DNA of 64,000 nucleotides. Origin: Cladocopium goreaui. Lineage: Eukaryota; Sar; Dinophyceae; Suessiales; Symbiodiniaceae. Positions 1-64,000 of this stretch are shown here, piece by piece; position 1 is the stretch's first letter; each line of letters opens with the position of its first letter. Position numbers and translations under genes: made by a program. A model generated the notes under the pieces. It was not told the origin of the DNA and searched no databases. It worked only from the letters and a program-made list of their open reading frames with translations. The stretch is taken from contig CAMXCT020000475.1 in NCBI GenBank assembly GCA_947184155.2, forward strand, positions 58,861 through 122,860. Reading direction: 5' to 3'.

Positions 1-480
1 TAAAAGCTTCTGTGTGCAAAAGCGTCTGTGTGTAAGGGAGTCTCTGCGTAAAAGGTTCTGTGTGTAAAAGCCTCTGTGTGTGAAAGTGTGTGTGTGTGTA
101 AAAGAAAAGCATATGTGTGTAAAAGTGTCTGTGTGTAAAAGGGTATGTGTGTAAAAAGGTCTGTGTGTAAAAGCGTCTGTGTGTTAAAGCGTCTGTGTGT
201 AAAAGCTCCTGTGCGTAAAAGCGTCTGTGTGTAAAGGAGTCTGTGTGTAAAAGCTTCTGTGTGTAAGAGCTTCTGTGTGTAAAAGCGTCTGTGTGTAAAA
301 GGTTCTGTGTGTAAAAGCGTCTGTGTGTAAAGGCCTCTGTGTGTAAAAACCTATGTGTGTAAAAGTGTCTAGTGTCTGTGTGTAAAAGCGTCTGTGTGTA
401 AAAGTCTCTGTATGTAAAAGCTCCTGTGTGTAACAGCTTCTGTGCAAAAGCGTCTGTGTGTAAAAGGGTCTGTGTGTGAA
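1..480. repeat. 16-bp minisatellite, about 30 units
   Basis: Imperfect head-to-tail copies of a 15-16 bp unit of the form CTGTGTGTAAAAGCGT, with variants such as AGTCTGTGTGTAAAGG. The array begins before the window starts, so its left end is not seen. Long minus-strand open frames rich in His-Thr-Gln-Tyr arise only from the repeat and are not genes. Confidence 0.95.
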
Positions 481-629
481 AAAACGGAGGATTCGATGCA
501 AACTAGTGCCTTAAGAATTGTACTTGTAATATACTGTCTTGATAATACTTGTCTTGCCTGCCTATAATGCATCTTTAATATATTGTCTTGCAATATAGTG
601 TCTCAATACCAACAACAGAAGACCCTGCT

Positions 630-741
630 CTCTCTCTCCCTCTCGCTCTCTCTCTCTCTCTCTCTCCCTCTCTCTTTCTCTCTCTCTCTCTCTCTTCCTC
701 TCTCTCTCTCTCTCTCCCTCCCTTTCTCTCTATCTATGTCT
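630..741. repeat. (CT)n microsatellite
   Basis: A nearly pure CT tract, interrupted by CCCT and TTT steps. The 150 bases between the preceding minisatellite and this tract are AT-rich and show no gene. Confidence 0.95.
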
Positions 742-1126
742 CTCTGTGGGTGCAAGACAAGTGTCACATGATGCCCTTTATAACAAGCAGCACAGTGCAT
801 ATGCATGGGTTGTCACATGTATCCTCTTCTTAATCAATCTTACTTTTCACAACCTATCCCTCCATAGCTCATATAAAATTCACCAACCATTCACCGACTA
901 TTTTTTACGACTACCATACTCAGAGCTGCTTGAAAAACGTGTTTTTCGCTCTCGGGCCAACCGTCGTCTAGTTTTTTGGGGTTCACTGGTGTTTGCTGGG
1001 GAATCACACCAAGCCTGGTGCCCAGCCCATTTCGTAAACCCCTAACCATGGATGTTTGTAAGGTTAACTCCTGGGTCCCTTACAAAATGGTTGCCTTGGG
1101 TCAGGGGGGTAAATGTGCAGGGGGAT
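742..1126. other. unassigned sequence, no gene seen
   Basis: Unique sequence between two repeat blocks. Short open frames (under 100 codons) exist on the plus strand but show no domain, no start context and no similarity to anything else in the window. Confidence 0.6.
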
Positions 1127-1431
1127 TAAAGTGTAAAGTATGGAGTGTAGAGGGAAGAGTGTCGAGTGTAGTGTGTAAAGTGTAGAGTGTGGAGTGTAAA
1201 GTGTAGAGTGTAAAGTGTAGTGCGTAAAGTGTAGAGTGTGGAGTGTGGCATGTGGAGTGTAAAGTGTAAAGTGTAGAGTGTAAAGTGTAGAGTGTGGAGT
1301 GTAAAGTGTGGAGTGTAGAGTGTAAAGTGTAGACTGTAAAGTGTAGAGTGTAGAGTCTAGACTGTGGAGCGTGGAGTGTAAAGTGTAGAGTGTAAAGTGT
1401 AGAGTGTGAAGTGTAGAGTGCTGTGTGTATG
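1127..1431. repeat. heptamer satellite AGTGTRR, block 1
   Basis: Tandem heptamers AGTGTAA, AGTGTAG and AGTGTGG in mixed order, the same family as the large block downstream. It ends in a GTGTATGTCTGT transition that recurs at the end of the second block. Confidence 0.93.
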
Positions 1432-1704
1432 TCTGTTTGTGTCTGTGTCTGTATGGGAGGGAGGTGACAGTTGGCTACGCCAGGTTACGGGGAAGCATGG
1501 GAGCAACTTTCTGCCCCCCCTCGGCCGCCGATTGAATGTCTCTTCTGGGATCATTGCAAAACGGCCGTTTTAGGCCAAATCCTGGCCCGGAGGTCACGGG
1601 AGGTCACCGGAGGTTACAGGCGGTTACGGAGGGAGAAACGGAGGAAGGTGGAGGAACGGCAGCAAAAAGGTAGGAGAAAACCAAAGAAAATGACGGACAT
1701 GTCA
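1432..1704. repeat. spacer module between heptamer blocks, copy 1
   Basis: A non-heptamer segment containing GGGAGGGAGGTGACAG, a GCAACTTTCTGCC stretch, AACGGCCGTTTT and repeated GGGAGGTCAC. The same module recurs twice at 3632-4009, so block plus spacer forms a higher-order repeat. No credible coding sequence. Confidence 0.85.
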
Positions 1705-3631
1705 AGTGTAAAGTGTAGAGTGTGGAGTGTGGAGTGGAAAGTGTAGTGTAGAGTGTAAAGTGTAGTGTGTAAAGTGTAGAGTGTGGAGTGTAAAGTGTGG
1801 AGTGTAAAGTGTGCAGTGAGGAGTGGGGAGTGTAAAGTGTAAAGTGTAAAGTATGGAGTGCAGAGTGCCGAGTGTAAAGTGTAGTGTGTAAAGTGTAGAG
1901 TGTGGAGTGTGGAGTGTAAAGTGTAGAGTGTAAAGTGTAGTGTGTAAAGTGTAGAGTGTGGAGTGTGGAGTGTCAAGTGTAGAGTGTAAAGTGTAGAGTG
2001 TGGAGTGTGGAGTGAGGGGTGCACAGTGTAAAATGTAAGGTGTGGAGTGTGGAGTGTAAAGTGTAGAGCGTGGAGTGTAGAGTGTAAAGTGTATAGTGTG
2101 GAGTGGTAAAGTGTGGAGTGAGAAGTGTACAGTGTAAAGTGTAAAGTGTGGAGTGTAGAGTGTAGAGTGTAAAGTGTAGAGTATAAAGTGTAGAGTGTAA
2201 AGTGTAAAGTGTGGAGTGAGAAGTGTACAGTGTAAATTTTTAAAGTATGGAGTGGAAAGTGAAGAGTGTAGAGTGTAAAGTGTGTTTGTGAAGTGTAGAG
2301 TGTGGAGTGTGGAGTGTAAAGTGTACAGTGTGGAGTGTGGAGTGTAAAGTGGGGAGTGTAGAGTGTAAAGTGTAGAGTGTAAAGTGTAAAGTTTGGAGTG
2401 AGAAGTGCACAGTGTAAAGTGTAAAGTGTGGAGTGTAGCGTGTAGAGTGTAAAGTGTAGAGTGTAAAGTGTAGAGTGTGGAGTGTAAAGTGTGGAGTGTG
2501 GAGCGTCAAGTGTGCAGTGTAAAGTGTAAAGTGTAGTGTGTAAAGAGTAGAGTGTGGAGTGTGGAGTGTGAAGTGTAGAGTGTAAAGTGTAGTGTGTAAA
2601 GTGTAGAGTGTGGAGTGTGGAGTGTGAAGTGTAAAGTGTGGAGTATGGAGTGTAAGGTGGAAAGTGTGGAGTGTAGAGTGTAAAGTGTAGAGTGCAAAGT
2701 GTAAAATGTGGAATGAGGAGTGTACAGTGTAAGTGTAAAGTGTGGAGTGTAGAGTGTAGAGTGTAAAGTGTAGAGTGTAGAGTGTAGAGTGTGGAGTGTA
2801 AAGTGTGGAGTGTGGAGCGTCAAGTGTGCAGTGAGGAGTGAGGAGTGAAAAGTGTAAATTGCAAAGTGTAAAGTATCGAGTGGAGAGTGAAGAGTGTAGA
2901 GTGTGGAGTGTGGAGTGTAAAGTGTAGAGTGTGGAGTGTGGAGTGTAAAGTGTGGAGTATGGAGTGTAAAGTGTAAAGTGTGGAGTGTAGAGTGTAGAGT
3001 GTGGAGTGTAAAGTGTAGAGTGTGGAGTGTAAAGTGCGGAGTGTGGAGTGTAAAGTGTGCAGTGAGAAATTGCGAAGTGCAAAGTGTAACGTGTAAAGTA
3101 TGGAGTGTAGAGTGCAGAGTGCCGAGTATAAAGTGTAGTGTGTAAAGTGTAGAGTGTGGAGTGTGAAGTGTAGAGTGTAAAGTGTAGTGGAGTGTGGAGT
3201 GTAAAGTGTAGTGTGTAAAGTGTAGAGTGTGAAGTGTGGAGTGTAAAGTATGGAGTGTGGAGTGTAAAGTGTAAAGTGCAAAGTGTGGAGTGCAGAGTGT
3301 AGAGTGTGAAGTGTAGAGGGTGGAGTGTAAAGTGTGGAGTGTGGAGTGTAAAGTGTGCAGTGAGGAGTGAGTAGTGTAAAGTGTAAGGTGTAAAGTATGG
3401 AGCGTAGAGTGAAGAGTGTCGAGTGTAGTGTGTAAAGTGTAGAGTGTGGAGTGTGGAGTGTAAAGTGTAGAGTGTAAAGTGTAGAGTGTGGAGTGTAAAG
3501 TGTGGAGTGTGGAGTGTAGAGTGTAATGTGTAGACTGTAAAGTGTAGAGTGTAAAGTCTATACTGTGGAGTGTGGAGCGTGGAGTGTAAAGTGTAGAGTG
3601 TAAAGTGTAGAGTGTGAAGTGTAGAGTGTTG
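1705..3631. repeat. heptamer satellite AGTGTRR, block 2
   Basis: Almost 2 kb of AGTGTAA/AGTGTAG/AGTGTGG heptamers with occasional shortened units (for example AGTGTAAAGTGTAGTGTG). Because 7 is not a multiple of 3, all frames are periodic. The minus strand has open frames of up to 490 codons made only of Thr, Leu, His, Tyr, Ser, Phe and Pro; these are artefacts of the repeat. Confidence 0.95.
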
Positions 3632-4009
3632 TGTGTATGTCTGTCTGTGTCTGTGTCTGTCTCTGTATGGGAGGGAGGTGACAGTTGGCCACGCCAGGTT
3701 ACGGGGAAGCATGGGAGCAACTTTCTGCCATTTAGTGGCCCTGCGGTCGGCTATTGAATTTTTCTTCTGGGATCATTGGGAAACGGCCGTTTTGGGCCAA
3801 ATCCTAGCCGGGAGGTCACGGGAGGTCACGGGAGGTCACGGGAGCAAATTTCTGCCATTTGGCGGCCCCTCAGCCGCCTATTGAATTTCTCTTCTGTGAT
3901 CATTGAGACATGGCCGTTTTGGGCCAAATCCTGGCCGGGAGGTCACGGGAGGTCATGGGAGGTTACGGTAGGTTACGGGAGGTTACGGAAAACGGAGAAA
4001 AGTGGAGGA
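3632..4009. repeat. spacer module, copies 2 and 3
   Basis: Two tandem copies (about 125 bp) of the module seen at 1432-1704, each with GCAACTTTCTGCC or its variant, a TATTGAATTT..CTTCTG segment, ATGGCCGTTTTGGGCC and a run of GGGAGGTCAC or GGAGGTTACG. Confidence 0.88.
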
Positions 4010-4362
4010 ACGGCAGGAAAAAGGTTTGAAAAAAATGAAAGAATATGAAGGAAAATTGTTAAAAGCAGCGGGAAAACGGAGGAACATGGAGGAACTCCGA
4101 AGCTCAACGGAGAGCAGCGTCCGTTGGGGTTCGGACCAAGATAGTTTGCAAGGGGATGAGAAGTGATATTGAGGAAGGGGGGGCGAAGGGTTGCAAAGCA
4201 AGGAGAAGTTTTCCAAAGGTGCTGCAGATGGTTTGGGCTTCTGTTCATACGGGATTGTAAGAGGACGTTTGGGGTGATAACTTCGATCATGGCCGCTACC
4301 ACGACATTTCTCTGCGGAAACAAAAAGATTCGGGCTAAGGGCTGGCTTCCGTCCCCCCTTCT
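4010..4362. other. unassigned sequence, no gene seen
   Basis: A-rich then unique sequence linking the heptamer locus to the gene array. A 110-codon open frame starts here and runs into the array, but has no recognisable domain. Confidence 0.5.
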
Positions 4363-5104
4363 CAGGTGCTTAATTAATCAATATTTGCTTAGTAACAGAG
4401 GCACTGCCTGTTGCATTTGCTGCGCCCAGCCCACAAGCAGCCAGGGTATAGCGATGTGCCATGATCGACTAGTGCATACTCATGACATCTCATGACGGTG
4501 GTCGTGACGATGATGGTGACGACGATGATGATCCTTTCAGATTTAAGACGGGTTTGGCATGTTTTGCCAAGTGGAGTCTGATGCCAAGTATGAACTGCTA
4601 TGCGTATGTACCCATGATCATTATCATGATGATGATGATGATGATGATGACGATGACGATGACGACTGCGATTGCGATTGCGATGACTTGCTATGATTTG
4701 CCGTTTTTTGCCAAGTAAAGTCTGACGCCAGGCAGCCTTGGCTTGGAGGCCTTACGTGTGGGACCTGAGGAAATGTCTGCCTAAGACATCATGTGCGAGC
4801 TATTGCGAGTTATCTAGAGAAGTGGAAAAAGCATTCTGGACAGGCATTCTGCCGGAAGGAAATCAACATGGATTTACCTATGAGTTCATACGTTCAAAAC
4901 TGCAGTCTTGAAGCAAAGTCCTTTCCCTGTGTTTAAGGAAGGGGAAAGGGTGAGCCAAAAGCAAGACATGTGATATCATGATCATGAGATCTTTCTGTCG
5001 AAGCAAGCCGAATAGGTTTCATTCTGCAGCAACTTCCACATCTCAACGCCGAGCCATTAGCACCGGATAGCTTGGGTTTTTCTGCACTTTGTTTTTTCCT
5101 TTTT
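4363..5104 (+). promoter_or_regulatory. upstream spacer of copy A
   Basis: The conserved spacer that precedes every copy. It holds a GAT/GAC microsatellite (about 4622-4665), a GATTGCGATTGCGATGACTT stretch, a CAAAACTGCAGTCTTGAAGC block and GTGATATCATGATCATGAGA, a palindrome-rich motif. No TATA-like element is evident. Equivalent segments lie at about 24585-25327, 27285-28074, 30085-30838 and 33540-34256. Confidence 0.6.
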
Positions 5105-5106
5105 AG
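5087..5106 (+). promoter_or_regulatory. probable spliced-leader trans-splice acceptor, copy A
   Basis: A T-rich tract ending in CCTTTTTAG lies two bases before the ATG at 5109. The same tract-AG-CC-ATG arrangement occurs before copies B (AG 25328-25329), C (28075-28076), D (30839-30840) and E (34257-34258). In dinoflagellates mRNAs receive a 22-nt leader by trans-splicing at such acceptors; assignment here is by position and pyrimidine tract only. Confidence 0.65.
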
Positions 5107-5108
5107 CC

Positions 5109-5571
5109 ATGCAGATGCAGATGATGCAGCCGATGCAGCAGATGCAGCCACGCTTGGTGCTGCAGCAGGCCGTGCTCAAGCAGCCAGCGGTGCTGTCGCA
5201 TGCGCGGCCAGCGCAGCCGTGGCTTGGACAGGTGCATCAGCTTCGTCAGTTGAATCCTGTGCGGCCCATGGCGATGCCAGTGGCGATGCCAACGCCCATC
5301 GTGAAGGCCGTGGTCAAGCCCGTGGCCAGGCCATTACGTTGGGTTTATGCTGCCCCTATGCAGCGCAACCAAATCAACCAAGGACGCACCAATCAGGTGG
5401 TCCCATGCCAAGAGCTTGTGTCGATGAAGGTGATGGCTCCAGAACTGAAGGAGCTTCCCAAGGAGCTTCCCAAGGAGCTTCCCAAGGAGCTTCCCAAAGA
5501 GGCCGGGTGTGTTGGGGATGCCCCATCGACTTTTAAGTTCTTTGGGAATTTAGCCTCTTCCGGTTTTGTCA
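5109..5571 (+). CDS. copy A, exon 1 (5' part split by transposon)
   Basis: First exon of the Cdc25/rhodanese-like gene. It encodes a low-complexity N-terminal region: Met/Gln-rich start (MQMQMMQPMQQMQP), then a Pro/Val/Ala-rich stretch (PMAMPVAMPTPIVKAVVKP), then four copies of Glu-Leu-Pro-Lys. Open to a stop at 5606, but paralogue comparison places the exon end near TTTTGTCAA at 5572 or earlier. The ATG is chosen because it follows the acceptor directly. The remaining exons are 17.5 kb away at 23149-24084 because a DNA transposon lies in intron 1. Role of this N-terminal tail is unknown. Confidence 0.7.
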
Positions 5572-5610
5572 AGAGTCAAAATGATCAAAATGTTAATTTG
5601 TTATAATTTG

Positions 5611-5618
5611 TTCATATT
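5611..5618. repeat. 8-bp target-site duplication, left copy
   Basis: TTCATATT immediately before the left terminal repeat; identical octamer at 23107-23114 after the right one. Joining TTTG, one TTCATATT and TGTTCCAG recreates exactly the intron sequence of the uninterrupted paralogues (for example around 25855-25875). Confidence 0.95.
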
Positions 5619-5639
5619 TTGAGTGTTTTCAAAAGGCTT
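5619..5639 (+). repeat. left terminal inverted repeat (21 bp)
   Basis: Begins TTGAGTGTTTTC and ends AAAGGCTT; matches the reverse complement of 23086-23106 at 21 of 21 positions, and similarity stops at the next base. Confidence 0.95.
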
Positions 5640-5670
5640 GGTAGTCCGGGACCATTTCCGAAACCTTAAA

Positions 5671-6110
5671 ATTGTTCATAATTGTTCAAAATTGTTTCAA
5701 CAATTGTTTAAAATTGTTCAAAATTGTTTCAACAATTGTTTTAAATTGGTCAAAATTGTTTCAACAATTGTTTTAAATTGGTCAAAATTGTTTCAACAAT
5801 TGTTTAAAATTGTTCAAAATTGTTTCAACAATTGTTTAAATTTTGTGAAAATTGTTCAAAATTGTTTCAACAATTGTTAAAAATTGTTCAAAATTGTTTC
5901 AACAATTGTTTTAAATTGTTCAAAATTGTTTCAACAATTGTTTTAAATTGTTTAAAATTGTTTCAGCAATTGTTCAAAATTGTTTCAACAAGTGTTTCAA
6001 TTCTTGTATTTTCTTCAACACTTGTCTCAACAATTCTTCAAACTTTGTTGCTAAATGTTTCAACACATGTTTCAATTTGTTTAAAACTAAAACTGTTTCA
6101 ACGCTTGTTT
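5671..6110 (+). repeat. left subterminal array of the transposon
   Basis: About twelve degenerate units of roughly 35 bp containing ATTGTTTCAACAATTGTT followed by TTAAATTGTTCAAA. The palindromic core CAATTG recurs once or twice per unit. Units decay towards the interior. The reverse-complement form of the same core makes up the array at the right end, so these are candidate transposase-binding sites. Confidence 0.88.
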
Positions 6111-7364
6111 AAACTTGCTCATTACCTAGCCTAGAACTGTTTCAAAAACTTCTTTTGGATCTATCATGAACGCAAAAAATGGTTCTACCCCTTTCAACAC
6201 AGAATGCTACTTGTTCCACCTGCTGTTGACAACGTTAGGTCTGCCAAAGGCAACATCACTTTCCACACCTGCTATCCCCTGGGAAGACTGCGCTCTGGCT
6301 GCTGTTTTTTTTTCTGAAGCTGGCTCACGCTCAGGAGTATCTATCCATGCCTGCCCGGCTCCTTTGCGCCTCAGCTGTGTGCTGTGGCACACATCACGGC
6401 AGAGAAGACATCTTCAGGTTCCATTACTTTGGCCCCGCTTCCAGCTGAGCGCTGTTTTGTGGCCAAGTTGCCTTGGTTCGGTGTCACTTTTCGTTTGCCA
6501 CATGCACTGAGTGCTGTTTTACGATCTAATTCCCTTGGTGTGGTATTGCTTTTCTTGCCACGCGCGCTGAGCGCCGTCTAGTAGTCAAGGTCCAATGTCC
6601 ATTGGTTTGGCGTGACTTTTCTTGCCAACCGCACTGTGCTGTTTTGGTAAGGCCAGCATTGCGGAGCGCCTTTTTTGTAACATGGTCCGAGACCTGCTGC
6701 GCTGCTAGTAAAACATGGCCACACGGCCTTGTAATGGGAGGCGCGCAGCATAAAGAACCAGACCAAAGGTCGCTAACCATCGATCTGACCCTGCTGCGGG
6801 TTTACTGGCTCAGGCTCTAACGGCCTCCAAAGCTCGCACAGGCAAATAAGGAGATGGATCCAAAGCAGGACCAATATGAATACAATCTCAATTGCCAGCA
6901 GTACATAGTAAAGGGTCCAGCTCATGGCCCACGAGGCACTGGCAAAGTCACAGGGGGATTAAGCAAGTGGATAGAGCCGCTCAAGCTACAGGGGAAGGAA
7001 CAAGGCATATAAGTTGCTTGGCTCTTGTTGGCTCGCACGTGACAGCTGAAGGAACAACTGTTGCGACTGCCACTGGCAAGCAAAGCACAGAAAAAATCTT
7101 GAAGATTTGCAAAACAAAACCTTTGAATTATACATTTTTCTTTCTAATTCAACCCAAGCGTTGCAAACATCACCTTTGCTGGCCACCTCAAGATGTGAGA
7201 TTCAAGATTGCCAAATCTAGCAAGAGTAGCGCTGACACAACATGAGCAACTAAAGCTCGGCTGCAAGTCTTTTTCTGCGCAAAGCGAAGCTTCTACAAAA
7301 GTAGCGGGCGCTGGCTGCGACAAATTTGCTGCAAACCAGGGCTGAGCCCGCAGCTTTCCAATTT
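6111..7364. other. left-end non-coding region of the transposon with 60-66 bp repeats
   Basis: Between the left array and the methyltransferase stop. Positions about 6430-6650 hold three and a half units of 60-66 bp, each with GAGYGCTGTTTT, a CCTTGGTKYGG segment and TTTTCTTGCCA. The rest is unique sequence with no convincing gene. It would be the 3' flank of the methyltransferase gene. Confidence 0.6.
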
Positions 7365-9092
7365 TCACAAATCAGCGAGGATTCCCAATGCAGAGAGAGC
7401 ATCGGCTGTTTCTTCCCGTGTGGACGCTCGGGAATCAGGCCTGAACAGCAGGGAGGCCACAGCACTCTGCACAATCGCAAGCAACACTGGCAGAGCCATG
7501 GCATTCCCTGCAAGGTCAGCCATCAAACTTTCTGTCAGCCACTTCCTTCCTGGGCCAGACCGCTTTCGGACTGAGCCCCTTGCCGCAGAAGAGCATTCGT
7601 AGACATCGATGCCTTCTGTCTCTACCAGCTTCAGAAACAGAGGTGCTGGAAATCCTTGAAACAAAAGGGCTTCTTGACCCAACATCAATCTTGGAGGCTT
7701 AACCAGCTCGACAAAGAGCAGCTGACCTGGAAGCATTGTTGGGGCAATGTGCTTCTTGGTATCTTTGCACCAGCTGGCAGTGTGCACTCGTCCAAGCGAT
7801 TGGGAAACATTTCTGAAGCCAGCATCCGGAGCTTGAGCCCTGGACAAAGCCAGCACGTCCTGTTCCCTGGCTGTCAAGGTTTCAAACCACGGATTCAACT
7901 TGAGTTCTTCAGGGTATGGCTGTCCCCATCGCAACCCTTCAGCTTCTGCAAACTTCATGTGTTGGTCTGCCCAATTGCCCGAAGACTTGGGGCTCTTCGA
8001 TGCAGCCTTGGCGCTCTTCTCTTTCCTCTCCTCCAGAAAGGCTTCAACCTCGCCTGAGGCGGGATTTAGCAGCAAATCCTTGGCACAGGGCGGGGATCTC
8101 AGACAGGAGGCTACCATGTTGTTGAACATTTCAAAAGACTCGGTCAAAGACCTGGCTTGAGTGTGAAGCTTTGGGTTCACTTGGCGCACAAACAAAATAT
8201 AAAGCCGGCGCCTTCTGGCAGGCAAGCCGAAGGACGAAGCATCTGTTCGCAAAGGCTGGCCGCTATAGCCCAATTCTTTCATGGTTTGCATCAAGACATC
8301 CAAGTTGGATTGGGCATGTGCCCCAATTTGCTCCTCAAGCCCATCAACATTTTCGTACGTCACCAGCCCAGGTGAGTGAGCTGCAACATAGCTGGTAAAA
8401 CCGTGGTAAGTCTGCGCTGAGCCTCCCAATGAATTGCTCTGCTGGAACACCAACTTTTGTGTCTCCTTCTTTGGATTGGCCTTGCTGAAATCTTTGCAGG
8501 AGGACCCAATGACCAAAAGGTCACACCCAGGCACCGGGCAAAGTTTGCCATGAACAACGCAATGAGCTTCACAGCCGCCCAGCGTCTCGATGTCCTGGAA
8601 GATGCAGCTTCCAAGTTGAAGCAGCTCGCTTTCCCCGTCACTGCCTTCGGAAGCCGACTTCAAAGGGCTGAGGGCTGGCATCAAAGGTCCACAATCTAAA
8701 ACCGCTTGAATCCAACGCTGTTTGTCCTTGTTGCTCTCGCATGAGAAAAGGTGCTTCACGGAGAGCCGGAATCCGCAGGTCTCCGTGCTAAGGCTGTATG
8801 CTCTGGAAAGCGCTTCCATGACATAGAAAGCGCCCTCTGAGCCACTGCAAGCCGATGCCCATGTCAGAGACACGCAAGAGGCAACTTCAGCTTGTTCTGC
8901 AAACCTGCCTGGAAACATGGTTGCAAAACCTTTCAAATTCTCTTGTGCAAATTCATACAGGGCTTCGCCTGACGCAAGGGATTCTGCGTCTGCAACACGG
9001 CTAGAAGCCTGCTTAACCAACTCCAGGTCAAGAACCGCCTCTGCCTCTGATGCATGAGAGTCGCTTTTCTTGAGCACCCTGGATGGGGCCAT
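7365..9092 (-). CDS. C5-cytosine DNA methyltransferase (575 aa), transposon cargo
   Basis: An uninterrupted frame from an ATG with good context (GCCATGG) with the ordered motifs of the DNMT/Dcm fold: motif I TWASACSGSEGA (residues 78-88, S-adenosylmethionine binding), motif II FSCESN (116-121), motif IV GSSCKDFS with candidate catalytic Cys199, motif VI ENV (247-249), motif VIII FGLPARRRRLYI (288-299), motif IX around QGFPAPLF, and motif X AGNAMALPV (528-536). The usual PPC of motif IV is SSC here. No chromodomain, BAH or RFD module is visible; residues 1-70 are unassigned. It would methylate carbon-5 of cytosine in DNA (an RNA target cannot be excluded). It lies closest to the left end of the element and on the same strand as the other genes, so it is cargo of a DNA transposon. 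Confidence 0.88.
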   Translation of the reverse strand: MAPSRVLKKSDSHASEAEAVLDLELVKQASSRVADAESLASGEALYEFAQENLKGFATMFPGRFAEQAEVASCVSLTWASACSGSEGAFYVMEALSRAYSLSTETCGFRLSVKHLFSCESNKDKQRWIQAVLDCGPLMPALSPLKSASEGSDGESELLQLGSCIFQDIETLGGCEAHCVVHGKLCPVPGCDLLVIGSSCKDFSKANPKKETQKLVFQQSNSLGGSAQTYHGFTSYVAAHSPGLVTYENVDGLEEQIGAHAQSNLDVLMQTMKELGYSGQPLRTDASSFGLPARRRRLYILFVRQVNPKLHTQARSLTESFEMFNNMVASCLRSPPCAKDLLLNPASGEVEAFLEERKEKSAKAASKSPKSSGNWADQHMKFAEAEGLRWGQPYPEELKLNPWFETLTAREQDVLALSRAQAPDAGFRNVSQSLGRVHTASWCKDTKKHIAPTMLPGQLLFVELVKPPRLMLGQEALLFQGFPAPLFLKLVETEGIDVYECSSAARGSVRKRSGPGRKWLTESLMADLAGNAMALPVLLAIVQSAVASLLFRPDSRASTREETADALSALGILADL

Positions 9093-9494
9093 GGCAAGAA
9101 CGGCGGCGAAGAATCTCGGGAAATTGAATTAGATACTGTTTAAATGTATCTGCATCGATGTACCAACAACAGATTGTTATAAATGTTTCTTGCTTGGCTG
9201 TCGGCATTTTACCGGTCGTGCATATTGAAAAATGTCTGCATTTCAAAGGCGCTTGCTTCACAAACTTGAGCCAGCTGTGTGACAGGAAGCTGGCAAGGCC
9301 TTTTAGCACGGCACTTGGACAACACAGAAGTTGATCTGTTTGATTCCAGTGCTGCGGTTTCAATAGATCATGAGCAGAATAAACAAGGACAAATCAAACC
9401 TTAGCTGTGGCATGTTTAGCAAACTCTGCCACTAGCATAGAACATGAAATAAACTGATGAACTGAAGCAAGGAAACTGCTGGCAATTTTTTCTT
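9093..9494. other. intergenic region inside transposon
   Basis: About 400 AT-rich bases between the methyltransferase start and the Lys-rich exon. No coding sequence supported; it would hold the methyltransferase 5' region and acceptor, which I could not place with confidence. Confidence 0.4.
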
Positions 9495-10640
9495 TCAGCT
9501 GCTGTCAGTCTTCAAAAATGCGCGGCAGGCGGGCGTCCAATCACTGGCCCCTGCGGCCTCTGCCCTTGCCTCGTCCACGTCCACGCCCATTGCCTGCGCC
9601 AGACTCTGTCTCAGCCTTGCGCTTCTTGGAAGTAGGCTCCTTGTCCTCTTCTGCCATGTCCCTGTCGCCCTCCTCACTAGTCTTAGCTTTCTTTGTCTTC
9701 TTGGCTTTGGACGCTTCCTTTTCTCTTTTGTTTCCTTTTGCTTCTCCTTCTTCTCTTTCTCTTTTTTGTTTTTTTTGTCTTTTTTGTCTTTCTTGTCTTT
9801 CTCTTTTCCCTTCTCCTCATTGCTCTTGTCAGTGGGACTTGCCTCCTTCGCAATGGAGGCGCTGCCAGCATCAGGGGTCTTGTGGTGTGCAGACGCCTCA
9901 TTCAAAACGTTCTGGGCCCTGTGCAACAGCTCAGCATCCGGCTTTTCACAGAGCTTCAGTGCGGCGACTTTCTGTTTGAGGGCTTCTGCCACGCTCTGCA
10001 GTTGCTTCCTGATCATCTTCCCTTCATCATTTGCCGAGCCCAATGACCCGTTGCGGAGAAGACACAAACCAGCCACCATGGCGACATGGACCGAGCCGCA
10101 GGCTGCTGACTTGAGCACCTTTTCGGTGAAACCGGCTTCTCCGCCTTCGTACTTGTGAAACAAAGCGCTGACGCCATTATGCCCTGGGTTGCCTGGTAGG
10201 CCGATGTCAGACAGCTGCTTCACAGCTGACACACCCTTCAGCCTCACCTTCTCGTTCTGGCCAATTTGCGCGACCAGGTCGGCGACTTGCTTTGTCACCT
10301 TGGCACCCTCTGTCCTGTATTCCGCTTCTTTGCAGCTGGGGTCGGGCAACTTTGCCAGCAAGCTCTCTAGCTGCGAGGCTGCATCCCAAGCGGTTGCGAA
10401 CTCCTTCTCACAAGCCTTGGACAAGCTTTGTGTGATCTGTGCTACAGTACTGGTCAACCATGCCAATGTGTCAGGGTGGCTAAAAGTAACCTGTTCCATG
10501 TCTTTGACCAACTTAGCGGAGGCCAGGCCTTCCCGCACTTGCTCCAAGAGCGGATTCAGCAAGAGCCAAAATTTTTGCAGCACTGCAGACAGCTGACACA
10601 TCACCAGCGGATCTTCGGAAGGGATCGGAAATTCTGCCAC
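9495..10640 (-). CDS. 3' exon of Cys/helical cargo protein, Lys-rich, frame slip near the end
   Basis: The frame opens after a TTTCTTGGATAGCTGCAG acceptor and has no ATG at its start, so it is probably a downstream exon of the gene beginning at 14198. Residues 1-250 are helical (LLNPLLEQVREGLASAKLV and similar), then comes a Lys/Glu-rich run (KDKKDKKDKKNKKEKEKK). After this run the protein loses typical composition. A different frame reads KAKKTKKAKTSEEGDRD, then a KKRK basic motif and a tail of Gly-Arg repeats, stopping at 9541. That tail is the more natural C-terminus, so a one-base slip in the A-rich tract around 9690-9790 is likely (mutation or assembly error). Function unknown; a nuclear, nucleic-acid-binding protein is plausible. 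Confidence 0.6.
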   Translation of the reverse strand: MAEFPIPSEDPLVMCQLSAVLQKFWLLLNPLLEQVREGLASAKLVKDMEQVTFSHPDTLAWLTSTVAQITQSLSKACEKEFATAWDAASQLESLLAKLPDPSCKEAEYRTEGAKVTKQVADLVAQIGQNEKVRLKGVSAVKQLSDIGLPGNPGHNGVSALFHKYEGGEAGFTEKVLKSAACGSVHVAMVAGLCLLRNGSLGSANDEGKMIRKQLQSVAEALKQKVAALKLCEKPDAELLHRAQNVLNEASAHHKTPDAGSASIAKEASPTDKSNEEKGKEKDKKDKKDKKNKKEKEKKEKQKETKEKRKRPKPRRQRKLRLVRRATGTWQKRTRSLLPRSARLRQSLAQAMGVDVDEARAEAAGASDWTPACRAFLKTDSS

Positions 10641-10829
10641 CTGCAGCTATCCAAGAAACAAAGCAAAGCTGGTGGTGTAGTGCCGTAGCAGCTTGTTTCC
10701 ATGCCAGCCACATTAAATCGCACATACATATCATATCGAATCATAACATACTAGACTATACTATACTGTTTTCTTAAACAGCTCAAACTTAAACTGAAAT
10801 TCAAAAACCCATGCATGCCATGCCCCGTG

Positions 10830-11453
10830 TCACAACTGGGCCGCTTGGATTGCACAACCATGCTGCACATACAGGAGGGCCTGCAGAAACAAGTCGACAA
10901 CAGCCTTCATTTCGTGAGAGGCAGGGATGCTCTGCAGCGTTTGGTCCCGCACTTGCTTGCTGAGGCCAGCCCCTAAAAGACCCTTGACGCATTTTGACAC
11001 GATTGGCCCCACCCTTTCCAAACCTTTTGAGAATAGACTCTCCAGGTCATGTTGAATGGGTGACAGAAACTGATCTTTGAATTTCTCAGCTACCCCTTCA
11101 GGCACGAAGCGTTGCACCAGGGCAACGCCCGAATCGGACCACTTCTGCAATGTCTCTGGCGACGCTGCTGGAACAGGAGGCAGATGGGAGAATGCCTTGT
11201 GCTTGTAGAAAACATGCTTGGCAACGTCAGCTGCCAGCTCAGACGCTGCTTTGAACTTGGCAACTTCATCGGCGGCTGCCGTCACCTTTGCCCAGACTTT
11301 GTGCTGCACAAAAGCTGTGGCCTTGAAGGAGAGCAAGGACTCATCTAAGTTGAGAAGGGCAAAGGCACCGCTGGCAAGGCTGACCAAACAGTCATTCGCC
11401 AAGGCCTCACAAAAATAAGTCCTCAGGATTGCAAGCGATGCAGGCAGCTGCAA
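10830..11453 (-). CDS. internal exon of Cys/helical cargo protein
   Basis: An open frame of 207 codons beginning right after a GCTGCTGCTTGCAG acceptor, with no ATG at the start. The product is alpha-helical and Ala/Leu/Lys-rich (LPASLAILRTYFCEALANDC, then SHEMKAVVDLFLQALLYVQ). It lies between two similar helical exons on the same strand and is most simply part of the same gene. No known domain recognised. Confidence 0.5.
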   Translation of the reverse strand: MQLPASLAILRTYFCEALANDCLVSLASGAFALLNLDESLLSFKATAFVQHKVWAKVTAAADEVAKFKAASELAADVAKHVFYKHKAFSHLPPVPAASPETLQKWSDSGVALVQRFVPEGVAEKFKDQFLSPIQHDLESLFSKGLERVGPIVSKCVKGLLGAGLSKQVRDQTLQSIPASHEMKAVVDLFLQALLYVQHGCAIQAAQL

Positions 11454-11654
11454 GCAGCAGCTGGAAGGATGTCAGAGGGAAAAAAAAGGCAGAGAAGTGC
11501 TGGAATCATTGGGCACCTTGAACCTAGTGATGCACAGGCCTGCAAACATGAAAACAGTGGCCGCCACTACCAATGAAGAAACATATGTCTATATACTAGC
11601 TCCTGGGGGACAAAACATAGAAAAAAAAACTGCCCACAACTGCTTCACACAACT

Positions 11655-14198
11655 TCATGCCAAGTCGAGGCAGCCATTGCAGCCAAAAGTCAGATGGCTC
11701 TCCATGTTGTCCTTGCACACGATCCGCACCAGGTCAACAGACCGCTCGCTGACCTGCCTTTCCAACCTTTCCAGATCAACCAGCAAGCGACTTGAGATCT
11801 GGTCCCGCTTCTTCTTTTTCGACTCCTGAAAAAACGTGGTTTGCTTGGCGGCGTCCAAAGCTTCCACTGCTGGCTCAATCCGCTCCTGTACCGCAAGAAT
11901 GCCGGACTCAGCCTCTGGAGGGCTTTGCTTAGGCCAGGCGGCCAAGTGAGACACTGCTTTCTGCAAAACTTCCACCTTCTCTTCAAAAATCCTCTCTTTG
12001 TCCCCTTGCTCCACACGCAACTGGGCCACAGAAAGGAAAGCCTTTCCGGTGTCGTGTTGCAAGAAAAATTTCTGCAAAGCCGGGGCAGCGTCAAGCTTGT
12101 CTTTTTCCAAGCCCGTCAAGGCTTTAACCTCCTCCACCAGCATTCCAACATGGTCCTGCCCCAGCAAACAACGCACCGTCTTGACAGAGTCTGCCAGCTC
12201 CCTTGCCATGAAGTTTTGGCCATCCTTGTCACATGCTTTTGCTATCGCATCTGCCAAATCTAAACATTCACCCATTCTGGGAACTTCGCCACCTAGCTCT
12301 GGGACAGCCTTTCCAGGGGCGAGGAGAGCCAACTCACTGGCAGGAATTGCTCGCAAGCAAGCAAGCATGCGGTGCTCCACTTCCAGGGCGCTTTCTTTGG
12401 CCGCCGCTTCGGTTCCCAACAAGGCAGCCAACTGCTTCATTGGTTCGGACGGCAACGCAAATGCCTGGCAGAACCCGCTGTACTTCCCATACAGAAACTC
12501 TTTCTGGCTCTGAGCAACAACAAGCTTCAACCAATATAATGGACCCAGCTGAACACCACCAGCGGAAACTGCGTCATGGGCACTGATGTAAGCATCCGGG
12601 TCCAAGGTAGGAGCAATGACGTTTGAAAGAAGCTTCGCTGAAGCCTGGGCCAGGTTTCCAAGATCCTGCAAGGTGTCTAACTGCTTCTCAAAGGAATCCC
12701 GGTTGTTTGACTTTCCAACTCTGGTCACTGTGTCCTTTGCTTTTCTCGCTACTGTGTTGCAAGTGGAAATTCTTTGGGCAGCCTCCAAACGAAACTCTTT
12801 CATCTGGGTGGTGCTCTGCGGCTTGTCATCGAAACTTACTTCAGCAAGTTTCTGTTTTGCATCAGAAACGGCAGCTTCCAAAGTCTTCAAAGTGCGGTTG
12901 GCACGGCCATCCAAGGAAAGCATCCCATTGCTCTCAGGCACAGAGGTTGGGGCAAGGCTGGAAGCCTGTGTTGCCTTTGGCGTTTTCGCAATGCCGCTGG
13001 CGTGCCCTTTCTTTTCTTGCCTTGGCAACGCAGACGCGGTACTTGGCTGTTTGGGCGCCTCCTTTGCTTTGGCTTTGGCCTTCGCCTTGGCTGGCTTTGC
13101 GCTGCTCTCACCAGGCGTCTCCTTGCTTGCGCCTTTAACCCCTGAAGATTGCAGCAACTCCAAGCCTGCTGCTGTATCCTCCTCCTCTGAGGAGGTGCTT
13201 GACCAGGCGGAATTTTCTTCAACGCTGTCAGTGTCCTTCCCTTCTGCGCCAGCTGCTCCAGCTGCAGCCGGAACCTCAGCAGAGCTGGCAGCTGCGCTGC
13301 TCTGTGAGCGCACAACCTGGACCAAGTCCGCAAAAGTCATGTCACTCTCTGAGGCCTTCACTGAAGCGGCGTCTCTCTCCTTGGCCTGCTGCTGCAGTGT
13401 CTGCGGGGCGGCTTGCTTCTTTGCTTGGAATGCTTCGTCTGCAAAAATTGCTTGCTGCCCATCATCTTCAATGACTCGCTCCTCAACCCCAGTGTCTTCA
13501 TAAGCTTCGAAGTCATACACACCTTCTTGCCCCACTGTGCGCCACACACCTTTCTTCATCACTCCACCGATCAAATGGTCCACCTCCTTAGTTGGGTCCC
13601 ATTCGCCGTGGCGCTTGCTGTCCCAATGGGTGCTGAGAACAAACTGCTTCTTTGGCCCTGTCAACTTGCCACCCTGTTTCTTCGAAATCACAAGCTCTCT
13701 TTGAGTTTTCAGCAACTCCTCTTTGTCCTGAAGCTTGAACTTGTCAGGGTTGTCATGGTGCTGCTTCAGCCACTGCTTCACAGCAGCTAAGAAGTCCTTG
13801 TGCTCGTGCTGGTTCTGCTTCTGGCTGATGTGTTTGTAGTACTCAGCATATGTCTTGTACCTCCTGTGCTTACCAAGCAGCCGAAAGACATTGAAGCAAG
13901 GCAAGCAGCACTTACCTTCCGGAACACGCACAGAGTGCTCACGCAATTTCCTGTGCTTGGCCCAAGGCCTGTAAGGGAGAAACCCTTCAGCTTCATGAGG
14001 TTCCTGGACCAAGGGGTTGGGGTCAGTGCTCTTGGCAGAGCACAAGCAGCACTCACAGGGCTTGCTATACTCAATTGAAATCGGAAACACTTCACTTCCG
14101 CCAGCTGTGCTGGCGGCCTGGCTCCTCTTGACACCGCGCGGTCTAGCAGGCCCATTGCTAGAACTGCTGGAGTCACTGAGGCCTGGATCCGGCTCCAT
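11655..14198 (-). CDS. N-terminal exon of Cys-cluster/helical cargo protein (about 847 aa)
   Basis: The frame is open from 14249, but the first ATG is at 14198 (MEPDPGLSD), just after a GTTCAAG acceptor-like site. Near the N-terminus is a Cys cluster: PCECCLC, then about 45 residues later KCCLPC, a possible zinc-binding module. A helical basic region follows (KHRRYKTYAEYYKHISQK), then a Ser/Ala/Glu-rich disordered linker with an AKAKAKAKAKEA stretch, and a long helical C-terminal half. The stop at 11655 is probably intronic read-through, because helical exons follow downstream. I do not recognise a characterised family. The position beside the transposase suggests a DNA-binding accessory factor, which is inference. 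Confidence 0.6.
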   Translation of the reverse strand: MEPDPGLSDSSSSSNGPARPRGVKRSQAASTAGGSEVFPISIEYSKPCECCLCSAKSTDPNPLVQEPHEAEGFLPYRPWAKHRKLREHSVRVPEGKCCLPCFNVFRLLGKHRRYKTYAEYYKHISQKQNQHEHKDFLAAVKQWLKQHHDNPDKFKLQDKEELLKTQRELVISKKQGGKLTGPKKQFVLSTHWDSKRHGEWDPTKEVDHLIGGVMKKGVWRTVGQEGVYDFEAYEDTGVEERVIEDDGQQAIFADEAFQAKKQAAPQTLQQQAKERDAASVKASESDMTFADLVQVVRSQSSAAASSAEVPAAAGAAGAEGKDTDSVEENSAWSSTSSEEEDTAAGLELLQSSGVKGASKETPGESSAKPAKAKAKAKAKEAPKQPSTASALPRQEKKGHASGIAKTPKATQASSLAPTSVPESNGMLSLDGRANRTLKTLEAAVSDAKQKLAEVSFDDKPQSTTQMKEFRLEAAQRISTCNTVARKAKDTVTRVGKSNNRDSFEKQLDTLQDLGNLAQASAKLLSNVIAPTLDPDAYISAHDAVSAGGVQLGPLYWLKLVVAQSQKEFLYGKYSGFCQAFALPSEPMKQLAALLGTEAAAKESALEVEHRMLACLRAIPASELALLAPGKAVPELGGEVPRMGECLDLADAIAKACDKDGQNFMARELADSVKTVRCLLGQDHVGMLVEEVKALTGLEKDKLDAAPALQKFFLQHDTGKAFLSVAQLRVEQGDKERIFEEKVEVLQKAVSHLAAWPKQSPPEAESGILAVQERIEPAVEALDAAKQTTFFQESKKKKRDQISSRLLVDLERLERQVSERSVDLVRIVCKDNMESHLTFGCNGCLDLA

Positions 14199-14705
14199 GG
14201 CAGCTTGGAACTGGTGTGGATCCAACTCTCGGAAACCTTGAACGCACAAACTGCTTACGGTGTAAATGCGGGAAATGTAATTTCAGGGTTTGGAAGAAAT
14301 ATTGAGAAATATTGAAAATTCTTGCAAACATTTGCAAAAAGAATTGCAAAACGTTTTCTCTACGAATGATTTGTAGAGATTTTGAACAGCATTCAAACAT
14401 TATGTATTAGTTTTAAATACAAACTAAAAAAAAGAAAACTTTTCTCTACGAATGATTTGTAGAGATTTTGACTACAAAACATTTCATAATTGTTTGGAAA
14501 TATGTTTCCAAAAGATTCAAAAATTATACATAATATATTAAAAAATATCATATTTCGAGAACTATTTTTGTCGCAGCTGATGGATTGTTGGAGGCGCAAG
14601 CTTCAAAAACACAACTAGACCTTGACTCATGTGCTGATTGGACCACCTTCATGCAAGTTGGATTTCCCTAGCCAAGCCTAAGGCTTAAAGTTAAAGGCAA
14701 CCTGC
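14199..14705. promoter_or_regulatory. intergenic region with a duplicated hairpin motif
   Basis: Between the transposase stop and the Cys-cluster gene. The motif TCTCTACGAATGATTTGTAGAGATTTTGA occurs twice (from about 14357 and 14447), each able to form a 7-bp stem TCTCTAC/GTAGAGA with an 8-base loop. The rest is AT-rich. Could serve as an RNA-processing, terminator-like or protein-binding site for the adjoining genes. Confidence 0.5.
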
Positions 14706-17530
14706 TCACAGAATGACGGGAAAGCGTGCTTTTTTTTCAGCAAAGGCAGCCTGTCTGTCTAAAGCAGCCTCTGGTTTTCCCGAGCTGAAATCTACCAGGC
14801 GCAGGCCGCCCAAAGACAGGTGCATTGAGCGGCCCTGCCCCTCAGGCCAATCACTGTCTTGCAACCCGGCTAGAAGCCAACGTTTGAGACGGAGCCGGCA
14901 GTCTTCCTCGGAAAGCTCGGATGTTGTCAAAGCTTTTCTGCAATAGATTCCTGGCCCGTCCTCTGAATTGCGATGTAAGCCACAGATAGCTCCATAGCCT
15001 GTTTGCACACCTTGGCTGTAGATGGGCCCCAAATGAAATACGCCCCATGCTTCACTCCTTCGCTGGCGGGTTGCTTTTGCATTTGTCACCTCTGCAGAGC
15101 AGGCCGGTTTGATTCTGAGAGGGGCTTGAACATGTGGAGCTGGAGGGGGCTCTGCTTTGGATTCCTCGTTAAATTGTCTGGCAAAGCTTCTTGGGTCAAA
15201 GTAATCTGCCAGTTCTGGCCTTGCCAAGTTTCCAGACGGTGTTCCGTCCTCTGCATCGGTGTTGTAGCCACTTGCCTCACTGTTGTTGGATCCATGCTCG
15301 GATTCAGAATCGACGCCCAGCAATCGTCTTTCCGCTGACAGGGCATGTGAAGCTTTGAGTCGCTTCGCTGACCGGGGGCCCATTTCTTTGGCCCCATTCT
15401 GGGACTGTTGATTTGCGGTCCGCTTCTTGTGGTTGCCCAGCAAGTGGCTGAGAGCTTGTAGGGCGTTTGAAACTTCAAGTGCTTCTTGTGCCTTTGTCTC
15501 AAAAGAGCTCTCTTCAAAAGCCGTTACAGCTACCACATCGAAACGAACCAAAGACAGAACCTTGCCCACTTCCAGAAAGTGAAAAGACCAGTCAGACGCA
15601 AGCTGCGCCAGTCTGACAAATAAGGCCCTGTCACTTGTCAAATCAAGATGAGGAGCTTTGCCCTCACCAAAGTAACCTCCGGCACAATCGCTGAACAACA
15701 AACTGAAGACTACGCCTTGCTCTGCCAAGCCGGGTAAACTGACCCTATGAAGTACAAGCAAAGCAGCCTCCCAAGGAGCCCTCCTGGTGTGAAACATCAC
15801 CGCAACATCTTTTGAAACATTGGCGGCTTCTGAACGCAGAGACAACAGGAGCACTTCCTTTGCTACAGCCTTTGGCTTTGGAGCATGATGTTTGACGATG
15901 AACCAGAAGCGGTCATGCAAGGAAGTCACCACGGCCAAGCCGGCATCTGGCAAGGTATGCATGCATCCGTCCTTGGGGCAGTTTGGCATTAAAGGATATG
16001 GCTCCCTTGGCGCACCAGCAAACGCATCAGCATTTTCAGGCAAAAGACGGTTGTAGTCATTGTTAAACTGAGCAGACATGGTGTTCATTTGGCTTTGATT
16101 GCTAAGGACAACATGGCGGGCAAGTGGGAAACCATCAGGTGTACCAACACCGCAAGGACTGCCAGCAGGGAGAGCATCGCCCCCTTCTGTGGCTGCAGCT
16201 GCTTGGGATGCGGCCAAAGAAGCTGCTACATTCCTAGCTTGCGCCAAGCGCGAGTATCTCTTTTTTTCTTCAAGGGTGCAACCTCGCCAGGCCCTCAAGG
16301 CAGCTCTTTGCCGTTCCTGCAAAGTTCCCCCAAGATTTTGCAACAGATACTCTTGGCTGAACACATGCCAACCATTTGCGCATTTGCCTTTTGTTCTTGA
16401 ATGGCTCCAAGCTGGCCTGCTGATATTGCGTTTTGTTGCTGCCTGTTGTTTCAAAACACGCTTCCGCCACAGCTGGGTGCTTTGCTGGAAGCGGCCTGAT
16501 ATATGTTTGGCAGCAATGCTGCTCAGTTTCGGGCTGCGCCCCTTCACATCGGCCCACTCAGAAAGCCTGGAAAACACCCGCTCAATGAATGTGCTGGTTG
16601 GAACCACACGCTGCAGCACGGCTTCCAAGAATTTGAGCGTGCCTGGTTCCAGCATTGCATGCTGTGGAACAGTGTCACGGAGTTGGCGAGCAAAAGCATC
16701 AAGCTGGCAATCGTTGCAACTGAACAAGGACCGCACGCAATCTTGCTTCTCACTCAAGCTCACCTCTGGATCGACCAAAGGCTCCAATGCCCAAGGGTAC
16801 TGCTGGAAAGGGTAAACAAGCTTTCTCCACAATTGGCCCACAACCAAGCACAAAGTGCGACGCGTGATTCTCAGCCGTTCTTGGTTCCAAGAAAGAACAG
16901 GGCCAAAGGCCAGAATAACTGGATCCCAACCCATGCCTGCAGGCAGGTGAGCTAGCTCACTGATAGAATCCAAGGCTTTCAATGCAGGGCTCAGGGATGC
17001 TCTGCAGAAACATGCCATTGACAGCGGTCTCAGTTCAGCATCTTCAAATAAATCTAGCACCTCTTCCTCATCATCTACAGCGTCAGCTTCAACGCGCTCA
17101 GAGAGCCAAGTTGCGTGCTTGAAAAGTGCAAAATGCACCCTCATGATCGGCTTTGTCAGCACGCACCATAAACAAGTCATCCAATTGCTTTGTTGGTCAG
17201 ACAGGAAAAAGCAAGCCTTCCGCACTCTCAGCCTGGCAAGTTTTCGCCAAGCTTTGCTTTCATCAACTGGGACGCCCACAGCTGCCCCCTCATCCTCTGA
17301 ACCGGAATCGTCCTCAGGGGGCGGGCAAAGCTCCTTGCAGGCCTGTGGAACAAGATTGCAAAAACTTTGCAGCACGGCAACATGCCTGACACAGGGCGCT
17401 ACTTTTGTCCACTTGTTCATAGCAGGAACGGAGATACAAGTGAGTAGCTTGGACGTCAGAAGCTCCATACCCCTCTCAACACTGGCGTCTCTGTCCGTGC
17501 AGCACCCTTGGCAAACATGCGCTGGTGGTC
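14706..17530 (-). CDS. transposase candidate, C-terminal exon with HMG-box-like region
   Basis: From an acceptor CTTCTTCAG at 17531 the frame runs through GPPAHVCQGCCTDRDASVER into the ATG at 17468 and on for 920 codons. Counting from that ATG, residues 1-330 resemble the second half of an RNase-H-fold transposase: VPAMNKWTKVAPCV, a helical insertion, then VVPTSTFIERVFSRLSEW (286-305), where Glu296 in TFIERVFS sits like the final acidic residue in hAT-type enzymes. KGRSPKLSSIAAKH follows. Residues 364-413 (NGWHVFSQEYLLQN...EEKKRYSRLAQARN) match the HMG-box pattern. The remaining 500 residues are unassigned. It pairs with the exon at 21288-22484, and the reading frame is continuous across the proposed splice. 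Known: hAT and KDZ transposases use a DDE RNase-H core. Inferred: this is the element's transposase. Confidence 0.62.
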
Positions 17531-18217
17531 CTGAAGAAGGAGGAGGCTGGCATCACGGTAGGACCGATCAATGGTGAGCTACTATGGGACCTGTGGGGGG
17601 CTAGGAATTAATACTATAGGCTATAGGTAATATAAAATCGAATCAATCAATCTAAACCCATTTGATAGTTCAGCATGGGGCCTATGACGGTGACTCAACA
17701 AAAATGCAAAGACAGCCAATGGGGACACAAATTCCGATTCAAAGGAGATAAAAAATAATAAGCCTATAATTCCAGAATAGCCAATGAACTACGAACAATC
17801 AGCTTCAGAAAGGGCGCAAACAACTATGATTCAACTGGTGAGAAATAAACAAAATGTAACTGTATAATTATCTGTATACTTACCGAAATTGATCATGGAA
17901 CCACACAACACATATCGGAATCTACCTAAACATTCTGGACCCTACCATTTGTGTTGACTTTTTATGGAAAATCCCACACCACACCTTTCTGCCCCAGCCC
18001 TGCTTGCACCCTTTTTTCACACACAGGCGTCTGTCTCACGCAGTCAAATCTGCCGCCAAAAGCAGCAGCAAAGCCGTAGTGCAGACACCTGGTCAGAGAC
18101 CGCCAGCTGTTGAAAATGTGGCTCAACTAGCCTTGGTTGGGAACCAGGCTAGAAGCCGTGCATGCAAGCCAAGCAGCAGCACCTAACAGTGGAAGAAGCC
18201 AAAAGCCATTGGCTCAC
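17531..18217. other. 3' portion of the long transposase intron, non-coding
   Basis: AT-rich sequence between the ankyrin-gene stop and the proposed intron acceptor. No coding region seen. A TCTGTCTCACGCAG tract near 18028-18041 reads on the plus strand and is not obviously used. Confidence 0.45.
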
Positions 18218-19069
18218 TCAGGTGTACCAATAGCGGCGCTGCTTTGGATTGGGGCATTGCTCCTCTGCTCCCCATGACTTCAAATAGCTCGCCACTTGAA
18301 AGTTGGTATTCAAGGCAAGGTCCACAGCCCCTGCACCTCGCTTGCCAGACCTGGTATTCAGCATGTTGCTCACCAGGCGGAACGCCGAGTCGGATTCTCC
18401 AGCTTTCTTATACGTGGTCCAGCAAATCTTTTTGATGGCCATGAGGTTTGCCTGGGCAGCTGCCAAGTGAGCAGCCGTTTGGCCGTTGTAGGCCTGGGCA
18501 CAGATTGACTGAACACTCATCACATGAAGGAGAAGTCGCAGTATGCGCTGGTAAATGTCCTCTCCAACAGAGTGCACGGGCGTGTCCATGAGAACCATGA
18601 GAGGCGTCCAGCGCGCTGGGCGGGCATCAATGCCCGTTGTTTTTTCTGCAAGCTCAGGGCAGCGTTGCAAAAGAAGATCCACAATGTTGGCCTGGCCAGT
18701 CCTGACAGCATGGTGAATCAAGGACATGCCTTGGCTGTCGCAAACTTCCGTCAGCACTGGTACTGGCAGCGCAGCCAACTGAGCTTCGAAGCCAGGGTCC
18801 CGGTTCAACAAGGCATCAAGCAACTGAGACCTTTGGTTATCCGAAACACGTTGAGCCTCAATCTTTTCCAGCTTTGCAAGAAGGGACTGGTGGGACACCT
18901 TCTGGGCTTCCAGCAAGTCCAACAAGCTTTGGGAAGCCTGGTCAGACAAATTTCCCAGCTCTTCCTGAGCTTTGGCCTTCTCACCAGCTGGAACAGCCTG
19001 AGCAATGGAGGCTGGTCGCTCTTCATCAGGATCATAATCGACTTCCATACCTGGGAAGGCGCCGGTCAT
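18218..19069 (-). CDS. ankyrin-repeat protein (283 aa), nested in transposase intron
   Basis: First ATG at 19069 (MTGAFPGMEVDYDPDEE); the frame is open a few codons further up. An acidic N-terminus and a coiled-coil-like segment (QSLLDLLEAQKVSHQSLLAKL) are followed by three ankyrin-like repeats: DSQGMSLIHHAVRTGQANIV, then ARWTPLMVLMDTPVHS...IYQRILRLLL, then YNGQTAAHLAAAQANLMAIK. The C-terminus ends QRRYWYT. Ankyrin repeats bind proteins; no enzyme domain is seen. It lies on the same strand as the transposase, between the phosphatase-like gene and the intron acceptor. Confidence 0.68.
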   Translation of the reverse strand: MTGAFPGMEVDYDPDEERPASIAQAVPAGEKAKAQEELGNLSDQASQSLLDLLEAQKVSHQSLLAKLEKIEAQRVSDNQRSQLLDALLNRDPGFEAQLAALPVPVLTEVCDSQGMSLIHHAVRTGQANIVDLLLQRCPELAEKTTGIDARPARWTPLMVLMDTPVHSVGEDIYQRILRLLLHVMSVQSICAQAYNGQTAAHLAAAQANLMAIKKICWTTYKKAGESDSAFRLVSNMLNTRSGKRGAGAVDLALNTNFQVASYLKSWGAEEQCPNPKQRRYWYT

Positions 19070-19109
19070 CCAGAACAAAAAGATATGTGGGAAAAACAGG
19101 CAACCTGTA

Positions 19110-19160
19110 GGATTGAATATATATATATATATTATTATATAATTATATAATTATAAACTA
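19110..19160. repeat. AT-rich microsatellite
   Basis: ATATATATAT followed by TTATATAATTATATAATTATA, directly upstream of the ankyrin gene on the minus strand. A second (AT)n tract lies at about 20683-20699, in the intron of the phosphatase-like gene. Confidence 0.85.
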
Positions 19161-19301
19161 TTTATATGGTCTCTGTGTGTGTGATATGTGACAAATGGGG
19201 ATTATGAAAACTGAACATCATTGTTGCACAACATAAACAGGAACTACAAAATTACATTTGTCAAATGACAGACAACTATATCACTATATCGGTTTATGAT
19301 G

Positions 19302-20579
19302 TCAAATGTCTAAAAGGGCTTCATAAAGGCAGCAAGATGGAAAATTAGCTGGGCGACCATCTGGCGCAGCACCCTCCTTCGAGCCATCAACGGCAGGCGC
19401 AGCCTTCGAGCCATGAGTCGCTTCCTCAGCTGGGGCCTCGGCACCTGGCGCTGGGGCCGCATCCCCTTCCACCTTCGCCTTCTTGGGATCAGGCTCATCA
19501 TTTGGCTCACCTGCCTTGTTTTCTAAGCTTGGCTCTTTTGCCTGCTGGCCAGCCAACGACGCCTGAGGCGCACCAGCCTCAGCAGAAGCGCTTGCAGGCG
19601 CAGCTGTCAACGACAGCTCGTCTCCCACCACAACAGCTGCTGGGTGCCCAGAAGCGTCTTTCAGCGTCAAACCAGGCTCAAAGCCGCCAGAGCTTGAAAC
19701 ATGATTTTCCAACTTGAGGGTCAAGTCCGTCAAGTCTTCAATCAGCATCCGGAGCTTGCGGCGCCGCAGCTCAGAGCCTTCGCCTGCACTGCCACTACGT
19801 GGCGTAGACGCCGGGCTCTCCACAAAAAGCCACGAAGCACTTCCGGCCATGCTGCCAGCGGCTCTGCAGCGCAAAAAAGTACCATCGCTGTTCTCAGCAT
19901 CAGTGCCCATGTCGTAACTCTGGGTTGTCTCCCCTTCATCTGAAGATGACTTGCGGTCGACTCTTGTCAGCAGCGATGTCCGGCCTGCAGCAAACCTGGC
20001 TTCAAAGCCGAGCTCCAGCGCTTTTCGCCTCAAAGGCACAAACCCAATGGCTGCTTTGGCATTTTCCCGGGCACTGCCAGCATGCAATGCTTCCTCGATC
20101 TTTTCCAAAAAGTCAACTGGGCGCACCATCTGGGCCCTTCCACGCGAGGGTGGGGCTCGGCTCTTTAGGTCTACTATGTTGCGCATAGTGGCTAGATAGG
20201 CGCTAGCCTGGGAGGAGGACCAGGATAGAAGCCGCATCAGCACCATGCACACCAAGGTCGCAGACCTGTCAGCCCCGTTGTTGCAAGCTATTAAAACAGA
20301 TTTTCCATTCACCAGGAGCTCAATGATATCAGTGATGATCGGCAAAATCTTGTCCAGCTGAACGTCCCCCTGGGCCGCATCTGTTCCGTCCACTGCGTCA
20401 AAGACATACACTTGAGGCGTCTCCGGGACTGCAGATGCACAAGCAGGCCAGACATAGCCCACCTCATTCTGTGACAGGAGCAAGGTGTTGTGGACTGCCT
20501 TCTCACCACCCAGCCACAATCTTCCATACTTCTCGGTCTCAAAGATCAAAGTCATGGGATGCCTGGGCAGGGCAACCCA
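19302..20579 (-). CDS. dual-specificity-phosphatase-like protein, exon 2
   Basis: After an ATACTTAG acceptor the frame reads WVALPRHPMTLIFETEKYGR then LWLGGEKAVHN, the typical opening of a DSP fold, and continues to VLIACNNGADRSATLVCMVL. This holds a CX5R loop (Cys91 and Arg97 counted from the Met at 20555; Cys codon 20283-20285), although the usual His before Cys is Ala. A candidate general acid lies in VFDAVDGTDAAQGD. Residues 200-417 are Ser/Ala/Pro/Glu-rich and look disordered, with a possible basic nuclear signal (DPKKAKVE). DSPs remove phosphate from Tyr/Ser/Thr or from RNA and lipids; the substrate here is unknown. The gene lies within the proposed transposase intron. Confidence 0.68.
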   Translation of the reverse strand, partial: WVALPRHPMTLIFETEKYGRLWLGGEKAVHNTLLLSQNEVGYVWPACASAVPETPQVYVFDAVDGTDAAQGDVQLDKILPIITDIIELLVNGKSVLIACNNGADRSATLVCMVLMRLLSWSSSQASAYLATMRNIVDLKSRAPPSRGRAQMVRPVDFLEKIEEALHAGSARENAKAAIGFVPLRRKALELGFEARFAAGRTSLLTRVDRKSSSDEGETTQSYDMGTDAENSDGTFLRCRAAGSMAGSASWLFVESPASTPRSGSAGEGSELRRRKLRMLIEDLTDLTLKLENHVSSSGGFEPGLTLKDASGHPAAVVVGDELSLTAAPASASAEAGAPQASLAGQQAKEPSLENKAGEPNDEPDPKKAKVEGDAAPAPGAEAPAEEATHGSKAAPAVDGSKEGAAPDGRPANFPSCCLYEALLDI

Positions 20580-20764
20580 CTAAGTATACAGCAAACACAT
20601 CGCAAAGAAAGTGCGCATGGGTTAAGTTATCTCATACTTACCGCCTTATAGTGTATAAATATTTATATTAATATAGGCGACTATATATATATATATATAC
20701 CCAAGTAAAACAACACCATTACAATCATATGAATGGTACCGCCACCCAACCCCATGCAGCACCT

Positions 20765-21004
20765 CTTGTTGTATTCTTCCCTGGCGAACTTCACGCATTC
20801 CACAGACCCGTAGTCATCCACGACAAGGAACTTGTCCAACTCCGACAAGGCCTCGCTCAAGCCTGCCGCTGTCAGTTTGGCACCAGGCCCCAGGCCGTGA
20901 AACGCTCTGGACCGAGCATCTGCAGGCAGGTATGCCTTTGCCAAGTTTCCGTTCCGCACATTGTCCAAAGACCTTGCACTGGAAAGCTCCTTTGACAGGG
21001 CCAT
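20765..21004 (-). CDS. dual-specificity-phosphatase-like protein, exon 1
   Basis: Starts at an ATG in GCCATGG context (MALSKELSSARSLDNVRNGN) and encodes about 80 residues ending KFAREEYNK. Joining AACAAG to TGGGTTGCC in exon 2 keeps frame and leads straight into the DSP opening, so this is taken as exon 1. The donor after AACAAG is not GT in that register (AGGTGC follows), a common ambiguity in dinoflagellate introns. The N-terminal extension has no recognised domain. Confidence 0.55.
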
Positions 21005-21287
21005 GGCGATTGTGGCTAGCCTTGGCGGTCACTCAATCCTCTTTGCAAAAGACTTGGGCCAGAAGAAGCGGGCGAGCACCGCAATTCTCATTGCATGCTG
21101 TGACAGCAGCAGCTCGCAGCAGCAGCAATTTTAAATTACAGCTACAAGGACTTTAACTTGAACTTTAAGAAATAACACAACCAGATGAGATCAACAAGAC
21201 AAATACTGACTGGATTTATGTTTATAGTCTAGAGTCTAGCCACGGCCAATCCCAAACCATCCCACATCCAGCCCACTCAACCCAGTC

Positions 21288-22484
21288 CTGTCCAAGGACC
21301 AGGAAAAAAGGCGACAAAATCGTCAACAAACCTGGTCCTAGACCGTTTAGCATTCGGCTTCTCATCTTCGCACTGCAGCATCATATGCAGGAAGGTTTTT
21401 GCCTGCCTGCGGGCCACAGCCCACTCCGCTTGCAGGCCTGGAGGCTCTGCACCCATGACCACCAACTTTTCAGTCAACACTTTCCTGACTGATTCTTTGA
21501 GGTCATTCAAAAACTTCCCCCTGCGAGTGCTCTTGGATACACAAAACGAACCAGGTAATATACCGAGATGCTTAGTTGCCCTTTCAATGACGTTTCCATT
21601 TCGGTGCTGCGCGCAAAGACTTGGAAATACGAAAACATCCTGCTGCACTACTGAATGCAAATGCTTTAGCAATCGGATGTTTGCTGGGTGCTGGTCACAG
21701 GACACCAGGACAGCTGAAAACTTAGCTGCTTCTGAATGGATGGAACCAGGCCTGAGGCCGCCCTCGTCCAGACACAACGCACCCCACATGCAAGATGCCG
21801 TTTTGCGAGGGAGAGCTCTTGGCGGCCTTGCTATGTCAATTTCCAAGTCGTGGCCCTCAGCATGGATGCTCAGTTGGCTGTGGCTTGCCAATATTGACCA
21901 GCTTCCTGCTCCATCCTGGTCCAGCGAAACGTCCAACTCTGTCTCATCAAACATCATGTTCAAAATTTGATACAGCACTTCCTTTTCTCCATGAAGGTGC
22001 GAGCTTTGATCACACGCGATGGGCTTGCCCCATCAACCTCCCTGGCAGATTGCCTGACAGATGCATTAGCCTGGCCAAAGGCCGCCCTCAACATCGCCTC
22101 AGGCGTCCACTTCTTCCAAGCTCCCTGCCCTTTTGGCTTGGGCCTGGCGTCATCAGCCGGCTGCAAAGGCAACAAGTGATCCATGGTTCTGTGGCGCCCC
22201 GAAGCATTGGAAGCCATTGCCTGCAACCTAAAAGCTTGCCTCCTGTGATCCTTATCTTTTTTCCGCAAGAAGTTCTGCCTGCCTCTCTTGGCATTCATTC
22301 GCCTTGCTCTTGCCCGGAAAATGGCACGGGCGCCGCGCCCAATGCCCCTACCACGCCCAAGGCCACCACGCCCAAGGCGGCCAACCCGTGCACCAGGTCG
22401 AAGACCGGGCTGATCATCTTGACCTTCTTGTTCTTGCTGCTGGTCACCAAGTGCTATCCCTGCTAAGTCATGCAGGCTCAGCAT
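21288..22484 (-). CDS. transposase candidate, N-terminal and DD part
   Basis: The first section (ATG at 22484, MLSLHDLAGIALG) is Gly/Arg-rich and very basic (GRGGLGRGRGIGRGARA), then helix-turn-helix-like (WKKWTPEAMLRAAFGQANAS). Near 21978 the coding frame changes: downstream it reads VLYQILNMMFDETELDVSLD, so a short intron or an indel lies here. The second section has a candidate first Asp in MMFDETELDV, a candidate second Asp in VSCDQHPANIRLLKHL, and LCAQHRNGNVIERATKHLG. The Asp...Asn then Cys-x2-His pattern matches RNase-H-fold transposases. It ends FVAFFPGPWTG at 21288, where G|GACTGG is the proposed donor; phase fits the exon at 17530. Confidence 0.6.
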
Positions 22485-22774
22485 TCGCCAAGCAATGCAA
22501 ATCAAAACAACATTCAGTCGCAAACCCAGCGGTAAATTGAGAACACGAAGCAGCTTGAACCCAAAATGGCAATGCGATTCTGTTTGTTGCTTGCTGAAAA
22601 CCATGCAGTCGATTTTTAGGCTAGCTATAAGCCAACGCTTGATATTTGCAAGTGAAACCACGTCACAAAGATTTGTGTACTTTTGCTAACCATGATTGAA
22701 AATTGTTGGTTTTGGCGGAATCTTTGTTGGAAAAGTCAAACAATGCCAGAAACTTTCGAACAAATTATTGAAAG

Positions 22775-23047
22775 AATTGCGGCAACATTTGAACAATTGT
22801 TGAAACAATTGCAGAAACATTTGAACAATTGTTGAAACAATTGTAGAAACATTTGAACAATTGTTGAAACAATTGCAGAAACATTTGAACAATTGTTGAA
22901 ACAATTGCAGAAACATTTGAACAATTGTTGACACAATTGCAGAAACATTTGAACAATTGTTGACACAATTGCAGAAACATTTGAACAATTGTTGAAACAA
23001 TTGCGGGAACTTTTGAACAATTGTTAAAACAATTGCGGAAACATTTG
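22775..23047 (-). repeat. right subterminal array of the transposon
   Basis: Eight units with a period of about 32 bp, GAACAATTGTTGAAACAATTG then CAGAAACATTT. The 17-bp core AACAATTGTTGAAACAA is the exact reverse complement of the left-array core. Minor variants are ACACAATTG and GCGGGAAC. Repeat-derived Cys/Asn/Phe-rich open frames across it are not genes. Confidence 0.9.
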
Positions 23048-23085
23048 ATATAAGTTTAAATGCTCCCCTTGTAACCCTTCACCAG

Positions 23086-23106
23086 AAGCCTTTTGAAAAC
23101 ACTCAA
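23086..23106 (-). repeat. right terminal inverted repeat (21 bp)
   Basis: AAGCCTT...CACTCAA, the exact reverse complement of 5619-5639, directly followed by the right TTCATATT target duplicate. Confidence 0.95.
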
Positions 23107-23114
23107 TTCATATT
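23107..23114. repeat. 8-bp target-site duplication, right copy
   Basis: TTCATATT, identical to 5611-5618; the host intron resumes with TGTTCCAGTTGG as in the other copies. Confidence 0.95.
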
Positions 23115-23148
23115 TGTTCCAGTTGGTTTTGCCTCCCACGCAAAGCAG

Positions 23149-24084
23149 GTGATGTCCATGCAGGTGAAGCCACGGCGCAAAGAGCTCCCGCTGATTGAGG
23201 GTCAAGTCCCCAAAGACGCCGGTGTGGAGGGCATGCACCCAATCGATTTCAAAGCGTTTTGGGAGCAGAGCCTCTTCAAGTTTTTGTCAAGTATACAGTT
23301 TGCAATAGTTAATTTATGTTCATTTTTTCCAGTCGCCTTTGCCGCAAGCCTGCAAGCCTTGGGTTCCAAGAGATTCTCTCATGATCTCTCATGTTATTTT
23401 ACCCCATGGGAGGTACAGTATGATCAGTATGTATGGCATTGGTTTTGCATTGGTTTTGCATTGGTTTTGCATTGGTTTTACATGTTTTGGTTTTACAAAA
23501 TAAATCGAAATAATGCGGCTCTAGTGAGGCTAAGCCCCAAGAATTTTAGAATTCTTTGGTGTGCCCAAGCTATTCAAAGCTTAGGAATCAGCAAAATATG
23601 ATTGTGGTCGACCTGCGCGGGCAAGACCGAGCAAGTGGAGCAATTCCAGGCACAGCACACATCCCGGCCATGGATTTGCTCAAGGAGACCGGGTCGTACG
23701 TGGAGAAGTTTCGGCACCAGCCGATTGTGGCATTTTTTTTCCAATATTCGGCGCATAGGGCTCCGACGGTGGCTGGATGCATTTGTAGCATTTTTTTGCA
23801 ATACACTGTTTCTGTTTTTGGTTTGGATTGGTTTACCATGGTTTACCACCCTTCAAAAGCATTCAAGAGCGACATTTTCCGGAGGGGAAAAGCAAAGCAA
23901 CAAGGTTGCCAACTTCTTCAGAAAGAGCTGCCCGTCCAAGCAGCGCGTCGTGGTGCTTGAAGGAGGCTTCAGGGGATGGGAGGCCCATGACCTCCCTATC
24001 CAGCAGATGGAGACGACAATGTCTCAGATGGCGTGTGACCAGCTGGCCCTGAAGACCGGGAAGGATGTCTCGAAGGTCAACTGA
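23149..24084 (+). pseudogene. copy A, exons 2-5 of the Cdc25/rhodanese-like gene; catalytic Cys lost
   Basis: Exon 2 about 23149-23290 (MQVKPRRKELPLIEGQ...), exon 3 23333-23412, exon 4 23592-23768 (QNMIVVDLRGQDRASGAIPG, the rhodanese opening), exon 5 23905-24084 (VANFFRKSCPSKQRVVVLEG then GFRGWEA, ending in TGA). Phases join without a frame break. Other copies read AFFCQYSAHRAPT, a CX5R loop like that of Cdc25 and plant Acr2-type arsenate reductases; here the Cys codon TGC is TTC (23739-23741), giving Phe. With exon 1 separated by the 17.5-kb transposon, this copy is likely non-functional as an enzyme, though the insertion is intronic and could be spliced out. Confidence 0.75.
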
Positions 24085-24847
24085 TGAGCTTTCATGACCA
24101 GCCACAGTCGAATACCTGCCCAATCATTGTCTATGGCAATCACAGTTGAATACCTGCAGTCAATTGCAGTCAGTATCACCCCTGGGTCGAGGCCAACATT
24201 GCTTCACCCACAAAACGCTGAAGCGCAGAGAACTGTAGAAAACAGAGTGGTCAGTCACGATTAGTCAAGGTTGATCTGACATGGTGTCGAGTCTTTTTTT
24301 TGGTTCCTTGTGGCGTTGTGGCTGACGGCCATCATAAGATCACAAGCAGCGCGCCATTTTGAGACGAAACCAGATTCCCGGCTGAGGTGGACATTGCAAT
24401 ATCTACCGCTCCTCAGCCGAGTGCTTTCAGCTACCTGAGGCTCCAGACGGTGCCACGGCACTCGGAGGTTTGCCTTGGTCGGGCTGGCTGGGTGGTTTGA
24501 AGATGTTTCAAATTTGTTGCATATTTGACATGTCAATCATTTGAAGATATTTGAAGGATTTTGAAGGATATGATTATGCTTAATCAATAACAGAGGCACT
24601 GCCTGTTGCATCTGCTGTGCCCAGCCCAAAAGCAGCCAGGGTATAGCGATGTGCCATGATCGACTAGTGCATACTCATGACATCTCATGACGATGGTGGT
24701 GATGATGATGGTGACGACGATGATGATCATGATGATGATGATGATGATGGTGACGACGATGATGATCCTTTCAGGTTTAAGTCGGGTTTGGCATGTTTTG
24801 CCAAGTTGAGTCTGATGCCAAGTATGAACTGCTATGCGTATGTACCC

Positions 24848-24899
<52 letters not shown>

Positions 24900-25327
24900 C
24901 GATTGCGATTGCGATTGCGATGGCGATGACTTGCTATGATTTGCCGTTTTTTGCCAAGTAAAGTCTGACGCCAGGCAGCCTTGGCTTGGAGGCCTTACGT
25001 TTGGGACCTGAGGAAATGTCTGACTAAGACATCATGTGTGAGTCATCTAGAAAAGTGGAAAAAGCAGTCTGGACAGGCATTCTGCAAATAAAAAATCAGC
25101 ATGGATTTACCTATGAGTTCATAAGTTCAAAACTGCAGTCTTGAAGCAAAGTCCTTTCCCTGTGCTTAAAGGGTGAGCCAAAAGCAAGACATGTGATATC
25201 ATGATCATGAGATCTTTAGGTCGAAGCAAACCGAATAGGTTTCGTTCTGTAGCAACTTCCACATCTCAACGCCGAGCCATTAGCACCGGATAGCTTGGGC
25301 TTTTCTGCGCTTTGCTTTTTCCTTTTT
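24085..25327. other. spacer between copies A and B
   Basis: Non-coding unit spacer: a GTATCACCCCTGGGTCGAGG block, a TCAAGGTTGATCTGACATGG block, then a GAT microsatellite (about 24684-24765 and 24848-24900, the longest pure GAT run in the array) and the conserved upstream segment of copy B. Confidence 0.75.
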
Positions 25328-25331
25328 AGCC

Positions 25332-26809
25332 ATGCAGATGCAGATGATGAACCCGATGCAGCCGATGCAGCAGATGCAGCCACGCTTGGTGCTGCAGCAG
25401 GCTGTGCTCAAGCAGCCAGCGGTGCTGTCGCATGCGCGGCCAGCGCAGCCGTGGCTTGGACAGGTGCATCAGCTTGGTCAGTTGAATCCTGCGCGGCCCA
25501 TGGCGATGCCAGTGGCGATGCCAGTGGCGATGCCAACGCCCATCGTGAAGGCCGTGGTCAAGCCCGTGGCCAGGCCATTACGTTGGGTTTATGCTGCCCC
25601 TATGCAGCGCAACCAAATCAACCAAGGACGCACCAATCAGGTGGTCCCATGCCAAGAGCTTGTGTCGATGAAGGTGATGGCTCCAGAACTGAAGGAGCTT
25701 CCCAAGGAGCTTCCCAAGGAGCTTCCCAAGGAGCTTCCCAAGGAGCTTCCCAAAGAGGCCGGGTGTGTTGGGGATGCCCCATCGACTTTTAAGTTCTTTG
25801 GGAATTTAGCCTCTTCCCGGTTTTGTCAAGAGTCAAAATGATCAAAATGTTAATTTGTTCATATTTGTTCCAGTTGGTTTTGCCTCCCACGCAAAGCAGG
25901 TGGTGTCCATGCAGGTGAAGCCACGGCGCAAAGAGCTCCCGCTGATTGAGGGTCAAGTCCCCAAAGACGCCGGTGTGGAGGGCATGCACCCAATCGATTT
26001 CAAAGCGTTTTGGGAGCAGAGCCTCTTCAAGTTTTTGTTAAGTATACAATAGTTAATTTATGTTCATTTGTTCCAGTCGCCTTTGCCGCAAGCCTGCAAG
26101 CCTTGGGTTCCAAGAGATTCTCTCATGATCTCTCATGTTATTTTAACCCATGGGAGGTACAGTATGTATGGCATTGGTTTTGCATTGGTTTTGCATTGGT
26201 TTTACATGTTTTGGTTTCACAAAATAAATAAAAATAATGCGGCTCTAGTGAGACCAAGCCCCAAGAATTTTAGAATTCTTTGGTGTGTCCAAGCTAGTCA
26301 AAGCTTAGGAATCAGCAAAATATGATTGTGGTCGACCTGCGCGGGCAAGATCGAGCAAGCGGAGCAATTCCAGGCACGGCACACATCCCGGCCATGGATT
26401 TGCTCAAAGAGATCGGGACGTACGTGGAGAAGTTTCGGCACCAGCCGATTGTGGCATTTTTTTGCCAATATTCGGCGCATAGGGCTCCGACGGTGGCTGG
26501 ATGCATTTGTAGCATTTTTTAGCAATACACTGTTTCTGTTTTTGTTTTTGGATTGGTTTACCATGGTTGACCACCCTTCAAAAGCATTCAAAAGCGACAT
26601 TTTCCGGAGGGGAAAACCAAAGCAACAAGGTCGCCAACTTCTTCAGAAAGAGCTGCCCGTCCAAGCAGCGCGTCGTGGTGCTTGAAGGAGGCTTCAGGGG
26701 ATGGGAGGCCCATGACCTCCCTATCCAGCAGATGGAGACGACAATGTCTCAGATGGCGTGTGACCAGCTGGCCTTGAAGATTGGCCAGAATGTCTCGAAG
26801 GTCAACTGA
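25332..26809 (+). CDS. copy B, Cdc25/rhodanese-like protein
   Basis: Exon 1 from ATG 25332 to about 25829, exon 2 25900-26041, exon 3 26077-26156, exon 4 26316-26492, exon 5 26631-26809. The active-site loop CQYSAHR is intact, as is the VVVLEGGFRGWEA segment. The rhodanese/Cdc25 family transfers sulfur or dephosphorylates; the CX5R loop favours phosphatase or arsenate-reductase chemistry, but substrate is unknown. Exon 1 holds five Glu-Leu-Pro-Lys repeats. Compared with A and E it has one extra C at 25816-25818, shifting the frame for the last few codons of exon 1, so either the exon ends earlier than drawn or this copy is damaged. Exon boundaries are inferred from phase and AG/GT sites. Confidence 0.75.
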
Positions 26810-28074
26810 TGAGCTTTCATGACCAGCCACAGTCGAATACCTGCCCAATCATTGTCTATGGCAATCACAGTTGAATACCTGCAGTCAATTGCAGTCAGTA
26901 TCACCCCTGGGTCGAGGCCAACATTGCTTCACCCACAAAACGCTGAAGCGCAGAGAACTGTAGAAAACAGAGTGGTCAGTCACGATTAGTCAAGGTTGGT
27001 CTGACATGGTGTCGAGTCTTTTTTTTGGTTCCTTGTGGCGTTGTGGCTGACGGCCATCACAAGCAGCGCGCCATTTTGAGACGAAAGCAGATTCCCGGCT
27101 GAGGTGGACATCTCTTTGCAATATCTACCGCTCCTCAGCCGAGTGCTTTCAGCTACCTGAGGCTCCAGGCGGGGCCACGGCACTCAGAGGTTTGCCTTGG
27201 TCGGGCTGGCTGGGTGGTTTGAAGATGTTTCAAATTTGTTGCATATTTGACATGTCAATCATTTGAAGGATATGATATGATTATGTGCTTAATTAATCAA
27301 TATTTGCTTAGTAACAGAGGCACTGCCTGTTGCATCTGTTGCGCCCAGCCCAAAAGCAGCCAGGGTATAGCGATGTGCCATGATCGACTAGTGCATACTC
27401 ATGACATCTCATGACGATGGTGGTGATGATGATGGTGACGACGATGATGATCCTTTCAGGTTTAAGACGGGTTTGGCATGTTTTGCCAAGTTGAGTCTGA
27501 TGCCAAGTATGAACTGCTATGCGTATGTACCCATGATGATGATGATGATGATAGATGATAGATGATAGATGATAGATGATAGATGATAGATGATAGATGA
27601 TAGATGATAGATGATAGATGATAGATGATAGATGATGATGACGATGACGATTGCGATTGCGATGACTTGCTATGATTTGCCGTTTTTTGCCAAGTAAAGT
27701 CTGACGCCAGGCAGCCTTGGCTTGGAGGCCTTACGTTTGGGACCTGAGGAAATGTCTGACTAAGACATCATGTGTGAGTTATCTAGAGAAGTGGAAAAAG
27801 CAGTCTGGACAGGCATTCTGCCGGAAGGAAATCAACATGGATTTACCTATGAGTTCATACGTTCAAAACTGCAGTCTTGAAGCAAAGTCCTTTCCCTGTG
27901 TTTAAGGAAGGGGAAAGGGTGAGCCAAAAGCAAGACATGTGATATCATGATCATGAGATCTTTAGGTCGAAGCAAACCGAATAGGTTTCGTTCTGCAGCA
28001 ACTTCCACATCTCAACGCCGAGCCATTCAGCACCGGATAGCCTTGGCTTTTCTGCGCTTTGCTTTTTCCTTTTT
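26810..28074. other. spacer between copies B and C
   Basis: Same spacer type. Its microsatellite (about 27535-27640) has changed from GAT to a GATGATA heptamer repeat of about thirteen units, unlike its neighbours, showing independent expansion after duplication. Confidence 0.75.
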
Positions 28075-28078
28075 AGCC

Positions 28079-29519
28079 ATGCAGATACAGATGATGCAGC
28101 CGATGCAGCAGATGCAGCCACGCTTGGTGCTGCAGCAGGCTGTGCTCAAGCAGCCAGCGGTGCTGTCGCATGCGCGGCCAGCGCAGCCGTGGCTTGGACA
28201 GGTGCATCAGCTTGGTCAGTTGAATCCTGCGCGGCCCATGGCGATGCCAGTGGCGATGCCAGTGGCGATGCCAACGCCCATCGTGAAGGCCGTGGTCAAG
28301 CCCGTGGCCAGGCCATTACGTTGGGTTTATGCTGCCCCTATGCAGCGCAACCAAATCAACCAAGGACGCACCAATCAGGTGGTCCTCCGATGCCAAGAGC
28401 TTGTGGCGACGAAGGTGATGGCTCCAGAACAGAAGGAGCTTCCCAAGGAGCTTCCCAAGGAGCTTCCCAAGGAGCTTCCCAAGGAGCTTCCCAAGTTGGG
28501 GATGCCCCATCGACTTTTAAGTTTTTTGGGAATTTAGCCTCTTCCGGTTTTGTCAAGAGTCAAAATGATCAAAATGTTAATTTGTTATAATTTGTTCATA
28601 TTTGTTCCAGTTGGTTTGCCTCCCACGCAAAGCAGGTGGTGTCCATGCAGGTGAAGCCACGGCGCAAAGAGCTCCCGCTGATTGAGGGTCAAGTCCCCAA
28701 AGATGCCGGTGTGGATGGCATGCACCCAATCGATTTCAAAGCGTTTTGGGAGCAGAGCCTCTTCAAGTTTTTGTCAAGTATATAATAGTTAATTTATGTT
28801 CATTTGTTCCAGTCGCCTTCGCCGCAAGCCTGCAAGCCTTGGGTTCCAAGAGATTCTCTCATGATCTCTCATGTTATTTTACCCCATGGGAGGTACAGTA
28901 TGTATGGCATTGCTTTTGCATTGGTTTTGCATGTTTTGGTTTCACAAAATAAATCAAAATAATGCGGCTCTAGTGAGACTAAGCCCCAAGAATTTTAGAA
29001 TTCTTTGGTGTGTCCAAGCTATTCAAAGCTTAGGAATCAGCAAAATATGATTGTGGTCGACCTGCGCGGGCAAGATCGAGCAAGCGGAGCAATTCCAGGC
29101 ACGGCACACATCCCGGCCATGGATTTGCTGAAAGAGATCGGGACGTACGTGGAGAAGTTTCAGCACCAGCCGATTGTGGCATTTTTTTGCCAATATTCGG
29201 CGCATAGGGCTCCGACAGTGGCTTGATGCATTTGTAGCAATACACTGTTTTTGTTTTTGGTTTCAATTGGTTTACCACCCTTCAAAAGCATTCAAAAGCG
29301 ACATTTTCCGGAGGGGAAAACCAAAGCAACAAGGTCGCCAACTTCTTCAGAAAGAGCTGCCCGTCCAAGCAGCGCGTCGTGGTGCTTGAAGGAGGCTTCA
29401 GGGGATGGGAGGCCCAGACCTCCCTATCCAGCAGAATGGAGACCGACAATGTCTCAGATGGCGTTGTGACCAGCTGGCCTTGAAGATTGGCCAGAATGTC
29501 TCGAAGGTCAACTATGAGC
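28079..29519 (+). pseudogene. copy C, Cdc25/rhodanese-like gene with frame damage
   Basis: Exon 1 from 28079 (MQIQMMQPMQQ), exon 2 28636-28777, exon 3 28813-28892, exon 4 29041-29217 with intact CQYSAHR, exon 5 from 29334. In exon 1 the segment coding for Glu-Ala-Gly-Cys-Val-Gly after the repeats is missing, which changes frame. In exon 5 four single-base indels occur between 29411 and 29467 (one T lost, then A, C and T gained), and a G is lost before the stop, so the C-terminus is scrambled. The following spacer is also rearranged with G-rich insertions (29580-29660). Clustered indels could be real decay or a low-quality patch of assembly. Confidence 0.7.
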
Positions 29520-30330
29520 TCCATGACCAGCCACAAAAGTCGAATACCTGCCCAATCATTGTCTATGGCAATCACAAAGTGAAGTGGGGTAGAATCCGGG
29601 GGGGAGGTTGGTCTTGGGGAAGTAGTGCGAGACATCCCCGCCTTGGGGGGGTGCGCGAGGCTTGAAATACCTAGCATCAATTGCAGTCAGTATCGACCCC
29701 CCCCTTGGTCCCGAGGCCAACATTCTTCACCCACAAACGCTGAAGCCAGAGAACTGTAGAAAACAGAGTGGTCAGTCACGATTAGTCAAGGTTGGTCTGA
29801 CATGGTGTCGAGTCTTTTTTTGGTTCCTTGTGGCGTTGTGGCTGACGGCCATCATAAGATCACAAGCAGCGCGCCATTTTGAGACGAAAGCAGATTCCCG
29901 GCTGAGGTGGACATTGCAATATCTACCGCTCCTCAGCCGAGTGCTTTCAGCTACCTGAGGCTCCAGACGGGGCCACGGCACTCGGAGGTTTGCCTTGGTC
30001 GGGCTGGCTGGGTGGTTTGAAGATGTTTCAAAATTGTTGCATATTTGACATGTCAATCATTTGAAGGATATGATATGATTATGTGCTTAATTAATCAATA
30101 TTTGCTTAGTAACAGAGGCACTGCCTGTTGCATCTGTTGCGCCCAGCCCAAAAGCAGCCAGGGTATAGCGATGTGCCATGATCGACTAGTGCATACTCAT
30201 GACATCTCATGACGATGGTGGTGATGATGATGGTGACGACGATGATGATCCTTTCAGGTTTAAGACGGGTTTGGCATGTTTTGCCAAGTTGAGTCTGATG
30301 CCAAGTATGAACTGCTATGCGTATGTACCC

Positions 30331-30367
<37 letters not shown>

Positions 30368-30838
30368 CGATGGATGATGGATGATGGATGATGGATGATA
30401 GATGACGATGACGATTGCGATTGCGATGACTTGCTATGATTTGCCGTTTTTTGCCAAGTAAAGTCTGACGCCAGGCAGCCTTGGCTTGGAGGCCTTACGT
30501 TTGGGACCTGAGGAAATGTCTGACTAAGACATCATGTGTGAGTTATCTAGAGAAGTGGAAAAAGCAGTCTGGACAGGCATTCTGCCGGAAGGAAATCAAC
30601 ATGGATTTACCTATGAGTTCATACGTTCAAAACTGCAGTCTTGAAGCAAAGTCCTTTCCCTGTGTTTAAGGAAGGGGAAAGGGTGAGCCAAAAGCAAGAC
30701 ATGTGATATCATGATCATGAGATCTTTAGGTCAAAGCAAACCGAATAGGTTTCGTTCTGCAGCAACTTCCACATCTCAACGCCGAGCCATTCAGCACCGG
30801 ATAGCCTTGGCTTTTCTGCGCTTTGCTTTTTTCTTTTT
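29520..30838. other. spacer between copies C and D
   Basis: Spacer with an extra G-rich stretch near 29580-29660 (GGGGGGGAGG and GGGGGGGTGCG runs) absent from the other units, then the usual blocks and a GAT/GGAT microsatellite (about 30330-30405). Confidence 0.7.
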
Positions 30839-30842
30839 AGCC

Positions 30843-33053
30843 ATGCAGATGCAGATGATGCATCCGATGCAGCCGATGCAGCAGATGCAGCCAAGCTTGG
30901 TGCTGCAGCAGGCTGTGCTCAAGCAGCCAGCGGTGCTGTCGCATGCGCGGCCAGCGCAGCCGTGGCTTGGACAGGTGCATCAGCTTGGTCAGTTGAATCC
31001 TGCGCGGCCCATGGCGATGCCAGTGGCGATGCCAGTGGCGATGCCAACGCCCATCGTGAAGGCCGTGGTCAAGCCCGTGGCCAGGCCATTACGTTGGGTT
31101 TATGCTGCCCCTATGCAGCGCAACCAAATCAACCAAGGACGCACCAATCAGGTGGTCCTCCGATGCCAAGAGCTTGTGGCGACGAAGGTGATGGCTCCAG
31201 AACAGAAGGAGCTTCCCAAGGAGCTTCCCAAGGAGCTTCCCAAAGAGGCCAGGTGTGGAGGGGATGCCCCATCGACTTTTAAGTTTTCTGGGAATTTAGC
31301 CTCTTCCGGTTTTGTCAAGAGTCAAAATGATCAAAATGTTAATTTGTTCATATTTGTTCCAGTTGGTTTGCCTCCCACGCAAAGCAGGTGGTGTCCATGC
31401 AGGTGAAGCCACGGCGCAAAGAGCTCCCGCTGATTGAGGGTCAAGTCCCCAAAGACGCCGGTGTGGAGGGCATGCACCCAATCGATTTCAAAGCGTTTTG
31501 GGAGCAGAGCCTCTTCAAGTTTTTGTCAAGTACTCTGAGTTGTTAAAGTTGAACGATTTCAATGAAATGAGCGTCCCAGCTGCGCGCACGCAACTTCTAA
31601 AGTTGACCAATGTTGCGTCCAGCTTGTGTCTAGCAAGTTAGTTTTTTTCAGTTTTTGACTTTTTCGTGGGTTTTGCATTGCCAGCGACTTTGTGTGACTT
31701 CGTATTTAGGTTGTGTCTATACCATGTTTTCATGATCGCATGAAAGGACAATGAAAGGAAATGAGAGGAAATGAAAGGAGAATGAAAGGAACATGAAAGC
31801 AAATGAATCCAAAGGTCTGGGTTTTGATACCCTTTGACGTCGTTCGATACGTCGTTCGGACGTCGTTCGAAACAGCTACCCTCTGGTAAACTAACATAGC
31901 TATTGAAAATGGCCATTTATAGTGGATTTACCCATTAAAAATGGTGATTTTCCATAGTTACGTTAGTTTACCAGAGGGTAACCGTGTCCCTACAGAATCC
32001 AACAGGTAAAAGCAGCTTTTCTTGTGATCACTTGCAATCTACATGTGGTGAATCACTGGCGTCCCAATATGTCATGATTGTTTTTTGTTGTATTTAATAC
32101 CACTTTGAAGATGTTTTGGGAGTTGCGTCCACAAGGTGTTTCCTCATCTTTCACACAGCAAAACTTGCCAAAACAGAGTTTGTCGTACATCGGCGTCCCA
32201 TTGGGGTTGACCTTGCTTTTGGTCAACTTATTTGACTTCCTGATCCAACGGCGTCCCAATGAGATTTGACACAATTCTGTTAAATTGGTCGACTTTAACA
32301 GTTCGGAGTATATAATAGTTAATTTATGTTCATTTGTTCCAGTCGCCTTTGCCGCAAGCCTGCAAGCCTTGGGTTCCAAGAGATTCTCTCATGATCTCTC
32401 ATGTTATTTTACCCCATGGGAGGTACAGTATGTATGGCATTGCTTTTGCATTGGTTTTGCATGTTTTGGTTTCACAAAATAAATCAAAATATTGCGGCTC
32501 TAGTGAGACCAAGCCCCAAGAATTTTAGAATTCTTTGCTGTGCCCAAGCTATTCAAAGCTTAGGAATCAGCAAAATATGATTGTGATCGACCTGCGCGGG
32601 CAAGACCGAGCAAGCGGAGCAATTCCAGGCACGGCACACATCCCGGCCATGGATTTGCTGAAAGAGATCGGGACGTACGTGGAGAAGTTTCAGCACCAGC
32701 CGATTGTGGCATTTTTTTGCCAATATTCGGCGCATAGGGCTCCGACAGTGGCTTGATGCATTTGTAGCAATACACTGTTTTTGTTTTTGGTTTCAATTGG
32801 TTTACCATGGTTGACCACCCTTCAAAAGCATTCAAAAGCGACATTTTCCGGAGGGGAAAACCAAAGCAACAAGGCCGCCAACTTCTTCAGAAAGAGCTGC
32901 CCGTCCAAGCAGCGCGTCGTGGTGCTTGAAGGAGGCTTCAGGGGATGGGAGGCCCATGACCTCCCTATCCAGCAGATGGAGACGACAATGTCTCAGATGG
33001 CGTGTGACCAGCTGGCCTTGAAGATTGGCCAGAATGTCTCGAAGGTCAACTGA
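30843..33053 (+). CDS. copy D, Cdc25/rhodanese-like protein, most intact copy, MITE in intron 2
   Basis: Exon 1 30843 to about 31318 (three Glu-Leu-Pro-Lys repeats), exon 2 31388-31529, exon 3 32343-32422, exon 4 32571-32747, exon 5 32874-33053. All joins are in phase, the CX5R loop CQYSAHR is present, and the rhodanese segments MIVIDLRGQDRAS and VVVLEGGFRGWEA are intact. The last exon begins AANFFRKS where others have VANFFRKS. Intron 2 carries a 776-bp MITE-like insertion one base after the GT donor, leaving GTACTC at the 5' splice site. Family roles: Cdc25-type phosphatase or Acr2-type arsenate reductase; unproven here. Confidence 0.78.
31533..32308. mobile_element. TA-flanked MITE in intron 2 of copy D
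   Basis: 776 bp flanked by TA at 31531-31532 and 32309-32310; sister copies show a single TA at this point (GTCAAGTATATAATAG). The termini are imperfect inverted repeats, CTCTGAGTTGTTAAAGTTGA against CTCCGAACTGTTAAAGTCGA on the other strand. No transposase frame. TA duplication and short inverted ends suggest a non-autonomous Tc1/mariner-like element. GGCGTCCCA and GAGCGTCCCA motifs recur inside. Confidence 0.85.
31879..31978. mobile_element. nested 100-bp foldback MITE
   Basis: CCCTCTGGTAAACTAAC at the left end and its perfect reverse complement at the right, with TA on both sides (31877-31878, 31979-31980). It lies within the 776-bp MITE, so it inserted later. The inner portion is AT-rich and partly self-complementary. 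Confidence 0.8.
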
Positions 33054-33797
33054 TGAGCTTTCATGACCAGCCACAGTCGAATACCTGCCCAATCATTGTC
33101 TATGGCAATCACAGTTGAATACCTGCAGTCAATTGCAGTCAGTATCACCCCTGGGTCGAGGCCAACATTGCTTCACCCACAAAACGCTGAAGCGCAGAGA
33201 ACTGTAGAAAACAGAGTGGTCAGTCACGATTAGTCAAGGTTGGTCTGACATGGTGTCGAGTCTTTTTTTTGGTTCCTTGTGGCGTTGTGGCTGACGGCCA
33301 TCATAAGATCACAAGCAGCGCGCCATTTTGAGACGAAAGCAGATTCCCGGCTGAGGTGGACATTGCAATATCATGCAAGATCTACCGCTCCTCAGCCGAG
33401 TGCTTTCAGCTACCTGAGGCCCCAGATGGGGCCACGGCACTCGGAGCTTTGCCTTGGTCGGGCTGGCTGGGTGGTTTGAAGATGTTTCAAATTTGTTGCA
33501 TATTTGACATGTCAATCATTTGAAGATATTTGAAGGATAAGATTATGCTTAATCAATATTTGCTTAGTAACAGAGGTACTGCCTGTTGCATCTGCTGCGC
33601 CCAGTCCAAAAGCAGCCAGGGTATAGCGATGTGCCATGATCGACTAGTGCATACTCATGACATCTCATGAAAGTGGTGGTGATGATGATGGTGACGACGA
33701 TGATGATCCTTTCAGGTTTAAGACGGGTTTGGCATGTTTTGCCAAGTTGAGTCTGATGCCAAGTATGAACTGCTATGCGTATGTACCCATGATCATG

Positions 33798-33828
<31 letters not shown>

Positions 33829-34256
33829 TGACGATTGCGATTGCGATGACTTGCTATGATTTGCCGTTTTTTGCCAAGTAAAGTCTGACGCCAGGCAGCC
33901 TTGGCTTGGAGGCCTTACGTTTGGGACCTGAGGAAATGTCTGCCTAAGACATCATGTGTGAGTTATCTAGAGAAGTGGAAAAAGCATTCTGGACAGGCAT
34001 TCTGCAAATAAAAATCAGCATGGATTTACCTATGAGTTCATAAGTTCAAAACTGCAGTCTTGAAGCAAAGTCCTTTCCCTGTGTTTAAGGAAGGGGAAAG
34101 GGTGAGCCAAAAGCAAGACATGTGATATCATGATTATGAGATCTTTAGGTCGAAGCAAACCGAATAGGTTTCGTTCTGTAGCAACTTCCACATCTCAACG
34201 CCGAGCCATTAGCACCGGATAGCCTTGGCTTTTCTGCGCTTTGCTTTTTCCTTTTT
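33054..34256. other. spacer between copies D and E
   Basis: Standard spacer. A small ATCATGCAAG insertion follows GCAATATC near 33370, and the GAT microsatellite is short (about 33796-33825). Confidence 0.75.
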
Positions 34257-34260
34257 AGCC

Positions 34261-35698
34261 ATGCAGATGCAGATGATGCAGCCGATGCAGCAGATGCAGC
34301 CACGCTTGGTGCTGCAGCAGGCTGTGCTCAAGCAGCCAGCGGTGCTGTCGCATGCGCGGCCAGCGCAGCCGTGGCTTGGACAAGTACATCAGCTTCGTCA
34401 GTTGAATCCTGCGCGGCCCATGGCGATGCCAGTGGCGATGCCAACGCCCATCGTGAAGGCCGTGGTCAAGCCGGTCAAGCTCGTGGGCAGGCCATTACGT
34501 TGGGTTTATGCTGCCCCTATGCAGCGCAACCAAATCAACCAAGGACGCACCAATCAGGTGGTCCTCCGATGCCAAGAGCTTGTGTCGATGAAGGTGATGG
34601 CTCCAGAACTGAAGGAGCTTCCCAAGGAGCTTCCCAAGGAGCTTCCCAAGGAGCTTCCCAAAGAGGCCGGGTGTGTTGGGGATTCCCCATCGACTTTTAA
34701 GTTCTTTGGGAATTTAGCCTCTTCCGGTTTTGTCAAGAGTCAAAATGATCAAAATGTTAATTAATTTGTTCATATTTGTTCCAGTTGGTTTTGCCTCCCA
34801 CGCAAAGCAGGTGGTGTCCATGCAGGTGAAGCCACGGCGCAAAGAGCTCCCGCTGATTGAGGGTCAAGTCCCCAAAGACGCCGGTGTGGAGGGCATGCAC
34901 CCAATCGATTTCAAAGCGTTTTGGGAGCAGAGCCTCTTCAAGTTTTTGTCAAGTATACAGTTTGCAATAGTTAATTTATGTTCATTTGTTCCAGTCGCCT
35001 TTGCCGCAAGCCTGCAAGCCTTGGGTTCCAAGAGATTCTCTCATGATCTCTCATGTTATTTTACCCCATGGGAGGTACAGTTGGTTTTGCATTGGTTTTG
35101 CATTGGTTTTACATGTTTTGGTTTTACAAAATAAATCAAAATAATGCGGCTCTAGTGAGACCAAGCCCCAAGAATTTTAGAATTCTTTGGTGTGCCCAAG
35201 CTATTCAAAGCTTAGGAATCAGCAAAATATGATTGTGGTCGACCTGCGCGGGCAAGATCGAGCAAGCGGAGCAATTCCAGGCACGGCACACATCCCGGCC
35301 ATGGATTTGCTCAAGGAGATCGGGGCGTACGTGGAGAAGTTTCGGCACCAGCCGATTGTGGCATTTTTTTGCCAATATTCGGCGCATAGGGCTCCGACGG
35401 TGGCTGGATGCATTTTTCGCATTTTTTTGCAATACACTGTTTTTGTTTTCCATGGTTGACCACCCTTCAAAAGCATTCAAGAGCGACATTTTCCGGAGGG
35501 GAAAACCAAAGCAACACGGTCGCCAACTTCTTCAGAAAGAGCTGCCCGTCCAAGCAGCGCGTCGTGGTGCTTGAAGGAGGCTTCAGGGGATGGGAGGCCC
35601 ATGACCTCCCTATCCAGCAGATGGAGACGACAATGTCTCAGATGGCGTGTGACCAGCTGGCCCTGAAGATCGGGAAGGATGTCTCGAAGGTCAACTGA
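34261..35698 (+). CDS. copy E, Cdc25/rhodanese-like protein, altered intron-4 acceptor
   Basis: Exon 1 34261 to about 34736 (four Glu-Leu-Pro-Lys repeats and an insertion KLVG after VKPV), exon 2 34811-34952, exon 3 34995-35074, exon 4 35223-35399 with CQYSAHR, exon 5 35519-35698. Where other copies have CAACAAG before exon 5, this one has CAACACG, so the expected AG acceptor is CG at 35517-35518. Correct joining of the last exon is doubtful unless another AG is used. Otherwise open and in phase. Confidence 0.72.
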
Positions 35699-36327
35699 TG
35701 ATCTTTCATGACCAGCCACAGTCGAATACCTGCCGGTATTGTGATGTGAAATTGTCAGTATCACCCCTTGGTCGAGGCCAACATTGCTTCGCCGGGAAAA
35801 CGCTGAAGCGCACTGAACAGAGAAAAAATCAGAGTGGTCATGGTTATATAGTCATGGTTAGAGTCAATGCTGCTCAATGCTGATCTCGAATGGTGTCGAT
35901 TTTCTTTTGAAGCTTGTGACGTTGTGGCTGAGGGCCTAAGTAGCATCCCGTTTGAGACGAAACCATTTTTGGATCCAGTTTGATTGCCAGCTGAGGTGGG
36001 CATATCTTTGCAATATCTACCACTCCTCAGCCGAGTGCTTTGAGCTACCTGAGGCTCCAGACGGGGCAGCAGCACTCGGAGGTTGCTTTGGTCGGGCTGG
36101 CTGGGTGGTTTGAAGATGTTTCAAATTGTTTCAAATTTGTTGCAATCTTCATGTTTAATGTATTTTAATGTACAGTTTCCATGATATTTACTTCCTAACA
36201 GAAGTTCTGCCTTTTGCACCCAACAGCCCGATAGCACGTAGGATAGGCAGGCTATACCGATGTGCTATGATGGTATAGTGATGTGCCTTGATCCACTGCT
36301 AGTTACTCATGACATTTCATGATGATG

Positions 36328-36359
<32 letters not shown>

Positions 36360-37922
36360 GATGAAGATGATTATTTTATAAGGCTTAGACATGCTTAGAC
36401 TATCTGTCTCAGACTGATTTGCAATCCTTTGGCCAAGTCGAGTCTGATGCCAGGTCCTTGGTTTGGTGGCGTTACGTTTGGGACCTGAGGACACGGCTGC
36501 CAAAACTGAGTTGACCTAGATAAGTCCGGTAATTTAAGTAGAGTTAAGTATGGGGTAAGTGGGAAAAGCACTCTGAAGAAACAAAATCAGCATGGATCTA
36601 CCGTAGTTCAGAAGTTGATAGCTGCAGTTTTGAAGCAAAGTCATCTCTTTATTCCGCTTGCATGTAGGGAAGGGGAAAGGGTGAGCCAAAAAGCAAGACA
36701 CTGAGACATTGTGAGATCTTCAGGTCAAAGTAGTGCTGCAGGTTTCCAGATCTCAGCACCGAGCCATTTAGCCTCGAATGCAGCCTGTTACAGTACTAAT
36801 TATTGCATTTGCATTCCATTCTTTCCACTTCTTTCAATTATAGTCAATTAATTAATATTAATTATATATACCTTCCGGCACGAAATGATCAGTATCTCAG
36901 TATCACCCCTTGGTCGAGGCCAACATTGCTTCGCCCACAAAAAACTGAAGCGCAGAGAAAATTGTAGAAAAAGCAGAGTGGCCAGTCATGGTTAGTCAAA
37001 GTTGGTTTTTAATAGTCTCGAGTCTTTTCTTTGGTCCCTTGCGGCCTTGTGACTGAGGGCCACCCAGCAGTCCCCATTGTGCCAGCTGAGGTGGACATGT
37101 CCTTGCCCGTAGAGGTCGTGATGGCGATATCTACCTACCTGAGGCTCCAGACGGGGCGGTGGTATTTGGAGGTTTCTTTGATAGGACTGCCTGAGTTGTT
37201 TGAAGATGTTTCAGGACAGTTGCAAGATTTGTCAAACTTTTTCCATATATTAGTTTTACATTTTACATCATTTTACTTCGTAGCAGGGGTCTTGCTATTT
37301 TGCACCCCGCTCAAAAGCAGCTATAGGGTACAGCGATGTACCATGATCAACTGCTAGCGCACACTCATGACATCTCATGACAATGGTGATGGTGTTCTTA
37401 ATGAGGACCATGACTCATGACGACAACGATGATGATCATCATCATGATGCTGACCGTTTCAGGCTTAGAATGATTTGCTGGTCTGCCATTTTTTTTGCCA
37501 CGTTGAGTCTGACACCAGGCGGCCTTGGCTTGGTGGCGTTTGGTTTGGGGCCTGCAGCTGAGGAAATAGCTGCCTAAGATGATCTGTGAGTTGAGCTATA
37601 GATTAGATCAATTCGAAAAACACACTTCAGGAAGGAAATTTGTATTTTTCGACAAGGTTCTATTGTTGTTTCATGCATGGGTTTGTTCCTGGAGTTCGTA
37701 GCTACAATTTGTTTAGTGTTTTGAAGCGAAGTCCTTTCCTCATCATCCTATATAATCCGTTCCTTGCCTTTAGGGAATGGGAAAGGGTCAGCCAAAAAGC
37801 AAGACATGAGACATCCCGAGATCTTCAGGTCGAAGCAAGTGCTGCAGGTTTCCACATCTCAACGCCGAGCCATTCAGCTTCGAGTCTGCATCGTGTTAGA
37901 TTGTGTTGCGTTCTTTCCCGAA
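35699..37922. other. two spacers in tandem; a unit without its gene
   Basis: The spacer sequence GTATCACCCCTTGGTCGAGG occurs at about 35758 and again at about 36900, each followed by the GAT-microsatellite and upstream blocks (GAT run 36319-36370). Between them the unit stops just before where exon 1 should start (about 36800) and no exon sequence follows. This is a unit whose whole gene was deleted. Divergence from copies A-E is clearly higher than among them. Confidence 0.7.
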
Positions 37923-38592
37923 TGCAGATGCAGCAGAAGAGGCAGCCACGCTTGGTGCTGCGGCAGGCCGTGGTCAGGCAGCCAGTGGTGCCGTCGCATG
38001 CGCGGCCAGCGCAGCCGTGGCTTGGACAGGTGCATCAGCTTGGTCAGTTGAATCCTGTGCGGCCCATGGCGATGCCAGTGGCGATGCCAACGCCCATCGT
38101 GAAGGCCGTGGTCAAGCCCGTGGTGAAGCCATTGCAATGGGTCTATGCGGCCCCGCTCCAAAGCACCCCAGGACGCAGCATCAATCCGAAGGTGGTCCTC
38201 TGTGGAAGGTGTGGTTTCCTGGTTTTGGCGTGTCTTGTTGCCCCAACATCGTGCGACCCTAACCAGACAAGGTATGTCAAAGCTCAGGAAGCATCAAAGC
38301 ATGATCCTGGTCGATTTGCGCAGGCAAGATCGGGCAAGCGGGGCTATTCCAGCCGTTCCTGGAATAGCTCCGCTTGCCCGATCTTGCCCGAATCCCAGCC
38401 ATGGATCTCCTCAAGAAAATCGGGAAATATGTGGAGGAGTTTGGGGACCAGCAGGTTGTGGCATTGTTTTTGCCAGTATTCAGCTCACCGAGCCGAGCCC
38501 TATGCGCTGAATATTGGCAGAATGCCACGATCGGCTGGTCCCGAAATTTCTCCACATATTTCTGGCCATTTCTGGCCAATCTTCAAGGCTAG
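37923..38592 (+). pseudogene. copy G, palindromic relic of the Cdc25/rhodanese-like gene
   Basis: Exon-1-like sequence from 37923 (MQMQQKRQPRLVLRQAV...) ends near 38230 without the Glu-Leu-Pro-Lys repeats. Exon-4-like sequence follows (QSMILVDLRRQDRASGAIP) but is broken by an inverted copy of itself: GATCGGGCAAGCGGGGCTAT around 38329 is mirrored around 38360-38385. A second mirror places FCQYSAHRA on the minus strand (about 38500-38575) opposite a degraded plus-strand version (38420-38485). Exons 2, 3 and 5 are absent. Confidence 0.72.
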
Positions 38593-39060
38593 CTGGTCAC
38601 ATGCCTTGTGATAGGCTTAAATATGGCAATCACAGTTGAATACCTGCAGTCAATTGCAGTCAGTATCACCCCTGGGTCGAGGCCAACATTGCTTCACCCA
38701 CAAAACGCTGAAGCGCAGAAAACTGTAGAAAACAGAGTGGTCAGTGGTCAGTCACGATTAGTCAAGGTTGGTCTGGCATGGTGTCGAGTCTTTTTTTTGT
38801 TCCTTGTGGCGTTGTGGCTGACGGCCATCATAAGCAGCGCGCCATTTTGAGACGAAAGCAGATTCCCGGCTGAGGTGGACATTGCAATATCTACCGCTCC
38901 TCAGCCGAGTGCTTCAGCTACCTGAGGCTCCAGACGGGGCCACGGCACTCGGAGGTTGTTTCAAATTTGTTGCATATCCATCAGGATCAATCATATGATA
39001 TCATTGTAAATGATCAATATTTACTTCAGAGGTTCTGCCTGTTGTGACATCTCATGATAT
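38593..39060. other. terminal spacer of the array
   Basis: After the relic the sequence returns to high similarity with the spacers of copies A-E (AATCACAGTTGAATACCTGC onward) and fades at a GACGATGGTGGTGATGATGATGG tract. No gene. Confidence 0.7.
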
Positions 39061-39117
39061 CTCATGACGATGGTGGTGATGATGATGGATTCACATTGAT
39101 GGCAGCAGAGGTGCCCC

Positions 39118-39275
39118 AAATTTGTGCCGAAGACGCCGCAGACGACTGAAGACGCCGAAGACGCCCGAAGACGCCGAAGACGCCCGAAGACGCCGAAGAC
39201 GCCGAAGACGCCCGAAGACGAAGAAGACGCCGAGGACGCCCGAAGACGCCGAAGACGCCGCAGGGTTCCGAACAG
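39118..39275. repeat. GACGCCGAA/GACGCCCGAA minisatellite
   Basis: Mixed 9- and 10-bp units GACGCCGAA and GACGCCCGAA, with a CGTCGGCG-like tail. It separates the gene array from the satellite. Arg/Lys/Thr-rich frames are repeat artefacts. Confidence 0.9.
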
Positions 39276-40544
39276 GAGTTTAGAAACTAACTCCAAATTT
39301 CATTGTGTTGTTTTACTCTGACCGTGTCCGACCAACCCCAAAATTGTCATTTTGATTTATCTTGCGCCATGAGCCATGTTTTATTTACCTCCCTTGACCC
39401 TATTACCTATACAACACAACACGTTCAACATATGAAGCAAGTTGACCTGTCGAGTCATTCTGATAGTCATTCTTATAGTCATTCTGATAATTTCTGATAG
39501 TCATTCTTATAGATTTAGTCCCTTCTCCACACAAAACACTATGTTCAACATATGAACCAACTTGGCATCTTGAGTCATATTTGAAATGTCTTTTCCTTCC
39601 CCTATAACAAGACGATACGTTGAACAGATGAAGAAAGTTTGCATCTGAGTCATGATTGAAATTTGCAACTCGCCGACCCCACAATGCAGAACGTTCAACG
39701 TATGAAGAAATTTGACATGTGGAGTCCTTTTTTGAAACCCCCTGGACCCAACCAAGTAATATCTACATTCTGGCCCCTACAAAACACTACATTACAACAT
39801 CGTTCAGCATGAACAAGCCATCTCGAGCCGTGTTTAACATGTCCTTTCCCTACCTGTGCAAACCAATACGTTGAATATATTAACACAGTAGAAATGTCAC
39901 GTCATCTTTATATTTTGAACTCCTCTCCTTCCCCTGAAAAACAATACCTCGAACAAACCAAAGAATGGGCTTCCTGAGTCAGTTTCGAAATTTACAATTC
40001 CGTGACCCTACACTGCAATACCTTCAACATGTGATCATAGTTGGCATTTTGAGTCATTGTTATGATTTCTTCCCCTTCCCCCTGCCCTGTACAAACCGCT
40101 ACGTTCAACATATGACCCAACTTGGCATCTTGAGTCATTTTTGAAATATACCCCCCTCAAATTTTCAATATTTTGAACAAATATGAACAAATGGAGTAAA
40201 TTGACATGTCGAGTCCGAGTCATCAATATTTTTTGCGCTTCCGACGTTGCACAACAATATTGTTGAACCAACAAAATTGTCATCTCAAGTCATTTCTAAA
40301 ATTTATCCGCCCCCCGATCCTACAAGGCAATACATTCAACATATTCAACCAACTTGGCATCTTGAGTCATGTTTGAAATGTTTTTTCCTCCCCTGCATAT
40401 TATTGCCTTGAATATTGAACACATTATGTAATTTTTTTGCACCCCCAACCCCCCACAAAACAATACATTTGAAAGAAAAACAAAACTTCTATCTTGAGTT
40501 CTTTTTCCCCACCTGCCAGGTGAAGGTTTCTAGATTTTAACAAA

Positions 40545-40722
40545 GGTGCGACTCCTTCCTCTTCTTCCTCTTCTTCCTCTTCTTCCTCTTCTTCCTCTTC
40601 TTCGTCTTCTTCCTCTTCTTCCTCTTCTTCCTCTTCTTCCTCTTCTTCCTCTTCTTCCTCTGCTTCCTCTCCTTCCTCTCCTTCCTCTCCTTCTTCCTCT
40701 CCTTCTCTCCTTCTCTTCCTCG
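40545..40722. repeat. CTTCTTCCT microsatellite
   Basis: CTTCCTCTT units, nine-base period, with C/T substitutions towards the right. The minus-strand Glu-rich frame and plus-strand Leu/Pro-rich frame come from the repeat. Confidence 0.93.
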
Positions 40723-40844
40723 CCAGCTGTGGATGCTGTGGAGTGCGGCTCGACCTGAGTGCCATGCCGCGAGATCAGGATGCCTGGGCCCGACAGCCAC
40801 ATCGCGCGCTCAGGAGGCTGTGGAGCGCGCCTGGACCCGAACAA

Positions 40845-40950
40845 ACAGAATGGCAGAATATACGTCAGATACAATGCCAGAAAGAATGTCAGATAGAATA
40901 TCAGAATATATTTGCCATAAATACTTCCAGATGGTATGTAGTAAACTCTG
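40845..40950. repeat. CAGAATRYCAGATA minisatellite, copy 1
   Basis: Units of 12-15 bp such as ATGCCAGAAAGAATGTCAGA and AGAATATCAGAATATAT. A longer array of the same motif lies at 62084-62190, where it is an insertion relative to the sister segment. Confidence 0.75.
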
Positions 40951-42696
40951 TCAGAACATATAGCGCGCAAGAGTGGGAATAAATTTACCTTCCATCAGCC
41001 CTGCAAAGCAATAGGTTCAACATATTATATTATATGAACAGTTGACACATTTAGTCAGTGTGATATAGATTTTCAAGCACATCCCCTACAAGGCAATACG
41101 TTCAACATGTAAACAAACTGGGCATCTTGAATCATGTTGAACATGTCCTTTCCTTCCTCACAAAACAACAGGTTGAATTTATGAACAAAGTCAAAAGTGT
41201 TGATTTTTTCACATATTTCAGCCACCCTACCCTACCCTACAAAACAATACGCTGAACAGACGAAGAAAATTCTCATTTTGAATCAAATTTGCGATTTACC
41301 ACCCATCGACCCTACCAGGTAAAATGTTGAACTTGTGGAAAAAGTTGACTGGCTGAGTTCTTCTGATAGGTTTACCTCATCAAAACACTACGTTTAACCG
41401 TTTAACATAGTTGAACATATGAACCAACGTGGCATCCTGAGTCATGTTCAAAATGTATTCTTTGTTATCTTTATTCCACCCTTGCAAAGCAACACGTTGA
41501 CTATGAACACAGATGAAGGGTTAAGTCAGTTCAAATTTCTTTATGCCTCCCCCCGCCACAAGACAATATGAATGTTGAACACATGAAACAAATTCAGATC
41601 TTGAGCCAGTTTTGAAATTGATTCCCCCCTGACCTCACCATGAAGTTGACATGTTGAGTCGGGTCATTGCTACAAACTTGCCCGCCTGTCCCCTACAAAA
41701 CACTACGTCCGTTCAACATTAAAGCTAACTTGGCATCTCGAGTCATGATTCAAATGTCATTTCCTTCCCCTACAACAAAACAATACGTTGAACAAATTAA
41801 GACAATTCATCTTGAGTCATTTTTGAAAGTTACGACCCCCCGACCCTACACAGCAGTACGTTAAACATAGAAAATTGGCATATTGAGTCATTTTGTAGAT
41901 TTCGTCACTGTCCTCTTGAAAGCACTACGTTCAACATATGAACCAACGAGGCATCCTGAGTCATGTTCAAAATGTATTCTTTATTCCTCAAAAAACAATA
42001 CGTTGAATATGCGTATGAACAAAGTTGAAATGTTGATTTGTCTTGAAACATTTCACCCCCCCCTCCCTTTCCAATTCATACATTGAACAAATGAAGAAAA
42101 ATTGCATCTTGAGTCATTTTTGCAATTTACAACCCCTCGACCCTACAAAAAACGTTTAGCATACCGAGAAAGCTTACATGTCGCGTCAGTTTTCAAATTT
42201 ACCCTTCTCGACCCTACAAAGAAAATAGTTGAACATTTCGGAATTTTACCAACACCTTGACCCTACAAAAAAATACATTCAACATATGGATCAAGTTGAC
42301 ATGTTGATTCATTCTTTTGGATTTACCTGCCCTGTCCCCTACAAAACATTATGTTTAACGTATGAATCAGCATGGCATCTTGACTTATGTTAAAAATGTT
42401 CCTTGCCTTCCCGTACAACAAAACCACGCGTTGAACAAATGAAAAAAAGGAATCTTGAGTCATGATTGAAATTTACAGCCCGTCGACCCTACAAAGCAGC
42501 ACGTTGAACATATGGAGAGATTTCGCAAGTCGAGTGATGCTTGGAATTTCCGTCCCCTCGGCCCTGCCAGACAAATGGTTTAAGGTATGAAGAAAGTTGC
42601 CATGCGGAGTCATTTTTAAATTTTACATCTCCTCGACCCTACTTAGCTAGCACCCCCTTGTGGAGTCATTGTTAAAGATCTACTCCCCTGTACCAG

Positions 42697-42850
42697 TGTC
42701 AATTTGTGGTATGTGATACTCCATGTAAAGGCCAGGTTGTCACATGTAGTGTCTGCTGCCATTTCGGCTATCAGGGCCCTTGAGCTACATCGCTATCGCT
42801 ACTAGCAAAAAGAGCCGCGTTGGACTGCACGATACCGTTGCCAATTCACA
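42697..42850 (+). repeat. 5' LTR, 154 bp
   Basis: TGTCAATTTGTGG...CCAATTCACA. Identical at every base to 52385-52538. Very short for a copia LTR. Confidence 0.97.
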
Positions 42851-42851
42851 T

Positions 42852-42868
42852 TGGTAGCGGAGCAGGTG
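42852..42868 (+). other. primer-binding site candidate
   Basis: TGGTAGCGGAGCAGGT, one base after the 5' LTR. It starts with TGG, complementary to a tRNA CCA end, and resembles the TGGTATCAGAGC initiator-tRNA-Met site of plant copia elements, so a Met tRNA primer is the best guess. Confidence 0.65.
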
Positions 42869-43035
42869 ACGACCTGTCTCCGGGTACGTGTCAGATCCAG
42901 GGATTGAAAATAGTAGAAGTTTGAATCGGATTTGTTCTTGGAACTTTTTCTGCCGAAATCGTCTGATCCCTGTGGGACAGACCTGCAATTGGCTGACCTT
43001 GGGTATAGGCAGTCCATCGCAAAGGAATCGTAGAA

Positions 43036-45480
43036 ATGTCAGTAGCTGGACTTAGGTTTGGTTCTGACCGATCCACTGTGCCCCTAGAGACCAAGAGTGG
43101 ATCATACATATACCATGGGGATGCAGCACATTATCATGATTGGGAATTCCGGACCCTTTTGCGAATAAAGCTGTTTGATTCAAAGAAAGATGTAGAATCC
43201 TCCCCAACCGGAAGGAGTGCCGAGCCCGTTGGGCCGGACTCTGAAGCTGATGCTGGGATTTCACCCCATCCGCGCCCAGGCCGGCCAGATGACGAAGCCG
43301 GAGCCTCTGCCAGTCGAAGCCCTAAAGGGGATGACACGGGTCGAGATCGTAGTGTCTTAGTCAACAAGGTCGTAGAAGGTCTTCGAGGTGATGCCTTTCT
43401 CATTGCCAGAGATCTCGGTTTGGAGACTCTGTCCCAAGAGGAAGGTCTTGAACGATTGGTTGAACGAATCAAGGCCCATGTTTTTCCCAGAGCTCAAGAA
43501 GAAGCCAAAGAACTCTTCAGAGCAGGGCAGAAAGCAGGTGGAGTTTTGTCCCGACAACCCCAAGAACCCATGCTGAGTTATACTCAACGCAGACGCAGAT
43601 GGTGGAGAGTGTTGACCGAGCTTGATCCTTCCATGGCACTTTCAGATGGACTCCGTATGGAGCTCATGCTTGAACTGTCAGGTCTGAGCCGGCAAGAGGT
43701 ACTGGTCGTAAAAGCATGTGCCACCACCAAGGACTTTGAAGGAGTTGCTAAGGTGTTGGTTGATCAGTATTCAGGAATCCATTTGAGGGAAGGATCCAAG
43801 TCTTGGGTTGGACGTTCATCTACCCCACAACAGTATGGGAAGTCTGGTAAGGGATATGGAAGTTCCAAAGGACCCCAAAGTGGTAAAGGTTCCTACAAGA
43901 CAGCCTACAATGCCTATCCCGATGAGGAAGGCTATGGTTATGGTGACCATGATGAATACCAAGAGGAATACTATGAAGAGGATGCACCATACGTAGGTCT
44001 GCTTGGTGGGATCGAGGAACATCCAGAACAATCAAGTCCAAATGTTGACAATCCCTATGAAGCCTTTGACTTTCACGACGAAGTTGATGAGTATGAAGCC
44101 ACTGCCCTGAATGCACTAGTGGATTTAGGAGATGAACCAACTGAAGATGACAAGAGCCTTGGGGAAGCTCTCCAACTCCAACTAGCTGCATTCGCAGCCT
44201 TCGGACGTGTGAAAGGAAAGGGTAAAGGCAAACCCAAAGGAAAAGGGAAAATCATCAGGTCCAACTTGTCCATCGAACAGCGCAGGAAGCGCCTTTCCGA
44301 GATTAAGGCCAAGTCAAAATGCCTTCGCTGCGGCGCCTACGGGCACTGGGCAGGTGACCCAATTTGTAAATTCCCAGGTGCAAAGGGGAATGCTAATGCC
44401 AAGGATTCAAAACCCCCATCGAATCCTCCTAGGCCAACAGCGCACTTTGCAGACTTCTCGGAATCTTCATCAGATGAGGGAGTTTTCTTGAGTGCATCAT
44501 CACCCAAAACACCAGTTGCAAACATGGCCATCAAGAGTGCAGCTGCCCTTTCAAAGGCACCCAGTTTGGGACCTCCCACAACTCCGGTAGGACGAAATGA
44601 CCCGTCAAAACCTATTGGGAGTAACACGAAGTTCAAGTTTGGCCAGTTTAAGGGGAAGACGTTTTGGGAGATCTTGCATGATCATCCTGACTACTTTGCA
44701 TGGACACAGAAGAACGCCAAGAGTCCAGGAGCCTCAGAGTATGCCGAGTGGGTGAACCAAAACTTTGAGTATCGGGGGAACATAGTGTATTGCAGAAGTA
44801 GTTTGGAGCCACCACCACCTCTTCCAAAGCAACACACACGTTTGAGGAAGCCACCGAATCCACCAAAGGAGAAGTGTGCCAATTGCACCCAATTCACTCG
44901 TCAGGGGAGTACGGGTTACACCATCAAGGAGACATGTCTGGTTTGTGGCCATTCAACTACTACCAGGAGAGAACTACTCCCCCAATATCCTTATGACCAG
45001 TGTCCACATGCAGACAAGGATTTTCGTGGTTCTTCAAGGTCTGTTCACCGAACCTTTTGTAAGCAGTGTTGCACGTATCTGGATGAGACTCCGATGGAGC
45101 TCCAAAGGACCCGAAAAGCAGTCTCCACCAAAGTCTTGGAAGCACCCCTGGAAAGAGTTTCCATCATTGAACAACTGGTTGATGATTCCAAAGATGCGAC
45201 CTTTAGCCCCGACATGCTGGACATGATCCTCAATGATTTTGCCACCTTAGTCGCTACCAGTTCTGAATCTGAGGCCATCACTTCGACCAAGCTGCATGAA
45301 CTTCTCCACCAATCCATCGCCAATGCAGAAGGAGACAGCAGTTTTACCATGGTTGGTGATGTGGAAAACCCTGGGGAAGATTTTGCAGGTCTCGGAGTGT
45401 GTTTTCATGGGGACGAGCCAGATGTAGAGATGTCTGATGGCTTGGTGCATTTTGGTGCATGTGTTCCAAGAGACCCGTGA
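43036..45480 (+). CDS. copia Gag-like polyprotein (814 aa)
   Basis: Long Gag from ATG 43036. Residues 90-230 form a helical capsid-like region (LRGDAFLIARDLGLETLSQE...). A Gly/Tyr/Ser-rich linker and an acidic Tyr-rich stretch follow, then a basic GKGKGKPKGKGK run and a zinc knuckle CLRCGAYGHWAGDPIC (Cys429, Cys432, His437, Cys444) for RNA binding. Residues 533-580 (FKFGQFKGKTFWEILHDHPD then YFAW) resemble the small C-terminal domain of ExoX-type exonucleases. A Cys-rich C-terminal section (CANC...CLVCGH...CKQCC) may bind another zinc. It ends 44 bases inside the next frame, which is offset +1, as expected for Gag-Pol frameshifting. Confidence 0.88.
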   Translation: MSVAGLRFGSDRSTVPLETKSGSYIYHGDAAHYHDWEFRTLLRIKLFDSKKDVESSPTGRSAEPVGPDSEADAGISPHPRPGRPDDEAGASASRSPKGDDTGRDRSVLVNKVVEGLRGDAFLIARDLGLETLSQEEGLERLVERIKAHVFPRAQEEAKELFRAGQKAGGVLSRQPQEPMLSYTQRRRRWWRVLTELDPSMALSDGLRMELMLELSGLSRQEVLVVKACATTKDFEGVAKVLVDQYSGIHLREGSKSWVGRSSTPQQYGKSGKGYGSSKGPQSGKGSYKTAYNAYPDEEGYGYGDHDEYQEEYYEEDAPYVGLLGGIEEHPEQSSPNVDNPYEAFDFHDEVDEYEATALNALVDLGDEPTEDDKSLGEALQLQLAAFAAFGRVKGKGKGKPKGKGKIIRSNLSIEQRRKRLSEIKAKSKCLRCGAYGHWAGDPICKFPGAKGNANAKDSKPPSNPPRPTAHFADFSESSSDEGVFLSASSPKTPVANMAIKSAAALSKAPSLGPPTTPVGRNDPSKPIGSNTKFKFGQFKGKTFWEILHDHPDYFAWTQKNAKSPGASEYAEWVNQNFEYRGNIVYCRSSLEPPPPLPKQHTRLRKPPNPPKEKCANCTQFTRQGSTGYTIKETCLVCGHSTTTRRELLPQYPYDQCPHADKDFRGSSRSVHRTFCKQCCTYLDETPMELQRTRKAVSTKVLEAPLERVSIIEQLVDDSKDATFSPDMLDMILNDFATLVATSSESEAITSTKLHELLHQSIANAEGDSSFTMVGDVENPGEDFAGLGVCFHGDEPDVEMSDGLVHFGACVPRDP

Positions 45481-48400
45481 CATGTACGACATGAGTGATC
45501 CCAATATCTATGTCGTGTTGGATGAGGGGTGTAACTCAACTTGTCACTCCAAACATTGGGCTGAGGTAGTAACTGCCAAGCTGAAGAACTTGGGATACCA
45601 GTTTCCATTCAATGACACCAAGGGGAAAACCTTCTCTGGATTGGGGACCGGGGGAACCTCAACCGAGGGATCCCGTACATTGCCTTTCAGCCTGAATTTC
45701 ATGGACAGCAAGTGTACACCCATTCATGGGGTACTTGAGACGCACCAACTTAGCTCCGGGACATCACCACTCTTGCTGTCACTGCATGCTCAAGCCCATC
45801 TTGGACTTGTCAAGGACTTGAAGAATGGAACAGTATCCATTGATGGTAATCAGTTGCCAGTTTTCAGATGTTCTCATACAGGTTTGATGATGTTAGCAAT
45901 CACCCCAAATCAAATTGATCCGACAGGAAAAACGTCCAATCACATTTCACAACAGATCCCAAAGTGCCACAGAAAGTTTCGAACTGCCTTCGCCGCCCTA
46001 TCCGACGAGCCTGGTTCGCCGTCGGCCAGTGAGATGTTGAGGTCTCCAAGTGGCTACAGCTCGTCAAGCGCAGATCACATCGAAGGTGCCGTGAACAACT
46101 GCCTGAGGGGACTGGACAGATCCCGATGCCTTGTGGTCACTTCAGGTGCTCGTTGGACAGGTCGACAGCCAAGCTTCCCTGGTGCTAAGGTTCTTCAGAT
46201 TGACTGCAGGCATTTCCATGATCCTGACAGCGACAGATCGATCCGAGGTTGCACTGGACGACATCCTAGCATTATCCGAGGAGTTGCACTTCATGAGGCA
46301 ATGAATGACCTCGTTGAGCAGGTGACAGATTTCTTGAGGGCTAACCCGAATGGGAAGCTCGTGATCCACTTGTACTGCACCAGTGGTCGTCATCGCAGTG
46401 TTGGATTGGCAGCTTTGATCTACTACTTCTTGGACGTGACTGATTGGAGGAAGCCTTTGCTGATCCATTATCACAGCCCGGAGTGGCGTGAGATGACTTG
46501 TGGAGGTCATTGCAGTCTTTGTGCAACAGCCGACACCAGAGAGCTTGGAAACTTGATGAACAGGCATCTTCCTGACGTGCGTGTTGTGGATGTGGATGAA
46601 CCTGATAGGTCATCAGGAGTTGCTAGGCCGCCTGAGCCTGTTAGGCCACCGGCACCAGGGCCTACTACAACGGCGACGAGATCTATCCCCACGTTGACAC
46701 CATCCAGGACTGTGCCAGTTCCAGTCCGTGCTCCTATGACACCATCCTTTGGAGGTACATCGACGAGAACGCCTTTGACACCCAGGTATGTTCCAGCATA
46801 TCCACCTCCAAGCCGTAGTGCTCGAGACTCATCTCGTGGAGGAGCACATCACGAAGGAGACGAACGAGGCCGTGATTATGGAGGACAAGACCGAGACTTA
46901 GCAGTACAGGTTCTTGCTAATCAGGTCCAGGAGCTCTCAGGTCTTGTGAGACAGGTGCTTGAAGGAGAACGAGCTGATCGTGGAAGGACCAGAAGAAGAT
47001 CCTCTTCGAGCGGCAGGCGTGGTCGGCGATCTCGAAGCAGACGCCGTGTGTCATCTCCAAGGGTACCTTCTCCAAGGACCCCTCCATCACCACCGAGGCC
47101 ACCGATTCGACACCCATGTGATGAGTCTCAGCGTCAGCGACTTGAGAGGGAACTCCGCGACATCTTGAACGACAACAGCGGAGACCCATATCGCTGGAAT
47201 GTCGATGAAGACATCCTTTCTTGGATCATCTCTTCTGCAAAACTGTGGGGAAACAGAGATCGGGTGATCTGGATTACAGACCCCAGCCTTCCTCATGAGG
47301 AGCAGCAGCAGCAAGGCATCAGGGTGGACATCAAGCTCAGATCCCACGTGAGGAGCACTTTGATTTCAGGTGGCAAATGGATGAATCGACAGGGTTGGGT
47401 GAAATCGTCATTCTATCGACCACGTGATTCCGCAGGAACATTGTGGAACAGACTTCAACGGGAAGAAGCTGTTGGAGAGAACGTCGATCTCCCGACTACT
47501 TGGGCCGATTTGGTGATCTTCTCACATCGAGACGTGCGCCCGCGAGCATATACGGGGCGCGTGGTTTTGTTGTCAGGTGATCAGGGTTTTGAGGGCAGTA
47601 TCGCACCAAAAACGGGGCCCCAAAACGCACCAAAAACGGAGCCCCAAAACGCACCAAAAACGGAGCCCCAAAAGAGCCAGAAATATGTCCCCAAAACAAA
47701 AGTCCATTTGCAGAGTCGAAAGAATCCTCCAACTCCACCACAGCCAAGTCGGTTTATGATTTGTACAGATGATGACATGTTCAAGGGAAACCCCAAGATT
47801 CAGACCCCGAAAGATGAGTCAACCGACTATAGCACAAGTTCATCCGATGAGAGCCCTGTTGCCAAACCTGTGAAAAGCAAATCCTCCAATGGAAAGCCTT
47901 GTCATGAGAAAACCCCCAAGGATGAAGTGATCATCAAAACCGAACCCGGTGATGTACTGCCAGTTGGACTCATGGCCAGAGATCCAGATGGTCCCAACAT
48001 GCATGAAGTTGTTCTGGACTCTGACACCGATGTTGAAGTGCATGAACATGGTCCAATTGCCATCCAACCCAATGAGAGAGTCACCATGGGTAGGAAACAC
48101 CGTAAAGCAGTGTTGGACGGTATTGCCAATTTGAACAAGAACGACATGATGATCCAGAGTGGACTTGGTTTGATTTCCAATCCCAATCGAGATAGCAAGA
48201 CAGTTGTTTTCACTTCCCATCCGTTCGTGTTCGTCCAGGAGTCTGGCCAGCCTTCGGTCGACGTGATCGACGTTGGTGTGGGGGCCAGTCATCTTGACCC
48301 TGAATTTGACCCCAAAGATTTTTGTAATCTGTTGGAGGGGTATCAAAACATTGTCATTGCCATTGGATACAACAACCCAAATGATCCATTGGGACATGGT

Positions 48401-48991
48401 CGTTTTCTGGCAGAAGTGGAGTTGATGTGCGACTTGGACAATTGCAAGTTTCTGCACATAGATGTTGCCATGACTGATCGATGGGAGAAACATCAACACC
48501 CCCAAACACCATATATCAATGACCATGGTTTGGCATTCACATGCAATGACGAACAGTGGACCCATGAGTTTGAATCTTGGTTTCGTGGACAGACGATGGA
48601 CGATGTCTTGTCTTGGAAGTTTGCAGATTGGATTGGGAGTTGGGCCAAGGAAGATGATTTGAACCATCAAATGGGGATAGCGTTTGTGGGGGACATGCAT
48701 GAAGAAGCACATGAAGAGCATCAACGACTTGACGCCCTCTGGGACTCCGATGACAGAGCCCAGGTGAACCCTGTTGAGGAACTGATTTCTGAGGAAACCC
48801 TCATTGACGAAGTCGAGATTCCAGGACTTCCACAAGATGAGGTGGAGAGACGCAGGCAGTGGAGAAAGCTTCCAGCCAGAGTGAGGATCGCTGTCAGGCG
48901 ACTTCACCGTCAGTTTGGTCATGTGCCGAGGCAGACCATGATCCACTTGCTTCGTGCTGCCAGGGTTCGAACAGAGTTATTGATGCAGTAA
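45437..48991 (+). CDS. copia Pol part 1: protease, RapZ-C-like domain, linker, pre-integrase (1184 aa)
   Basis: ATG at 45437 overlaps the Gag end. A protease-like site YVVLDEGCNSTCH (Asp29-Glu-Gly31) sits where copia has its aspartic protease. Residues 230-365 (46124-46531) resemble the C-terminal domain of bacterial RapZ: IDCRHFHDPDSDRSIRGCTG, then VIHLYCTSGRHRSVGLAALI with a CX5R loop (Cys314, Arg320). A long Arg/Ser-rich linker (RSRSRRRVSSPRVPSPRTPP), an unassigned helical region and four tandem NAPKTEP-type repeats (about 47600-47690) follow. The C-terminus begins the integrase HHCC zinc finger (LHRQFGHVPRQTMIHLL). The frame closes at 48991, and the remainder of the finger is read one base back in the next frame. 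Confidence 0.82.
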   Translation: MAWCILVHVFQETRDMYDMSDPNIYVVLDEGCNSTCHSKHWAEVVTAKLKNLGYQFPFNDTKGKTFSGLGTGGTSTEGSRTLPFSLNFMDSKCTPIHGVLETHQLSSGTSPLLLSLHAQAHLGLVKDLKNGTVSIDGNQLPVFRCSHTGLMMLAITPNQIDPTGKTSNHISQQIPKCHRKFRTAFAALSDEPGSPSASEMLRSPSGYSSSSADHIEGAVNNCLRGLDRSRCLVVTSGARWTGRQPSFPGAKVLQIDCRHFHDPDSDRSIRGCTGRHPSIIRGVALHEAMNDLVEQVTDFLRANPNGKLVIHLYCTSGRHRSVGLAALIYYFLDVTDWRKPLLIHYHSPEWREMTCGGHCSLCATADTRELGNLMNRHLPDVRVVDVDEPDRSSGVARPPEPVRPPAPGPTTTATRSIPTLTPSRTVPVPVRAPMTPSFGGTSTRTPLTPRYVPAYPPPSRSARDSSRGGAHHEGDERGRDYGGQDRDLAVQVLANQVQELSGLVRQVLEGERADRGRTRRRSSSSGRRGRRSRSRRRVSSPRVPSPRTPPSPPRPPIRHPCDESQRQRLERELRDILNDNSGDPYRWNVDEDILSWIISSAKLWGNRDRVIWITDPSLPHEEQQQQGIRVDIKLRSHVRSTLISGGKWMNRQGWVKSSFYRPRDSAGTLWNRLQREEAVGENVDLPTTWADLVIFSHRDVRPRAYTGRVVLLSGDQGFEGSIAPKTGPQNAPKTEPQNAPKTEPQKSQKYVPKTKVHLQSRKNPPTPPQPSRFMICTDDDMFKGNPKIQTPKDESTDYSTSSSDESPVAKPVKSKSSNGKPCHEKTPKDEVIIKTEPGDVLPVGLMARDPDGPNMHEVVLDSDTDVEVHEHGPIAIQPNERVTMGRKHRKAVLDGIANLNKNDMMIQSGLGLISNPNRDSKTVVFTSHPFVFVQESGQPSVDVIDVGVGASHLDPEFDPKDFCNLLEGYQNIVIAIGYNNPNDPLGHGRFLAEVELMCDLDNCKFLHIDVAMTDRWEKHQHPQTPYINDHGLAFTCNDEQWTHEFESWFRGQTMDDVLSWKFADWIGSWAKEDDLNHQMGIAFVGDMHEEAHEEHQRLDALWDSDDRAQVNPVEELISEETLIDEVEIPGLPQDEVERRRQWRKLPARVRIAVRRLHRQFGHVPRQTMIHLLRAARVRTELLMQ

Positions 48992-51900
48992 AACTTCATA
49001 GGTGCACAGCATGTGAAGAAACATCCCGAAAGAAACCCACACACAAAACTGCATTGCCCCACAACTACTCTTTCAACCATAGCTTGGGAATTGATGTTTT
49101 TGAGATCATTGATGCAGGTGGTTCCAAGTTTCAAGTTTTGAACATGGTAGATCTTGGGACGACATTTCAACTGTGCGAGGTTGTCAGAACAGGCCAGGGA
49201 CAGCCATCATCCAGTGAATGTCTGAAGGCCCTGCAGAAACGTTGGTTTTCATGGAGTGGACACCCAGTGAACTTGATGTGTGACCGAGGGTTGCATAACC
49301 GTGGTGTACTGTCAAAGTACATGGACGATCATGGCATTCAGGTTTATCACAGCCCACTTGAGGCACCTGAAAACCTTGGCCGTGTAGAGCGCCACGGGGC
49401 CATTGCCAAAGCTCTTTTCCGAAAGGTCTCAAAAGAAACTCAACCTCTTGGCAGAGAACAGGTTGAGTCAGTTCTGCAAGAGGTGCTCATGGTGAAGAAT
49501 AATGCATCACGTGTAGGAGGTTTTTCACCATCACAGTGGGTATTGGGTAAGGCACCACGCTCAGACCCCAGTCCATTGTCCGAAGAGCGATTTGCAGAGC
49601 TCGGAGCCTTGGAGGCCCAGCACAACCCCGAAAGCATTTTTGCTTTGCAGCATCTTGCTAGGCAGGAAGCACAGAAGGCATTTGTATACCTCGATTGCTC
49701 CAAGCGTGTCCAGCGAGCCATGACCAAAAACACATCACCTTTTCCGAGAGACTTCGAAATCGGGGACTTGGTGACTTTTCGCAGGGATAACCAGCGGGGA
49801 GGCACACGATGGAGTCCCACAAGTAGGGTGATAGGCCATGAGGGAGAGAGAAACCTATGGTTGCTTTGTGGAAATGTCCCAGTACTAGTGGCCAGTCAGA
49901 ATGTGAAGGTAGCTACTCCAAGTGAAGCATTGGCACATTCGGTTCTCCATGGGCAGCCTGTCATTCCTGATGAGGTCGTGATCGGAGGTGAACAGCAATC
50001 CTTTTTGGATGCTCGAATTTCCCCAGATTCCCAAAGTGACGGATATGAGCCATCCGTACTTGAGGCGCCTGAACCAATTGCCTCAGGCGAGGGAGCTGAA
50101 CTACCATTCATAAACTGGGGAGATAATAATGAGGATTTACCACCAATACCCGAAGATGAAGAATTGGATAATGCAGGGGTAACTGTACCGGAAATCACCA
50201 TTGATGGTGAAGACATGTCAGATGAAGTAAATGGTACAGATGAACTGATTGAAGCTGCCAGTTCCAGTCTGGACAGACGGAGATCAAGTGTTGCCCCTCG
50301 TGCCGACAGAAACGTGAGACCCCGTCTTGAAACCCAACCTGAGAGTGAAAGAGGGTCATCGCTTATGCCTTCCAGGCGCGAATCTGTTGACTCAGCAGAC
50401 AGACCTTCTGCTGAAGCACCACAGCTAACACCATCACAAGCCGCAGGGCCACAATCATGGCCCAATCCGTATGACAGTCTTAATGACCTTCCAGCATCCC
50501 TGAGGAGCCACTTTGAGCGAGCCCGAAATGCGGCCGCACAATGGTCCGTAGAACAAGTTGAACAGTCCACAGCCATGTTCACATGTTTTATGGCAGGGAA
50601 AGATGAGATTGTAGAAGAAGGCAAGAAGGTCCTGAAAAGCATTCATTTCGAATCAGCGCCACCTGAGGTTCAAAAGGCACTGCAAGCTTCTCGAGCCCAG
50701 GAATGGTCAAAGTTTGAAAGCTTCGGAGCAGTCGTGCCACTGACTCCGGATCAAGTGCAAGAGCTTGTTGCTGAGGGACATCAGATTATACCCTCCAAAT
50801 GGGTAGATGTTGACAAAGCTCAGTACAAGAAAGGCCGAGATCCAAATTACCAGCCACAATACAAAAGCAGGTTAGTTTCCTGCGGAAACTTCGAATGCAG
50901 TGACGGTCTGAGGTCAGACAGCCCCACAGCTGACATTGAGGTTCACAACCTCATTTGCCGTTGGTGTGCAGCACATGAGCTCGACTTGCATTCGGCTGAT
51001 GTGACATCAGCATATTTCCAAGGACGACCTTTGGACCGGGTACTCCTGATGAGACAACCCCGGGGTGGCATCCCAGGAGTTGACGAGGGAATTGTTTACC
51101 TCGTAAGGGTACCAATCTATGGACTCACAGACTCAGGTCGCGGATTTTGGCTGCGATTGGATGGAGATGCCAAGAAAGAAGGCATGAAAGCATCACAGTT
51201 TTTCCCAGGTCTTTATTTTCTTCCAGGGAGCGATGGTGATACATGCGCATTGATGTGCACACATGTTGACGATCTTTTGTACTGTTACTTGCCCGAAGGT
51301 AAGGAAGTCATCGAACGTTTTCTGAATAAGTTCAACGTCGGCAGCACCGAGGTGAACGAGTTCAGGTATTGCGGAAAGCAGTTTTCGCGTTCAGGTGACG
51401 GAGACATTTTCGTCGACACCGTCGATAACACCAGGAAGATCAAACCAATTCCAATTGACGCTGGCCGTCCAGGCAGTGAGAAGATTTCAGGTGATGACAT
51501 CACACGACTTAGGTCGGTGACCGGGTCACTCGCTTGGGTTGCTCGCCAGACAAGACCAGATTTGGCGTACCGAGTTAGCCGCCTACAATCTTCAATCAAA
51601 AATGCCACAGTCAGCACTTTGTGCGACGCAAACGCAGTTGTACAACTTGCTCACAAAGGTGATCAGGTAAGGCTTCGTTTTCCAAGCGGACATCTCAAAT
51701 GGGATGAGATAGGTCTGATCACAATTACTGACACTTCATTCTCCAATGAACAGAACTACCGTTCCCAACAGGGACGTTGTCACTTTCTTGGAGACCTCAC
51801 AGAGATCAAGAGCAGTAGCTGCAACACGTACAGAGTAATGCCTCTGTCTTACAGCTCTACCACGATCCGACGTGTGTGTCGAAGCACGCTCCAGGCTGAG

Positions 51901-52299
51901 ACGTATTCACTGCAGCATGGTCTCGAAGCAGGGGACAAGCTCAGAGGTGTCTTGGCAGAACTCAAAGGCCAGATCAAATCCATGCGGACATGGGAAACTG
52001 ATGCAAGGAGCTGCGTACCGCACTTAGCCCTCACAGATTGCCGCTCATTGTCAGACCACTTGGCTTCCGAGATCCTGGCGAAGGTGAGCGACAAAAGACT
52101 TGGCATCGAATTACAAAGTATTCACGAATCCTACTGGAATGATGACCGAAAAACATGGGACATCTATCCGAATGGAGGAGATAAGCTGTCATGGATAGCA
52201 ACACACACCATGATCAGCGACTGCCTTACAAAGAGTATGAAACCAGATTTCATAATTCGAGTGTTGGCAGAGTGCATGTACAAAGTACAGAAGCAGTAA
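48859..52299 (+). CDS. copia Pol part 2: integrase, reverse transcriptase, RNase H
   Basis: Useful coding begins near 48965 (VIDAVKLHRCTACEETSRK, the CC half of the integrase zinc finger); the first 35 codons overlap the previous frame and are probably not used. Integrase core: GIDVFEIID (Asp79), LMCDRGLHNRG (Asp142), ENLGRVERHG (Glu177). Reverse transcriptase: PQYKSRLVSCGNFE, LHSADVTSAYFQG, and the catalytic loop THVDDLLY (Val803-Asp804-Asp805; 51265-51273). RNase H: ITDTSFSNEQNYRSQQGRCH, STLQAETYSLQHG and LALTDCRSLSDHL. It ends in TAA before the 3' LTR. Relative to part 1 the frame is -1, by programmed shift or a single-base loss. Confidence 0.92.
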   Translation: MEKASSQSEDRCQATSPSVWSCAEADHDPLASCCQGSNRVIDAVKLHRCTACEETSRKKPTHKTALPHNYSFNHSLGIDVFEIIDAGGSKFQVLNMVDLGTTFQLCEVVRTGQGQPSSSECLKALQKRWFSWSGHPVNLMCDRGLHNRGVLSKYMDDHGIQVYHSPLEAPENLGRVERHGAIAKALFRKVSKETQPLGREQVESVLQEVLMVKNNASRVGGFSPSQWVLGKAPRSDPSPLSEERFAELGALEAQHNPESIFALQHLARQEAQKAFVYLDCSKRVQRAMTKNTSPFPRDFEIGDLVTFRRDNQRGGTRWSPTSRVIGHEGERNLWLLCGNVPVLVASQNVKVATPSEALAHSVLHGQPVIPDEVVIGGEQQSFLDARISPDSQSDGYEPSVLEAPEPIASGEGAELPFINWGDNNEDLPPIPEDEELDNAGVTVPEITIDGEDMSDEVNGTDELIEAASSSLDRRRSSVAPRADRNVRPRLETQPESERGSSLMPSRRESVDSADRPSAEAPQLTPSQAAGPQSWPNPYDSLNDLPASLRSHFERARNAAAQWSVEQVEQSTAMFTCFMAGKDEIVEEGKKVLKSIHFESAPPEVQKALQASRAQEWSKFESFGAVVPLTPDQVQELVAEGHQIIPSKWVDVDKAQYKKGRDPNYQPQYKSRLVSCGNFECSDGLRSDSPTADIEVHNLICRWCAAHELDLHSADVTSAYFQGRPLDRVLLMRQPRGGIPGVDEGIVYLVRVPIYGLTDSGRGFWLRLDGDAKKEGMKASQFFPGLYFLPGSDGDTCALMCTHVDDLLYCYLPEGKEVIERFLNKFNVGSTEVNEFRYCGKQFSRSGDGDIFVDTVDNTRKIKPIPIDAGRPGSEKISGDDITRLRSVTGSLAWVARQTRPDLAYRVSRLQSSIKNATVSTLCDANAVVQLAHKGDQVRLRFPSGHLKWDEIGLITITDTSFSNEQNYRSQQGRCHFLGDLTEIKSSSCNTYRVMPLSYSSTTIRRVCRSTLQAETYSLQHGLEAGDKLRGVLAELKGQIKSMRTWETDARSCVPHLALTDCRSLSDHLASEILAKVSDKRLGIELQSIHESYWNDDRKTWDIYPNGGDKLSWIATHTMISDCLTKSMKPDFIIRVLAECMYKVQKQ

Positions 52300-52370
52300 T
52301 AACACCACTGCGTTCTTTCTCCGCAATGCCCTGTACAGACATAGCTGTATATATTTCTATGTGACACCTG

Positions 52371-52384
52371 AAGAACAGGTTGAG
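52371..52384 (+). other. polypurine-tract candidate
   Basis: AAGAACAGGTTGAG, purine-rich, directly before the 3' LTR. Weak, as it is interrupted by C and TT. Confidence 0.4.
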
Positions 52385-52538
52385 TGTCAATTTGTGGTAT
52401 GTGATACTCCATGTAAAGGCCAGGTTGTCACATGTAGTGTCTGCTGCCATTTCGGCTATCAGGGCCCTTGAGCTACATCGCTATCGCTACTAGCAAAAAG
52501 AGCCGCGTTGGACTGCACGATACCGTTGCCAATTCACA
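52385..52538 (+). repeat. 3' LTR, 154 bp
   Basis: Identical to the 5' LTR; followed by CCAG then satellite sequence. Confidence 0.97.
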
Positions 52539-52542
52539 CCAG

Positions 52543-53930
52543 TTTGGCATCTTGAGACGTGTTTAACATGGCCTTTCCCATGCAAGTCAGAACCTTGAAG
52601 ATAGGAACAAAGTTGAAACGTTAAGGCATCTTTTGTCATCCACCCTCCCCCACAAAAACAATATCTTGAACACATGGGGGCAATTCTCAGCTTGAGTCAT
52701 TTCTCAATTTACCATTTTTTCAATAATTCCCCTTTTTCGGCCCTACAAAATCTACAAAGCAATATGTACGTTGGAAGAAAGTTGACATGTGGAGTCGGTG
52801 GTGCAAATTTACCCCCCTCGACCCTACAAAACACTACGTTCATTGCATGCGGAAAGTTACCACGTGGTGTCATTTTGAAAATTTACCCCCCCCCCTCGAA
52901 CCTTCAAAACCATGCGGTTGATTCAATATGAAGAAGGTTGACATGTTCAGTCATTGCTATAGGTTTATCTTCCGGCCCCCTACAAAACACTTTGTTCGAC
53001 ATATGAACAAACTTGGCATCCTGAGTCATGTTTGAAATGTCTTTTCCTTCCCCTACAACAAAGCAAGAGGTTGAACGAACAAAATTGGAACCTCGAGTCA
53101 TGTTTGGAATTTACGCCTACTGGACCATACACAGCAATACATTCAACATATGGATCAAGTTGACATGTTGATTCATTCTTTTGGATTTACCTGCCCTGTC
53201 CCCTACGAAGTATGAACCAGCATGGCATCTTGACTTATGTCAAAATGTGCCTTGCCTTCCCCTACAACAAGACAATACGTTGAACACAATCTTGAGTCAT
53301 TTTTGAAATTTACAGTCCCTCGGCCCTACAAAGCAATACGTTTAAAAAAACGGTGAAACTTGACACGTCAAGTTATTTTTTCAAATTTAGCCTCCCTCGA
53401 CCCTACAAAGCAAACGGTTGAACACGTGCAGAAAATTGACATGTGGGCCATGTGGGGGTATTTTCGAAATTTATAACCTCTCGTCGACTCTGACATGTTG
53501 AGTCGTCGTTTTGAAGTTTGAATGTACTCCCTCCATCTCCCCCCATCGCTTTTAAAACGCTACGCTCAACATATCGACCAATTTGGAATCTTGAGTCATT
53601 GTTATGTTTTTCCCCGCTGTCCCCTACAAAAACACTACGTTCAACATATAAAACAACTTGGCATCATGAACCATGCTTAAGGTGTCTTTTCCTTCCCCTG
53701 GAAATTATTACGTTGAATAAACAAAATGAAATGATTTAACCTGATATTACTATTCGTTATAGATTTAACATGATTTAACCCCTTCGACCTCACAAAGCAA
53801 TACGCTCAACAGAATATGTGGGGTAAATTGTTGAAATTTCCCGCCCATCCACCCTACAAACCAATACGTTCAACACACGAACAAAGGTCAGAGACAGGGG
53901 CGTCAAAACGGACAAAGATCTCCTGTGGCA
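52543..53930. repeat. degenerate 70-80 bp satellite, right part
   Basis: Continuation of the satellite at 39320-42696, about 18 units with the same blocks (GTTGACATGTTGAGTCAT, CGACCCTACAAAGCAATACG). No gene. Confidence 0.87.
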
Positions 53931-54113
53931 GTCGTACAGGGTGGTCAGGGGGTCGTCAGGGTTCGTCAGGGGTTGTCGGGGTCGTCAGGGTTGTCAGGGG
54001 TCGCAGGGGTCGTCGGGGTCGTCAGGGGTCGTCGGGGTCGTCAGGGGTCGTCCGGGGTCGTCGGGGTCGTCGGCAGATTCTGGATCGAGGTCGTCAGGGT
54101 CGTCAGGGGTCAG
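53931..54113. repeat. GGGGTCGTCAGG minisatellite
   Basis: Units of 9-12 bp, GGGGTCGTC and AGGGGTCGTC, ending in CGAGGTCGTCAGGGTCGTCAGG. Gly/Arg/Ser/Val-rich frames are artefacts. Confidence 0.92.
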
Positions 54114-54425
54114 CTGAAATTGGACAGTTGTTGTTGCCATCTCTGTCTAAATAGATGCTCTCAAACTCAGAAAGCACTGCAGCCTGTAAGCCTCTCGGTC
54201 TTCAAAGGAAACTTGCCAATGATGTTCTGCGTTTGTGTCAATGGATGTAATGAGCAATGAGATGTAATGAGTGCAATGCATTTGCGTACCTTTCATGAAT
54301 CTTTCGCTCGCTCTGCCGTAGGGGCCTCCACAACCGATACCTCGGATATTCTCTGCAGTCAGAAGGACATAGATCGGTGAGGCATTCGCTTGTGCTGTTT
54401 TTTTTTGGGGCGTCGCTTTTTTATT
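54114..54425. repeat. start of segmental unit 1
   Basis: 54160-54260 (GCCTGTAAGCCTCTCGGTCT, then AATGATGTTCTGCGT) matches 59870-59960 and 63325-63415, the first recognisable part of a locus repeated three times. Coding status uncertain. Confidence 0.6.
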
Positions 54426-54429
54426 GTCA

Positions 54430-54830
54430 CAGGCATTTTACCTGTAAATTTCTGTATAAAGTGGCTCTTGTGTGCGTGCAAGTCGAGTGCGCAGGCTTCC
54501 ACAACGTTTGTCTCGGGGTCTTGGTCGACAGCTGTTCGGCGGCTTTTCGCCTGTAAATTTCCGTAAAAAGTGGCTCTTGTGCGCGCGCATGTCGACTGTG
54601 CAGCCTCCTACAAATTCTGTGTCGGGGTCTTAGTTCACATGTGCCCGGCGGGATTTTAATGGATTTTACCTGTAAATTTCCGTATGAAGTGGCTCTTCTT
54701 ACATGAAGTGCAACAACATACAAACCCTAAAGGTGTCGTGGCTCTTCTTACATTCAGTGCAACAACATATAAACCGCTAAAGGTGTCGTGGCTCTTCTTA
54801 CATTAAGTGCAACAACATATAAACCCAAAA
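54430..54830. repeat. two minisatellites inside segmental unit 1
   Basis: Three units of about 115 bp start with TTTTACCTGTAAATTTCYGT and contain AAGTGGCTCTTGTG. Three units of 53-55 bp with GGTGTCGTGGCTCTTCTTAC and GTGCAACAACATA follow. Neither is present in the sister segments, so together with flanks they account for about 640 bp of extra length in unit 1. Confidence 0.85.
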
Positions 54831-55670
54831 GCCTGAAAGATAGAACCATTGGTGTATTATGGTATATTGATGATTGGTAAGGCAATTCTATAGTAAGGTG
54901 GCCCACAGTATCGTTTTTTGTTCTGCTTTGCACGTAATTAGCTGGTACAGTAATTCCTAGGTTTGCACAGACATTTCGGCGCAAGTGATCTGAAAAAAGT
55001 AGGGCTACAATTTCGGCACAAGTGAATAGTAGACCACATAGATCCTGACACATCACGCACATGGATCCAAATATCGCATTATTATGATGCATTATGTTTG
55101 ACCCATGATGCAAGTATAGCTCATTACGTGCTTTGATTTCTGTGAAATCCACTTCGTGGTGGGGCTTACGTGATTTTTAGGTGCAGTGCAGTATACTGCC
55201 GTTAGGTTTGCTCACAGAATGACTTTAGAACATTTAGAACCCAGTGCGCGTGAAATATGCTGTGCTCATCCGGTATCTCATACGTCTTCACCGTGTTGCA
55301 TGCTGCAGTTGACACGAAGCTCAGAGGGTCCGACGGTGTGAACGTGAGGACTTGCATCGAAAGATAGCTAAGCGACGCTAAGAAGCCACTTGGCTTTGTG
55401 TTTTGTTCAATTAACATGAACTAGACTGTAACTAGACCTGTTGGAAACTGCAACTTCTATTCCATACTCACTTGATTGATTGCACAATGTTGCACAGCAC
55501 TGTGGTTTCTGGAGTTTCTGGCATGTTTTGGGCCAAGGTCCTGCTAATTGGAACCCTGAGTCGCGACACTTGGGAAGCCAGATGCGCCTCGATGATGACA
55601 TCAGCGATTTGAGGAACAGCATCACTTAGAAGACATTCGGGAAGTTCATACATAGCGTGCAGGTCAAATT
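54831..55670. other. segmental unit 1, middle part
   Basis: 55030-55110 and 55480-55660 match the sister units (GATCCTGACACAT..., and GACACTTGGGAAGCCAGATG against GACACTTGGGGAGCCAGATG). The latter block is open on both strands; plus reads TLSRDTWEARCASMMTSAI and minus reads ADVIIEAHLASQVSRLRVPI. I cannot decide the coding strand. Confidence 0.4.
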
Positions 55671-55987
55671 CTGGCTTGCCCTTGTCAAAAAGGCAAGGTA
55701 CTCAGCTCAAAACAGAGAAAATGAAGAAGTTTCAGCTCCATTCGTCGACTGCAGAAACCAGTGGGAACATCCATACATTGAGAATCGCTGAGATTTGGAA
55801 AGGGTTGGACGGTTGGACTGACTGTTGCAGCTTGATCCTGAGGGGTCTTGATGGTAATGGTCTTACCCAACGTGCAGCCTTGGAAGTGTGGCCCTCCAAC
55901 GCTCGCGACCGCGGCCTTTTCTCAGTTCAAAGCCTTGCACGCTCCGTTGCTCCTTTCCGTGCCGGACCTCTCAGAGTTGGTGACTGG

Positions 55988-56215
55988 GACTGTGCCATCT
56001 TCAATTGCAAAGGAAAGCATCCCTATCACAACCCCGTGCTTCCTGTCAGAGGATACTGGCAACGCCTCGAACCTGCCATGGCGGTTGAAATGCAATATCT
56101 GTATTTTGCCTTTCCGTCAGAGAACCGTCCACGGCTGAACTGGCTGACCGCAGACATGAACGAGGTGGGCTTTCCAGTTGCAACAAGCCATTTGGTCAAG
56201 TCGCAATCGCATTGA
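55988..56215 (+). CDS. exon-like segment of unrecognised gene, unit 1
   Basis: Open frame ending in TGA, NCKGKHPYHNPVLPVRGYWQ, then RLEPAMAVEMQYLYFAFPSE, then NRPRLNWLTADMNEVGFP. The same frame with few changes (Trp to Ser, Met to Ile, Phe to Leu, Ser to Asn) is at 60888-61094, while surrounding bases diverge more. That supports coding but does not prove it. In unit 1 the frame extends upstream to 55676; in unit 2 it does not, so the 5' boundary is unknown. No family recognised. Confidence 0.4.
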   Translation, partial: DCAIFNCKGKHPYHNPVLPVRGYWQRLEPAMAVEMQYLYFAFPSENRPRLNWLTADMNEVGFPVATSHLVKSQSH

Positions 56216-57084
56216 CGTTGGGTCCGGTTAGGTGATTTGCGTGCCTTGTGGCGAGGAAGTTCAGTAAGATTCCGAACCGAGAAGCCATCAAATATCCTGA
56301 ATGGAATCATCCCAACATTTACCCAACAAACCCATGTATCAGTGCAGCACCATCCAATGTGACTTGCTGTGGACGCGCCAATGTACTGAATATGATCGAC
56401 CAAAACTGTATCCGTTGTTTATCGTTTTTTGTGCCAGCACTGGACTTTATCCATGGTGCTGCAGGTGTATGAGCGTTTTTGGGACGATGTTGATGCGTTC
56501 CACCGTCAGGCAGAAACGATTTGACTGGTATCCAGTGATTTGATCTTTGGCATGTAGGCTTTCAGACTGACACTGAGCAACGAATATAAAGATTATAAAG
56601 TCACTTAAAGTCAGATTGCAGATAAACACGTTTGTTTCATCCAAAATCGTCACCTGTCACTGAACAGAAGATAAGAATCGATTAGACCCAAACATACCCA
56701 AGCAACAATCCGGTTCAAGAACGTCGCACTGACATGCATTCACAAAATCACAAAACCCAAATAAACCAAACGAGTCCACGCAAGGTAGAACAGAAGATTG
56801 ACCAAGCAAGAGTGAGCAGGATAGAATACCATCAAAAATAGGATTTTCTTGTAAAAAATCCTTTAAACCAATCCAATGAATCCATCCACAACAGCTGGTT
56901 TGTGGATGCTTATTCCCCCAAATATGGTAGTAATTGATGATATCCATTCTATCCATCATATCATTCTCCATGATCTATCAATCCAAATTCCAGTAGTACC
57001 GCACAAGGCGGTGGCGGAAGTTTCAGAAATAGGAAAACCTTTTGAATCAGGGATGGCAGAGCGAAGCCACTGATGGACTGAAAG
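56216..57084. other. segmental unit 1, 3' part, no gene seen
   Basis: Matches 61095-61735 closely up to about 56830, then becomes unique AT-rich sequence before the TCTA repeat. No credible coding sequence. Confidence 0.5.
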
Positions 57085-57480
57085 GTGCTTGATCTCTCTC
57101 ATTCTTTCTCTCTCTCTTTCTCTCTTTCCCTGACTATCAACCTACCTACCGATCTATCTATGTATCTATCTATCTATCGATTTATCTATCTATCTATTTT
57201 TTTATTTAGCTGTCTCTCTATCTTTTTGTCTATCTGTCTATCTGTCCATCTACCTATCTACCTATCTACCTATCTACCTATCTATCTGTCTTTCTGTCTA
57301 TCTATCTATCTATCTACCTATCTATCTATCTACCTATCTATCTATCCATCCATCCATCTATCTACCTATCTCTCTCTCTCTCTCTCTCTTTCATCTGCCT
57401 ATCTGTCTAGCTGTCTACCTGTCTATCTGTCTACCTATCTAGCTATCTACCTATCTATCTACCTATCTATCTATCTCTCG

Positions 57481-57528
<48 letters not shown>

Positions 57529-57840
57529 GCCTAGCCATCTATCTATCCATCTATCTATCTTATCTTATCTAATCTAAACTAATCTAATCCAATCTAATCT
57601 AATCTAATCTAATCCAATTATCTGTCTATCTATCTATCTATCTTTCTATCTATCTATCTATCTACCTATCTATCTATCTATCTACCTGTCTATCTCTCCG
57701 TCTATCTATCGATAAAACTGTCTCTCTATCTATTTGCCCATCTGTTAATCTGTCTATCTATTTGAGATACATCTATCGATTTATCTATCTATCTTGGTAT
57801 CTCACTATCTGTCTATGTGTCTATGTATCTATCTGTCTAA

Positions 57841-57890
<50 letters not shown>

Positions 57891-58020
57891 GCCTAGCCAT
57901 CTATCTATCCATCTATCTATCTTATCTTATCTTATCTAATCTAAACTAATCTAATCCAATCTAATCTAATCTAATCTAATCCAATTATCTGTCTATCTAT
58001 CTATCTATCTATCTATCTGC
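57085..58020. repeat. (TCTA)n microsatellite with duplicated block
   Basis: Mostly TCTA tetramers with CCTA, TGTC and CTCT variants. A block TGCCTAGCCATCTATCTATC...AATCTAATCCAATTATCTG occurs twice (from about 57529 and 57890), indicating a 360-bp internal duplication. Tyr/Leu/Ser/Ile-rich frames are artefacts. Confidence 0.95.
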
Positions 58021-58434
58021 AAGATCAAAAACGAAGAAATTCTGCGAGACTTCCTTAATGTTTGAAGTGCACTTTTTCGACATCTCAACTTCCAAAAGCG
58101 CTCCGAGACCCAGGTGTTTTGTACCTTTTCACTTGGAAATGTGCTTCGCGCCACAACGGCGTGCAATTTTTCATCTCTCATCTGGCCAGCTGGCTCCGCA
58201 CCCGCCGCTTTAGCGAGCCTACTTTTCGACTCCGGAGCCCCAATTCATTGGAAAAACACAGTGTTTCGCGACTTTCCTACCTTTTCACGCATCTGCATCT
58301 TCTTTCTTCTGACTCTTTCTCTTCTACTCTTCTCTCTTCTAATCTTTCTCTTCTCTCTGCCTCTGCCCTGCTCTGCTTTTCATCTGCCCATATTGTCGGA
58401 AGTTTGACTTCTAAACTTCCTTCGATGATATAGA
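58021..58434. other. unique sequence, no supported gene
   Basis: A 123-codon open frame crosses a TCTTCT-rich tract but has no domain, no paralogue and no acceptor in a convincing position. Confidence 0.45.
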
Positions 58435-58600
58435 ATAATTAATAGTGCATGAAATAGTATCCGTTTATATCCGTAATATCCGACAAGATCTTACGAGATC
58501 CTACAAGATCCTACAAGATCCTACAAGTAGCATTGATCCCCAACATCACTGTGACACCGCCAGTGCCAATGGACGCCCATGGCAAGTCAGTGACGAATAG

Positions 58601-58705
58601 GGTCCAGATGGTCCAGTGTGCCTGCGCAGGCGAGTCGGAACTACCAAAAAATTCAGGACTTCTGGGAAGGTCTTTGTGAGGCGCGCTACCTTGTCAACTG
58701 AAAAG
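58601..58705 (+). pseudogene. exon-like segment, unit 2, frame lost
   Basis: Flanked by GACGAATAG and a GTAATT donor like its partner at 61904-62010, but two bases shorter. It reads SRWSSVPAQASRNYQKIQDF then WEGLCEARYLVN and stops, whereas unit 3 remains open to the donor. Confidence 0.5.
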
Positions 58706-59691
58706 GTAATTGTCGAATGTTGAGGATGAAGAAGGAGAAGGAAGGATCAGGAATTCGTTGTTTTCATGTTTTTTCCAATTCTTCCAATTCCTTCCCATTC
58801 CTTCCATGTTTTTCCTCTTTCCCATCCTGAGGCCGCAGAGAGCGTTCTGACCTGCTGTAGCAATCCGGTGGTTGAATCAGGCGGAGCATCATGGATTCGT
58901 TGCAGCTTGTCACGATGCAACAGCGCCAAAGTTGTTATCATTTGTTATCTCTTCCATCGTTTTTTGATATGAAAATTTGAGTTTGCCTTTGGAACCCACT
59001 TCAAGTTTTTGATCCAGGGCATGATTCGATCGGAATGCCAGGAGAAACGCGAAGGTCTCGAGATTGAGATGCCTATCAGCTTCCTTTGAGCAGCGCTTGA
59101 ACGCGAAGGTATGTACATGACATAAAACGGGATAGAAAACACACGAGAACATCACAATGAATGGATGTCGGATGAAGAGCCCCAAGTAACCCAAGTAGTT
59201 TCACTCTGAGCACAACGTGCCACGCTGGAGGAACTTCGGGCGTGGTGTGTCGACAGTTTTTGGCCACCATGGAATCGGATGGCAATCCAGAGAAGGCTCA
59301 GCAAAGAAGGGCGGAAGACGCCTCGGATCTCTCTGTCTTATTCTTTTTTGGTTTGTATATGTTTGTAATATGTTTGTATTTCAGAACTGTCATGGCTGCC
59401 ATGGCTAGGTTCGAAATAATTTTCTATTGGACTTGTTGACTTTGCATGGATTTCCATGACTTCCGCCCCATAATGACTCAAAAAGGATCGACGTATATTA
59501 GGTATTTGCAAATTTTTGCCGTTTTTGCATCCTGACTTCAAAATACAGCAGTTTGCGATAGCAAAGTGGACCCAGGTAGATGTAACATATGATGTAGCCG
59601 TAGTATGCCGTAGTTGATGTTTGTTACCTTTGTAAATTTCTGAAATGGAACCTAATGGAGCTAAATGATTGTGGTAACTGTTTGACCACAG

Positions 59692-59775
59692 GAGCCCTGG
59701 CTCTGGCGTGACTTGACACCGTTGCATGTGTCCCTGGTGGCGAAGAACTACGTCACTGCAGACGTGCTGATTGAG
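59692..59775 (+). CDS. 28-codon exon candidate, unit 2
   Basis: Between CCACAG and GTTGGG: EPWLWRDLTPLHVSLVAKNY then VTADVLIE. Exactly 28 codons, phase 0 at both ends. The partner in unit 3 differs by Val to Leu only. The PLHVSLVAKNYVTADVLIE pattern faintly recalls an ankyrin repeat. Confidence 0.5.
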
Positions 59776-60887
59776 GTTGGGAAGGGAACACGATAGTTGT
59801 CCTTTATTGTCCTTTCATCCGATCTATTTATCAAGCGTCAAGCGTCTCTAAAATCATGCTCTCAACTCAAAAAGCATTGCTGATAGCCTGTAAGCCTCTC
59901 TGTCTTCGAGAGACAATGCCCATGATGTTCTGCGTGTATGAAAATGGTGTCGTGAGTATAACGTTCATATCGTTTTCATAGAGCTGTCGCTCTGCCGTAG
60001 AGGCCTCCACACCTGCTACCTTGGACACTTGTGCAGTCGGAAGTCGGAAGGACCATAGATCCTGACACATGACCTAATGGATCCGATCGCAGTATGTTCA
60101 AGTCATGATGCAAGTACAGCCCTGTAGAAGCGCCTGACTTAAATTGTGCAAACAAGTGCGATTTTGCGTGCGATTTTTGCATGCCCTTGGGATTTTCGTG
60201 GCTGCCAAATCGAGGACGTCGAGAATGGTTCAGAGATATCTTTGCATGCTTGGAACTCTCTGTTCACTGGGTGAGGCACTGGGTTCCCAGTGATTTGATA
60301 TATTTTACACTCGACTTTGAGGTGGAGTCAATGTGATTTTTTCAGCTAGAGAATATGAATTTATTTGGATGATTATTGAACTGTTTTTTTACTGGCCTTC
60401 AAAGTACTTGATTGCACAGCGACTTGATCTTGATGTGGATCTGGCATTTTTTCGCCAAGGTCATAACCATTGAAACACTGAGTCGCGACACTTGGGGAGC
60501 CAGATGCACTTCGATAATAACATCAGGATTTTGAAGAATGTTGCTACCCATTTAGAAGACACCCGGAAGTTCATACATAGCACGCGGGTCAAACTCTGGC
60601 TTGCCCTTGTCAAAAGGCAAGGTGCTCAGCTCGAACAGAGAAAATCAACAAGTTCCAGCTCCATTCGTTGATTGCAGTTGAGTACTTTGGCATGTGTTGA
60701 GAAGTTTGGACAGAAGCTGACCACGGCATCTTAGTCATGTATTGCCAGTGGCCCTTTTTGAACTCAGAGGAAGCGAATGTATGTTCAAGGTTTGGCAATT
60801 TGACAACCTCACTCAGTACGAAAAACTAAGAACTGTTTGATTCAAATTGTTTGCTGCATATTGGTTCACACCACCATCTTCACTTGT

Positions 60888-61094
60888 AAAGGAAAGCATC
60901 CCTATCACAACCCCGTGCTTCCTGTCAGAGGATACTCGCAACGCCTCGAACCTGCCATGGCGGTTGAAATCCAATATTTGTATTTTGCCTTTCCGTCAGA
61001 GAACCGTCCACGGCTGAACTGGCTGACCGCAGACATGAACGAGGTGGGCCTTCCAGTTGCAACAAACCATTTGGTCAAGTCGCAATCGCATTGA
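60888..61094 (+). CDS. exon-like segment of unrecognised gene, unit 2
   Basis: Counterpart of 55988-56215, reading CKGKHPYHNPVLPVRGYSQR and on to a TGA at 61094. The sequence upstream differs from unit 1, so an acceptor around CATCTTCACTTGTAAAG is possible. Confidence 0.4.
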   Translation, partial: KGKHPYHNPVLPVRGYSQRLEPAMAVEIQYLYFAFPSENRPRLNWLTADMNEVGLPVATNHLVKSQSH

Positions 61095-61903
61095 CGTTAG
61101 GTCCGGTTAGGTGATTTGCGTGCCTTGTGGCGAGGTAGTTCAGTAAGATTCCGAACTGAGCAGTTATCAAATATCCTGAATGGAATCATCCCAACATTTA
61201 CCCAACAAACCCATGTATCATTGCAGCACCATCCAATGTGACTTGCTGTGGACGCGCCAATGTACTGAATATGATTGACCAAAACTGTACCGTTGTTTAT
61301 CGTTTTTTTGTGCCAGCACTGGACTTTATCCATGGTGCTGCAGGTGTATGAGCGTTTTTGGGACGATGTTGATGCGTTCCACCGTCAGGCAGAAACGATT
61401 TGACTGGTGGTATCCAGTGATACTTGATCTTTGGCGTGTAGGCTTTCAGACACTGAGCAACGAACATTAAAGATTATAAAGTCACTTAAAGTCAGATTGC
61501 AGATCAGATAAACACGTTTGTTTCATCCAAAATCGTCACCTGGGCCTGGACCTGTCACTGAACAGAAGATAAGAATCGATTAGACCCAAACATGCCCAAG
61601 CAACAATCCGGTTCAAGAACGTCGCACTGACATGCATTCACAAAATCACAAAACCAAAATAAACCAAAGGAGTCCACGCGAGGTAGAACAGAAGACTGAC
61701 CAAACAAGAGTGTGCACGATAGAATATGATAAAATAATATGTAACATATATAATAATTAGCGTATGAAATAGTATCCGTATATCCGAAGTATCCTACAAG
61801 ATCCTACAAGATCCTACAAGATCCTACAAGTAGCATTGATCCCCAACATCACTGTGACACCGGCAGTGCCAATGGATGCCCATGGCAAGTGAGTGACGAA
61901 TAG

Positions 61904-62010
61904 GGTCCAGATGGTTCAGTGTGCCTGCGCAGGCGAGTCGGAACTATCAGAAAATTCAGCACTTCTGGGAAGGTCTCTGTGAGGCCGGCTACCTAGTGTC
62001 AACTGAAAAG
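61904..62010 (+). CDS. 35-codon exon candidate, unit 3
   Basis: Follows GACGAATAG and ends at a GTAATT donor. Two bases complete a codon, then SRWFSVPAQASRNYQKIQHF and WEGLCEAGYLVSTEK, compositionally very protein-like. Possibly preceded by a short exon (TGCCAATGGATGCCCATGGC) and a 15-base GTGAGT...TAG gap too short to be an intron, so the true 5' edge is unclear. Family unknown. Confidence 0.5.
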
Positions 62011-62083
62011 GTAATTGTCGAATGTTGAGGATGAGGGAGGATGAGGAAGGATCAGGAATTCTTTGTTTTCATGTTTTTCCGAT

Positions 62084-62227
62084 TCTTTGCCAGAAGATAT
62101 GCCAGAACATATTGCAGAAGATATGCCAGATAAAATGCCAGAAGATATGTCAGATAGAATGCCAGAAGATATGCCAGTAACAAAACGTATAGATGTCATG
62201 GTGGGGATAACTCGAAGTAAAGTAATT
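62084..62227. repeat. CAGAAGATATGC minisatellite insertion in unit 3
   Basis: Units such as ATGCCAGAAGATATGCCAGA and AAAATGCCAGA. Absent at the corresponding point of unit 2 (about 58762). Same motif family as 40845-40950. Confidence 0.8.
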
Positions 62228-63149
62228 TTCATGTTTTTTCCAATTCTTCCAATTCCTTCCCATTCCTTCCATGTCTTTCCTCTTTCCCATCCTGAGGCCG
62301 CAGAGAGCATTATGACCTGCTGTAGCAATCCGGTGGTTGAATCAGGCGGAGCATCATGGATTCGTTGCAGCTTGTCACGATGCAACAGCGCCAAAGTTGT
62401 TATCATTTGTTATCTCTTCCATCGTTTTTTGATATGAAATTTTGAGTTTGCCTTTGGAACCCACCTCAAGTTTTTGATCCAGGGCATGGCAACTGGAATG
62501 CCAGGAGAAACGCGAAGGTCTCGAGATTGAGATGCCTATCAGATTCCTTTGAGCAGCGCTTGAACGCGAAGGTATGTACACGGCATAAAACGGGATAGAA
62601 AACACACGAAAACATCACACTGAATGGATGTCGGATGAAGAGCCCCAAGTAACCCGAGTAGTTTCACTCTGAGCACAACGAGCCACGCTGGAGGAACTTC
62701 GGGCGTGGTGTGTCGACAGTTTTTGGCCACCATGGAATCGGATGGCAATCCAGAGAAGGCTCAGCAAAAAGGGCGGAAAACGCCTCGGATCTCTCTGTCT
62801 TATTCTTTCTTGGTTTGTATATGTTTGTAATATGTTTGTATTTCAGAACTGTCATGGCTGCCATGGCTAGGTTCGAAATAATTTTCTATTGGCATTGTTG
62901 ACTTTGCATGGATTTTCCATGACTTCCGCCCCATAATGATTCAAAAAGGATCGACGTTGGTATTTGCGAATCTTTGCCGTTTTTGCATCCTGACTTCAAA
63001 AAACAGCAGTTTGCGATAGCAAGGTGGACCCAGGTAGATGTAACATATGATGTAGCCGTAGTATGCCGTAGTTGATGTTTGTTACGTTTGTAAACTTCTG
63101 AAATGGAGCCTAATGGAGCTAAATGATTGTGGTAACTGTTTGACCACAG

Positions 63150-63233
63150 GAGCCCTGGCTCTGGCGTGACTTGACACCGTTGCATTTGTCCCTGGTCGCG
63201 AAGAACTACGTCACTGCAGACGTGCTGATTGAG
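63150..63233 (+). CDS. 28-codon exon candidate, unit 3
   Basis: EPWLWRDLTPLHLSLVAKNY then VTADVLIE, between CCACAG and GTTGGG. Length and phase are the same as at 59692-59775. Confidence 0.5.
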
Positions 63234-64000
63234 GTTGGGAAGGGAACACGATAGTTGTCCTTTATTGTCCTTTCATCCAATCTATTTATCAAGCGTCAAG
63301 CGTTTGTAAAATCATGCTCTCAACTCGGAAAGCATTGCTGATAGCCTGTAAGCCTCTCTGTCTTCGAGAGACAATGCCCATGATGTTCTGCGTGTATGAA
63401 AATGGTGTCGTGAGTATAACGTTCATATCGTTTTCATAGAGCTTTCGCTCTGCCGTAGAGGCCTCCACACCTGCTACCTTGGACACCTTTGGAGTCGGAA
63501 GTCGGAAGGACCATAGATCCTGACACATGACCTAATGGATCCGAGATCGCATTATGTTCGAGTCATGATGCAAGTACAGCCCTGTGGAAGCGCCTGACGT
63601 CTACGTGGATGTGTCTTAAATTGTGCAAACACGTGCAATTTTGCATGCCCTTGGGATTTTCGTGGTTGCCAAATCGAGGACGTCGAGAATGTCGGAGATA
63701 TCGTTGCATGCTTGGAACTCTCTGTTCACTGAGTTCCCAGTGTTTTGATATGTTTTGATTGTTTTGCACTCGACTTTGAGGTGGAGGCAATGTGATTTTT
63801 TCAGCTAGACTATATGAATTTATCTGGATGATTATTGAATTTATTGATGTGCGTTGATATTGGCCTTCAAAAACCTTCAAAATATTGTACTTTGCGCAGC
63901 GACTTGATCTTGATGTGGATCTGGCATTTTTTCGCCAAGGTCATAACAATTGAAACACTGAGTCGCGACACTTGGGGAGCCAGATGCGCTTCGATGATGA

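What the first reader, a model, noticed from the sequence alone, without database searches (positions are those of the whole stretch)
5619..23106. Complete 17.5-kb cargo-carrying DNA transposon in a dinoflagellate-like genome
Seen directly: perfect 21-bp inverted termini, perfect 8-bp target duplication, and an empty-site sequence preserved in sister gene copies, so the boundaries are known to the base. Inside are a transposase candidate, a methyltransferase, a phosphatase-like gene, an ankyrin gene and a Cys/helical protein, all on one strand. From knowledge: 8-bp duplications fit hAT, P or KDZ/Zisupton elements, which rarely carry this much cargo. The whole looks like a new giant element family.
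Basis: partly seen in the sequence, partly recalled or inferred. Interest (0 to 1): 0.93.

Follow-up and report, generated by a model that had tools for sequence, protein, structure and literature searches.

The report
DNA-methyltransferase-carrying transposon in a dinoflagellate
A 17.5-kb jumping DNA element in a genome like that of coral-symbiont dinoflagellates has exactly defined ends and carries, besides its (here damaged) mobility enzyme, an apparently intact DNA-methylating enzyme and several accessory genes, a combination I did not find described for a cut-and-paste transposon.

Summary
The element (5619-23106) has perfect 21-bp inverted ends and a perfect 8-bp target duplication; all four sister gene copies carry the uninterrupted site. 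Each end has eight copies of AACAATTGTT, with none elsewhere in the 64 kb.

On the minus strand it encodes a DDE-type transposase in two blocks, a cytosine-5 DNA methyltransferase (Pfam E 1.2e-13), phosphatase-like and ankyrin proteins between the two blocks, and a Cys-rich/helical protein. The first block models as an RNase H-like catalytic half with D, D and CxxH; Hermes and retroviral integrases match at tied, modest scores. The 12 of 131 relatives with organism names are all Symbiodiniaceae.

The parts
5611..5618 (.). target-site duplication, left (TTCATATT)
5619..5639 (+). terminal inverted repeat, left, 21 bp
5670..6000 (+). left subterminal repeat array (32-bp period), 8 copies of the palindrome AACAATTGTT
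7365..9092 (-). cytosine-5 DNA methyltransferase, 575 aa, uninterrupted single ORF
9495..10640 (-). ORF 381 aa, helical then Lys-rich; probable last exon of the Cys/helical protein gene (inferred)
10830..11453 (-). ORF 207 aa, probable middle exon of the Cys/helical protein gene (inferred)
11655..14249 (-). ORF 864 aa, Cys-rich N-terminus then helical (by reading); no family match above cutoff
14706..17468 (-). transposase second block, 920 aa (P0001 is also similar upstream, towards 17552): helical region, conserved E in PTSTFIER, HMG box, two further predicted alpha/beta regions
18218..19078 (-). ankyrin-repeat protein, 286 aa
19302..20555 (-). dual-specificity-phosphatase-like protein, 417 aa, with C(X5)R signature (motif recalled, read)
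20681..21028 (-). ORF holding a probable further transposase exon (relative P0020 continues into similar sequence)
21277..22032 (-). transposase first block: D (FDET), D (CDQ), CxxH; RNase H-like catalytic half
21960..22484 (-). N-terminal part of the transposase first block (basic tail, then a helical, possibly DNA-binding region, inferred); frame broken relative to 21277-22032 by a deletion of about 20 codons compared with relatives
22738..23048 (-). right subterminal repeat array (32-bp period), 8 copies of AACAATTGTT
23086..23106 (-). terminal inverted repeat, right, 21 bp
23107..23114 (.). target-site duplication, right

Best explanation
This is a member of an apparently undescribed family of cut-and-paste DNA transposons of Symbiodiniaceae dinoflagellates. 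SHOWN: the ends, the target duplication, the empty site, subterminal arrays with one palindromic motif, a predicted RNase H-like catalytic half with conserved D, D and CxxH, and, by equal contig lengths, co-occurrence of both transposase blocks with a DNA methyltransferase on two other contigs. INFERRED: the two blocks form one DDE transposase (D, D from the first block; E from the second), through a long intron or as two subunits. It binds the AACAATTGTT arrays, pairs the ends with help from its HMG box, excises the element and inserts it with an 8-bp stagger. INFERRED and least certain: the carried methyltransferase methylates the element's own DNA, so that it looks like the host's methylated genome, or modulates its own expression. 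The phosphatase, ankyrin and Cys/helical proteins are accessory. The window copy was inserted into one unit of a tandem gene array and now has a broken transposase frame, so it probably moves only with transposase supplied by another copy.
Confidence: 0.75

Rival explanations
1. A true hAT-superfamily element, merely large and divergent, with captured host genes that are incidental passengers of this copy.
For: 8-bp duplication, short inverted ends, subterminal repeats, DDE with CxxH (the Kat1 paper PMC4763223, passages read, names 8-bp duplications and a C-terminal hAT domain as distinguishing, and CxxH as conserved in several superfamilies); Hermes among the structural matches.
Against: No hAT domain in any of 15 second-block rows at E <= 1, nor in 6 scans at E <= 10. 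A recalled hAT-domain consensus never aligned best at the PTSTFIER site: 13 of 15 rows scored below their best shuffle, one tied, and one (P0003) beat all 200 shuffles but at another place. The methyltransferase co-occurs on two other contigs, so it is unlikely to be incidental.
Confidence: 0.3
2. A member of the P-element or KDZ/Zisupton lineages with extra cargo.
For: 8-bp duplication (recalled for both); P element in the Foldseek list (E 0.022 and 0.026); one of 19 first-block rows hits the P-type RNase H model at E 0.11.
Against: No KDZ, THAP or P-type GTP-binding model matches at E <= 1 in 34 rows.
Confidence: 0.2
3. The two transposase blocks are two genes (subunits), not exons of one gene; the phosphatase and ankyrin genes lie between them for that reason.
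For: The blocks are separated by about 3.2 kb holding two ORFs with their own start codons, each 40-130 bp downstream of a TA-run (19118-19131, 20682-20699). In Symbiodinium CCMP2592 the two blocks appear as separate named proteins (P0020; P0007, P0011).
Against: An in-frame GT-AG join is possible in the window (read; the script join included 3 extra bases of the acceptor, which leaves the frame unchanged). Two EukProt models (P0064, P0065) join first-block and second-block pieces.
Confidence: 0.35
4. A Maverick/Polinton-like virus or other viral insertion.
For: Size range, inverted ends, several genes.
Against: 8-bp, not 6-bp, duplication (6 bp recalled); no capsid, DNA polymerase, packaging ATPase or rve integrase in the Pfam scan of 9 ORFs; no relatives of the methyltransferase or second block, and no exact terminus, in viral contigs.
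Confidence: 0.02
5. An assembly artefact that joins unrelated pieces.
For: No reads were available; the frame break could be an assembly error.
Against: Perfect matched ends, duplication and intact sister sites would not be expected from a misjoin; part of the gene set (both transposase blocks and methyltransferase) recurs on other contigs.
Confidence: 0.02

Closest known systems
hAT transposons (Hermes, Ac, Tol2, Kat1)
   Same: 8-bp duplication, short inverted ends, subterminal repeat clusters, RNase H-like DDE with CxxH
   Different: No detectable hAT C-terminal domain; HMG box; transposase in two blocks with genes between; 17.5 kb with a methyltransferase
SymbioLINE-Dnmt and SymbioDIRS-Dnmt3 retrotransposons (PMC5890265; passages and sections 6 and 11 read)
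   Same: Selfish elements of Symbiodinium that carry cytosine methyltransferases in intronless ORFs
   Different: Those are retrotransposons, with Dnmt3 or an orphan methyltransferase lineage. Here the vehicle is a DNA transposon and the only solved sequence matched is a Dnmt5 (name recalled). Whether this enzyme belongs to the orphan SymbioLINE lineage was not tested
TET/JBP-carrying DNA transposons of fungi (PMC12730594; abstract and two passages read)
   Same: DNA transposons, KDZ and hAT among them, that carry a DNA-modification enzyme
   Different: Opposite kind of enzyme (dioxygenase versus methyltransferase), other hosts, other transposases
Giant eukaryotic transposons (Polinton/Maverick, Teratorn, giant Gypsy with ankyrin repeats; PMC6431247, passages read)
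   Same: Large size, accessory genes
   Different: No viral genes found here; that review's text has no 'dinoflagellate', and its one 'methyltransferase' is an arginine-methyltransferase-interacting protein
KolobokP (PMC9587614; abstract read)
   Same: Eukaryotic DDE transposon with a second enzyme gene
   Different: The second enzyme is a homing endonuclease; composite-like ends

Membership tests
hAT superfamily | 8-bp target duplication | tested here: met
   TTCATATT both sides, empty site in 4 of 4 sister copies
hAT superfamily | target consensus nTnnnnAn (recalled) | tested here: inconclusive
   one insertion only; T at position 2 fits, T at position 7 does not
hAT superfamily | RNase H-like fold with D, D, CxxH | tested here: met
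   a fold shared with many integrases, so not specific
hAT superfamily | C-terminal hAT domain (PF05699 type) | tested here: not met
   0 of 15 rows at E <= 1; 0 of 6 scans at E <= 10; recalled consensus does not align best at the expected site in any of 15 rows. A very divergent domain could be missed
hAT superfamily | BED zinc finger at the N-terminus (recalled; not universal) | tested here: not met
   no zf-BED match in 19 first-block rows, some of which are N-terminally incomplete
P elements | THAP domain and P-type RNase H/GTP-binding insertion | tested here: inconclusive
   1 of 19 rows hits TNP-like_RNaseH_N at E 0.11; no THAP; P element in Foldseek list at E 0.022
KDZ (Kyakuja-Dileera-Zisupton) | KDZ transposase model | tested here: not met
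   no match at E <= 1 in 34 rows; a divergent member could be missed
Maverick/Polinton | protein-primed polymerase, capsid, packaging ATPase, rve integrase | tested here: not met
   nine ORFs
Cytosine-5 DNA methyltransferases | PF00145 domain with catalytic Cys, ENV and RxR motifs | tested here: met
   activity not tested
DNMT5 | DNMT5-type methylase domain | tested here: inconclusive
   the only PDB sequence at E <= 1e-3 is 7r76 (3.9e-12; deposited as DNA repair protein Rad8, Cryptococcus Dnmt5 by recall); no tree was made
DNMT5 | RING and SNF2 ATPase domains (recalled) | tested here: not met
   575-aa ORF with PF00145 as its only family above cutoff; PMC5890265 section 6 says most exon-rich Symbiodinium DNMTs lack additional known domains

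The most novel reading that the evidence does not exclude
A new superfamily of DDE transposons, specific to dinoflagellates, in which the RNase H core is divided between two genes or a gene-bearing giant intron. It would be a first case of cut-and-paste transposons that carry a DNA methyltransferase as core equipment, kept across Symbiodiniaceae genera (the time depth is inferred, not measured).
Probability: 0.35. Interest if true: 0.85.

Novelty: new variant of a known kind. Interest (0 to 1): 0.68.

Why it matters
Symbiodinium retrotransposons are known to carry DNA methyltransferases (PMC5890265). Finding one as stable cargo of a DNA transposon in the same hosts would suggest that methyltransferase capture is a general strategy of selfish DNA in genomes where CG methylation is the default. 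It would also make the function testable, because a DNA transposon has defined ends and an empty-site control. The transposase is also a candidate for a deep new branch of DDE enzymes.

Tried and rejected
Viral origin: no viral genes in nine ORFs; no viral-contig relatives of the methyltransferase (single protein, so close relatives only) or the second block, no exact terminus. The first block was not searched in viral contigs. Prokaryotic relatives of the first block: none in genome contigs, as a single-protein search that reaches close relatives only.

Sequence search of solved structures with both transposase alignments: the HMG box only, besides matches at E above 0.1 that I took as chance; Hermes was not found by sequence. 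Second-block structure: among the 50 rows shown only HMG boxes stood out, and no transposase was listed. Absence from those lists is not evidence against a family.

A matrix correlation of first- and second-block identities over five contigs gave 0.28 with one 414-kb fragment, because it barely overlaps the others, and 0.89 with the other fragment (4 of 120 permutations as high). The second was chosen after seeing the first, so it is weak support and is not used in the argument.

Literature: ten searches showed no report of this element, or of a DNA-transposon-borne methyltransferase in dinoflagellates, in the listings or passages seen; some searches found 92, 75 and 634 papers, of which 20 each were listed. 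PMC11071213 (passages) names giant transposons only in its reference list, in the passages shown. PMC5890265 cites DNA transposons with a DNMT in marine viruses (its reference 16, not seen). Most subscription journals, and Repbase, were not covered.
Full report
OBSERVATION. The finding is correct to the base. The 21-bp terminus occurs only at 5619-5639 (+) and 23086-23106 (-), with no other match at up to 3 mismatches and 0 of 100 shuffles with two. TTCATATT flanks both ends. The window holds a tandem array of about 2.8-kb gene units. Four other units carry the uninterrupted site: the joined-flank query aligns across the junction at 98.5, 96.5, 94.0 and 93.0% identity. Three of these four have gaps of 6, 10 and 10 bp beside the target, in a TTTGTT-type repeat; I read these as slippage, but excision scars are not excluded.

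ENDS. Inside each terminus lies an array with a 32-bp period, at 5670-6000 and 22738-23048. The palindrome AACAATTGTT occurs 16 times in the 64 kb: 8 in the left end, 8 in the right, none elsewhere. Subterminal repeats that modify transposase activity are known for hAT elements (PMC4763223, passages read).

GENES. The ORFs described here are all on the minus strand. Pfam gives PF00145 for 7365-9092 (E 1.2e-13), ankyrin for 18218-19078 (Ank_2 3e-7) and DSPc for 19302-20555 (6e-8, 0.5 bit below the curated cutoff). The ORFs 14249-11655, 11453-10830 and 10640-9495 have no family match above cutoff and are probably exons of one Cys-rich/helical protein (inferred).

BROKEN COPY. Compared with P0015 and other relatives, the window's first block lacks about 20 codons near 21960-22032 and changes frame there. 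Relatives with a continuous first-block ORF exist. This copy is probably not autonomous, unless the break is an assembly error.

SPLIT ARRANGEMENT. The phosphatase and ankyrin ORFs lie between the two blocks. An in-frame splice between the blocks is possible by reading the sequence, but public gene models disagree: separate proteins in Symbiodinium CCMP2592, joined pieces in two EukProt models. Undecided.

CARGO IS SHARED. A search with the methyltransferase gave 66 relatives. Its best hit (P0066, 87%), the best second-block hit (P0001) and the third-best first-block hit (P0017) all come from a contig of 108,133 bp. A second trio shares 414,522 bp (P0077, P0013, P0050/P0062). Two further contig lengths, 994,407 and 564,222, pair the two transposase blocks only. 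All these clusters stand for one contig each. With lengths jittered at random, coincidences average 0.0015 (second/first block, 4 seen), 0.001 (second block/methyltransferase, 2 seen) and 0.102 (first block/methyltransferase, 2 seen; 0.001 above 20 kb). Identities to the window run in parallel on both trios. The gaps: I could not read that DNA, so distances, gene order and termini there are unknown, and 12 of 14 second-block hits showed no methyltransferase on a contig of equal length. Contigs are often short and only listed relatives count, so this neither shows nor excludes absence.

METHYLTRANSFERASE. It is one uninterrupted 575-aa ORF. In 17 rows (16 of the 66 hits plus the window) the catalytic Cys, ENV and the two Arg of the RxR motif are in 17 of 17. 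The only solved sequence at E <= 1e-3 is 7r76, deposited as Rad8 (Cryptococcus Dnmt5, by recall). Retention of the motifs in relatives of 87 to 26% identity suggests selection for activity; no dN/dS was computed.

HOST. The 12 relatives with an organism name (2 of 14, 4 of 51, 6 of 66) are from Symbiodinium, Durusdinium or Effrenium; Effrenium was confirmed as Symbiodiniaceae, the other two are recalled. The window is therefore dinoflagellate, most likely Symbiodiniaceae (inferred).

FUNCTION. Cut-and-paste transposition is the most likely mechanism. For the methyltransferase, the 2018 paper on Symbiodinium retrotransposons (section 11 read) proposes that methylated copies may avoid recognition as foreign in a genome with widespread CG methylation, or that the enzyme may slow the element to the host's benefit. 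I extend the first idea to this DNA transposon, as a hypothesis.

VERDICT. A real, precisely bounded and apparently undescribed family; a new variant of DNA transposon rather than a new kind of mobile element, unless the superfamily question resolves as new.

Noticed in passing
42695-52538: Copia-type LTR retrotransposon: 156-bp LTRs 100% identical, ORFs of 814, 1184 and 1146 aa, RVT_2 in the last; probable 5-bp duplication ACCAG (read). The 1184-aa ORF matches a RapZ C-terminal domain model (E 1.2e-9), which is unusual.
   Followed up: partly
4366-38960: Tandem array of about 2.8-kb gene units encoding small proteins with KELP repeats from AAGGAGCTTCCC tandem units; no Pfam match at E <= 0.01 for the three ORFs scanned.
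   Followed up: partly
5500-5618 and sister units: Three of four sister copies carry 6-10 bp gaps beside the insertion target; slippage is likely, excision scars not excluded.
   Followed up: partly
19118-19131 and 20682-20699: The only (TA)5+ runs in the element lie 40-130 bp upstream of the ankyrin and phosphatase ORFs.
   Followed up: no
1130-3640 and 57134-58018: Long simple-sequence arrays, (AGTGTAG)n with strong GC skew and (CTAT)n.
   Followed up: no
55995-60518 and 60874-63998: Duplicated segment in three aligned blocks of 93, 89 and 92% identity.
   Followed up: no
P0064, P0065: EukProt gene models that fuse pieces of the first and second transposase blocks, a hint of one spliced gene.
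   Followed up: partly
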